Of a DNA stretch of 44,212 nucleotides, positions 1 through 44,212 are shown piece after piece. A model generated the notes under the pieces. It had not been told where the DNA came from. It searched no databases and saw only the letters and a program-made list of their open reading frames with translations. Made by a program: the position numbers and the translations under genes. The DNA is from a bacterium (GTDB taxonomy: Bacteria; Gemmatimonadota; Glassbacteria; GWA2-58-10), in assembly GCA_021372515.1 (NCBI GenBank), contig JAJFUG010000044.1, positions 1 through 44,212 on the forward strand, in the 5' to 3' direction. Positions within the stretch are counted from its first letter, which is position 1. Every line of letters begins with the position of its first letter.

Positions 1-2110
1 TCTCGTAGACCAGGCGCAGCGGGCTGGTCACGCTCTCTTTCGAGCGGGCCTTGCGGTCCGCGGTCAGCGAGGCCGGCAGCACGAGGTCCAGGCTCACCTC
101 CACCGAGGTGAATAAGCTGTTATGCTCCAGAATGCGCACCCGGCCGGCCGATCCCTCCGCGGTGACCGCGGGCGCGGGCGGGTCGAAACGGGTGAACGTG
201 TACTCGTCCCCCGCATCCTCCACATCCTCCAGATGCCCCAGGCCGCTCAGGTTAAGGTCCAGTTCCTTGTCGTACAGGTCGAAAGAACCATCCGGCTTGA
301 ATGTCAGCCGGTAGAAAGAGTTCTCCACGGTCACGGCCCCGTCCTGCTCCTGCGCCGTGGCCTGCGGGGCAGCCTGGGCCGACACAGCTTTGCGCCTGAC
401 CACGCTGAACCGGGACAGCGAGCAGGGAGTCAGCTCCGGCCGGAACGCCGCCTCGGCCTCCAGGCCCTTGAACATCATCTTCTCGTTGAACTCGTTCCCG
501 TCGAAAAGCGGGTACTCGGCGTGACTGCTCGCCAGCACTTCCAGGGGCAGCTCGCGTCCCCGGCTGTCGAGGATCGCCAGCTCGGACGGGTCGGTGAACC
601 CCTCCAGGGCCAGCTTCACCCGCAGCGTGTCCGCGCAGGCGAAAGGATGCGGGTTGAACGCAATCAGGCCGGGCAGCGTGGAGTCCGGCTCGTTCTCCTG
701 AAGGCGGCGGGCCAGCAGCAGAAGGGCATCGTTCCACAGGCTGTCCACTATCTCACTGCTGCGCTCGAAACGGTTCTCCATGTCGCGGTGCACGGAGTCC
801 ACCGAGCAGCCGCAGATGTCATCGTGCGGGGCGTTCTGCAGCAGCAGCTTCCAGAGGTGCTCCAGCTCGGCCTGCGGGTAAACCGGATACTCGGGCCAGT
901 TCTGCCCCGGGTTGAACGTGTAGCCGAAATGCTGCGGCTCGCGGAACGCGCGGCGCCCCTTGCAGTAGAGGTCGGCCAGGGCCAGGAGCGGCTCGGCCAG
1001 CAGCTCGGTCCGCGCGGCGATACGGGCGTAGCTCTGCTGAAGGTAGACCCGGCTGGTCATCACCCCGAACAGGCTGTCCTCCACCAGCGGCCCGCGCAAC
1101 TCGGGCAGAGTGCGTCCCTCGGCCAGCACAGCCTCGATCAGCTCCCTGCAGCTCGAATGCACCAGGCGCACCCGGCCCTGCCCGCGGTTGAGCTCGCGGA
1201 TAAGCCGGGGCACGTGCGGCTGGGCCTCCTGGTGGTCCACCCCGTTGCCCAGCCAGAGCTGCGCGGTGTCCAGCTCGGCGTCCTTGCGGTATTCCGCGAC
1301 CGCGGCCTCCAGTTGCTTGCGGGCCAGCTCCAGGGACCAGTTGTCCATGTCCGGGGCCGGGGTGGGATAGTCCGCCGGGTTCAGATTGTCGAAGCCCCAG
1401 TAGTAGAAATTGGCGTAGCCGACCATGAAATAGGCGCAGACCGAGCTTGCACCGTCCGGCGCGATCCAGCGCTGCACGCGGCCTTTCCTGATCCCCTCGC
1501 GTCCGATGCCGCGGCTCATGTTGGTCATGAACGAGCCGATGTGGAACCCCTGCAGGATCTGGGGCAACTGGGCCGGGTGGCCGAAATTGTCGGCCTGGTA
1601 GCCCACCATCTCGGCCCCGCCCAGCTCGGCGGACTGGCGCAGGCCGATTTTCAGGTTACGGATCAGGGACTCGCCCGAGACCAGGAACTGGTCGGGCTGC
1701 ACGTAGAACGGCCCGATCGCCAGTTGGCCGTTCCGCACGAATTTCTCGATCCGCCCGCGCTGGTCCGGACAGAGCGCCAGGAAATCCTCGATCACGACTG
1801 TCTGGCTGTCCAGGTGGAACTTGTAGGAGGGATCACTCTCCAGAATGTCCAGCAGCTTGCGCATCAGCTTGACCAGGCGCAGGCGGAACTGCTCGAACGG
1901 GTAGTACCAGGCCCGGTCCCAGTGCGTGTGCGGGACCACATGCCCCACCAGCGGAGTGCCCGGGACCGCGGCCCCGGCCTGCGCCTGGGCCACCGAGGGC
2001 AGGCCGCCCAGCAGGGTCAGCCCGGCCACGCCCTTGCCGGTCAATGAAATGAAGTCCTTGCGCGAGACAGTCCCGCGCGGAGCTGTGCCACAGTTCCTGT
2101 CCGTTGTCAT
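1..2110 (-). CDS. GH38 family alpha-mannosidase, Tat-exported (3' end cut by window edge)
   Basis: Translating the minus strand from the ATG at 2110 gives an open frame that runs off the left edge; about 703 residues are visible. GH38 enzymes are zinc-dependent retaining alpha-mannosidases that trim alpha-mannosyl residues from glycans. Near residues 57-70 is the GH38 opening motif (GHVVPHTHWDRAWYY), in which H63 and D65 would bind zinc. D174, in a DNFGHP motif, is the expected nucleophile. The N-terminus has a twin-arginine-like signal (SRKDF at residues 16-20, hydrophobic stretch, then AQAQA), so the enzyme is probably periplasmic or surface-attached, whereas many bacterial GH38 enzymes are cytosolic. 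The start is supported by an AGGAG at 2120-2124. The family call is firm; the exact linkage is not known. The missing C-terminus prevents a length comparison. Confidence 0.9.
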   Translation of the reverse strand, partial: MTTDRNCGTAPRGTVSRKDFISLTGKGVAGLTLLGGLPSVAQAQAGAAVPGTPLVGHVVPHTHWDRAWYYPFEQFRLRLVKLMRKLLDILESDPSYKFHLDSQTVVIEDFLALCPDQRGRIEKFVRNGQLAIGPFYVQPDQFLVSGESLIRNLKIGLRQSAELGGAEMVGYQADNFGHPAQLPQILQGFHIGSFMTNMSRGIGREGIRKGRVQRWIAPDGASSVCAYFMVGYANFYYWGFDNLNPADYPTPAPDMDNWSLELARKQLEAAVAEYRKDAELDTAQLWLGNGVDHQEAQPHVPRLIRELNRGQGRVRLVHSSCRELIEAVLAEGRTLPELRGPLVEDSLFGVMTSRVYLQQSYARIAARTELLAEPLLALADLYCKGRRAFREPQHFGYTFNPGQNWPEYPVYPQAELEHLWKLLLQNAPHDDICGCSVDSVHRDMENRFERSSEIVDSLWNDALLLLARRLQENEPDSTLPGLIAFNPHPFACADTLRVKLALEGFTDPSELAILDSRGRELPLEVLASSHAEYPLFDGNEFNEKMMFKGLEAEAAFRPELTPCSLSRFSVVRRKAVSAQAAPQATAQEQDGAVTVENSFYRLTFKPDGSFDLYDKELDLNLSGLGHLEDVEDAGDEYTFTRFDPPAPAVTAEGSAGRVRILEHNSLFTSVEVSLDLVLPASLTADRKARSKESVTSPLRLVYE

Positions 2111-2304
2111 GGTCGCCGGCTCCTGGAAATGGCTGAAAGCAGCTTGAAAGCGTGGATAAATTCAGACCCCGGAGATATTAGTTGTTTTATCGAACAAGGC
2201 AAGGAAAACGCGGCGTAGCGGATGCGCGGAGGGATATCTCTTAGAGGGAAGCGATCTTTCAACACGGGGGGGCAACCGTCACGCGAGGGGCCGGCCCCCC
2301 GGGG

Positions 2305-3483
2305 TCAGGCCAGCACCCGGCCCTTGATCCAGTGGAACGTCTCGCCGAAAAATTCGAGGAAACCGCCCGCTCGCTGCGGGTCACGCCTGAGGATGCCCAG
2401 CATCCTGTCCCCGGCCTCCACGTAGGAGAGCCGTATCTCCTGCCGGGCGTCTTTCAAGCGCTGGAGCGTGATCTCCGGGTAAATCAGCGTGTGCGAGTAG
2501 CTGGTGGCGAACTCGGAGACATCGTGCTCGGGGTGCGTCTCGATGGGCACCTCGAGGTACTGTTTCTCGTCGATGAACTCGAAAATCTGCATCCGGTTGC
2601 CCACGCGCAGGATCTTGTAGGGGCTGAGGCCCTGGTTCTCCATCAGAGTGCGCCGCAGCAGCTGACGGTTCACCTCGGGGATTTCCTCGATCAGGCTGAC
2701 AAAGTAATCGATCAGCTCCAGGTCGCCCACCAGGCCGGTGGTTTCGGTGATGTCGTGCAGTTGCTCATGCTCGTAGACCGGGACCAGGTGTTTCTTGTGG
2801 CATTCCGGCATGATCCAGATCGCCTCGCGGGTCAGGCTGGCCGCCCCCACGCCGAAACGGTTGAAAATGATGGGGAGGTTGTGGTTCGGGAACGCGCTCA
2901 GCTCCTGTTCCCGCTTGAGCAGGACCTCCAGGTATTCCTTCCTCTCGGTGTAGAACTTGTCCGCCTTGTTCCCGATGTACATGATGTTCTTGACCAGCGG
3001 CACGGGGTTCTGGTGGTCGATGGACAGGCGGGTGTCATCCACTGAGATGAAGAAATCCTTGTACGTGACCGGCTCGCGGTAGAACGAGAAAAAGGTGCCC
3101 TGGGTCAGGCTTTTGGGGCTGATCACGTGGCCGATGTTGTCCAGGCCGGCGCGGTGGATGTCGAACTGGTAGATGCCGCTGCGCAGGAGCAGCTCGTTGT
3201 CCTGGCTCCACTCGGGATGGTCGAAAGGGATAAGCCGCTTCATGTCGGGCAGCAGGGACAGGTTGGCCGTATCGGCCCGGTTGACCACGATGCCGGTGAC
3301 CAGGCCGCTCACCTGCAGGTCGCTGCCCAACGGCACGCGGATCAGGCGCTCTTTCCTGCCCTGGACATACTGCACGAATATCTCGGGATCGCTCTTGGCG
3401 AGCCCGGCCGCGTAGGCGGGAAAGAGCGCCGGAACGAGGAGGCCCGAAAAAGACCGGAGGAAGGCTCTTCTGCTGAACGACAT
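2305..3483 (-). CDS. Tat-exported protein of unknown function with HEXXH (putative zinc peptidase-like)
   Basis: This is a 392-residue protein that I do not recognise as a named family. It begins with a clear twin-arginine signal (SRRAFLR at residues 4-10, hydrophobic segment, AYA cleavage-like site near 25). Residues 239-243 read HEQLH, matching the HEXXH zinc signature, and 81 residues later there is SEFATSYSH (323-331), whose E324 could be the third ligand of a gluzincin. A role as an exported metallopeptidase or metallohydrolase is inferred from these motifs alone. A GGGAGG-type ribosome site precedes the ATG. It sits between the GH38 and GH20 genes on the same strand but is separated from both by roughly 190-230 bp, so it probably has its own promoter. 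Confidence 0.75.
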   Translation of the reverse strand: MSFSRRAFLRSFSGLLVPALFPAYAAGLAKSDPEIFVQYVQGRKERLIRVPLGSDLQVSGLVTGIVVNRADTANLSLLPDMKRLIPFDHPEWSQDNELLLRSGIYQFDIHRAGLDNIGHVISPKSLTQGTFFSFYREPVTYKDFFISVDDTRLSIDHQNPVPLVKNIMYIGNKADKFYTERKEYLEVLLKREQELSAFPNHNLPIIFNRFGVGAASLTREAIWIMPECHKKHLVPVYEHEQLHDITETTGLVGDLELIDYFVSLIEEIPEVNRQLLRRTLMENQGLSPYKILRVGNRMQIFEFIDEKQYLEVPIETHPEHDVSEFATSYSHTLIYPEITLQRLKDARQEIRLSYVEAGDRMLGILRRDPQRAGGFLEFFGETFHWIKGRVLA

Positions 3484-3570
3484 GCTCGCCTCCCGGATGC
3501 CTCATCCTGTTGCAAATGGTTTTACAACCAGCCCCAACTCTTCTGAAACCAAAATGTTCCGGCAACTAAT

Positions 3571-3598
3571 TGTATAAAGAGATATCTCGCCAAATCAA
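3571..3598 (-). promoter_or_regulatory. Candidate sigma-70 promoter for the HEXXH protein gene
   Basis: On the minus strand TTGATT (3598-3593) is followed after 16 nt by TATACA (3576-3571), about 90 bp upstream of the ATG at 3483. The spacer contains the perfect 10-bp palindrome GAGATATCTC (3579-3588), a possible operator. Prediction by eye only. Confidence 0.4.
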
Positions 3599-3628
3599 GC
3601 TTTTCCGTCCGGCGCGCGGAAATAGCAA

Positions 3629-3656
3629 GGCCCCGACAGTGTTGAACGTCGGGGCC
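3629..3656 (-). terminator. Hairpin downstream of the GH20 gene, possible terminator
   Basis: A 9-bp perfect inverted repeat, GGCCCCGAC (3629-3637) with GTCGGGGCC (3648-3656), encloses a 10-nt loop 60-90 bp past the GH20 stop. On the minus strand it is followed by a mixed pyrimidine tail (CTTGCTATTTCC) and not a clean T run, so it is a weak or Rho-assisted terminator candidate. Confidence 0.5.
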
Positions 3657-3716
3657 CCGCAAAAGGCACAGCTCGGATCGTTAGAAAACAGCCGGGAAAT
3701 GTCACCCTTCCTTCGC

Positions 3717-5312
3717 TCACTCCCCCTTGTAGTAGTTGACCCCCAGCTCGTCCAGGCGTCTGAAATGCCGGCCCAGCCTGGCGCTGAAATCGTTCCAGTC
3801 CTTGAGCGCGGGCGCGGTCCAGCCCGCCTCGGCCAGGGCGATCAGGCGCGGGAACACCTGCCTGTCCACGGCCGGCTCGCTGACCGCGATGTGGGTCCAG
3901 ATATTGCCCTGGACGCCCAGCACGTGGCTTTTCTGCTGCCCGGTGAACGTCTCCGGCGCCGGGTCGAAAGAGTAGGCTTTCTCGACCGATATGGTGGTGT
4001 GCTCGTAGTCCAGGTAGCAGTGGCTGGTGGGGCTCATCACCACGTCGTGACCCATGCCGCTGGCCCGGACCCCGCCCTCGGTCCCGCGCCAGCTCATCAC
4101 CGCGGCGCGCGGGGCCAGGCCGCCCTGGAGTATCTCGTCCCAGCCGATCAGCAGACGGCCCTTGGCGTTGAGGTAGCCCTCGATCCGGCGGATGAACCAG
4201 CTCTGCAGTTCCTCCTCGTTTTTCAGACCCTCTTTCCGCATCCGGGCCTGGCACAGGGGGCAGTGCTCCCAGCGGGTCTTGGGAACCTCGTCCCCGCCCA
4301 CGTGGACATAGCGCGAGGGGAAAAGCCCGATCACCTCGTCCAGCACGTTCTGCAGGAACGTGAACACGGAGTCGTTCCCGGCGCAGAACACATCCGCCTG
4401 GATCCCGTCACCCTTGAAGAACGGGAAAATCTCAAACGGCCCGCCGGTGCAGGAAAGCTGCGGATAGGCCGCCAGGGCTCCCATACAGTGTCCGGGCATC
4501 TCGATCTCGGGCACGATTGTCACCCGGCGCAGGCGGGCATATTCGATCAACTGGCGCATCTGGGCCTGGGTGTAGAAACCGCCGCTCTGATGGTACCGTT
4601 CGGGATAGTTTGCCCCGCAGCCGGTCAGCTCGGGGTAGCGCTCGATCTCAAGGCGCCAGCCCTGATCGTCGGTCAGGTGCAGGTGCAGGACATTCAGTTT
4701 GTAGAGGGCCAGGCAGTCGATCAACTTGCGCAGGTACTCCAGGCTCTGGAAAGTGCGGCTGCAGTCCACCATCAGGCCGCGCCAGCGGAAACGCGGCGAA
4801 TCCTCCACCTGCATCTGCGGGACTGTCCAGGCCGCATCCCGCACCCGTCCGGTTTCGGCCGTGGCTGGCAGGAGCTGGCGCAGGCTCTGGCAGCCGTAGA
4901 ACACCCCATCCGCAGTGGAGGAGCTGATCCGCACGCTGTTGCTGTCAATGCTCAGACGGTAGCCCTCGGGGCCCAGGCGCTCGAGTGTCGGGTCGAGGCT
5001 GAGCACCACCGCGCCGATATCGGCGTCGCTGTCCCAGGGGGCGTACTCGCCATCCGGTCCGGCGGAGCGCTCCCGGACCTCGATCAGCGAGCCGCTGGCC
5101 CGCTCCAGGAACGCGGCCAGGTATTCTCCCACCTCACGTGTCTGTGGGGTGACCACCACCGGCGAGCCGATGGACAATCGCATCCATCCGCCGTTCAGCC
5201 GCAGCCCGTTCGGACGGGGGATCAAAGGTGGCGTGACAGCGCTCTGGCAGGACCCGGCGGAGGGAAACAGGCTGGAAACACACACGATCAGCGTCGCCGC
5301 AAACATTCGCAT
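3717..5312 (-). CDS. GH20 beta-N-acetylhexosaminidase, secreted
   Basis: This 531-residue protein has an N-terminal signal peptide (hydrophobic core to about residue 20), a GH20b-like N-terminal domain (about 25-165) and a GH20 catalytic barrel. The barrel shows HLHLTDDQGWRLEIERYPEL (about 210-229), EIEMPGH (269-275) and the catalytic pair D341-E342 in HVGGDEVPKTRWEH, where the Glu is the acid/base and the Asp stabilises the oxazoline in substrate-assisted catalysis. GH20 enzymes remove terminal beta-linked GlcNAc or GalNAc. GAGGAG at 5321-5326 supports the ATG. The NagB-type deaminase about 6 kb away in this window could process the amino sugar after uptake and phosphorylation. Length and motifs are complete; precise substrate is not determined. 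Confidence 0.95.
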   Translation of the reverse strand: MRMFAATLIVCVSSLFPSAGSCQSAVTPPLIPRPNGLRLNGGWMRLSIGSPVVVTPQTREVGEYLAAFLERASGSLIEVRERSAGPDGEYAPWDSDADIGAVVLSLDPTLERLGPEGYRLSIDSNSVRISSSTADGVFYGCQSLRQLLPATAETGRVRDAAWTVPQMQVEDSPRFRWRGLMVDCSRTFQSLEYLRKLIDCLALYKLNVLHLHLTDDQGWRLEIERYPELTGCGANYPERYHQSGGFYTQAQMRQLIEYARLRRVTIVPEIEMPGHCMGALAAYPQLSCTGGPFEIFPFFKGDGIQADVFCAGNDSVFTFLQNVLDEVIGLFPSRYVHVGGDEVPKTRWEHCPLCQARMRKEGLKNEEELQSWFIRRIEGYLNAKGRLLIGWDEILQGGLAPRAAVMSWRGTEGGVRASGMGHDVVMSPTSHCYLDYEHTTISVEKAYSFDPAPETFTGQQKSHVLGVQGNIWTHIAVSEPAVDRQVFPRLIALAEAGWTAPALKDWNDFSARLGRHFRRLDELGVNYYKGE

Positions 5313-5367
5313 GACTACCGCTCCTCGGATCGGGTTCCGGATGAATCGATATTGACCGGCGTAAAGC

Positions 5368-6015
5368 TCATTCCCCGGCTTTGGCTGTCGAATCTATTGC
5401 GGTGTAGAAACTGTCCAGCGCCGCCTGGAACTGTTCGCCGCTCTGACGGTCACAGAATGTCTGCCTGGCCACGACCGCGTAGGATTTAAAATCCTTCTCC
5501 ATGACAGTCATCAGGCTCGTCGCGCCGCGCTCGCCCGCCGCGGTGGTGAACAGCGCGAACCTTTTAGTCCTGGCCTTTTCGGGCTGCTTGAGAAGGTAAT
5601 TGCCGATAAGCGCCAGGTCCAGGAAGCGTTTCATCTCCCAGGCGTAGTTGCCCATCCGGGTGGGCGAACCGACAACGATTGTCCGGTAGTTGTCCAGCTC
5701 GGCCACGTTGTTCTTGGAGAACTCCTCCGCCCGGGCCAGGCGGACTTTCACGCCGCCGGCGGCCAGTCTTTCCGCGAGTATTCCCGCAATGGGGATCGTG
5801 CCGCGGTCCTTCGAGGTGGCGGTGCTGATCGCATCCAGCGCAGCCGGGTCCTGGATATCGGTGGCAGTGGCGCAAGGCACGCCGGAGGTGAAGACCAGCA
5901 GCAGGCTGTCCGGAGCTATCGCGGTGCGGGCCTCCACCGCAGTTTCATCCGCGGCGGACAGAGAGAGAGGGAGCGCGAGCAATGCTGAAATAATCAAACG
6001 TGTGCAGTTGTTCAT
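5368..6015 (-). CDS. Exported flavodoxin-fold protein
   Basis: A 215-residue protein with an N-terminal signal peptide (hydrophobic LIISALLALPLSLSA, ending near residue 21). The rest resembles the flavodoxin/NAD(P)H:quinone-oxidoreductase fold: a first beta-strand (LLLVFTSG), a region naming AERLAAGGVKVRLARAEEF, and VVGSPTRMGNYAWEMKRFLD (about 114-133), which matches the flavin-phosphate and aromatic-loop region of flavodoxin-like proteins. Export of such a fold is uncommon, since most bind FMN in the cytosol. It lies 55 bp upstream of the GH20 gene on the same strand and could be co-transcribed with it. FMN binding and any partner are inference. Confidence 0.65.
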   Translation of the reverse strand: MNNCTRLIISALLALPLSLSAADETAVEARTAIAPDSLLLVFTSGVPCATATDIQDPAALDAISTATSKDRGTIPIAGILAERLAAGGVKVRLARAEEFSKNNVAELDNYRTIVVGSPTRMGNYAWEMKRFLDLALIGNYLLKQPEKARTKRFALFTTAAGERGATSLMTVMEKDFKSYAVVARQTFCDRQSGEQFQAALDSFYTAIDSTAKAGE

Positions 6016-6149
6016 GTTATTTCCCCGCGACCGTTGGATGAAACCTTCCGGAAGAGTGTCACCGCATTAACCCTGCGAGCCGGCATCGGTGTTCTTATTG
6101 TTCATTTTATATCACTGCCCATCTCTGGATAAGGTCACCGCCTGCCGCC

Positions 6150-7148
6150 TTATTTTTGCTTCGGCTCAACCATCTTGTGCTGGCTGTTAATATAGCTTTG
6201 TCCCTCGGCCGTTAAAAACATGTCCATCCATAGATAGGAAAGGAGTTCGTCCTGTTTGACCGATGCGGAGTGTTTCGAGCCGAGGGGAATGTGCAGCAGA
6301 GTGTTCTCCAGCAGGAGCGCCTCTGCTCCATCGGCGTTACAGGTGCAGCGGCAGTTTTTCAAGCCCAGGAATAGCTGGTCGAGCATGGGGTGATCGTGGA
6401 CTCCGACTGAATCCGGGCCAGTCGTCTCCACCGTTCCCATGCACAATCGCGGCACATAGCCCTCAGGCAACAGCATCCGGTTGATTGTCTTCGGACTCTT
6501 TATCGCTTCCGTGTAAGCTTGGCACTCGGTGTACTTCTTCGCATAAAGACCGGAATGCATGTCCGCGTTCTGACGGATCGCTTCGATGTCCTCGGCTGTC
6601 AGAGTCCTGCGAACTCTCAGACACCTGAATTCATCACCCGCCTTGACCTCTATCCGGTATTTGTTCCCATAGGGAGGCCTTATTATCTGCTCCGCCACAG
6701 CCTCCAGGAGATTCTCTGCCGAGGAGAAAGCCGCCTTACCGGACATAACCAGCAGGACATCGTAGACGTCTTCCCTGCCGGCTTGCACATATGAACAATG
6801 CCCGCTGATTGAAATGGCGTCGGTGGCCAGTTCAGTCACTTCTCCGGCAAGCACCGGAGAGAAAAGAATGGAGTTGCTCTCCCCCGGTCCGCGGTCGAAA
6901 ACAATTTTCTGAGTTTTTATCTCCTGTCTTCGTACCGTCTGGGCCGTGCATTCCGAATCCGGTAGAACCGCGCGCTCCATTTGCGTCAGGGTACCGCCAC
7001 CGGCCGCATCAGCCTTGCCGCTGCCGTTCATTCCGAGAATGGCCGTCACGAACGCACCGGCGACAAAAAAATCCCTGCGGCTCATTCTGCCTTTATCAAC
7101 CGGCCGCGGCTTCCCACATTCCCTTGCCTCTTTGCAGGAGTTGGACAT
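6150..7148 (-). CDS. Tat-exported cupin-domain protein
   Basis: I place the start at the ATG at 7148, preceded by GGAGGA (7152-7157), and not at an upstream ATG at 7319 that would overlap the neighbouring gene; this gives 332 residues. A twin-arginine motif (MSRRDFF, residues 22-28) is followed by a hydrophobic stretch and AXA-like end. The C-terminal half shows a cupin pattern: GVHDHPMLDQLFLGL (paired His) and, after a strand pair, HIPLGSKHSASV with another His, consistent with a metal-binding double-stranded beta-helix. Substrate and activity are unknown. It follows the metallo-beta-lactamase-fold gene by about 92 bp on the same strand. Confidence 0.65.
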   Translation of the reverse strand: MSNSCKEARECGKPRPVDKGRMSRRDFFVAGAFVTAILGMNGSGKADAAGGGTLTQMERAVLPDSECTAQTVRRQEIKTQKIVFDRGPGESNSILFSPVLAGEVTELATDAISISGHCSYVQAGREDVYDVLLVMSGKAAFSSAENLLEAVAEQIIRPPYGNKYRIEVKAGDEFRCLRVRRTLTAEDIEAIRQNADMHSGLYAKKYTECQAYTEAIKSPKTINRMLLPEGYVPRLCMGTVETTGPDSVGVHDHPMLDQLFLGLKNCRCTCNADGAEALLLENTLLHIPLGSKHSASVKQDELLSYLWMDMFLTAEGQSYINSQHKMVEPKQK

Positions 7149-7240
7149 TTGTCCTCCAATTTGTGACTGTGTCCTGTCGCAGACTTGCCGCCAATTGCTG
7201 CTCCGGCTCCTCGCGGCCCAGCCTGTGGAAACCGGTCGGC

Positions 7241-8155
7241 TCAGTAGTTTGCATACTCCGGGTGTGCCTGCAGAAAGACAACTTTCTGCTGGTGACGGTT
7301 CTCCACCATTTTCAGCCACTGCCCGCGCGTGACAAAGGGGAAACCATCCGCGCGCATCTCGTTGAACACCTGGTGCGGGTGCCCGCCCAGGTAGAGGTCG
7401 AACTGGAGGGACTTGAGGATTTCCACGGTCCGGTCGTAATCGGCGCAGATACCGGGATACTTGTTTTGCTCGAACTCCTCCACATCGTCCTTGAACCCGG
7501 TGGCGTCCCCGGCCGCCAAAGCGCGGCAGGGACCCTGGGGACCGTCCAGCGTGACCAGGTAGACCACCTCGCCGCGGGTCTGTCCGGGGGTGTAGAGCAC
7601 TTTCACCGTCGCGTCGCCCAGGTCGAACACCTGGCCGTCTTCTATGTCTTTCACTCTATCGCACGGAGTCAGAACAGATTTGCCGCGGTAGAGGCCCGTG
7701 CGGACAACCTCGGCGTCGTACTTGTTCAACAGCACCTCGGCGCCCGAGAGCGCGGCGATCCGCGCCGCACCGCCGGAGTGGTCGGGGTGCCAGTGGGTGA
7801 TGAAGATTTCCTTGATCTGCTGCGGGTCGAGGCCCAGCTTGCGGACATTGTCCTCGACCAGGCTGCTGTCCCGCCCGCGGTAGCCGGAATCGAACAGGAC
7901 CAGCCCCTGGGCGGTTTTCAGCAAATAGACACTCACGTCCACCGGCCCGACCGAATAGAGCGGCCCGTAGATTTGCTCCGGCGCCGGGTTGGGACGCGGT
8001 TTGCCCTGTTCATCCTGGTAGGTCCTGAAACGGAAAGCGGTGCTGAACCGGCTGCTGTCCGAGGTCGAGGCGGCCACCTCGACCGCGGCCCGGGCCTCGG
8101 TCCAGCCGAAACCCAGCAGCAGGCAGAGCAGAACTGTGCGCAGGGTGATTCTCAT
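7241..8155 (-). CDS. Exported metallo-beta-lactamase-fold hydrolase
   Basis: The start is placed at the ATG at 8155, with GGAGG at 8161-8165 and an immediate signal peptide (MRITLRTVLLCLLLGF...ARA); an upstream ATG at 8260 would delete this layout. The product is 304 residues. It has the HxHxDH motif (THWHPDHSGG), an AAGDATG Asp ligand and a terminal GGHPH, so it belongs to the MBL superfamily, closest in appearance to subclass B3-type or lactonase-type proteins. The third His usually found in TPGHTPG is Gln192 here (TPGQTRG, codon 7580-7582), so the canonical first zinc site is altered. True beta-lactamase activity should not be assumed. Confidence 0.85.
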   Translation of the reverse strand: MRITLRTVLLCLLLGFGWTEARAAVEVAASTSDSSRFSTAFRFRTYQDEQGKPRPNPAPEQIYGPLYSVGPVDVSVYLLKTAQGLVLFDSGYRGRDSSLVEDNVRKLGLDPQQIKEIFITHWHPDHSGGAARIAALSGAEVLLNKYDAEVVRTGLYRGKSVLTPCDRVKDIEDGQVFDLGDATVKVLYTPGQTRGEVVYLVTLDGPQGPCRALAAGDATGFKDDVEEFEQNKYPGICADYDRTVEILKSLQFDLYLGGHPHQVFNEMRADGFPFVTRGQWLKMVENRHQQKVVFLQAHPEYANY

Positions 8156-8202
8156 TATTACCTCCGTCAAGAATGGCCTGACAGTCTCGCGGACATAGCA
8201 TA

Positions 8203-8223
8203 ATTTACATAAATTCAGTAAAT
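8203..8223. promoter_or_regulatory. Inverted repeat upstream of the MBL gene, possible operator
   Basis: ATTTAC (8203-8208) and GTAAAT (8218-8223) form a perfect 6-bp inverted repeat with a 9-nt AT-rich centre, about 50-70 bp upstream of the start at 8155. The 21-bp symmetry suits a dimeric regulator. No regulator gene is adjacent. Confidence 0.3.
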
Positions 8224-8256
8224 CGGCAAGATATCGATTCAATTCTGGAGATCTGC

Positions 8257-9642
8257 TCAACTGCCGGAGCCGGGCCGCGAACGGAGCCCGGCCTTGAGGC
8301 TCGTGGCCCAGGCGTAGACAATCCAGGCACAGGGGGCCACCACCGCCGCGCCCGCGGCCAGGACCAGAACGACGCGCCAGAGGGGGGCTATCCCCGCGGC
8401 CTGACGGGTCAGGGCGGCGGTCAGGTCGAACATGCCGGGCAACGAGGTAAAAAAGGAGAACAGCAGGGTCAGGACCAGGCCCAGGTTCATCCAGGGGCCG
8501 GCTTTGTGGACGCCCATCAGCTTGCGGTCGTTGAGCAACAGCATCGACGCCACGGTCACCGCGGGCAGGATCGTGGCCTGGAACGCCTGCGACGCGACCA
8601 TCACCCAGACCGGCCGCCAGTGGAACACCGGGGCGGTGAGGCCGAGCATGAGGCCGGCCGCGCCCAGCACCCGGAACAGAGGGCTTCTCAGGTCGGGCTT
8701 GCGGCCGGTGTAGTCGCAGACCAGCCAGGGAGCGATCAGGGCGATGGGGAAAATGGTGCTCACCCCGGCGCCGATTATCCCGACCACCAGGACACTGATC
8801 GCGTACCGCCCGGCCAGCGGCTCCAGCATCCGCACCATGTCCACGGCCTGGTAGACCGGCGCGCCGCCCCGGCGGAAAATCGCCTCCGAGGCGCAGATCA
8901 TGATCGCCGCCGACAGCAGGAACATCACTCCCGCACTGACCGCGGCATCCAGGCGCTCCCGGCGCAGGTCGCCCACGTTCCAGCCTTTCTCGGCCACCAC
9001 CAGGCTGCGCATGACAAACACCATCGCCCCGCAGGTGGTCCCGGCAATGGCGGCCAGGTTGATGAAAGCCCCCTCGCCGGAGGGCATCCTGAAGCTCAGC
9101 CCGGACAGCAGCGCCGCCGGGTCACCTGTCAGCAGCGCCGCGCTGGCCAGGAAACTGGCCCCCATCACCGCCACGAGCAGGCTGAGGAATTTCTCGAAAT
9201 AGGAGTAGCGCCCCAGCCAGAGCAGCCAGAAACAGCCGCCCAGGATCGCCACGGTGGTCAGAACCTCATTCGCCCCTTGCCCGCCGAAAAGAATGCGGGT
9301 CCATTCCTTGATCAGACTGGTCAGGATGCCCATGATCCCGGCCAGGGCGGCCAGCTCGCCGAAAGTGAGGGCGATCATGGCGTAGAGCGCCAGGAAATTG
9401 CCCAGGGGAAGGTGCCTGCGGAAAGCGGAAATGGCCGTTTCTCCGGTCACCAGGGTGAAACGGCCGTAGGCGACCAGCATCACGAAAGTGACCAGGCACG
9501 ACAGCACCACGGCCCAGAGCAGGGTCAGGCCGTACTTGCTGCCGGTTTCGGCCATGGTGGTCACGCTGCCGGTGCCGATATTGTACCCGATCATGAACAG
9601 GCCCGGGCCGATCGCGGCCAGCGCCGCTCTGATTTTTCCCAT
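8257..9642 (-). CDS. Nramp-family-related membrane transporter lacking the canonical metal motifs
   Basis: A 461-residue polytopic membrane protein with about 11 hydrophobic segments and the Nramp opening (IGPGLFMIGYNIGTGSV, residues 11-27). Classical Nramp/MntH transporters carry DPGN in helix 1 and an MPH-type motif in helix 6 to bind Mn or Fe. Here helix 1 reads GYNIGTGS and the helix-6 region reads TTCGAMVFVMRSL, so both canonical motifs are missing, as in divergent Nramp-related proteins. Substrate is therefore open: Mg, another ion or an organic solute. It starts 23 bp after the MttB-type methyltransferase stop codon on the same strand, which suggests co-transcription and a linked role. 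Confidence 0.8.
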   Translation of the reverse strand: MGKIRAALAAIGPGLFMIGYNIGTGSVTTMAETGSKYGLTLLWAVVLSCLVTFVMLVAYGRFTLVTGETAISAFRRHLPLGNFLALYAMIALTFGELAALAGIMGILTSLIKEWTRILFGGQGANEVLTTVAILGGCFWLLWLGRYSYFEKFLSLLVAVMGASFLASAALLTGDPAALLSGLSFRMPSGEGAFINLAAIAGTTCGAMVFVMRSLVVAEKGWNVGDLRRERLDAAVSAGVMFLLSAAIMICASEAIFRRGGAPVYQAVDMVRMLEPLAGRYAISVLVVGIIGAGVSTIFPIALIAPWLVCDYTGRKPDLRSPLFRVLGAAGLMLGLTAPVFHWRPVWVMVASQAFQATILPAVTVASMLLLNDRKLMGVHKAGPWMNLGLVLTLLFSFFTSLPGMFDLTAALTRQAAGIAPLWRVVLVLAAGAAVVAPCAWIVYAWATSLKAGLRSRPGSGS

Positions 9643-9665
9643 AACCCCTCTCTTCGGCTGCGCTC

Positions 9666-11144
9666 TCAGCCCAGAATGGCCTTTTCGGCGTGACGGACTA
9701 TGCGGTCGATCTCGGTGATCTGATTGTCATCCAGGACCGGCTCCAGCGGGCGGGCGATGATTGCGCGCACCTTTTCCTCGGCCAGGCGCTCCATGCCGCG
9801 CACCGGACGGTCCTTGTAGACCTCCCAGCTCAGGCACTCGGTCAGCTCGCTCAGCCAGAACTCCTTGCGGAAATTGTCCGCGGTGTGCGGCTCGCCGATG
9901 AAATTGCCCTCCGGCCCCACCTTGAGAGTCTGGTCAACGGCCAGGCTCTCCTCGGTCACGGTCAGCCCGGCCAGCACCCGGCGCAGGTAGCGCACCATCT
10001 CGGCATCCAGCACCAGTTGCAGCGGGCTGTAGGTCAGGCAGCCCTCCACCTGGCCGACAGTGCCGATCCCGGTGGCGCCGCACAGCAGAGGGATCAGCGC
10101 GCTGGCGGCTTTCTGCATCCCGGCCTGGAACCCCGGCTCGCAGGCGTCGCTCTTGCCGCCGTGCACCCCGCAACTGATCCCGTACATCTCCTTGAGGAAC
10201 TGGATCCAGGCCCCGAGCAGGGGCAGACGGTCAGCGCCGGCGAGCTGGAACAGAAGGGTGTTCATGTCGCAGTAGCTGCCGCAGAAATCCAGGCTGAGCA
10301 CGGCCTCCCGGTCGACCGCGTAGCCCAGGACCAGTCCGCCCAGGGTCTCGGCCAGTCCCACGGCCAGGGTCCCGGCGCCGGTGGCCGGTGTGGTCGTGCC
10401 GGCGCAGGGCATGGTGTCTATCGACTGCGGCAGGCCCTGGCGGATGTACTCGATGAACACATCCGCCATGTTGCCGTCCAGCGCCAGCGGGCTACGGCTC
10501 TCGGCGTAACCCACCAGGCAGGGGCGGGCGCGAAGAGTGGCCTCGTCCCCGCGCACCACGACCGCGATTTCCTTGATGAAACGGACATCGGTAACGGTCC
10601 AGGCCTCGATGCCGCCCAGCTTGGTGGTGTACTTGGCCAGCTCGGCCGCCATCTTGACCGGCCGCAGGGGGGCCGGCACCGCCTGGTCGGAGCAGGGCAG
10701 GCCGGAGTGGGTGATGTCATCCAGGGCGTTGACAAGCTTGAGGCCGTCGAGCAGGTCCTGGCGGGTGGCGGCGCGACGGTTGCGGTCGAGGTCGTAGACC
10801 AGGGTGCAGAACCCGCCCGAGTTGGCCGTGAAACTATGGCAAAGCTCCTCATCGCGCTTGTAGTAGCTGGATTCCGTGTAGCGGTTGCCCTGGCGAAGGC
10901 CGCGCCTCTCCGGGCGAAGGTAATCGCCGCGGAGCCGCTGGGCCGCCTCCTGGACCACGGCCTGCGGGAACCGGACCCGCTCGCCGGCATTGTCGACCGC
11001 GCAGCCCAGGGCCTCCAGCATCCGCCGCGACTCGGCATGATGCACGATCATCCCGGCCCGCTCCAGAATGTCGAGGGCCGCCTGCTGGAGCAGCCCCATC
11101 TCAGCCTCGCTCAAAACCTTTATCCTGCCGAACAGTCCGGACAT
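9666..11144 (-). CDS. MttB-superfamily (trimethylamine/betaine methyltransferase-like) protein
   Basis: The start chosen is the ATG at 11144 (MSGLFGRIKVLSEAEM), typical for the family N-terminus; an upstream in-frame ATG at 11204 adds 20 atypical residues. The product is 492 residues, the family's usual size. Family features include the ILERAG(M)IV...HH start, HGGKSDACEPGFQAG, GATGIGTVGQVEGCLTYSP and LDAEMVRYLRRVLAG. MttB proteins transfer methyl groups from methylated amines to a corrinoid protein. This one has no in-frame amber codon, so it is of the non-pyrrolysine class (betaine or other quaternary amines). No corrinoid protein or RamA-like activase is present in the window. It is the first gene of a two-gene unit with the Nramp-like transporter. 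Confidence 0.85.
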   Translation of the reverse strand: MSGLFGRIKVLSEAEMGLLQQAALDILERAGMIVHHAESRRMLEALGCAVDNAGERVRFPQAVVQEAAQRLRGDYLRPERRGLRQGNRYTESSYYKRDEELCHSFTANSGGFCTLVYDLDRNRRAATRQDLLDGLKLVNALDDITHSGLPCSDQAVPAPLRPVKMAAELAKYTTKLGGIEAWTVTDVRFIKEIAVVVRGDEATLRARPCLVGYAESRSPLALDGNMADVFIEYIRQGLPQSIDTMPCAGTTTPATGAGTLAVGLAETLGGLVLGYAVDREAVLSLDFCGSYCDMNTLLFQLAGADRLPLLGAWIQFLKEMYGISCGVHGGKSDACEPGFQAGMQKAASALIPLLCGATGIGTVGQVEGCLTYSPLQLVLDAEMVRYLRRVLAGLTVTEESLAVDQTLKVGPEGNFIGEPHTADNFRKEFWLSELTECLSWEVYKDRPVRGMERLAEEKVRAIIARPLEPVLDDNQITEIDRIVRHAEKAILG

Positions 11145-11292
11145 GTGCCTGACCTTTCGCTTGGTCCCTGGTGCGCGCCGCGACCCTGCCGCAGCGGAAA
11201 ACATATTTACCAGTAATAAAGCCGCGGCCCAAGCTGCTCCGACCGTGGCTTAACATTCAGGATAGAGCCATCGGTTTCCCCGGCCGCGCCGT

Positions 11293-12081
11293 TCAATCCG
11301 TCAGAGTGACAACCGCCGGCCATTGCAGCTGAAGCGCGGCCCGGAAACCCTTGAGCCTGGAGGCCGAATCGACATCCAGGAACATCTGGCAATCGGGATG
11401 CAGGCGCAGGATCGAGGCCGGGTAGTCCGGGGATATCCCACGCTCCAGGCAATTGTGCACCGCCTCCGCCTTGCGGACCTCGGGCACCACGCTCACGATG
11501 GAGCGGCTTTTCATGATCCGCTCGATGGAGATTGTGATGCCGGTGTCCGGGCACTCCGCAGGGGAGTCGAACCAGCCCTCACCGGCAAGCTGACGGCGCG
11601 AGACCTCGCTCACCGGGGTGACAAGAAATGACCTGCGGGTCTTGAAATCCGCCGGCGGGTCGTTGAAAGCCAGGTGCCCGCTCTCGCCTATCCCGGCGAA
11701 ACAGACATCCACGGTTTCCTGCTCCAGAAGGCGGCCGTAGCGCTCGCACTCGGCCTGCGGGTCCTCCGCCAGCCCGTCGATCAGGTACGCCGCCCCTGGG
11801 TTCACCCGGTCGATCAGGCGCTCTTTCAGGTAGCGGTGGAAGCAGCCCGGGTGCGTGGTGGGCAGCCCGACATAGTTGTCCAGATGGAACATGACTGTCC
11901 GGCCCCAATCGATGCCTGGCATTTCGGTAAGACGACGGATGAACTCGATCTGCGACCCGCCGGTGGCCACCAGGAACACGGCCCGCCCACGTTCTGCAAT
12001 CGCCTGCCGGAGCTTCTCCGCGCCAACCGCGGCCGCGGCCGCGGCCAGCTCGGCCCCGGACTCGTAAATCCTGACAATCAT
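11293..12081 (-). CDS. nagB: Glucosamine-6-phosphate deaminase/6-phosphogluconolactonase-family protein (NagB-type)
   Basis: A 262-residue cytosolic protein with the NagB/RpiA fold: an N-terminal ATGGSQ phosphate loop, MFHLDNYVGLPTTHPGCFHRYL (about 76-97) corresponding to the DEYVG active-site region, and FAGIGESGHLAFNDPPADF (about 149-167), the NagB signature. NagB converts glucosamine-6-P to fructose-6-P and ammonia. The residue after the catalytic Asp is Asn where DE is common, a modest deviation. GGGAG precedes the ATG. Presence with a GH20 hexosaminidase fits GlcNAc use; NagA and a transporter are not in the window. Confidence 0.85.
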   Translation of the reverse strand: MIVRIYESGAELAAAAAAVGAEKLRQAIAERGRAVFLVATGGSQIEFIRRLTEMPGIDWGRTVMFHLDNYVGLPTTHPGCFHRYLKERLIDRVNPGAAYLIDGLAEDPQAECERYGRLLEQETVDVCFAGIGESGHLAFNDPPADFKTRRSFLVTPVSEVSRRQLAGEGWFDSPAECPDTGITISIERIMKSRSIVSVVPEVRKAEAVHNCLERGISPDYPASILRLHPDCQMFLDVDSASRLKGFRAALQLQWPAVVTLTD

Positions 12082-12135
12082 TCTCCCGCTCTCCCTGTCT
12101 CCAGCAGCCGAATCAAGGCCCCGGATGCCATAATT

Positions 12136-12163
12136 ATTATCATGCCATTGCCATGTCTGTCAA
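12136..12163 (-). promoter_or_regulatory. Candidate sigma-70 promoter of the nagB-type gene
   Basis: Minus-strand TTGACA (12163-12158), 16-nt spacer, GATAAT (12141-12136), about 55-80 bp upstream of the ATG at 12081. The -35 is a perfect match and the -10 is 5 of 6. Confidence 0.55.
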
Positions 12164-12204
12164 ACCTTTAACGATCTGCGAAGGGTGTCGGCCAACCGGT
12201 CGGC

Positions 12205-14232
12205 TCAGTTCGCTCCGTTGCCGAGAGCCTTGCCCAGCGGACAGCGGCCCCGGACCGGCGAGCCCCACTCGCAGGCCCCCAGATCGGGGGCTTTGCCCCG
12301 GAACCCGTCGTTCACGTTGGGCAGCACCACGCCGCGGTCGACAGCCGGGCTGCCGGGCCGCAGCCTGAAATCCCCGCGCTCCGGGTCCACGAACAACGGG
12401 TCCGCGTACAAGCCGTTCTTTTCCAGACCGGTCAGATCCTGGAACCGCGCCATCGAGATGACAGTCCGCCGATCAAGCTGGAACAGACGTTTCTCTTTCG
12501 ACTCGACATAGCTTTGCAGCCACTGGACATCCCGGTTGTACCACAGGTCGTAATCCCAATCATTGTCCAAGGCCAAGCCATGCATGGCGTTGAGGGCCAG
12601 CCCGTCGCCGAAGAAAACATTGTTCCGGAAATGCTGTCCGGTGATCGGGTCCGCGCTGCGGAGCGCCTCCACGCCTGGAACCGAGGTGTAAACAGTGTTC
12701 TGGAAAATATTGCACACACCCGGCCCGACGCCGTTGTACTTAAGGCTCAGAAACCCGTGATTGGCGATCACGTTGTACATCACGTAGACCGGTCCGACAA
12801 TGATCGGAGCCAGGGAAACCCCCGAGAAAACCTCGTGGCAGTAGTTGTTCCAGAAACGAAAATTGAGGCAGGGCCCCTCCGGCTCGATCACATCGTCCCG
12901 CAGGTCCCAGAGCTCGTTGTCGTACACGTCCCAGTCGCAGTTGAGTCTCTCATCGTTCAGGTGCTCCGACTCCGCGGCCGGCGAAAGCCCGTCGAACAGG
13001 CAGTGTATCCGGCAGGCTCGCACCACGTTTCCCCGTCCGCCGGAATAAGATATCACCCCCGCGCCCTCCTCGTCGCGCCCCTTGGTCATTGCCCAGGGCC
13101 AGCGCGAGATGGAGCTGTCCCAGAGTTCGCAGCCCTCGACCAGGTTGCCCTCGCTCTCCCAGCCCTCGAGCAGGACAGCGGCGTTCATCCCGTGGATCGA
13201 GCAATCGCGAATCACGTTCCAGGCGCTGGCCTCCAGGTGTATCCCGGCGCCGAAGGTGGCCCGGCCGTAATCCCGAACCTCCAGGCCCTGGATGAGGATA
13301 CAGTCAGCACCCTTGAGATGGAAACCGGCCTCGCGCTGCGCCACCTGGACCGGAATGAGGTTCGGGTCGCGGCTGTCGGCCAGGCGCAGGTACAGGCGGC
13401 CGCCGGCCTTTTCCTGATACCAGCCGCCCGGCGCGCCGCAGACAAAGCGGTCGAACTCGGCACGGGACAGGTAGTGGAAAAGACGCTCACCGTCCGCCGC
13501 CACATACCTCGTGGCATAACCCGGCTCGGTACAGTAGACCGCTCCCCCCCCGGCCTCGGCCTGCCAGGCCCCGATCCCGAGGTTCTCCTCGTAGCGCGGG
13601 TCCGCTCCCGAGAGGATCACCCCCCTGCCCAGGGCCTTGAAAGCGATGTAAGCCTTCGGCTTGCCCGAGGCAGTCACTTCCACTGTCTCGCGGTAGAGCC
13701 CGGGCAGGATCCAGACCACATCCCCCGGAGCGGCCAGGGAGGCCGCCCGCTGGATGGTCCGGAACGGGCGGAGCAATGTCCCGTCCCCGTTCTCCGGCCC
13801 CTCGGGCGAGACATAGTACTCCTTCGCGCCGCCCTGGGGAAAGCTGTCCCGGCGCGTGGCCACTCGCAGCACCCGCGTCTCGGTCCCGGAGGCGTCCGGG
13901 TCGGAAAGGACGACCTCCACCTCGTAGCTCTGGCCCGGCAGCAGGAAAAAGACACTTCCGGCAAAACGATTGCCGCTTATCCGCTCCAGCGGCAGGGCCG
14001 GTCTCCAGGCGGCCTGGCCCTGCAAACGGTAACGGACCGCGGCCGTGGCGTTGGAATTGGAATCCCCGTCATAGCTCAGACGCAGCCCGATACTTTCGAA
14101 CGTCGGGTAGGCTTCGACCGATCCTATCTCGATTCCCCGGGTGAGCGCCGAGACCGTGAGCACCGAACATACTATGGCCGCTGCGACCAAAGCTGAATAA
14201 ATACCCGCTCTCCGCCCAATCAGTGTCATCAT
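12205..14232 (-). CDS. Secreted right-handed parallel beta-helix protein (polysaccharide lyase/hydrolase-like)
   Basis: The start is set at the ATG at 14232, preceded by AAAGGAT; the ATG at 14280 adds a polar extension before the signal segment. The 675-residue product has an N-terminal signal/anchor (IYSALVAAAIVCSVLTVSAL), a fibronectin/Ig-like domain (about 35-130), and then YYVSPEGPENGDGTLLRPF followed by GDVVWILPGLYRE, the usual opening of Pel-superfamily beta-helices. Repeated N-rich coils follow (NVIRDCSIHG, NLVEGCELWD, NVVRACRIHC) and the end DLGACEWG is common in this group. Such proteins are often lyases or glycosidases on acidic polysaccharides, but no catalytic residues are assigned. 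It follows the PorV-like gene of cassette 1 after a large hairpin. Confidence 0.8.
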   Translation of the reverse strand: MMTLIGRRAGIYSALVAAAIVCSVLTVSALTRGIEIGSVEAYPTFESIGLRLSYDGDSNSNATAAVRYRLQGQAAWRPALPLERISGNRFAGSVFFLLPGQSYEVEVVLSDPDASGTETRVLRVATRRDSFPQGGAKEYYVSPEGPENGDGTLLRPFRTIQRAASLAAPGDVVWILPGLYRETVEVTASGKPKAYIAFKALGRGVILSGADPRYEENLGIGAWQAEAGGGAVYCTEPGYATRYVAADGERLFHYLSRAEFDRFVCGAPGGWYQEKAGGRLYLRLADSRDPNLIPVQVAQREAGFHLKGADCILIQGLEVRDYGRATFGAGIHLEASAWNVIRDCSIHGMNAAVLLEGWESEGNLVEGCELWDSSISRWPWAMTKGRDEEGAGVISYSGGRGNVVRACRIHCLFDGLSPAAESEHLNDERLNCDWDVYDNELWDLRDDVIEPEGPCLNFRFWNNYCHEVFSGVSLAPIIVGPVYVMYNVIANHGFLSLKYNGVGPGVCNIFQNTVYTSVPGVEALRSADPITGQHFRNNVFFGDGLALNAMHGLALDNDWDYDLWYNRDVQWLQSYVESKEKRLFQLDRRTVISMARFQDLTGLEKNGLYADPLFVDPERGDFRLRPGSPAVDRGVVLPNVNDGFRGKAPDLGACEWGSPVRGRCPLGKALGNGAN

Positions 14233-14348
14233 TCCATCCTTTGCCTTAATCCGGAGCGTCAATCCGTGCCGACGGTGCACAGCCCGCGGCGGGTCTGTCG
14301 CCGCCTGTCCTCCGAGAACATCTCAAAGTCGTGAGTGACTGGAACCGG

Positions 14349-14390
14349 ATGTCTCCCGGCCCGGCGGTTCGGCGCCGAACCGGGAGACAT
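14349..14390 (-). repeat. Large GC-rich hairpin between the PorV-like gene and the beta-helix gene
   Basis: ATGTCTCCCGG (14349-14359) pairs perfectly with CCGGGAGACAT (14380-14390), 11 bp. Inside is a perfect 16-nt palindrome centred at 14373/14374 (14366-14381). There is no T run on either side, so it is not a classic intrinsic terminator; a role in mRNA stability or partial read-through control is inferred. A comparable hairpin follows the PorV-like gene of cassette 2. Confidence 0.7.
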
Positions 14391-14416
14391 GGAAGCCGAT
14401 TCTGTCCTTACCGGGC

Positions 14417-15640
14417 TCAGAAACCGAAAGCCACGGTGAAAAAGTTGTCAGAGGAAAGCCGACCTTTGTTGCGGTAGGCGTAGTTGAACTCCAGGGTCTT
14501 GCCTTTGACGTTGCGCTTGATCCCGCCGCCGCAGCTGAAGCCGCGGAACGTCGGATCGTCGCCGTTGTAGGCGATGCCGGTGTTGTCCGTGTCGTCCGTG
14601 TACTCGTCGGTCTGGATTTTCCAGCCCAGGCGCAGCGCCGCGGAAATGTACTCGGTGAAATTGAAGCTCACCTCCGAGCCGGTGGAATAGCTGAGCGGCA
14701 TGTAGCTGTTACGGTTGATCTCGCCGGTGGCCAGCCAGTTGAGGCCGCCCGAGGTGTACAGGTTGTACGAGAGCGCCATCTTGACCACGGTGGGAAGGTG
14801 ATAGGTGTGGGTCTTGTACTGGCCTTCCCTGGTTGTGCGCCGCATGATCGCCAGCGGGTCGTTGGAGTAGTCGCCGTAGCCGTCCGGGATCGAGGCCTCA
14901 CCGGTCTCGCCCCGTCCCTCCGGGCTGACTGACACGTCCAGCAGCGAGCCGCGCATGGTGACATTGGTGCCGAGGTTCTGTACGGCGAAAGCCAGCTTGA
15001 CCTCGCGGCCGGCGAACTCCGTATGGTAGATCCCGCCCGCGTCGATGGCGAACGCATTGCCGGACAGGTTGTTGAACACGTCCTGGTGCACGTACTTGAG
15101 GCTCAGGCCGCCGGTGAAGCGGTCGGAGAAGGTGTAGGCCACGGTGCCGCCCATCTGGAAATCGTAGGCCCCGAACACCCGTCCGTCGCCGTTGGGCGTG
15201 GAGACAGTGGTGATCTTCATCTCACCGATATCCAGGTAGCCGAAAAACGCGCCCAGCACCACGGAGCCGTCCCCCACCGGGGTGGCGCCGCACAGGTAGC
15301 TGTATTTGAGGTCCATGGTGTAATCGACCATGGTGCCCATGATCTGGGTGTTCTGCAGGAAACCCAGGCCGGCGGGGTTGTACCAGATCGCGGAGATGTC
15401 ATCCGCCACGGCGGTGTAGGCATCCCCGAGGCCGATGCCGCGCGCCCCGACCGGAATGGTGAGGAACTCGGCCGCGCGCACCCCGGCGAACGAAAGGTTG
15501 TCCGGCCGCCCCTGGGTGACATACTTGTCCAGACCGGTGTATTCCCGGTTCTGGATGCCCTGGCCCAGCAGGGACCCGACCATGGCCAGCAGGGCAGCGG
15601 CGGCGGTGAGCAGCGTGTGCTTCATGTATTTACTCGACAT
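14417..15640 (-). CDS. PorV/PorQ-family (UPF0164) outer-membrane protein, cassette 1
   Basis: The start is the ATG at 15640, with GGAGGT at 15646-15651, giving 407 residues; an upstream ATG at 15667 is not supported. A signal peptide (HTLLTAAAALLAMVGSLLGQG) is followed by the PorV-family N-terminus: AAEFLTIPVGARGIGLGDAYTAVADDISAIWYNPAGLG (written here as the region at about residues 56-93). Beta-barrel-like strands follow and the chain ends in FFTVAFGF with a terminal Phe, typical of outer-membrane barrels. PorV in type IX secretion acts as a shuttle or attachment partner for secreted proteins with C-terminal sorting domains; the gene just upstream encodes such a protein, which supports a partner role. 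It is closely similar to the PorV-like protein of cassette 2. Confidence 0.85.
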   Translation of the reverse strand: MSSKYMKHTLLTAAAALLAMVGSLLGQGIQNREYTGLDKYVTQGRPDNLSFAGVRAAEFLTIPVGARGIGLGDAYTAVADDISAIWYNPAGLGFLQNTQIMGTMVDYTMDLKYSYLCGATPVGDGSVVLGAFFGYLDIGEMKITTVSTPNGDGRVFGAYDFQMGGTVAYTFSDRFTGGLSLKYVHQDVFNNLSGNAFAIDAGGIYHTEFAGREVKLAFAVQNLGTNVTMRGSLLDVSVSPEGRGETGEASIPDGYGDYSNDPLAIMRRTTREGQYKTHTYHLPTVVKMALSYNLYTSGGLNWLATGEINRNSYMPLSYSTGSEVSFNFTEYISAALRLGWKIQTDEYTDDTDNTGIAYNGDDPTFRGFSCGGGIKRNVKGKTLEFNYAYRNKGRLSSDNFFTVAFGF

Positions 15641-15704
15641 AGCTGACCTCCGAATAAGAGAAGACATCGGGCTGTTTAATCAGTTTCGACCCGGCCCCTC
15701 TGCC

Positions 15705-18700
15705 TCAGTTGACGATGTAGAACTTGCCGGTGCTGGTCTTGCCCCGCGAATCGGTCACATGGAAGAAATACAGGCCGCTGGCCACCATCTGGCCGAAACG
15801 GTTGCGCAGGTTCCAGGGCTCGGCGCCGCCGTGGTTGTCCCAGCCCTGGTACTGCTTGGGGTTGTTCTCAATGTCCAGCTCGTCCCAGTCGGTGTAGTTA
15901 CCCCAGCCGTTGCGGTTGGCGCCGATATGGTTGAGGACGTTGACCAGCACGCCGCCCAGGGAGTAGATGCGGATCGTGCAGACCGCGGGCAGGTTGACGA
16001 ACTCGATGCGGCGCGAGGCCGGCCCGATGTCCAGGAACGAGGAGGCGATGTAGGGGTTGGGGACCACGTTGATCTTGCTCAGGTCCGCATCCTCCGGGTT
16101 CAGGCTGTAGGGCTTTACATCCACGGTCCATTTGTCGCCCAGCTGCGGCAAGTCGGCGTACTGGGTGAACACCGTCATCCCGTCGTTCCAGGCGCCGAAA
16201 GCCACATCCACGGTCCAGACCGTGCCCGGCTCCGGCATCTCCGCGTCCCCGCCCAGGGGACGCACGACCCAGCAGAGGCCGTCGATCCAGAACCCAAACT
16301 CCCCGGTGCGGTCGGAGGGAAGCTTGTCCAGCATCTTGTACTGGCGCTCCTCCCTGGGCACCTCGTCCTCGTAGATTTCCCGCAGGTAATTGCCCATGTT
16401 GCCCGGCTCGGTAAAGCTGCCGCCGTAATCCTCGGTGGTCTGGAAGCCCCAGCCCATTTCATCCACGAACTCGACATGGCCCATGGCCTGGCCGCGGGTC
16501 ACGTCCTGGACCTCCACGGTCAGGAAGCCCCCGCCGGCGCTCTTCCAGGTGACCTGGTAGCGTCCGGAGCGGGTCATGGCGATATTGCTGGGCATGGAGC
16601 CGGGGCCCTCCTCCTCGCCGCACTCGCGGCTGGTGAAAAGCCCGATCTCCATGATCGGGTGGGCGGTCAGGTAGCCGCCGTCATCCAGATGGTAGTACAG
16701 CGGCGGCGCGCCGAACATGTTGACCTTGGACAGTCCCTTGAAAGTGGCGTTCAGCAGGTAGTTCAGCCCCTGGGAATCCCGCGGGCCGCTGAAAATGAAC
16801 TTCTGCTCGTCGTCCCCGCCGCCGTAGATATCCATCGCCGGGCCGTCGTAGCCGCCGCCGGTGAGGGAGATGACCCGGTGTCCGGCGTTCGCTTTCCCGA
16901 TACAGTAGTCAGGGGTGTAGGCGTCCGCGCCGGTGCAGGCGAGCGTGAGGGTGAAAGCGCTGGTGATCCGCTCGCTGTTGATCGCCTCGAACTCCACCTG
17001 GAGGTCCGGATCGAGCAGCGCCGGGGGCTGTGTCAGCTTGCCGGTCCCATCCCCGGTCAGAAGGGCGGTGGAGGCCGTCTGCGCGCTCCCATCCAGCGGA
17101 TGGAACACGATCGGCAACGCGGCGGCGGGACGGTAATTGCTGGCATCGCTTCGCGGGATCACGGTGAACAGGCCGTTCTGCGGGCTGCCGTACCAGATCT
17201 TGCTGGCCTCGACCGGAGGAAGGCTGAACTGCTCGCCGGTGACCGGGTCGAAATTCTTGTCGTACGGCACCAGGGCGTACCAGACCCGCAGGCCGTTGGC
17301 CATGCGGCGGCGCTCGTCGCCGTCGATTTTGTCGACATGACTGAACATCAGGGTCCCGTCCGAGAGGTTGCCCTCCCAGATCTGCTCGGCGTGCGAGTCG
17401 TTCGGCCCGGTGTAGCTGCGGTACAGGCGGTAACCCTCGAAATCCTTCTCCACGTAGTTATGGTTCGGGTCGAGCTCCGGGTTGGCCTGCAGGAACGCGT
17501 AGTAGGGGTCGGACTGGGACAGGTTGATGTCGCTCCAGGTGAGGGTCACCTGGCGGTCGCCGGGGATGATGGTGATAGTGGGGGCCACCGGCGGCACGGG
17601 CAGGGAGTAGCCGCTGCTCAGGATCGACTGCGCCGCGGCGACGTAGTCCTCGATCGGGGCGAGCTGGGCCTGGAAGCCCGGATCGTCGATGTTGGCGATC
17701 TGGTCCGCGGGCAGCACCGCCGGCGGGTTGGCCGGATTCACGAACATGAACACGTAGTCGATGCTGGTGGTGTCGCGTGGAGCGAAATTATTAAGCACGC
17801 TGTAGAAAGAATACACCGAGGAGCCGGCGTGACCGAACACCCAGCGGTTCTCGTATTGGGTGCCGCGCAGGACGCCCGGCCAGCCCTGGGCGGTCTGACC
17901 GGTGAACGGGTTGATCTGTCCGCTGAAAACATTGCCGCCATCGCCCAGCCCGTACCGCCAGACCTCTCCGGTGGGACGCCCGGTGGCCAGGAGGTTGGGG
18001 CCGTTGGTGAAACCGTAGGTGGTGGTGCTGCCCAGACGGCACTCGATATTCGTCAAGTCCATCACCTCACCCTGCCAGGAGGGCGGGTTGAGGAGCTTGA
18101 AAGCGACGAAGGGCGTATAGCCGCCGGTGAAACCTTCGTTCGTGCCGTCGATATCGAACTGAACCGGCACCCTGAGGCCCGGATGGAAGGCCCAGCCGAC
18201 GTCTGACGTCCCTCCATCGCCGATGGTCATGGCGGTGACCACATGCATCAACTCCCACTGGCGCCAGGTCTGGCCGTTCTGAGTGCCGGCCACCATGCTG
18301 GCGATGTCGCGGTTCCACTTGAGGTACTCGCTCATGTTCTGGATGCGCGTGTGGCCGAAAACCATGTTGGCGCTGATGCTGAAATTGAGGAAATAGAACT
18401 GGTTTTCGAGCGAGGCCCCGCTGCCCAGCTCGCCCGGTATCCAGACATCCGAGCTGAAGGTGGCGAGGGTCTGGGCGCCGTGGAGTATCGGGGCGCCGCC
18501 GGCCGAGCGGCCCTCGCGGAACTGCAACGGCCAGTCCTCCAGGTCGGCCGCGTCCAGCGAGGACCAGACCTGGTTGAGCTCCACCGTGCTGGCGCCCAGT
18601 TTCATCTCGATGCCGCTGTGGTAGGCGGCCTCAAGAAGGTCACGGGCCTCGGGTGTGGCGGTGTAGCCACGCATCCAGGCGCCGCTCGATTGGATGCAGG

Positions 18701-18977
18701 TGGTGTCCTCAATCGTTCCATCGCCGTCCAGGTCGCGCACGCAGTTGAGCGCGAAAGTCCAGCGGTCAGCGGCGATCTGGTTGCCGGAGCCAGCCGGAAA
18801 CTGGTGCGCCGGTGAGCCCGAGAATGTCAGGGCGTCTCCGGTGGAAACGACGACAAAGCCGACATTGTTGCCGGAGGCGGTCACCGTCTGATTCACCTCC
18901 GCCCGGAGTGGAACGGCCAGAATCAGTGCGCCGGCGGCCAGGGTCAGAGCGATCAGAGAAATCTTGATCAGCTTCAT
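15705..18977 (-). CDS. Large secreted surface protein with Fn3-like and T9SS/FlgD-Ig-like C-terminal domain, cassette 1
   Basis: The 1090-residue protein begins with a signal peptide (LIALTLAAGALILAVPLRA). Near residues 82-90 is DLDGDGTIE, a calcium-loop-like motif. A central fibronectin type III-like domain starts around PPVAPTITIIPGDRQVTLTWSD (about residues 465-490). The last 110 residues (IRIYSLGGVLVNVL..., then ASGLYFFHVTDSRGKTSTGKFYIVN at the end) resemble type IX secretion sorting domains and FlgD Ig-like domains. I do not recognise a catalytic domain. It lies between the receptor and PorV-like genes with gaps of about 65 bp, and AGGAG precedes its ATG, so the three genes form one operon. 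It occupies the place SusD has in Bacteroidetes Sus loci but is about twice the size and unrelated by eye. Confidence 0.8.
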   Translation of the reverse strand: MKLIKISLIALTLAAGALILAVPLRAEVNQTVTASGNNVGFVVVSTGDALTFSGSPAHQFPAGSGNQIAADRWTFALNCVRDLDGDGTIEDTTCIQSSGAWMRGYTATPEARDLLEAAYHSGIEMKLGASTVELNQVWSSLDAADLEDWPLQFREGRSAGGAPILHGAQTLATFSSDVWIPGELGSGASLENQFYFLNFSISANMVFGHTRIQNMSEYLKWNRDIASMVAGTQNGQTWRQWELMHVVTAMTIGDGGTSDVGWAFHPGLRVPVQFDIDGTNEGFTGGYTPFVAFKLLNPPSWQGEVMDLTNIECRLGSTTTYGFTNGPNLLATGRPTGEVWRYGLGDGGNVFSGQINPFTGQTAQGWPGVLRGTQYENRWVFGHAGSSVYSFYSVLNNFAPRDTTSIDYVFMFVNPANPPAVLPADQIANIDDPGFQAQLAPIEDYVAAAQSILSSGYSLPVPPVAPTITIIPGDRQVTLTWSDINLSQSDPYYAFLQANPELDPNHNYVEKDFEGYRLYRSYTGPNDSHAEQIWEGNLSDGTLMFSHVDKIDGDERRRMANGLRVWYALVPYDKNFDPVTGEQFSLPPVEASKIWYGSPQNGLFTVIPRSDASNYRPAAALPIVFHPLDGSAQTASTALLTGDGTGKLTQPPALLDPDLQVEFEAINSERITSAFTLTLACTGADAYTPDYCIGKANAGHRVISLTGGGYDGPAMDIYGGGDDEQKFIFSGPRDSQGLNYLLNATFKGLSKVNMFGAPPLYYHLDDGGYLTAHPIMEIGLFTSRECGEEEGPGSMPSNIAMTRSGRYQVTWKSAGGGFLTVEVQDVTRGQAMGHVEFVDEMGWGFQTTEDYGGSFTEPGNMGNYLREIYEDEVPREERQYKMLDKLPSDRTGEFGFWIDGLCWVVRPLGGDAEMPEPGTVWTVDVAFGAWNDGMTVFTQYADLPQLGDKWTVDVKPYSLNPEDADLSKINVVPNPYIASSFLDIGPASRRIEFVNLPAVCTIRIYSLGGVLVNVLNHIGANRNGWGNYTDWDELDIENNPKQYQGWDNHGGAEPWNLRNRFGQMVASGLYFFHVTDSRGKTSTGKFYIVN

Positions 18978-19044
18978 TTGTTTATCTCCTGCTGAGCGTT
19001 GCGCTGTTTAATCTCGATCCGGAGCAGGGCGTCCGGCCAGGGGA

Positions 19045-22000
19045 TCAGAAATTGAGGTCCAGGCCGAAACGCACCTGCCTGGCTATTCCCCAGCGCCGTT
19101 TGTTCATCGTATCGAGCATGAACTGCTGCGCAATGGCGCCCTTGGCCTGTTCCTCCACGGTCAGGATGCCATCCTGGTTGTAGTCGTTCTTGAACCGGGC
19201 CCGCTTGTACTGGTCCAGCGAGGGGTCATTCCAGTTCAGGTCCACCCCGCCAGCCACGTTGAGGTACTCCTTGGACTGGTAGCCGGAGGGATAGAGCGCG
19301 CTGTTCTTACGGTTGAGCAGGTTGAATATCTCGGAATAGAAATTCAGCTTGCGCGACTTGCCCAGGCTGAAACTCTTGTTGACCCGCAGGTCGAGGTTGT
19401 AGTACCAGTGGCCGCGGTAGTGGTTCAGCAGTACGCTGCGCGACATCAGGAAAGTCAGGTCTGAATCCAGAAGCGTCGCGTCATCCGAGAGCGGCTGGCC
19501 GCTTTTGAGCGAGAAGTTGGCGTTGAGGTTGACGTCTTTCAGAAGCTTCTTGGCCAGATCGCCGGGCAGATAATCCGTCTGGACCAGGTACTGCGCCAGG
19601 ACCGAGAATTCGTGTGTCCGGTCGCCGTCGTTCGGCCACAGCACATCCGGCGGGGTGAATGTTTCGTTCGTGGTCGCATCCAGATAATCGTTGTCTGCGC
19701 CCTGACGTCCGCCTCCGGAGCCATTGGGCGTGGCTCCGATATTGGAGCCTGTAGCCCTGGAAAACTGCATCGTATAGGCTAAATTCAAGGCCAGGCTGTT
19801 GGAGTACTTTTTCTGAAGGGTCAAATCGAAACCCTTGATGTTTCCGATGTCGCCGTTGGTGAAACCGGTTTCCCAGTCCCTGATCCGGCGCCCCTCCTTA
19901 AACCGGTAGTAGTCGCGGAAATAAGTCTTCTGGGTCACGTTACCGTCTATGTCCCGGTAGAACGCCACCAGGTCCAGGACCACATCGTTCGAGGGCAGGA
20001 AACTGATCCCGGTCTCGAAAGCCTGGGTCCGCGAAAACTTCAGGTTTCCCGGGTTGAGCTCGGTGAATATCGTGGTCATACCGGGCACCTGGGAGAAAGT
20101 CCCGTAGGAGAACCGGAGCTGCGAGCGGTCGGTGACCGGGAAAGCCACGTTGAAACGCGGCGACCAGGCGGAGAGGTTCTTGACGAAGAAGCGGTCCCCC
20201 AGGTTGTCGCCGTTGCGGCGTCCCCAGTTGTCCACCGGGTCGAACCAGTCGTAGCGGATTCCGTAATCGAAAATAAAATCTCCGAGGTCAGTCCGGTTCT
20301 GGAGATAGGCCCCCAGCATCCGGGGCCGGTAGTTGAACTCGTTGCGCCCGTTTTCTCCCAGGCGCCGCGGCTCGATGCCGTGAATCTCCAGCTCGCGGTT
20401 CTTGAAATCGGTCCACTGTAATCCGAGCTTGGCGCGATTCTCGCGGTTGAGCTGGAAATCGAGATCGCCCTTGTAATTCCACTGGCTCTCGTCCACATGG
20501 AAATAGGCCAGCCAGTAGGCCCAATTTTCAGTCACCATGCCGAATGGTGTGTTGTAGGGATTATCGATTGCACCGTGGGTCAGTCCGTCCGGCAGGTACA
20601 AGTGCTGAGCTTCCACGTTGTTGGTCGGTATCTCCCAGTTCGGGTAGCTTTCGATTTCGAACGGGATATCGTGCAGCGACCAACCCCACAGCGTGGTGTT
20701 GTCCTCGCGGCGGTAGTTGGTCTTGAGGCTTGAGCTGGCGACATCGTTGGTGCTGAAACGCGACAGACGGAACTGCAGGGCGCCGCTGTGCGTGGAGCTT
20801 TTCAGGAAATCCCAGTCGAATCCGGCCAGCATGTTATAGGTCCTGGTTCGACGGGCGTAGCTCTGGGGCACGTAGACCTGGGTCTCCCCGTCTTTCCAGT
20901 TACGGTTGGGGAAATCCTGTTTTGTGAAAATGCCGTTCAGGAAATAGTTACCCTCGCCCCCGCTGAAAGCGCTGTTGCCCACAGGATAGGACCGCTGGTT
21001 GCGCGAGTAGTTGTCGCTGAGGATCACTTTCAGACCCGGCAGGGGGTTGTAGACCAGCTTCTCGGACAGCAGCGAGCGGTCTTTCCAGTTGTCGGGCAGG
21101 CGCACCGGGTTGCCTGGCGTGAAAAGGCCGGGTGTGTTTCCGGTCTTGGCCGCCCAGCTGTCATACCCGTTGCGGAACATCTCCAGGGTGTAAGGTGGGT
21201 TCTGGCTGCCCAGCAGAGGGTCGTTTTTCACCGCCGTGTTGAGACGGTCGACGAACTCCTGGTTCACACCGCGGAAGCCCTCATCCGCATGGGTCGGGTC
21301 GGCGTCCAGAGCACTTTGTATCTCGCCCGAAACATTGAAAAAAAGGTTCGGGATCAGGGGTATCGGTCCGCCGATCCCGGTCTGGAGCTGGTTGTAGCCC
21401 CAGTCGGAGGTGATGGGCATGACCATGTCGGTGGTGTAGCGCACGTTGCCACGGAACTCCGGCCCGCCCTCCTTGGTGACGATGTTGATGATGCCGGACT
21501 GGGCGTTGCCGTACTCGGCCTGGAAGCCGCCAGTGATTACGTCCACTTCCTCGACCGAGCCGGTGGCCAGTTCCAGAGGGTGGGAATCTGCGCCGGTGGA
21601 AGAGATTTCCTGCGAGTACATGTTCCCATTTGGGTTCGAGTTCGGCTGATCGTTGTTGGCCATCGGCTCGGCGGTGAAATTGCGCGCCAGCACGCCGTCG
21701 ACCATCATCGCCTCCTCACCCAGACGGCCACCGCGGATACGCAGTCCACGGCTCATGCCGCCCTCTCCTCCGATCTGAACGCCGGCCTCCAGGACAAGCA
21801 GGTCTTGAAGGGTGGTGTTGGGAGAGGAGATAAGCTCGGCCGTGGTCAGACGGTGCTTGGTGGCTGTATTGTCCCTCGGCATCAGCACCTCGCTCTGGCC
21901 CTCGATCACGATCCCCTCCATCTCCACGACCGAGCCGCTCAGCCTGGCATCCACCGTGGTGGTCTGGCCGGCGAGAATGAGCTGGCCGGCGACCGTTGTC

Positions 22001-22278
22001 TTCTGGTACCCGGTGAAAGTGAAGACAATGGAACGCCGGCCGGGGGAGACGTTGAGGATGAAATAGTAGCCATCCGCGTTTGTGACATTGCCCTGACGGG
22101 TCCCCTCCACTATCACCTGGACCCCAGCCAGGGGATTGCCGCTGTCCTTGTCCCGGACCGTGCCCTCGATCTTGCCCACGTTCAGCTGACCGAAAAGGAC
22201 TCCGGCGCTCAGCAGCATAAGCAGCCACAGGGCCGTGACGAGGAGTGCTCCGGTCCGGTGAGATATTTTTCTTTCCAT
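19045..22278 (-). CDS. TonB-dependent receptor with carboxypeptidase-regulatory-like N-terminal domain and C-terminal EF-hand loop, cassette 1
   Basis: This 1077-residue outer-membrane receptor has a signal peptide (about 1-31), a carboxypeptidase-D-regulatory-like domain (GKIEGTVRDKDSGNPLAGV to about 115), a plug domain (LQDLLVLEAGVQIGGEGG..., RIRGGRLGEEAMMVDGV, and AEYGNAQSGIINIVTKEGG near 255-275) and a long beta-barrel ending in RQVRFGLDLNF. It should import a large or scarce ligand using TonB energy. Residues 1032-1043 read DYNQDGILTVEE, a perfect EF-hand loop, located between the last two barrel strands and flanked by predicted helices. AGGAGG directly precedes the ATG. It is the first gene of the three-gene cassette, with a 490-bp leader region upstream. 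No SusD homologue follows. Confidence 0.92.
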   Translation of the reverse strand: MERKISHRTGALLVTALWLLMLLSAGVLFGQLNVGKIEGTVRDKDSGNPLAGVQVIVEGTRQGNVTNADGYYFILNVSPGRRSIVFTFTGYQKTTVAGQLILAGQTTTVDARLSGSVVEMEGIVIEGQSEVLMPRDNTATKHRLTTAELISSPNTTLQDLLVLEAGVQIGGEGGMSRGLRIRGGRLGEEAMMVDGVLARNFTAEPMANNDQPNSNPNGNMYSQEISSTGADSHPLELATGSVEEVDVITGGFQAEYGNAQSGIINIVTKEGGPEFRGNVRYTTDMVMPITSDWGYNQLQTGIGGPIPLIPNLFFNVSGEIQSALDADPTHADEGFRGVNQEFVDRLNTAVKNDPLLGSQNPPYTLEMFRNGYDSWAAKTGNTPGLFTPGNPVRLPDNWKDRSLLSEKLVYNPLPGLKVILSDNYSRNQRSYPVGNSAFSGGEGNYFLNGIFTKQDFPNRNWKDGETQVYVPQSYARRTRTYNMLAGFDWDFLKSSTHSGALQFRLSRFSTNDVASSSLKTNYRREDNTTLWGWSLHDIPFEIESYPNWEIPTNNVEAQHLYLPDGLTHGAIDNPYNTPFGMVTENWAYWLAYFHVDESQWNYKGDLDFQLNRENRAKLGLQWTDFKNRELEIHGIEPRRLGENGRNEFNYRPRMLGAYLQNRTDLGDFIFDYGIRYDWFDPVDNWGRRNGDNLGDRFFVKNLSAWSPRFNVAFPVTDRSQLRFSYGTFSQVPGMTTIFTELNPGNLKFSRTQAFETGISFLPSNDVVLDLVAFYRDIDGNVTQKTYFRDYYRFKEGRRIRDWETGFTNGDIGNIKGFDLTLQKKYSNSLALNLAYTMQFSRATGSNIGATPNGSGGGRQGADNDYLDATTNETFTPPDVLWPNDGDRTHEFSVLAQYLVQTDYLPGDLAKKLLKDVNLNANFSLKSGQPLSDDATLLDSDLTFLMSRSVLLNHYRGHWYYNLDLRVNKSFSLGKSRKLNFYSEIFNLLNRKNSALYPSGYQSKEYLNVAGGVDLNWNDPSLDQYKRARFKNDYNQDGILTVEEQAKGAIAQQFMLDTMNKRRWGIARQVRFGLDLNF

Positions 22279-22599
22279 TTAATCCTCCTGACAATTCATG
22301 GGATCATTCCGGATAAATTGTCGACAGTACTAAGCCTGTATCATTTGCCCTCCTTCTGCCTCGAGTGGCCGGGCGGTCGTCCGGCCCGGGTTGCAACGGC
22401 ATTGAGAAACGAGGGGGCCAGCGGTTTATGCAGGGAAAAGCTACTCGGTCGGGCCGCCGTCGGGGTGGGCGCCCTCCTTTCACTTTTCCCCGTCCCGAGT
22501 CTCCAACCCATCCTGGGGGATTAGATGGAAGACCAAGGTGCTATGCTCGGACATGGAAAAAGGGATGAATCAAACGGACTTCGATTCGGGAGGTCATTT

Positions 22600-22615
22600 G
22601 ACAAGAACGGTGCCA
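22600..22615 (-). promoter_or_regulatory. Candidate sigma-54 promoter for cassette 1
   Basis: Minus-strand sequence TGGCACC-N4-TTGTC (22615-22600) matches the -24 element TGGCAC perfectly and has TTGT where the -12 element usually has TTGC. It lies about 320 bp upstream of the receptor ATG and just downstream of a sigma-54-type response regulator gene, the expected activator. Confidence 0.5.
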
Positions 22616-22684
22616 GGGGGATACCGGGAAATAAAGGGCTGTCATTGCGGCAATTGGAAGACCGCTTCGAGGGCAGGCGGATAG

Positions 22685-22740
22685 AAAAAGGTGTATCGGA
22701 TTGATCCACAGGCTCATTCTGAGCCGGATACATTCAATCC
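22685..22740 (-). terminator. Interleaved inverted repeats with T run after the response regulator gene (terminator or pseudoknot)
   Basis: Reading leftward: GGATTGA (22740-22734), GTATC (22731-22727), GGCTCA (22725-22720), loop, TGAGCC (22716-22711), TCAATCC (22704-22698), GATAC (22697-22693), then TTTTT at 22689-22685. The inner GGCTCA/TGAGCC hairpin is enclosed by GGATTGA/TCAATCC, while GTATC/GATAC crosses that stem. It may simply end the two-component operon; the crossing arms also permit a pseudoknot. Confidence 0.5.
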
Positions 22741-22768
22741 AGGCGGGAGGTGAGGGACAGACCGGCGG

Positions 22769-24235
22769 TCAGTCGGAGGACCCGGGCAGCAGCCGCTCGA
22801 TCTTACGGCGCAGGGAGCAGCGGGTCAGGCCGAGGAAAGCCGCGGTGCGGGTGATATTGCCCTTGTGCAGGCTCAGGGCCTTGCGGATCACCTGGGCCTC
22901 GACATCGTCCAGGCGCAATCCCTCCGGCGGCAACAGGATAGAAAGCGCATGCTCGGCGACTCCAGAGGCTTGGACACCCAGGGTGGGCTTACCCGGCAGA
23001 AGGAAATCCAGGTGACCGGGCTTGATCTCCTCGTCGTCGTGGAGCAGCACCACCCGCTCGATCGTGTTCTTCAGCTCGCGGACATTTCCCGGCCAGGCGT
23101 GGGCTTCCAGGATCGCCAGCGCCGCCGGGCTTATCGACCTGAAACGCAGCTTTTTCTGACTGGCCAGTTGCTCCAGGTACATCTGGGCCAGGGGCCCGAT
23201 CTCCTCGCGCCGCTCGCGCAGCGGCGGAATGAGGACCCGGCCCACGTTCAGACGGTAGAACAGGTCCTGGCGGAACTGGCCGCTCTTGACCTGACGCTCC
23301 AGGTCGAGGTTGGTGGCGCAGATCACCCGGACATCGATCTCAATCTTTTTCAGCCCACCGACCCGGAAAAGGTTTTTCTCCTGCAGGACCCGCAGCAGCT
23401 TGGGTTGCAGCTCCAGGGGCATGTCCCCGATCTCGTCGAAGAACAGGCTCCCGCCCTGGGCCAGCTCGAACTTGCCTTTCTGCCCCTCCCGCCTGGCCCC
23501 GGTGAACGCGCCGCCCTCGTAGCCGAAAAGCTCGCTCTCGAACAGGCCGGGCGAGATCGCCGGACAGTTAATCGGCACGAACGGGGCGCTCACTCCACCA
23601 TCGCCGTAATGGATGAGGCGCGCGATAATCTCCTTGCCCGTTCCAGTCTCACCCTCGATCAGCACCGAGATCGAGCGTTCGCGGTGCAGCTTGCGGGCCG
23701 TTTCCACCACCCGGTGCATCTTGTCCGAGAAGATGCCCACTCCCTCCAGGCCGACTGCACCGGCATAGGCGCTCTGGAGCTGCTCGAGCTGGGAACGGGT
23801 CTCGCGCGTGGCCTCCCGGACTTTCTCGGTGAAATGGTGGGTCAGCTCGTAGTTTTCCTTGATCAGGGCCTGGTGCTCGGTGACCCGCTCGATCACCGCG
23901 GTCAGCTCATCCAGGTCGATGGGCTTGCTCAGGTAGTCGTAGGCGCCGGCGCGCAAGGCGGACACCGCGGTTGACATGTCGCCGTGGGCGGTCACCAGTA
24001 CAACATCGGCAGCCCGGCCCTGGGGCGTCTCTTTCAGCTTTTTCAGCAGCTCGATCCCGTCCATGCCCGGCATGCGGATATCGGTCAGCACCATCTGACA
24101 GGTGTCGTTCCGGAAAGCCTCCAGGGCCTGGGCCGCGCTGTTGCAGCAGGTGACATGATGGCCGAGCTGGCTTTCGATATGCACGCTCAGCGCGTCCCGT
24201 CCCAGCGGCTCGTCATCCACGAACAGTATGTGCAT
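22769..24235 (-). CDS. NtrC-family sigma-54-dependent response regulator
   Basis: The 488-residue protein has a receiver domain (acidic pocket VDDE at 6-9, phospho-acceptor D52, T82, K104), a linker, and an AAA+ sigma-54 activator domain. The latter shows Walker A GETGTGKE (195-202), the sigma-54-contacting GAFTGA loop (242-247) and Walker B GGSLFFDEI (261-269). A Fis-type helix-turn-helix ends the chain (about 450-485: DVEAQVIRKALSLHKGNITRTAAFLGLTRCSLRRKI region). It should activate sigma-54 promoters when phosphorylated by the sensor kinase encoded 17 bp upstream. Candidate sigma-54 sites lie before the downstream TonB receptor gene and before the sensor gene. All functional motifs are intact. 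Confidence 0.95.
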   Translation of the reverse strand: MHILFVDDEPLGRDALSVHIESQLGHHVTCCNSAAQALEAFRNDTCQMVLTDIRMPGMDGIELLKKLKETPQGRAADVVLVTAHGDMSTAVSALRAGAYDYLSKPIDLDELTAVIERVTEHQALIKENYELTHHFTEKVREATRETRSQLEQLQSAYAGAVGLEGVGIFSDKMHRVVETARKLHRERSISVLIEGETGTGKEIIARLIHYGDGGVSAPFVPINCPAISPGLFESELFGYEGGAFTGARREGQKGKFELAQGGSLFFDEIGDMPLELQPKLLRVLQEKNLFRVGGLKKIEIDVRVICATNLDLERQVKSGQFRQDLFYRLNVGRVLIPPLRERREEIGPLAQMYLEQLASQKKLRFRSISPAALAILEAHAWPGNVRELKNTIERVVLLHDDEEIKPGHLDFLLPGKPTLGVQASGVAEHALSILLPPEGLRLDDVEAQVIRKALSLHKGNITRTAAFLGLTRCSLRRKIERLLPGSSD

Positions 24236-24252
24236 AACGCCGGCCCCTATCC

Positions 24253-27200
24253 CTATTCTACGTGGATGAGCGGAATCTCGACCAGAAAGACCGCCCCGCC
24301 CGCGGCGGCATCGGAGACTTTGACCCGTCCGCCGAACTCCTCCGCAAAGCGCTTCACAATCGCCAGGCCGAGGCCCATGCCCTGTTCCGGCTTCTTGGTG
24401 GTGAAAAACGGGTCGAACAGCTTGTCCCGCAGCTCCGCAGGCACTCCGGGGCCGTTGTCCTCCACCGCCAGGCAGGCCGAGCCGTTATCCTGGTACAGCC
24501 TGATCCGGATCGATTTGTCCCCGCCGTCCACCGTGTCCAGGGCGTGGATTGCGTTCACCACCAGGTTCAGCACGATCTGCTCGGTGTTGACCTTGTTGGC
24601 CTGGACCAGGATGGACTTGTCCTTTTCCTCGAGTGCGAGATCTATGCCATGCGAATCAAGCTGGCCGCGGACCAGGAGCAGGGCGCTGTGCACGGCCTTG
24701 TTCAGGCTGATTATCTCGGTCCGACCGCCACCCGGCGAGGCCCAGTAGGAGCGCATCTGGCTGATTATCCTCGAAATACGGCCCACGCTGCCCGAGATCG
24801 AGAGCAGCAGTTTCTCGTACTGTTCCGGGAGTATGCCCGCGTTCTTCCGGAGCCAGAAAAACACGGTGTCCGCCACGGCCTTGATGTCGTTGAGCGGCTG
24901 GTTGATCTCGTGCGTTATCCCGGCCGCGATCACGCCGATGGAGGCCAGACGCGCGGCTTTCTCGGCCATCTGGATCGACTCGCCCTGCTTTTTCTCAGCC
25001 TCCAGGCGGGCCTGGAAATGACAGAACCGTTCCCAGGCGTTGGTGATTATGTCCGTGGCGGTCTGGAAGAATTCGAGTTCCTCCGGTTTCCAGCCGTACC
25101 TCTCCCGGCGGCCGAAACAGACCAGCCGGACTACCTGCCCGGAAATGAGCAGCGGGAAGATACAGACCGAGCCCAGAGCGAGCCCCAGGAAGAAATCGCG
25201 CCGCTCCGGCTCCAGGGCGCGGACATCCTCCGAGACAAAACACCCGCTCTGCCTGATCCGCTGCAGCAGCCAGTGGGTCAGGACGATGGCTTTCTCACCC
25301 CGGTTCTCCCGGGCGGTGGGATCATCCTGCGCGCACTTTTCCCCGCTCCCCGCCTCCGACTGGCCGTCCGGGAGTGGTTCGAGAAGGCAGGCCTCATCCA
25401 GGCCCATCTGCTCGGCAATCGCAAGCATGATCTCCTCCACCGCCTCCTGGAACGAGACCGACGAGCTCATGCGCGAGGCGATCGCGGCCAGAAGGCTCTG
25501 GTGCTTGAGCATGACCTCCAGGCTGGAATGCTGCTGCTGAAGGTCGCGGGTGCGCTCGACCACGAGCTTTTCGAGCAGGACATGCCGGTGGACCGCGTAA
25601 CCCAGAAGGATGAGGATGACCGTGCCACCGATGGTCATGATGATCTGGAAACCGAGTTCCCGGTACCAGGGCACGAGCACGGTGAACCCGAACCCCGCCG
25701 GCTCGGGAGTGACATTCAGATTGTCGTCCATGGCCCGGACCTCGAAACGGTGCGGGCCGTAGGGCAATTTGTTGTACACGGCCACGTTACCGGGCTTGAA
25801 CTGCGACCACTCGCCGCTGTCCAGACGGCAGGAGTACAGAAGGCGCTCGGTGCGGGTCTGTTTCCAGCGGTCCGCACCGGAAAAGATGAGCCGCACCTCG
25901 CCATCCGGCGGGGTTTCCCGCAAATTCTCATTTTCGGGAACGAAAGTCAGGGGCGGGTCGGCGTCCGCCTCCGGGTGGTACAGGCTCAGGCCGCCGATAG
26001 TGCCGGCCCAGACCCGCCCGCGGCTGTCCTGGAAGATCGAGAAGACCGCCGTGTTCGGCAGTCCGTCCTCGATGGAGTTGGTGACCCAGGCGCCGTCCCG
26101 CCAGCGGTGGATGCCGTTGCCGCTGCCGACCCAGACTGTCCCGTCCTTGCCCCTTACTATCGAGCGCACGCTGGCCAGGCCCGAGCGCACCAACGACCAG
26201 CGCTCCCCGTCGTACTCCTGGATAGCGTCCCGTCCCCCGACCCAGACCCGGCCCTTAGCGACCTCGCAGATACAGAACACACTCCCCCCGGTGTAGCCGT
26301 CCGCCGGACCGAAAGACCTGAATTGACCCTGGCGGTACAGCGCGATGCCGTTGCCGAACGTGCTGGCGATCCAGAGGTCGCCGCTCTCGGTCTCGTAGAG
26401 GTAGCGCAGGTTGCTGATATTGCTCTGCTGGTTCACGTCCAGAAAATGCTTGAAGCTGTGCCCGTCGTAGACCTCCAGACGGAAAACGGAGGAATCGGCC
26501 GCGGGGTGAGTCTCGACCCAGAGCGTACCGTCCCGCCGGGGAGCGATCAGCCGGATGTAATGTACATCTGACTTGCTTATCGCCACCTGCTGGGGGTGCG
26601 GCACAAACCCGAAGCTTTCCCTGACCGGGTCGAAGGTGAGCAGCGAATCCTGGTACTTCAGCGTTCCGATCGCGATACGGCCATCCGGCAGGCTGCTGAT
26701 CGACTGGGTCATGTAGGGATGGGTTTCCACGCCCTTCGGCAGCGGATAGATTGTCCAGTAGTTGTCCTGAAAGTGCAGCAACTGGTAGACCGCCGCAAAC
26801 CAGAGCCCTCCCTGGCGGTCCTCGCAGATCGAATGGATGCGGCTGTCGACCTGACGGACCTGCACCGGGGTCCTCCATATCGGCGGGGTATACCGGGCCA
26901 GACCGTGGGAGGTCGCCAGCCAGAACACTCCCTGCTCCCCGACTGCGACATCGAACAGCTCCCCGGAGAGCAGACCGGCTTTCTCCTGGACTTTCTCCTT
27001 TCCCCCCAGGATCAGGGAAAGCGCCTGATGTTCCTTGACCGCCCAGAAGCTGCTGTCCTGTCCCGGCCAGCCCTTGATCACCTCGCCGCTGTAGCCGGTG
27101 AGAACCCGCCAGCCGGTCCCGTCAAAATGGACCATTTCTTTCCGGCCGCTGCGGGCGTTCACTCCCACGGCCACCAGTTCTCCATCCGGTGCACAGCTCA

Positions 27201-27918
27201 GGGTCTGAAAGTTTTTCAATCCCGTGCTCAGCAAGGGGAAAGCCTGCCATTGCAGGCCGGCGCCCCCGGCTTGCCGGGTGAGACGGCAGACACCCCTTTC
27301 GGCGGTCAGCCAGATATTGTCCGCTGCATCAATGTTCATGTCGATAAAGCGGCCCAGACCAATATTCTCAGCCGTTACGGCGACTGCCCGGCTGCCTGTG
27401 GCGATGTCGAAGCGGCCCAGCGATGCAGGCAGAAGGAAAAAGAAACTGTCCTTTTCCCCCGGCAGCATGAGTATACGGGCGTTAATCTTGGGACCGTCTT
27501 CATCTACTTTGGAGGCAAGGCTTTCAATTTCATCCACCGTGTACTGGGTCAATCCACCGTCGCTTAGCAGGTATGCATTGCCGGTAGCGAAAACCCAGAT
27601 TTGGCCCGCTCCGCTCTCATACACACGCCCGTTCCCGCTGACCTCATAAGAATAGCGGACAAACCCTCCATCCGGCGCCGGCCAGCCGTCCAGACGGCCC
27701 AGTTTGGTCGTTTCTCCATGGGAAATATAGACTTGTCCGTCACGGCAGATCGAGACCCCGCTTGTATAGGGACCCGACAGGCCGTCCTCCACGCCGAAAA
27801 ACCGCCATTCGGCCTGCTGCTGGCAGTTTGCCCCACGGATGCACAACAGCAGCGCGGCCGCTCCCAAGAACAGGGCGACGGCCAGCGGGCGCCAGATTGT
27901 GTAAACCGGGTGCGGCAT
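24253..27918 (-). CDS. Beta-propeller sensor histidine kinase (Reg_prop/Y_Y_Y, GAF, HisKA, HATPase)
   Basis: A 1221-residue membrane sensor. After a signal/anchor segment (about 10-30) come two-component-regulator propeller blades, for example IHSICEDRQGGLWFAA, VRSIVRGKDGTVWVGSGNGI and AVFSIFQDSRGRVWAGTIGG (to about 660), and a Y_Y_Y-like domain (to about 745). One transmembrane helix (FQIIMTIGGTVILILLGYAV), a GAF-like domain (about 800-970), a HisKA domain with phospho-acceptor H1003 in THEINQPL, and an HATPase domain (N box NLVVNAIHAL, DNGPGVP, GMGLGLAIVKRF) follow. The periplasmic propeller resembles that of Bacteroidetes hybrid PUL sensors, which bind oligosaccharides, but there is no fused receiver or AraC domain; output goes to the adjacent NtrC-type regulator. 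Ligand is likely a glycan fragment (inference). Confidence 0.92.
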   Translation of the reverse strand: MPHPVYTIWRPLAVALFLGAAALLLCIRGANCQQQAEWRFFGVEDGLSGPYTSGVSICRDGQVYISHGETTKLGRLDGWPAPDGGFVRYSYEVSGNGRVYESGAGQIWVFATGNAYLLSDGGLTQYTVDEIESLASKVDEDGPKINARILMLPGEKDSFFFLLPASLGRFDIATGSRAVAVTAENIGLGRFIDMNIDAADNIWLTAERGVCRLTRQAGGAGLQWQAFPLLSTGLKNFQTLSCAPDGELVAVGVNARSGRKEMVHFDGTGWRVLTGYSGEVIKGWPGQDSSFWAVKEHQALSLILGGKEKVQEKAGLLSGELFDVAVGEQGVFWLATSHGLARYTPPIWRTPVQVRQVDSRIHSICEDRQGGLWFAAVYQLLHFQDNYWTIYPLPKGVETHPYMTQSISSLPDGRIAIGTLKYQDSLLTFDPVRESFGFVPHPQQVAISKSDVHYIRLIAPRRDGTLWVETHPAADSSVFRLEVYDGHSFKHFLDVNQQSNISNLRYLYETESGDLWIASTFGNGIALYRQGQFRSFGPADGYTGGSVFCICEVAKGRVWVGGRDAIQEYDGERWSLVRSGLASVRSIVRGKDGTVWVGSGNGIHRWRDGAWVTNSIEDGLPNTAVFSIFQDSRGRVWAGTIGGLSLYHPEADADPPLTFVPENENLRETPPDGEVRLIFSGADRWKQTRTERLLYSCRLDSGEWSQFKPGNVAVYNKLPYGPHRFEVRAMDDNLNVTPEPAGFGFTVLVPWYRELGFQIIMTIGGTVILILLGYAVHRHVLLEKLVVERTRDLQQQHSSLEVMLKHQSLLAAIASRMSSSVSFQEAVEEIMLAIAEQMGLDEACLLEPLPDGQSEAGSGEKCAQDDPTARENRGEKAIVLTHWLLQRIRQSGCFVSEDVRALEPERRDFFLGLALGSVCIFPLLISGQVVRLVCFGRRERYGWKPEELEFFQTATDIITNAWERFCHFQARLEAEKKQGESIQMAEKAARLASIGVIAAGITHEINQPLNDIKAVADTVFFWLRKNAGILPEQYEKLLLSISGSVGRISRIISQMRSYWASPGGGRTEIISLNKAVHSALLLVRGQLDSHGIDLALEEKDKSILVQANKVNTEQIVLNLVVNAIHALDTVDGGDKSIRIRLYQDNGSACLAVEDNGPGVPAELRDKLFDPFFTTKKPEQGMGLGLAIVKRFAEEFGGRVKVSDAAAGGAVFLVEIPLIHVE

Positions 27919-28041
27919 AGGCCAGGGGTCTCCATAAAACCTTCAACTTGCACTCCGGCTGTCTCGAAAACAGGCCGCGGTGAATTCAGACCCGATTGTA
28001 GCATACTCAGGCAGGCAAGAACAATACCCGGCTCCATTCCA

Positions 28042-28057
28042 TGCAACAACCGCACCA
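28042..28057 (-). promoter_or_regulatory. Candidate sigma-54 promoter for the sensor-regulator operon
   Basis: Minus strand TGGTGCG-N4-TTGCA (28057-28042) keeps the invariant GG and GC exactly 10 nt apart, with a perfect TTGCA -12 box and two mismatches in the -24 box. It lies about 125 bp upstream of the sensor start and 29 bp from the GH2 stop, and would allow autoregulation by the encoded NtrC-type protein. Confidence 0.45.
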
Positions 28058-28085
28058 GAGAATTCCACCTCGCCCGCGGGTCGGC

Positions 28086-30872
28086 TCATTTCAGCCCGAT
28101 CAGGAGTTTCCGGGCGCTGCGCTCCACATTCCAGCCGTCGGTCTGAAGGTTCAGCTCCAGACCGCTCAAGTCCGCGGCCCGCCCGGTCACCTGGAGCGAG
28201 GCGCGCAGGGTGCGCTTTTCCCCGGGCAGAAGGTTGATGTAATTGTCATCCAGGTAGAAACGCACGCCCTCCGGCAGGTCGGTGACCAGGGTCTCCAGGC
28301 CCATAATCGCGTTGGGGCCGCGGTTGACATAGGTTATCTCGAACTGTTTTTCCTCGCCGCGCGCCAGGCTCTTGGGAAGCTGAGCCAGGGCCGGCTGAAT
28401 CCCATTCTTGGCCCACCGTCCGTACTCGCCGAAGAAGCCGCCCGAGACGCTGTGACGGTCCGCGTCGCCGATCAGGCCGGTGTACTCGTTGCGCACCAGG
28501 AAAAGGCCCTGCGCGTCGAACACCTCCAGCCGGAGAAGGAAATTGTGCTCCGGGCTGCCCGTGGGCACGGTCCAATCCAGCTTACCCAGGCAGGCGGCGC
28601 CGTAGGCCCCCACCGAGCCGCTGAATGCTTTGCTGTACACCCGCGCGGCTTTTTCGCCCAGGTATATCCCGGCCGTGACCTTTAGTCCGTTCATAGCCTG
28701 AAGGTTGTCGTTCACCAGGCAGATGTCCAGATTATAGGGCTCGCCGGGCTTCAGGACCGCGTACTGCTGCGAGGCGATAACCTGAAGCGGAAGGCCGGAG
28801 CGCTTGAACGTGTAGTAATGGTTCTTGCAGGTGCCGTACCAGTCGACCATGGACCAGGAGGTGGTGGGCCAGACATCGTTCATGGCCCAGAACAGGCAGC
28901 CCGAGACCTTGAACCGTTCCAGGCGCGTGTTTTCGAGCTGGGACTGCCAGCCGATGACGTTGTTCAGCATCTCGATCCGGATCAGCTCGTCCAGGTTGCG
29001 CGGCACGCCGTAGAGCGAGTCGTTGCCGTGCACGTCCGCGATCAGCTCCACGTTGTGGAAAGCCAGGGGAACAGTGTTGGGCTCGATCGGGAACAGCTCG
29101 TCCTCTTTCAGGAACTTGAGCATGTCCGAGCGCGGCGGCCAGGACTGCTGGTAGCCGCCCTCGCTCACGAAACTGCCGTAGCGGGCCGCACGCCCGGCCG
29201 TGGGGAGAATGCCCATCCCGCCGTGCACATCGCCGCCGTGCGGGGAGGACTTGTGGAACTGACGGGTCCCGTCATAACGGCGGCAGAGCTCGCGCAGGTG
29301 CTCGATCTGCCACAGACGGTCGCTGCGGGTGGCGTCGAACTCGTTGCCCCCGCAGTAGAGGACCAGGCTGGGGTGGTTGCGGGTGCGGACAATGTTGGCC
29401 TCCACGGCCTGCCAGGAGAGGTCCTGCGGCTGGGCGTTGGAGAAGCTGCCGACCCAGAAATCCTGCCAGACCAGTATTCCCAGGCTGTCGCAGAGGTCGT
29501 AGAACGTGTCGGTCTCGTAGAGGCCCTCGCCCCAGACCCGGAACATGTTGACCCCGGCCCCGGCGGCCAGCCGCAGAAGGTACTCGTAGCGCTCCGGGGC
29601 CAGGTCGAGCATAGCGTCCACAGGGATCCAGTTCATCCCCTGGCAGAACACCTTGCGGCCGTTGATCTCGAACGTCCAGTCGTACCTGCCGCCTTCAAGC
29701 TCGGGGTCGACCCGGCGCTGATAGATGGACGTCACCGGAGCATCCGACTCCTCGTTGCGCACCATCCTGAGCGTGCGAACCCCGAAACGCTCCTGGGCCC
29801 GGCTGAGCATGGCCCCGCTTTCATCCACCAGAGCGGCCTCGATCCGGTACAGGGGCTGGCCTCCCAGGGGCAGCGGCCACCACAGCTCGGGCCGCTCCAG
29901 GCTGAACGTGTCCGACAGGCAGAGCCGCCCACCGGCCGGGACCGAGACCGCAAGGGTCCGCTCCAGGGCCACGCTCTCCCGGCCGCCGGGGCGCACACTG
30001 TAGCGCAGCTCGGCCGTGCGGGTCCTGTCGCTCTCGTTGCGCAGGTTGAAATCCACCGCCAGACGGGCCGCCGCACCGCCGCCGTCCAGCTCAACGGTCC
30101 GGACAAACAGGTTGTCCAGGCTCAGGAAATCCGAGGCCACGAGCCGGATCGGCTGCAGGATGCCCAGCGGCACCAGGTGCGGGCCCCAGTCCCAGCCGAA
30201 AAAACACTTGGACATCAGGAACTCGCCAGCCTGGGGGTTGGTGGGTGTCACATGCGGCCGCTTGTGCAGCGATCCGTCCATGGTGTGCCAGTCGATGAAT
30301 TTCAGGTCCGGTATGGCCTTGGAGGAGTTCTCCGGCGCCCGCAGACGGATCGCGACCACGTTGCTCCGGCCGAACTGAAGGCCTTTCTGCACCTCGATGT
30401 CCAGCGGCTGGTAATCGCCGACTGTCACGCCGCACCAGGTCTGGTTCACCCAGACATCCGCGCGGTAATTGATCAGGTTGCACTTGAGCGCCACCCGCCG
30501 TCCCCGCCACGCCTCCGGGATGTCGACAGTCCGGGTGAACCACCACTCCCGGTCCTCCACCCACTTGAGCGAATCGCAGTTTTGCTCCACGTAGGGGTCG
30601 GGAACCCGCCCCAGGGCGAACAGGTTGTGCTGCACGCTGCCCGGCACCTGCGCGCAGAGCGCGCCGCCGGTCAGTTGAGCGGTGTCGGGCGGCGGATCGA
30701 CCAGGGTGATCGCCAGGCTGGGTTTCCACATCCCCATGCCGATCACGAAATCCTTCATCCGCCAGGCGCCATCCAGCGAAATCTCATCCGGCGAGGCGGC
30801 CGCCCGGATCGTGGGAGCAAAGCCGAAAGCAACGAGGCAGACTGCCAGCAGAAAGGTGAGACGGGTTTTCAT
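28086..30872 (-). CDS. GH2 family beta-mannosidase, secreted
   Basis: The ATG at 30872 is chosen because it directly begins a signal peptide (MKTRLTFLLAVCLVAFGFAPTIRA); a frame start at 30908 adds 12 residues. The 928-residue protein has the GH2 layout: sugar-binding domain with ISLDGAWRMKD and VPGSVQHNLFALGRVPDPYVEQN, FFGWDWGPHLVPLGI (a beta-mannosidase signature region), an Ig-like domain, and a TIM barrel. E511 in YCGGNEFDATR is the likely acid/base and E571 in VSEGGYQQSWPP the likely nucleophile. GH2 beta-mannosidases remove beta-1,4-mannosyl residues from mannans or N-glycan cores. The gene lies upstream of the sensor operon on the same strand, 167 bp away. Exo-glucosaminidase is a less likely alternative. 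Confidence 0.9.
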   Translation of the reverse strand: MKTRLTFLLAVCLVAFGFAPTIRAAASPDEISLDGAWRMKDFVIGMGMWKPSLAITLVDPPPDTAQLTGGALCAQVPGSVQHNLFALGRVPDPYVEQNCDSLKWVEDREWWFTRTVDIPEAWRGRRVALKCNLINYRADVWVNQTWCGVTVGDYQPLDIEVQKGLQFGRSNVVAIRLRAPENSSKAIPDLKFIDWHTMDGSLHKRPHVTPTNPQAGEFLMSKCFFGWDWGPHLVPLGILQPIRLVASDFLSLDNLFVRTVELDGGGAAARLAVDFNLRNESDRTRTAELRYSVRPGGRESVALERTLAVSVPAGGRLCLSDTFSLERPELWWPLPLGGQPLYRIEAALVDESGAMLSRAQERFGVRTLRMVRNEESDAPVTSIYQRRVDPELEGGRYDWTFEINGRKVFCQGMNWIPVDAMLDLAPERYEYLLRLAAGAGVNMFRVWGEGLYETDTFYDLCDSLGILVWQDFWVGSFSNAQPQDLSWQAVEANIVRTRNHPSLVLYCGGNEFDATRSDRLWQIEHLRELCRRYDGTRQFHKSSPHGGDVHGGMGILPTAGRAARYGSFVSEGGYQQSWPPRSDMLKFLKEDELFPIEPNTVPLAFHNVELIADVHGNDSLYGVPRNLDELIRIEMLNNVIGWQSQLENTRLERFKVSGCLFWAMNDVWPTTSWSMVDWYGTCKNHYYTFKRSGLPLQVIASQQYAVLKPGEPYNLDICLVNDNLQAMNGLKVTAGIYLGEKAARVYSKAFSGSVGAYGAACLGKLDWTVPTGSPEHNFLLRLEVFDAQGLFLVRNEYTGLIGDADRHSVSGGFFGEYGRWAKNGIQPALAQLPKSLARGEEKQFEITYVNRGPNAIMGLETLVTDLPEGVRFYLDDNYINLLPGEKRTLRASLQVTGRAADLSGLELNLQTDGWNVERSARKLLIGLK

Positions 30873-30963
30873 GACGGGATACCCCCTGACGGAATTATGC
30901 AGTCGCAAGCCGTGCGGACCGGCTCCCTGGATTGGAATCGGCGCGAAGTTTGATACGCCCCTA

Positions 30964-30991
30964 AAATTAAGGCCGGCCCGGAAATTGGCAA
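30964..30991 (-). promoter_or_regulatory. Candidate sigma-70 promoter for the GH2 gene
   Basis: Minus-strand TTGCCA (30991-30986), 16-nt spacer, TAATTT (30969-30964), about 92-119 bp upstream of the chosen GH2 start. Each box matches the consensus at four or five positions. Confidence 0.35.
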
Positions 30992-31280
30992 CTGCTTCGG
31001 CCCGGGTGTCATCGAGAGGCGATTCCGCCGCGGCCGAAAGTTGCCTTCGATTTCCGGTATGGTTTGTGCTTTTTTTGTGGTAAGGAAAGCAAAATCTCCT
31101 CGACAGACGGATGCCGCGGCCTACACACTCTTCAAGGGAAACGACAGGTAAAACCGTCCCAAAGTTCAGGGGCTCTGGACGCAGGGCTTGAGGCGGATAA
31201 TGCTGACAGTCCCGGCGGGCTCATCCCTCAAGAACACCCTGAATATGCGTATCACCAGATAGCCGGACATCGGTTCGGGA

Positions 31281-31317
31281 CAAAAAACAGGGCCTGGGAA
31301 GACCTCCCGGGCCCTGT
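31281..31317 (-). terminator. Strong intrinsic terminator, leftward, without an assigned gene
   Basis: The arms 31287-31298 and 31306-31317 form a 12-bp stem (one T-G pair) with a 7-nt loop; on the minus strand it is followed by TTTTTTG (31287-31281). This is a textbook Rho-independent terminator. The nearest genes point away from it, so its transcript is unassigned. Confidence 0.8.
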
Positions 31318-31585
31318 CCGTTTATGGCCGGACATATCAGAGGTCTTCTAAATGTCCTGCGTGTGTGGCCCGGGAGTTGACAGAACCGGTCCGAGCCACC
31401 CCGGGAAATGATGTTTTCAGCCCCCGGTTACGGCCGATCGGCAGCACATTTCATTTTTTTAGGCAGTAAACACCCCACCCGTTCTACAAAGATACACTGT
31501 CAGATCAGCCCGACCGGGCCGCAGTGCGCAGGCGGGCGCAAAAACAGGCCGGTTCATGAGGAGCGTTCCCACGGTTTACAACCAT

Positions 31586-31614
31586 TTGACATCCTTCGCA
31601 GTAGGGAGTAAAAT
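31586..31614 (+). promoter_or_regulatory. Sigma-70 promoter of the multi-PAS kinase gene
   Basis: TTGACA (31586-31591), exactly 17 nt, TAAAAT (31609-31614). This is a near-perfect consensus, predicting a start of transcription near 31621 and a leader of about 65 nt before the ATG at 31687. AAGGAT lies just before the start codon. Confidence 0.75.
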
Positions 31615-31686
31615 CAAGAAAAATTGCATTCACTTTTTTCTGTTTCCATTTGTTGAGGGATACCTCGGGCTGTTCAAGGATGATAA

Positions 31687-34600
31687 ATGGATAAAAAAGA
31701 AGTGAATGCCGATGACCTGAAAGAAATTACCAGCTTGCGTCAGAAAGTGGCGCAACTGGAAGCCGACAACAGGCGCCTGAGGAAGACAGAACCGTCCTCC
31801 GGCGCGCTGCTGCAATCGCTCGCTGGCAGAATCCCCGATCTGGTGTACAGGCTGGACACGGAAGGCCGTATTGTCTACGTGAACGAGGTGGTAAGCAACT
31901 ACGGCTGCACCCCCTCCCAGTTGATCGGAAAAAGCATCCTCGATTATGTCCACCCCGAGGATTTCGATCTGGCCCGTTTCCGTCTGAACGAACGCCGCAC
32001 CGGCGACCGCGCCACCCACCTGTTCGAAATACGTCTTCGGTTCCCCCACGGAACAGTCGAGGCTCAATCCCCCGATGCCCCTGAGCCTGAGCCTTATCTT
32101 TTTACGGTCAGCGCCGAGGGCCTTTACCGGTCGGAGAAGCCCCGGGCCGATACATTCATCGGCACCCAGGGTATCGCCCGCGACATCACGGAGTGCAAGA
32201 GGATAAAACAGGCCCTCCATCTGAGCGAAAACCGTCTGCTGGAAGCGCAGCGCGTGGCGCAGGTCGGAAGCTGGGAGCTGGATATCCGGTCCCGCGCACT
32301 GTGGTGGTCGGATGAAGTATTCAGGATATTCGGTTTCGAGCGCGACAAATTCGACGGGACGATGGAGACTTTCTTCCGTTGTGTTCACCCGGACGACAAG
32401 CAGATGCTGGAAGATCTCACGCTCGCGGCCTGGAACGACCGGCAGCCTTTCGATGTGGACCATCGCATAATAAGACCGGACGGTGAAATCCTTACGGTGC
32501 ACGAATTGGCGGAAGTGACTTTCGATGACAGCAGCCTTCCGGTGCGCATGATCGGCACGGTGCAAGATATCACCGACCGAAAGGCGGTCGAGCTGGCCCT
32601 CCGTGAAAGCGAGGAAAATTTCCGCAGCCTCTACGAGGCGATTTCAAGCGGCGTGTTCGTGCAGACCAGCGATGGAAAACTGATCCAGGCCAATGATATC
32701 GCCCTGGAAATCCTGGGGCTGAAGGCCGAGGATTTCCTGAGCCGCGATTCGTTCCATCCCTCCTGGAGAGTCTACGATGACCAGGGCAACCTGCTGCCTC
32801 CGGAGCGCCACCCCTCGATGCTGACCCTGGCCACCGGCAAACCGCTGCGGAATTTCCCCCTCCGGGTGATCCAGGGTGATGGGCAAGAATCACGCTGGCT
32901 ACTGGTCAGCACCCAGCCGGTGTTCATCTCCGGCGGGAAAAAGCCGGACCGGGTGGTGGCCTGCCTTACCGACATCACCGCGCAGAAACAGGCCGAATAC
33001 GCACTGGAAGAGGAAGTGCTCCGGCGGCGTGTGCTGGTCGATCAGTCCAGGGACGGGATCGTGGTGCTGGACGACGGGGGCAAGGTGTTCGAGGCGAACC
33101 GGCGCTATGCCGAGATGCTCGGATATACGCCAGAGGAGGTCCTCCAGTTGCATGTCTGGGATTGGGATGCCCGCTGGGACCGTGGAAAGCTGCTCCAGAT
33201 GATCCACACGGTCGACGAGAAGGGGGATTTCTTCGAGACCCGCCACCGGCGCAAGGACGGGAGTATATTCGAGGTCGAGATCAGCACCAACGGCGTGCTG
33301 ATCGGCGGGAACAAATATATATTGTGTATCTGCCGCGATATTACTTGCCGCAAGCAGGCCGAGCAGGCCCTGCGCGAGAGCGAGGGACGCTTTCACGACT
33401 TGTTCGAGCACGCTCCCCTCGGCTACCAGTCGCTGGACGAGGATGGCAGAATCATCGAGGTAAACGAGGCCTGGCTCGAAACTCTCGGCCACGCCCATGA
33501 GGAAGTCATCGGAAAGTGGTTCGGCGATTTCCTGGCCACCGAATACGTCGAGGCGTTCCGCGAACAGTTCAGGCGGTTCATATCAGCCGGCAGAATACAT
33601 GCCGAATTCGAAATGCTGCGAAAGAGCGGCGAGAGACGCTACATCGCCTTCGAGGGCCGGGTCGCCCACGCTCAGGATGGGACTTTCAAGCAGACGCATT
33701 GTATCCTGCTGGATATCACCGAAAGTAAAAGGGCCGAAAACGCACTGCTGTCTCTGGTGCTCGATACGACCGGACCGACAGGCACGGAGTTTTTCAATCA
33801 GATGGTCCGCTGGCTGAACCGCTGGCTCGGAACGGACATCGCGCTGATCAGCGAGAGCGGGGCGGACGGCATCCAGAGAAGCCTGGCCATGGAAACCGAC
33901 GGTCTGCCGGTGGAGCATTTCGAGTACACGCTGGCCGGAACGCCGTGCGAAAACGCCTCCCAGAAAGGTTTCTGCCATTATGCCGAAAGCCTGGGACACC
34001 TGTTCCCGAACGCCAAAGATGTTGAAAGGTTCAATATCCAAGGGTATGCCGGCATACCGATGCGCAACGGCAAGGGAGAGACCCTGGGCGTGATCTGCGT
34101 CATGTCGCACGGCAACCTGCACCTTCCCCAGTGGGCCGAGCCGATCATGAGCATGCTCTCGGCCCGGTCCGCCGCCGAATTCGAACGCATGCGGGCGGAA
34201 ACCAGGCTCGTTCACTCCCACACGCTCATGCGCTACATCATTGCGCATGCCCAAAGCGCGATCGCGGTTCTGGACAGGGACATGCGTTACATTTTCGTCA
34301 GCGAGCATTTCCTCAACGACTACAAGGTGAAAGAGAAGGATGTCATAGGCAAGTGCCATTACGACGTGTTCACCGACCTGCCCGTAAGACTGCGGGAAGT
34401 GCACCGTCAGGCCCTGGCCGGAGTGGTTTCCAGCGCAGACGAGGACCCCTTTTACCGCGAGGACGGGTCGGTGGATTGGACGCGCTGGGAATGCCGTCCC
34501 TGGCACGAGGAAAACGGTGCTGTCGGCGGGATTGTCCTTTACACGGAAGTGATCACCGAGCGGATCAATGCGCTGAACAAGCTGCGAGAGAGCGAGGAGC

Positions 34601-36129
34601 GCCTGAGCTTTGTTCTGTCGGGGGCGGGCATGGGCTGGTGGGACTGGGACCTGGCAGCCGGCAAGGTCATGCGCAGCCAGGGCTGGGCCGACCTTCTGGG
34701 CTATACGTTAGAGGAGGTGCAGGCCCCCAATTTGTGGAACGAAATCTTGCATCCGGACGACCAGCTTGTAATCAACCGGATACTGGAAGATCATCTGGCC
34801 GGCCGGATACCGCTTGTCGAGTATGAGTGCCGTCTCAGGACCAAAGCGGGAGACTACATCTGGGTGCTGTCGCGGGGAAGGGTCGTGGAACGGGATGCCG
34901 AGGGAACGCCGCTGCGCCTTTCGGGGACTATCCTGAACATAACGGAGAACAAGAAGCTGGAAGATGAAAGGAAGAGCCTCGAGCGTCAGCTTCTTCAGGC
35001 ACAGAAACTCGAGAGCCTGGGTGTGCTGGCCGGAGGGATCGCCCACGATTTCAACAACATTCTGGGAATTATCAGCGGCTACACGGAAATGGCCGAGCTG
35101 GATGTGATGACCGAGCCGGAAAGCGCCCTGGAATGCCTGCAACAGGTGGGCAAGGCTTCTGAACGCGCCAAAAGCCTGATCGAGCAGATACTGGCGTTCA
35201 GCCGCCGCTCGGAGCAGGAGAGACGGCCGCTGAAACTCAGCCTGATCGTGAAAGAGGCCCTCAAGATGCTGCGGGCCTCGATCCCCTCGACAGTGGAGAT
35301 CCGTCAACGGGTTGACGACAACTCGGGGATCGTCCTGGCCGACTCGACCCAGATGCACCAGGTGATGATGAACCTGGCCACCAACGCGGCGTATGCCTTG
35401 CGCGAGCGGGGCGGCCGCCTGACTGTGGAGCTGATGGACACCGAGCTGGACAGTGCCGCCGCCACGGTCCTGCAGCTGGCCGAGGGCAAATATGTCATGC
35501 TGGTGGTCGGCGACACCGGCCAGGGCATCGCCCCCGAGATCAGGGACCGGATTTTCGACCCGTTCTTTACGACCAAACCCAAGGGCGAAGGCACTGGGAT
35601 GGGGCTGGCGGTGGTGCATGGCATTGTCAGGGCGCACGGGGGGGCGATCGGGGTGGAGAGCGAACCCGGCAAGGGAAGCCGGTTCACGGTGTATCTGCCC
35701 CGGATCACCCAGGATTCCGAGCAGGAAGAGACAGAAGTGTACGATGATATCCCGGGAGGTAAAGAGAGCGTCCTGCTCGTGGATGACGAGGAAGGCATTC
35801 TGGCCGTGGGACGGATGGCCCTGAACCGGCTGGGCTACAGGATTACGGTCAGGCGAAGCGGACCGGAGGCGCTGGCGGCATTCCAGGCCGAACCCCAATC
35901 ATACGACCTTGTCATAACGGACCAGACCATGCCCGGAATGACCGGACTGGAACTGGCAATCAAGATTCTCTCGATCCGGCCGGACCTGCCGGTGATAATC
36001 TGCACCGGCTACAGCGAAAAAATCACCCCGCAGATCGTGAGCCAGTACGGCATCAAGGAGATGATACTGAAGCCGTATCTGTGGGACAAAATGGCCCGGG
36101 TGATCCGCAGGATACTGGACAGACGATAA
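31687..36129 (+). CDS. Multi-PAS/GAF hybrid sensor histidine kinase with C-terminal receiver
   Basis: A 1480-residue protein with no signal peptide or transmembrane helix, so cytoplasmic. A short coiled coil (about 10-36) precedes about five PAS domains with PAC-like ends (DITECKRIKQAL, DITDRKAVELAL, DITAQKQAEYAL, DITCRKQAEQAL, DITESKRAENAL), then a GAF-like domain (about 690-840), two more PAS domains, and the kinase core. H1120 in GGIAHDFNNILG is the phospho-acceptor, followed by ATPase motifs (NLATNAAYAL, DTGQGI, GTGMGLAVVHGIV). A receiver ends the protein, with D1412 in VITDQTMPGM. No DNA-binding domain is present and no cognate response regulator is adjacent. It is the only plus-strand gene in the window and has its own strong promoter. 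Ligands of the PAS domains cannot be read from sequence. Confidence 0.93.
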   Translation: MDKKEVNADDLKEITSLRQKVAQLEADNRRLRKTEPSSGALLQSLAGRIPDLVYRLDTEGRIVYVNEVVSNYGCTPSQLIGKSILDYVHPEDFDLARFRLNERRTGDRATHLFEIRLRFPHGTVEAQSPDAPEPEPYLFTVSAEGLYRSEKPRADTFIGTQGIARDITECKRIKQALHLSENRLLEAQRVAQVGSWELDIRSRALWWSDEVFRIFGFERDKFDGTMETFFRCVHPDDKQMLEDLTLAAWNDRQPFDVDHRIIRPDGEILTVHELAEVTFDDSSLPVRMIGTVQDITDRKAVELALRESEENFRSLYEAISSGVFVQTSDGKLIQANDIALEILGLKAEDFLSRDSFHPSWRVYDDQGNLLPPERHPSMLTLATGKPLRNFPLRVIQGDGQESRWLLVSTQPVFISGGKKPDRVVACLTDITAQKQAEYALEEEVLRRRVLVDQSRDGIVVLDDGGKVFEANRRYAEMLGYTPEEVLQLHVWDWDARWDRGKLLQMIHTVDEKGDFFETRHRRKDGSIFEVEISTNGVLIGGNKYILCICRDITCRKQAEQALRESEGRFHDLFEHAPLGYQSLDEDGRIIEVNEAWLETLGHAHEEVIGKWFGDFLATEYVEAFREQFRRFISAGRIHAEFEMLRKSGERRYIAFEGRVAHAQDGTFKQTHCILLDITESKRAENALLSLVLDTTGPTGTEFFNQMVRWLNRWLGTDIALISESGADGIQRSLAMETDGLPVEHFEYTLAGTPCENASQKGFCHYAESLGHLFPNAKDVERFNIQGYAGIPMRNGKGETLGVICVMSHGNLHLPQWAEPIMSMLSARSAAEFERMRAETRLVHSHTLMRYIIAHAQSAIAVLDRDMRYIFVSEHFLNDYKVKEKDVIGKCHYDVFTDLPVRLREVHRQALAGVVSSADEDPFYREDGSVDWTRWECRPWHEENGAVGGIVLYTEVITERINALNKLRESEERLSFVLSGAGMGWWDWDLAAGKVMRSQGWADLLGYTLEEVQAPNLWNEILHPDDQLVINRILEDHLAGRIPLVEYECRLRTKAGDYIWVLSRGRVVERDAEGTPLRLSGTILNITENKKLEDERKSLERQLLQAQKLESLGVLAGGIAHDFNNILGIISGYTEMAELDVMTEPESALECLQQVGKASERAKSLIEQILAFSRRSEQERRPLKLSLIVKEALKMLRASIPSTVEIRQRVDDNSGIVLADSTQMHQVMMNLATNAAYALRERGGRLTVELMDTELDSAAATVLQLAEGKYVMLVVGDTGQGIAPEIRDRIFDPFFTTKPKGEGTGMGLAVVHGIVRAHGGAIGVESEPGKGSRFTVYLPRITQDSEQEETEVYDDIPGGKESVLLVDDEEGILAVGRMALNRLGYRITVRRSGPEALAAFQAEPQSYDLVITDQTMPGMTGLELAIKILSIRPDLPVIICTGYSEKITPQIVSQYGIKEMILKPYLWDKMARVIRRILDRR

Positions 36130-36157
36130 GCCGCTCAGTCAAGGACCTCGCGGCGGT

Positions 36158-37312
36158 TCAAGCCCTGGGGCATCCGACGTTGTTCTCGAATATATACCCC
36201 TCGCCGTGCTCCCCGAGATCGACCACCATCTGGTCCATATAGCCCTCGTAGAGCGCGTTGTTGGCTATCACCGAATGGCTGAGCTTGCGCAGGATGAACC
36301 CGACCTGCGGGGTGTACAGCCCCTGGCCGCCGTCATCGCGCCCGGCCGCGCAGGTGTTCGCGACGAAAGTCAGCCCGCTGCATTCCTCCAGGCGGACATG
36401 GCAGGAGCGCTCCCCCTCGGCCAGTTGCTTGCTGTCCTTGCCGCAGCGCCTGAACACGTTGCCGGTGACCGTGGTGGTGCGCATTTTCAGGGCGCAGATA
36501 CCGGCGCCCCAGTTGCGGTCGAAGCAGTTGCCGGTCACGTTCCAGGCATCCCCGGCCAGGAGGTGCAGGCCGTATCCCCCGTTCCATTCGACCCGGTTGG
36601 CGGTGAACATCACCGTGGCCCCCACCTCGTCGCAGCCGAAACCGTGGCTGCCGTTGCCGGAGAACTGGTTGTCGGTCACGAAACCGTCCCAGCCGGTTAT
36701 CTGGACCCCGCAGCCCTTGTTGTTCTGCATGATGCTGTGACGGATGATGAAGAGCCAGATGCGTTTCAGATACACACCATGGCCGGAAAATCCCGCTATC
36801 TTGCAGTCGTCGATGACAATGGAGTCCTCCTGGTCGCTGTATTTTTCGGCGTTGTTGAGGAAAACGCCGTGGATGGCTTTCTGCGACTCCCGACGGCCCT
36901 GCAGGAACAACCCTCTCAGGTGCACGCCGAAAGCGCCGGTGATGTTGAGCAGGCAGTCCGCCTCGTCGCTGTCCAGCACCAGCGTGGCCCCGGCGGGGCC
37001 ACGGTAGCCCCACTGCGGTTCCGCCAGGACTGTGGTATGCTGGTGCACGCCGAGGCCGTGGCACAGGTAGCGTCCCGCCGGGAAATACGCCGTGCCGCCC
37101 ACCGCCCCGGCCGCATCGAGAGCTTTCTGGATCGCCGCGGAATCCGGCGTTTTGCCATCCCCCTGAGCGCCGAAATCACGGACATTGAACACGGAGGAGT
37201 TCTGCGCGCCCGCGGATTCAGGCGTCAGGGCCGGGGCCGGGGCCGCTCCGGCAAGCTGGGCCAGGCCGAGAAAGCCGGCGCCCCGGATGAAGTCACGCTT
37301 CGTGATGTTCAT
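36158..37312 (-). CDS. Tat-exported right-handed beta-helix protein (pectate-lyase superfamily)
   Basis: A 384-residue protein starting with a twin-arginine-like signal (TKRDFIRGAGFLGLAQLAGAAPAPA). The mature part opens with FNVRDFGAQGDGKTPDSAAIQKAL (region about 41-65), the signature of pectate-lyase-superfamily (GH28/tailspike-like) beta-helices, followed by GGTAYFPAGRYLCHGLGV and N-rich coils (NVTGNCFDRNWGAG, TVTGNVFRRCG). It may cleave or bind polysaccharide; catalytic Asp residues of GH28 are not evident. It is convergent with the multi-PAS kinase gene (28 bp between stops) and separated from the amidase gene upstream by a strong terminator, so it is its own transcription unit. Confidence 0.8.
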   Translation of the reverse strand: MNITKRDFIRGAGFLGLAQLAGAAPAPALTPESAGAQNSSVFNVRDFGAQGDGKTPDSAAIQKALDAAGAVGGTAYFPAGRYLCHGLGVHQHTTVLAEPQWGYRGPAGATLVLDSDEADCLLNITGAFGVHLRGLFLQGRRESQKAIHGVFLNNAEKYSDQEDSIVIDDCKIAGFSGHGVYLKRIWLFIIRHSIMQNNKGCGVQITGWDGFVTDNQFSGNGSHGFGCDEVGATVMFTANRVEWNGGYGLHLLAGDAWNVTGNCFDRNWGAGICALKMRTTTVTGNVFRRCGKDSKQLAEGERSCHVRLEECSGLTFVANTCAAGRDDGGQGLYTPQVGFILRKLSHSVIANNALYEGYMDQMVVDLGEHGEGYIFENNVGCPRA

Positions 37313-37417
37313 AGTGGCAGCTCTTTCCGCCGAGGTTGATGTTCAGTCCCGCAGCTCCGCCGGGGCTGTCCGCCTGGAAGCTCGAAGCCAGACAAACAAT
37401 AATGGACAATACAGGGG

Positions 37418-37447
37418 TAAATAATGGTGCGGCCCGGGAATTGTCAA
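37418..37447 (-). promoter_or_regulatory. Candidate promoter of the second beta-helix gene
   Basis: Minus strand TTGACA (37447-37442, perfect -35), 18-nt spacer, TATTTA (37423-37418, weak -10), downstream of the terminator at 37495-37530 and about 105 bp before the ATG at 37312. Confidence 0.35.
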
Positions 37448-37494
37448 TAAGGACTGTGCGACGACCGACAGAGGTCCACGCTCGGACCGTCCGC

Positions 37495-37530
37495 AAAAAA
37501 AACGCGGCCCGGGACTGTGCCCGGGCCGCG
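37495..37530 (-). terminator. Strong intrinsic terminator after the amidase gene (end of cassette 2 operon)
   Basis: CGCGGCCCGGG (37503-37513) and CCCGGGCCGCG (37520-37530) form a perfect 11-bp stem with a 6-nt loop. On the minus strand a run of eight T follows (37502-37495). It lies 37 bp past the nitrilase-superfamily gene stop. Confidence 0.9.
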
Positions 37531-37566
37531 CTCACCGCTGAATCTCAGTCCGTTGGGGCCGGATCC

Positions 37567-38484
37567 TCACTCGTACCGGCAGTACAGATCACCCCGGCGT
37601 CCCGTGTACCAGGGGTTGTTGCGCCGCGCCTCCGGTACGGCCGCGGGCTCCACATCGGCGTAGATGATGCCCTCCTTGTCCCAGATCTCGGTCAGCAGCG
37701 AGCCGTCATGGTTCGTGATATTGCTCCCGCCGCGGCAGTAGTAGCCGTTCTCGTTTTTCCCGCAGACACAGGAGGCGGCCATGATCATCGAGTTTATCTC
37801 GGCCAGGCGGGTCACCTCGCCGTGTCCCCTTTCGCCGCGGTTGTTCAGCCAGAACAGCAGGCTGCAGTCCTGGTTGGCGTAAGCGCGGGTCATCTCGGGG
37901 AAATCGCCGTCGTAGCAGATCATCACCCCGCTCTTGTGGCCTTTCACCCTGAAAGTCACCAACTCGTTGCCGGGCTCGTAGAAAGACGGCTCGTGACGCA
38001 GCCCCTTGGCTTTCCACCAGAGGTGCGTTTTCCGGTAGTTGGCCAGCACACCCGATGCGCCGACCAGGGTCGCCGCGATGAAATACCGTCCGGCCTCGCG
38101 CTCGGTCAGGCCCCAGAGGATCAGGGAATCACGGTCCTTAAGCAGAGCCTGGAAAGCCCGGCTCGTGGGGCCGTCCACCTCCTCGGCCAGCTCTTTCATG
38201 TTCTCCACGTAGCCGACCAGCAGCTCCTCATGGAACAGCACTATGTCCGCGCCGTGCTCCAGGGCCTCGGCGGCGAACGCCAGCGCCTTGGCCCGGTTGC
38301 TCTCCACCGCGCCGGGGACGCTTGCCTGCTGCACCACCGCGAGCCTCACCTTATCGGGGGTCTTGTCACCCTCCGCGGACCCGGGCGCTGATTCCTTCAT
38401 ACCCATTTTCCCGAGCACCAGGGCGCCCACGCCTCCGGCACCCGTAACGATAAAATCCCTTCTCGACACGCCGATCTCATTCAT
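37567..38484 (-). CDS. Tat-exported carbon-nitrogen hydrolase (nitrilase superfamily)
   Basis: The start is placed at the ATG at 38484, preceded by GAGGTGGAC; an upstream ATG at 38580 begins inside the hairpin region. The 305-residue product has a twin-arginine signal (VSRRDFIVTGAGGVGALVLG). The nitrilase-fold triad is visible: Glu in FHEELLVGY (residue 86 or 87), K152 in NYRKTHLWW and C190 in MICYDGDFPE, so it should hydrolyse a non-peptide C-N bond (amide, carbamoyl or nitrile). Exported members are uncommon. It lies 102 bp after the PorV-like gene of cassette 2, separated by a hairpin, and ends at a strong terminator, so it is likely the last gene of that operon. Confidence 0.88.
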   Translation of the reverse strand: MNEIGVSRRDFIVTGAGGVGALVLGKMGMKESAPGSAEGDKTPDKVRLAVVQQASVPGAVESNRAKALAFAAEALEHGADIVLFHEELLVGYVENMKELAEEVDGPTSRAFQALLKDRDSLILWGLTEREAGRYFIAATLVGASGVLANYRKTHLWWKAKGLRHEPSFYEPGNELVTFRVKGHKSGVMICYDGDFPEMTRAYANQDCSLLFWLNNRGERGHGEVTRLAEINSMIMAASCVCGKNENGYYCRGGSNITNHDGSLLTEIWDKEGIIYADVEPAAVPEARRNNPWYTGRRGDLYCRYE

Positions 38485-38509
38485 GTCCACCTCGGAGTCC
38501 GAATCTCTC

Positions 38510-38552
38510 CCGGTCTTCCGGTCCGGGGCAACAGTCCGGGCCGGAAGACCGG
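38510..38552 (-). repeat. Large GC-rich hairpin between the cassette 2 PorV-like gene and the amidase gene
   Basis: CCGGTCTTCCGG (38510-38521) pairs perfectly with CCGGAAGACCGG (38541-38552), a 12-bp stem with a 19-nt loop. No T run follows. Its position, just after the PorV-like stop codon and before the next gene, matches the hairpin at 14349-14390. Confidence 0.7.
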
Positions 38553-38585
38553 CGAAGGGTTGGCGGCTTCTGACTTCCAAGCTTG

Positions 38586-39827
38586 TCAGAAACCGAATGA
38601 CAGGGTGAAGAAGTTGTTTGCACTCAGACGGCCGCTGTTCCTGTAGGCATAGCTGAATTCGATAAACCGCCCGCCCATCAGGCGCTTGAGGCCCCCGCCG
38701 AAACTGAGACCCTGCAGCGTGGGATCGTCCCCGTAATAGCTGTAGCCGAACTGGTCCTTGTCGTCCGTGAACTCATCGGTCTGGATTTTCCAGCCCATCC
38801 GGAGCGCCGCCGAAATGGCCGGGTTGAAATTGTAAGTCAGTTCGGTGCCCGTGGCGTAGCTGATAGGCATGTTGTTGTTGCGCCAGATTTCCCCAGCCGC
38901 CAGCCAGTTCGTCTTCTCATTGGTGTAAAGGTTGTAGGCCAGGGCCAGCTTGACCACCGTGGGCAGGCGGTAGGTGTGGGTGCGGATCATCATCTGACGG
39001 GTGTTGCGGGCCGAGATGGAGTAGATCGCCTCGTTCTCCCCAGGCTTCGAATCCCCTGAGTTGGAATAGTTCTCGTACCCGCTGGGGAACTGTCCGTCGA
39101 GATTTTCCGCCCCGACCTCGTACAATAGGTTCGAGCCGCGCATGGTGATATTGGTGCCCAGGTTCTGGATGGAGAAAGCGAACTTGACGTCGCGGCCGAA
39201 GAGCTCGGAGTAATAAATCCCGCCGGCATCGATCGCCATGGCGTTGCCGCCGACATTGCTGAACATCTCCTGATGGACGTACTTGACGTTGAGCCCGCCG
39301 CTGAAACGGTCCGAGAAATTGAAAGCCAGCGCGCCGCCCATCTGGAAATCGTAGGCCGAGAAATATCTCCCCGTGCCCTGCGGGCTGGACACGGTGGTCA
39401 CCTCCATGTCCGGAATGTCCAGGTAGCCGAAAAACGCCCCCACGGTCACCCGGCCGTCGCCGACCGGCGCGGCGAACGCTCCATAGCTGTAAACCAGGTC
39501 CATGGTGTAGTCAACCAGGGTCAGCATCATCTCCCTGTGCTCCAGGAAACCCAGCCCGGCCGGGTTCCACCAGATGGAGGCGATATCGTCGGTGACAGCC
39601 GAGTAGGCGCTCCCCATGGCGATACCGCGCGCGCCGACAGGGATGGTCAGGAACTCGGCCGCACGCACTCCGGCAAATGAGGCGTCCTTTTGCCGACCCT
39701 CGGTAAGATATTTATCCAGACCGCTGTAATCCTGATTCGATACCCCCTGGGCCAGCAACGGCACGCCGGCCAGGCAAAAGAGCAGGAAAACAGTTATCGA
39801 GCCGCTGATGGCCGATTTCTTCAACAT
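38586..39827 (-). CDS. PorV/PorQ-family (UPF0164) outer-membrane protein, cassette 2
   Basis: A 413-residue protein with signal peptide (SGSITVFLLFCLAGVPLLAQG) and GGAGGT before its ATG. It is plainly paralogous to the PorV-like protein of cassette 1: both contain FAGVRAAEFLTIPVGARGI, NPAGLGFL, FFGYLDI, AYDFQMGG, NLGTN(I/V)TMRGS and an ending of the form NNFFTLSFGF with a terminal Phe. The main difference is the loop after TMRGS. An outer-membrane barrel acting with the C-terminal-domain protein encoded 70 bp upstream is inferred from PorV biology. Confidence 0.87.
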   Translation of the reverse strand: MLKKSAISGSITVFLLFCLAGVPLLAQGVSNQDYSGLDKYLTEGRQKDASFAGVRAAEFLTIPVGARGIAMGSAYSAVTDDIASIWWNPAGLGFLEHREMMLTLVDYTMDLVYSYGAFAAPVGDGRVTVGAFFGYLDIPDMEVTTVSSPQGTGRYFSAYDFQMGGALAFNFSDRFSGGLNVKYVHQEMFSNVGGNAMAIDAGGIYYSELFGRDVKFAFSIQNLGTNITMRGSNLLYEVGAENLDGQFPSGYENYSNSGDSKPGENEAIYSISARNTRQMMIRTHTYRLPTVVKLALAYNLYTNEKTNWLAAGEIWRNNNMPISYATGTELTYNFNPAISAALRMGWKIQTDEFTDDKDQFGYSYYGDDPTLQGLSFGGGLKRLMGGRFIEFSYAYRNSGRLSANNFFTLSFGF

Positions 39828-39896
39828 ATGATTACCTCCGTATCTTCATCGAGGAATGGACTCGTAACATCCGTCCCGGCTGTCGCCTGAGCCGGT

Positions 39897-42800
39897 TCAG
39901 TTGACGATGTAGAACCGGCCGGTATAGGTCTTGTTCCTCGAATCAGTCACATGGTAGAAATAGAGGCCGCTGGCCACCAGCTGGCCGAAACGGTTCCGCA
40001 TGTTCCAGGGCTCGGTGCCGCCGTGGTTGTCATAGCCGTGGTAGACATTGGGCTGGCTTTGGGTCAGACGGTCCCAGTCGGTGTATTCACCCCAGCCCTG
40101 ACGGTTGTGGCCGATGTGGTTCAGCACGTTGACCAGCACCCCGCCCAGGGAGTAAATCCTGATCGTGCAAGAGCTGGGCAGGTTGATGAACTCGATGCGG
40201 CGGTTGGACGGAGACAGGTCGAGGAACGAGCTGGCCAGGTAGGGGTTCGGCGCCACCTTGATCTTGCTCAGGTCGGCGTCCTCCGCATCCATCGAGCTTT
40301 TCTTGATCTGGATGGTCCACTTGTCGCCCTCGAAAGGCATGTCGGCGTACTGCGTGAACACCGTCTTGTCGGCGTTCCAGGCGCCGAAAGCGTTGGTGGC
40401 TTTCCAGACCGTGCCCGGCGCGGGCATGACGATCCCGTCGCCGCCGTTGCCGGCGCCTTTGGAGACGCTCCACAGGCAGCCGTTGACCCAGAGCGCGAAT
40501 TCGAGCGTGTTGTCCGAGGGCATCTTGTCCAGCATCTTCGCCGTGCGCTGGTCCTGCGGGATACGGTCCACAAAGGCCTGGTCGAAATAATTGCCCCGGC
40601 CGCCCACGGTCCGTTTACCGCCAATCTCGCCGCCGAAATCGGCCTGGACCTGGAAACCCCAGCCGTAGGTGTCGCAGAACCGGGTGAACGGCACCGGAAT
40701 GCCGCGCGTCAGGTCCGTCACTTCGAGAGTCAGGTCGCCGCCTCCCGCATCTTTCCAGACGATCTCGAACACGCCGCTCCGCACGAAACCCACGTTGGTC
40801 GGGGAGGTGCCGCGGTCCACCGTCACCCCGCAGCCGCGCGCGCTGGGCAGGTACAAATCCCCGCCGGTGTACATGCCCGGGTCGATATCGAAATACACCC
40901 GGTTCCAGACGCTTACGTTGGTCAGCCCCTGGAAAGAGGTCTCCACCGAATAGCCGACACCGTCGGTATCCACCGGCCCCAGGAAAGTGGCGCTCTGCAC
41001 GTTGTCGCCGCCGCCCTTGAGGGTCTGCGACAGGGTGGTCACCGCGCCGTCGGTTAAGGCCAGCTCACGAGTGCCGGCCGGGTAGTTGCCCGGGCAGCCC
41101 ATGTCGTAGGAATTCATCCCGGTGACCGAGATGCTGATCGTTTTATCCGCGGTGATCTTCTCGTTGTTCACCGGCACGAACTTGAGCTCCTTGAGCGACG
41201 GGGCCAGCAGCTTGGGCGGCTCGGTGAGCTTGCCGCTGCCATCGCCGGCCAGACTGGCTGTCGTCTCGGCGGTATAGGCGCCGCCGCCGCTCGGGCTGAA
41301 AGTCACCTCGCCCATCGAGGCGCTCTTGAAATTGCTGGCCTCGCTGCGCGGGACCACGGCATAAAGCTGGTCCCCGGTCCTGTTCCAGGTCTTGCCGCCG
41401 ACAATCGAATCGGGCGGCAGGCTGAACGCCTTGTCGTTCACCGGATCGTAGTTGATATCGTAAGCCTGCACCGCATACCAGACTTTCATCCCGTTTTTCA
41501 TGCGGAAATAGGGCTTGTCGTCCTCGAGCCTGTCGATATAATAGAACTGAAGGTTGTTGGCGGTCTTGTTGAAATCGGCCAGCAGTTCCGAATGGGAGTC
41601 GCTGGGCCCGACAAAGCTGCGGTAGACCCGGAAGCCCTCGAAATCGTACTCCCGGTAATAGCCGTTGGGGTTGAGCCCGTTGGCTTCCAGGAAGTAGTAA
41701 TAGGGATCGGGGGTCTGAAGGTTGATATCGCTCCAGGTGACTGTCACCTGGCGGTCTCCGGGAATGATGGTCAGGGGCGGGGCCTGGGGCGCCGAGGGCA
41801 AGGAATAACCGCTGTTGATCACCAGATCGGCCACCTCGGCATAGTGCTCCATCGGCGCCAGCACGTTCTGCATCATAGGATCATCCATGTTGGCCACGTC
41901 CAGGTCTGGACGGATGTAGGAGCTCAGTCCCGGGGGGCTGAGCATGTAGGCGAAATCAAAGACAACGGTGTCCCGCGGGGCGATGTCGTGCAGCTCACCG
42001 TAACAGGTGTAGATCAGCCAGGTGCCGTTCCCGCCCCAGACCCACTGGTTGTAGCGCGAGTCCTCCGGCCCGATCCGGCCCGGCCAGGCGCCGACCATGG
42101 ACCTGCCTGTTACGGGGTTGGTCACGCCCTCGTACCAGCCCTGCGGTACGTCCATCGCCGCACGGTAGCCCTGGCCGTAGGTGAACCCGACAAAGATCTG
42201 CTTGGTGCCCGAAAATCCGAACTCCGAACCGCCCTGGTTGTGGGTGTGCAGGACAGAAAGGTCCATCTGTTCGCCGTTTTTGTCGCGCGGCGGGTTGACC
42301 ATCTTGAAACCCAGCAGCGGGGCGACAGGCGGGGTGAAAGCGCCGAAGGATGGCGTCGTGGGATACACGACGGTGATCTTCTTCTCCGGGTGGATGGCCC
42401 AGGTGCCGACATTCGAGCCGTTGTAGCTGATACCGCGCATATGATTGATCATCAGCAGGCCATTCCAGGTGAAGCCGTCCGGGTTGGCGCTGCCGATCCC
42501 GGCGTATTCGGGAACCGAGTTGTACTTCATGTATTCGCTGGCGTTTTCCATGTAGACATGGCCGTAGCACATGTTGCTGCTTTCGGCGAAATCCAGGAAA
42601 CGCAGGGTCCAGCCCATGTAGAAGCCCAGGTTCGGCCCGCCCCAGTCGGTGAACACGTCGCCGCTGTGCATGAAAACGGTCTCGCCGCTTTCGGTGATGT
42701 CCGGCGCGCCTGAGGCGGTGTGGCCGACACGTCCCTCGGCCGGCCACAGGGCCAGCTCATCCTTGTCCAGGGAACTCCAGACCCGGGCGTATGCGATTTT

Positions 42801-43175
42801 GGAGGATTGGGAATATATCTCCCCCGCGGCGGCCCACTGTTCGATCAGGTCGTGGGACTCGATCGAGCACAGGTTCGGCATCTGGTCGCGGATGTGTTCC
42901 ACGCCCATGGTGTCGCCGGGCAGCCCGTCGCCGTCCAGGTCGGCGAACCCGTAGCACCCGATGGTCCAGCCGCCGTTGGTGATGAAATTGGTCGAGCCCC
43001 TGGGAAAGGCCAGGTTCCCGCTGCGCCAGGGCATGCACCAGCCGACCGCCAGGTCCCAGCCCAGGTTGTTGCCCTGCGATGTCCGCGACTGTTTCATCTC
43101 GGCCGCCGACTGACCGGCCAGGCTGACCAACAGTACAGCCAAGATGAAGATCATCGGAAACTTGTGTTTATGCAT
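39897..43175 (-). CDS. Large secreted surface protein with Fn3-like and T9SS/FlgD-Ig-like C-terminal domain, cassette 2
   Basis: The start is placed at the ATG at 43175 (GAGGAC upstream; immediate signal peptide FPMIFILAVLLVSLAGQSAAE), giving 1092 residues. It is paralogous along its length to the cassette 1 surface protein: shared blocks include SGYSLP, TIIPGDRQVTVTWSDINL (Fn3-like), DFEGFRVYRSFVGPSDSH, DADLSKIKVAPNPYLASSFL, IRIYSLGGVLVNVLNHIG and the ending ASGLYFYHVTDSRNKTYTGRFYIVN, which resembles type IX secretion sorting domains. Residues 79-84 read DLDGDG, as in the paralogue. No catalytic domain is recognised. Its function, perhaps ligand capture next to the receptor, is inference from gene order. 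Confidence 0.8.
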   Translation of the reverse strand: MHKHKFPMIFILAVLLVSLAGQSAAEMKQSRTSQGNNLGWDLAVGWCMPWRSGNLAFPRGSTNFITNGGWTIGCYGFADLDGDGLPGDTMGVEHIRDQMPNLCSIESHDLIEQWAAAGEIYSQSSKIAYARVWSSLDKDELALWPAEGRVGHTASGAPDITESGETVFMHSGDVFTDWGGPNLGFYMGWTLRFLDFAESSNMCYGHVYMENASEYMKYNSVPEYAGIGSANPDGFTWNGLLMINHMRGISYNGSNVGTWAIHPEKKITVVYPTTPSFGAFTPPVAPLLGFKMVNPPRDKNGEQMDLSVLHTHNQGGSEFGFSGTKQIFVGFTYGQGYRAAMDVPQGWYEGVTNPVTGRSMVGAWPGRIGPEDSRYNQWVWGGNGTWLIYTCYGELHDIAPRDTVVFDFAYMLSPPGLSSYIRPDLDVANMDDPMMQNVLAPMEHYAEVADLVINSGYSLPSAPQAPPLTIIPGDRQVTVTWSDINLQTPDPYYYFLEANGLNPNGYYREYDFEGFRVYRSFVGPSDSHSELLADFNKTANNLQFYYIDRLEDDKPYFRMKNGMKVWYAVQAYDINYDPVNDKAFSLPPDSIVGGKTWNRTGDQLYAVVPRSEASNFKSASMGEVTFSPSGGGAYTAETTASLAGDGSGKLTEPPKLLAPSLKELKFVPVNNEKITADKTISISVTGMNSYDMGCPGNYPAGTRELALTDGAVTTLSQTLKGGGDNVQSATFLGPVDTDGVGYSVETSFQGLTNVSVWNRVYFDIDPGMYTGGDLYLPSARGCGVTVDRGTSPTNVGFVRSGVFEIVWKDAGGGDLTLEVTDLTRGIPVPFTRFCDTYGWGFQVQADFGGEIGGKRTVGGRGNYFDQAFVDRIPQDQRTAKMLDKMPSDNTLEFALWVNGCLWSVSKGAGNGGDGIVMPAPGTVWKATNAFGAWNADKTVFTQYADMPFEGDKWTIQIKKSSMDAEDADLSKIKVAPNPYLASSFLDLSPSNRRIEFINLPSSCTIRIYSLGGVLVNVLNHIGHNRQGWGEYTDWDRLTQSQPNVYHGYDNHGGTEPWNMRNRFGQLVASGLYFYHVTDSRNKTYTGRFYIVN

Positions 43176-43260
43176 AGGAATTGTCCTCGTTGATTGACGG
43201 GTTTTGTCAGACTGCATATCCGGCAGGCCCCGGGAAAGAAATCCGCAAGTCCGGCGGCTA

Positions 43261-44212
43261 TCAGAAATTCAGCTCCAGTCCCGTCCGGATCTGTCTGGCC
43301 CGGCCCCACATCCTCTTGTCCATGGTGTCATCCATGACCGACTGGGCGATCGCTCCCAGGGCCGCCTCATTCACGGTTAGAATGCCGTTGCCGTCAAAGT
43401 CGGCGTTGAACCGGGGCAGGTTGGCGTCACCGACAGAGAGGTCCGACCATTTCATGTCCACGCCACCTGTTTCGTGGGCATAGGGCTCGAGCGTGTAGCC
43501 GCTCGGGTACGGACGGTTGTCCCGGCTGTTGAAAGCGTTGAAGACCTCGGCAAACGCGCTCACCCTGCGCTGCGCCCCGAGGCTGAACTGCTTGGAGAAC
43601 CGCAGGTCCAGATTGTAGTTCCAGCGGCCGCGGAAGAAATTCAGGCCGCCGACCCGCCGGCCGGAGGCGTCGCGGGTCAGGCTCAGGTCATCGTATTGGG
43701 TCCAGTTCGAGCCACCGATATCCAGGAGCGGCTCACCGCTCTGCAGCGAAAGGACCGCGTAAGCCCGCAGATTCCCGAGTATGGTGTTGGCCACTGTCCC
43801 GCTCCTGTAATCCTCCGGGAAGAGGTAGTCGAACTGGAAGGTGAGCTTGTGGGCGCGGTCGTTATCGATCGGCCGCAACTCGTCCGGCGACACGTAATGC
43901 TCTCCCGTGGCCGGGTCGAGATTGCCGATCAGGCTGGGAGTGTTGGGCGCGCTGCCGGTGGTCCGCGAGAACTGCAGGGTATACATCAGGTTGAACGCGA
44001 AGCTGTTGGAGAAGCGCTTGCGCAGGGTGAGGTCCACCCCCTTGATGTTGCCCATGTCGCGGTTCGTCGCACCGGTGAACCAGTCGCGGATGCGCTCCTC
44101 GGTTTTCCATTTCCAGTAGTCCCGGAAGAACTCCTTGGTCGCCAGGTTGCCGTCAATGTCCCGGTAATAGGCCACCAGGTCCATGACCATGTCGTCGGTC
44201 AACAGGTAGCTC
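43261..44212 (-). CDS. TonB-dependent receptor, cassette 2 (C-terminal part; 5' end beyond window)
   Basis: About 317 residues of the C-terminal barrel are visible, open to the right edge, so the real start is outside the window. It matches the cassette 1 receptor closely: DLVAYYRDIDGN, NIKGVDLTLRKRFSNSFAFNLMYTLQFSRTTGS, RWNYNLDLRFSKQFSLG, and the ending RQIRTGLELNF with a terminal Phe. DFDGNGILTVNE at 43401-43366 is a perfect EF-hand loop placed exactly as in the paralogue (46 residues from the end in both). It lies 85 bp upstream of the surface-protein gene. Confidence 0.9.
   Translation of the reverse strand, partial: SYLLTDDMVMDLVAYYRDIDGNLATKEFFRDYWKWKTEERIRDWFTGATNRDMGNIKGVDLTLRKRFSNSFAFNLMYTLQFSRTTGSAPNTPSLIGNLDPATGEHYVSPDELRPIDNDRAHKLTFQFDYLFPEDYRSGTVANTILGNLRAYAVLSLQSGEPLLDIGGSNWTQYDDLSLTRDASGRRVGGLNFFRGRWNYNLDLRFSKQFSLGAQRRVSAFAEVFNAFNSRDNRPYPSGYTLEPYAHETGGVDMKWSDLSVGDANLPRFNADFDGNGILTVNEAALGAIAQSVMDDTMDKRMWGRARQIRTGLELNF

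Follow-up and report, generated by a model that had tools for sequence, protein, structure and literature searches.

The window, a DNA stretch of 44,212 nucleotides that was analysed at its full length, is contig 44 of a genome of 4.87 Mb (99.5% complete) that is close to Candidatus Glassbacteria. Its reverse strand encodes a TonB-dependent receptor (TBDR), followed by a large surface protein, here called SURF, and an outer-membrane barrel of the PorV/PorQ family (Table 1). The open reading frames and the Pfam and NCBIfam searches confirmed all three genes at the coordinates of the initial annotation. The gaps between them, previously both put at about 65 bp, measure 37 bp and 67 bp. In the receptor, the CarboxypepD_reg, Plug and TonB_dep_Rec_b-barrel domains each exceeded the Pfam cut-offs. 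A second copy of the cassette, which had escaped the initial annotation, occupies the opposite end of the window (38586-44212). The two SURF proteins are nearly identical in the C-terminal domain (CTD), at an overall identity of 45%.

Table 1. Features of the two cassettes and of the regulators beside cassette 1 (T9SS, type IX secretion system)
Feature	Position	Strand	Size or basis
PorV/PorQ-family outer-membrane barrel, cassette 1 (proposed dedicated shuttle and anchor)	14417-15667	-	416 aa; NF033709
Large surface protein (SURF), cassette 1	15705-18977	-	1090 aa; ORF, 35-member family, AF2 model
SURF CTD, residues 966-1090, T9SS signal of PorZ kind	15708-16082	-	PorZ model, motifs
SURF middle Ig/Fn3-like region, residues 461-965, of which 631-965 vary independently of the receptor	16083-17597	-	Sliding-window correlation for part of the region
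SURF N-terminal beta-rich domain, residues 27-460, proposed ligand-capture part	17598-18899	-	Co-diversification with the receptor barrel; whole-model Foldseek matches
SURF signal peptide, residues 1-26	18900-18977	-	Sequence read; lipobox cysteine absent
TonB-dependent receptor (TBDR), cassette 1	19045-22278	-	1077 aa; Pfam CarboxypepD_reg, Plug, TonB_dep_Rec_b-barrel
Response regulator with sigma-54 activator domain, adjoins cassette 1	22769-24235	-	Pfam
Reg_prop/Y_Y_Y/GAF/HisKA/HATPase sensor kinase, paired with the response regulator	24253-27918	-	Pfam
PorV-like barrel, cassette 2	38586-39827	-	NF033709, 141.3 bits
SURF, cassette 2	39897-43217	-	1106 aa; 45% identity to cassette 1 SURF
TBDR 3' (C-terminal) part, cassette 2, runs off the contig	43261-44212	-	48% identity to cassette 1 TBDR

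Conservation of the cassette and comparison with SusCD

The regions around the PorV-family genes of the same genome contained 17 loci with SURF and a PorV-like gene, and 15 of these include the whole TBDR gene. In all 17 loci the order TBDR, SURF, PorV-like was kept as far as the contigs reach, which argues against a chance arrangement. A SURF profile search of this genome returned 19 SURF genes or fragments. The PorV-family genes number more than 20, with one further PorV-like copy at a contig end. Co-occurrence of the three genes in this order had been proposed as a check, with SURF homologues lying mostly elsewhere as the outcome that would speak against a unit. When six genomes of the same family were searched, the TBDR gene was found just upstream of 44 of 44 full-length SURF genes and the PorV-like gene just downstream of 43, the exception lying at a contig end. 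Both partners were thus adjacent in 43 of 44 cases. We conclude that the cassette is real and expanded and that its three genes form a conserved unit.

Outside the family, the same three-gene order was found at 13 loci from Bacteroidota-labelled MAGs, Ignavibacteria, KSB1, Marinimicrobia, Zixibacteria and Balneola. It is mainly the Fn3-like and C-terminal parts that align in the SURF homologues of other phyla, where a shorter class of roughly 700 residues stands apart from the receptor-PorV pair. The closest relatives that have a name are Candidatus Glassbacteria MAGs and one MAG with the label Gemmatimonadales (JAJRTS01). The latter has cassettes of the same kind at six loci (L049, L051, L053, L054, L057 and L062) and may, despite its broader label, be of the Glassbacteria type. 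Some loci were arranged differently. At one locus of the family (L067) the order is receptor, PorV-like, SURF, with SURF cut by the contig end, and a similar swap was seen in a Neomarinimicrobiota locus (L104). A conserved row of five genes was observed at L077:6762-16338, L103:7548-17302 and similar loci of Ignavibacteria and Bacteroidota. It encodes a CTD protein of about 700 residues, a protein of about 705 residues, a probable lipoprotein of about 515 residues, a TonB receptor and a PorV-family barrel, and appears to be a cassette-related arrangement with additional components.

SusC/SusD pairs operate in gut Bacteroides. The initial annotation held that the SusD position is taken by a larger, unrelated protein, and the lack of a SusD was supported: SURF has no Pfam match, and SusD_RagB (PF07980) was found in none of the six family genomes, including the one studied here, with a positive Bacteroides control. 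As PF07980 was the sole SusD model applied, a very divergent SusD would be missed by this search. Of 35 further genomes from the phylum, 30 were matched by the same model; since the six genomes belong to a single clade, they provide one evolutionary contrast and not six. Each family genome had 5-25 PorV-family matches, as against 0-5 per genome elsewhere in the phylum.

With SusCD, which consists of a SusC/RagA receptor and a SusD/RagB lipoprotein, the cassette shares the tandem arrangement of receptor and surface protein, the multiple copies, probable regulators of its own and, around several cassettes, carbohydrate genes. The receptor architecture of CarboxypepD_reg domain, plug and barrel is common to both. 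In contrast to SusCD, the surface protein of the cassette is not SusD, lacks a lipobox and bears a T9SS CTD, and the third gene encodes a PorV-like barrel. The receptor also differs, since the cassette 1 TBDR scored 43.4 bits against the SusC/RagA family TIGR04056, where the cut-off is 368.

Type IX secretion features of the surface protein and its barrel

By sequence reading, SURF has a Sec signal peptide that is not followed by a lipobox. Pfam gave no match in the 35 members of the SURF family, and a sequence comparison of SURF with the PDB found no match. The PorZ model, in contrast, matched 35 of 35 members, in the window member over the C-terminal 95 residues. The last 125 residues contain PNPY, the loop motif IxIYxLxGxLV and the end G[KR]FxIV in all or nearly all of the 35 members, and no other region of SURF is as conserved as the CTD (mean distance 0.25). 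The features of a T9SS substrate are therefore present, namely a Sec signal peptide and a C-terminal Ig-like domain with the conserved loop glycine and the terminal strand. The type A sorting-domain model TIGR04183 matched 2 of 35 members weakly (best E 0.006), and its cut-off was not reached. The earlier description of a signal-peptide protein ending in a T9SS-type domain holds by the signal peptide read, the CTD motifs and the PorZ match.

Loop and terminal motifs that correspond to those of the SURF CTD are needed for T9SS function, and the CTDs of PorZ and PorU are not cleaved (PMC11285876). PorQ anchors PorZ, and PorV anchors PorU (PMC5562754). Since these two cases are known, there would be a direct precedent for a SURF that keeps its CTD and is held by a PorV/PorQ-like barrel of its own (PMC5562754, PMC11285876), and we infer by analogy that SURF may be anchored in this way. 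The PorZ:PorQ and PorU:PorV pairs of the T9SS attachment complex resemble the cassette in that a surface protein whose CTD is of the non-cleaved kind is combined with an anchor of the PorV/PorQ family (PMC5562754, PMC11285876). Unlike the cassette, which occurs in about 17 copies outside the machinery, they are single-copy machinery parts that come without a receptor gene.

The barrels of cassettes 1 and 2 reached 133.4 and 141.3 bits, respectively, with the NCBIfam model of the PorV/PorQ family (NF033709), where the cut-off is 90. The cassette barrel remained below the cut-offs of both equivalogs, with 56 of 250 bits for PorV proper (NF033710) and 80 of 220 bits for PorQ proper (NF033711). 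A separate PorV-family gene is present in the genome at C30:24937, next to a PorU-type C25 protease (C30:22593-23660). The cassette barrels are therefore additional to the likely PorV of the machinery.

A look for por genes in the genome had been suggested earlier, and it gave a divided answer. SprA was detected with a profile score of 483.8 bits, and PorU and the adjacent PorV were present as described above. GldL and GldM (PorL and PorM) gave no profile match in this genome, whereas a control flavobacterial genome was positive. GldM matches were also absent from the KSB1, Balneola, Zixibacteria and Ignavibacteria genomes that bear SURF homologues. Since GldM is missing in these other FCB genomes as well, the T9SS motor may be divergent or different in these lineages.

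For type B substrates of the T9SS, the shuttle gene lies directly downstream of the substrate gene (PMC12618676). The SprB-SprF system of F. johnsoniae is of this type and shares with the cassette a substrate gene followed by the gene of its own shuttle barrel, in many pairs per genome (PMC12618676). The cassette differs from it in that the barrel is of the PorV/PorQ family and not PorP/SprF, the CTD is PorZ-like and a receptor gene belongs to the unit. SprF/PorP (PF11751) was not matched in four family genomes, whereas the Owenweeksia control has 7 matches. Since the tests for SusD, SusC/RagA and SprF failed, the cassette is a member of neither SusCD nor SprB-SprF. Most likely, it is SusCD-like in its role and PorZ-PorQ- or SprB-SprF-like in its delivery. 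In the open-licence literature, outside of which are most subscription journals and preprints, no named system of this composition was found. The same literature, preprints again lying outside, contained no report of Glassbacteria with TonB or glycoside hydrolases.

A proposed capture-and-import unit

The reading that we prefer, and that we consider somewhat probable, is a regulated unit for surface capture and import, probably of glycans, in which a T9SS-delivered SURF stands in the position of SusD and is anchored by its own PorV/PorQ-like barrel. The three genes would encode one unit of an outer-membrane uptake family with many copies. SURF would leave the cytoplasm by the Sec pathway, directed by its signal peptide, and its CTD would then direct the passage of the outer membrane through an SprA-type T9SS translocon. 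On the cell surface, SURF would remain with an uncleaved CTD. The product of the neighbouring barrel gene would hold it there, in the way that PorQ holds PorZ and PorV holds PorU. The N-terminal half of SURF would be placed over the TBDR encoded upstream, where SusD is found in SusCD, and would capture a ligand that is most likely a glycan and is then imported by way of TonB.

A relation between SURF and the receptor was analysed by distance (Mantel) correlations across 23 cassettes. SURF residues 1-460 followed the receptor barrel (r=0.76, p=0.001) and residues 601-965 did not (r=0.14), a type of correlation by which contact and joint descent are not separable. In a sliding window, the correlation with the receptor was about 0.1 for SURF residues 631-930, and the change occurred near residue 600-650. 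These results indicate that SURF is a mosaic with its N-terminal part tied to the receptor. The SURF CTD correlated with the PorV-like barrel at r 0.39 and with the receptor barrel at r 0.38. The former is no stronger than the latter, so that a contact of the CTD with the PorV-like barrel is not singled out by the correlation. As a separate observation, residues 601-965 vary independently of the remaining cassette, as if they were swapped between copies.

Large CTD proteins are often adhesins. The three genes could accordingly encode separate parts that are co-expressed, the barrel delivering a SURF that is an adhesin or surface coat and the receptor importing something unrelated, with the genes being adjacent because the same conditions call for all three. 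Co-inheritance alone could yield the correlations between SURF and the receptor, and regulators common to the three genes would also fit. We regard this arrangement as unlikely, since order and adjacency are kept across phyla and through about 17 duplications, and since SURF tracks the receptor barrel up to about residue 630 but not over residues 631-930, which exceeds what simple linkage predicts.

For the barrel of the preferred capture-and-import unit, the fold was predicted with AF2 (pLDDT 82). The best Foldseek matches of the cassette 1 model were the PorV chains 8gl6_F and 6h3i_F, which are PorV bound in the translocon, followed directly by FadL and TodX. The best Pfam match was Toluene_X/FadL, below the cut-off. 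These matches would suit a second, FadL-like uptake channel in place of a shuttle, in a cassette that imports hydrophobic or aromatic compounds with the help of a surface catcher. This is improbable, since the sole match of the barrel-family profile among the PDB sequences was PorV (6h3i_F, E 1.3e-22) and not FadL, NF033709 exceeded its cut-off, and the barrel adjoins a T9SS-CTD protein in every cassette. The PorV/PorQ-family assignment made from the initial reading was upheld by NF033709 and by the likeness to PorV in sequence and in predicted fold.

The SURF model (pLDDT 78.6, pTM 0.54) matched PorU and PorZ in Foldseek, and also GH94 cellobiose phosphorylase, cyclic glucan synthase, GH116 and GH63 proteins; the glycoside hydrolase-type matches are a whole-model result with low TM-scores, for which the residue range is not given. 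Proteins of the GH94, GH116 and GH63 type have an N-terminal beta-sandwich, a carbohydrate-associated fold. Since the predicted secondary structure of SURF lacks a helical catalytic barrel, we read these matches as a possible likeness to this beta-sandwich, which is suggestive only. The same matches could point to a secreted enzyme that acts on cell-surface polysaccharide rather than a binding protein, which is very improbable given the lack of a helical catalytic barrel and of any Pfam or NCBIfam enzyme family among the SURF members.

Whether the cassettes amount to a separate FCB class of TonB-linked capture-and-import machine is, in our estimate, slightly less than an even question. In such a class, a T9SS-secreted protein on its own PorV/PorQ-like barrel would replace the SusD lid, and paralogous expansion in Glassbacteria would have taken place instead of that of SusCD. 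If this is true, the SusCD lid is not the sole means by which large ligands are imported with TonB in the superphylum. PorV-type shuttles would extend beyond the general T9SS parts and could each serve a single substrate as a dedicated component of an uptake unit. Carbohydrate loci would become annotatable in lineages where SusD-based searches find nothing. The recognition between a CTD and its cognate PorV-like barrel could be tested directly on about 17 natural pairs in one genome, as could the question of whether T9SS substrates serve as stable subunits of receptor complexes.

Regulators and neighbouring genes

Regulators were found directly upstream of 11 of the 15 complete cassettes. A sensor kinase with a sigma-54-activator response regulator was present at seven, of which six share a single homologous type that has propeller sensors, and a ROK protein at four. 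The response regulator that adjoins cassette 1 has homologues with 55-63% identity beside cassettes c03, c04, c07, c09 and c15, where homologues of its sensor kinase are also located. Most cassettes would be switched by their own neighbour, which is either a ROK repressor or a sigma-54-type response regulator paired with a propeller-sensor kinase. The hybrid two-component systems of polysaccharide utilisation loci likewise have a Reg_prop/Y_Y_Y sensor with a histidine kinase beside the receptor operon, whereas here the kinase and the sigma-54-activator response regulator are two separate proteins. Upstream of the receptor genes, sigma-54 promoters (-24/-12) showed no excess over the background. 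A common operator was not found either, as a dyad occurred in at most 3 of 13 sequences, as in shuffles. For the subset with kinase and response regulator, the candidate operator (3 of 7 sequences versus 2 in shuffles) was GC-rich and not convincing. Between the two cassettes of the window, the forward strand encodes a hybrid histidine kinase of 1480 residues with several PAS domains (31687-36129).

The carbohydrate genes of the window encode GH20, GH2 and a glucosamine-6-phosphate isomerase. The neighbours of other cassettes include a melibiase, a GH42-like protein, a CBM9 protein and a sodium:solute symporter. Carbohydrate genes were seen near several cassettes and were absent among the scanned neighbours of several others. 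Near the GH20 gene (3717-5312), long open frames at 2305-3483, 6150-7319 and 122-2047 had no Pfam matches. A methyltransferase of the MTTB family (PF06253) is encoded at 9666-11204. It is probably not of the pyrrolysine-containing type, since its frame is uninterrupted. The gene adjoins those of an Nramp transporter and a protein with the metallo-beta-lactamase fold.
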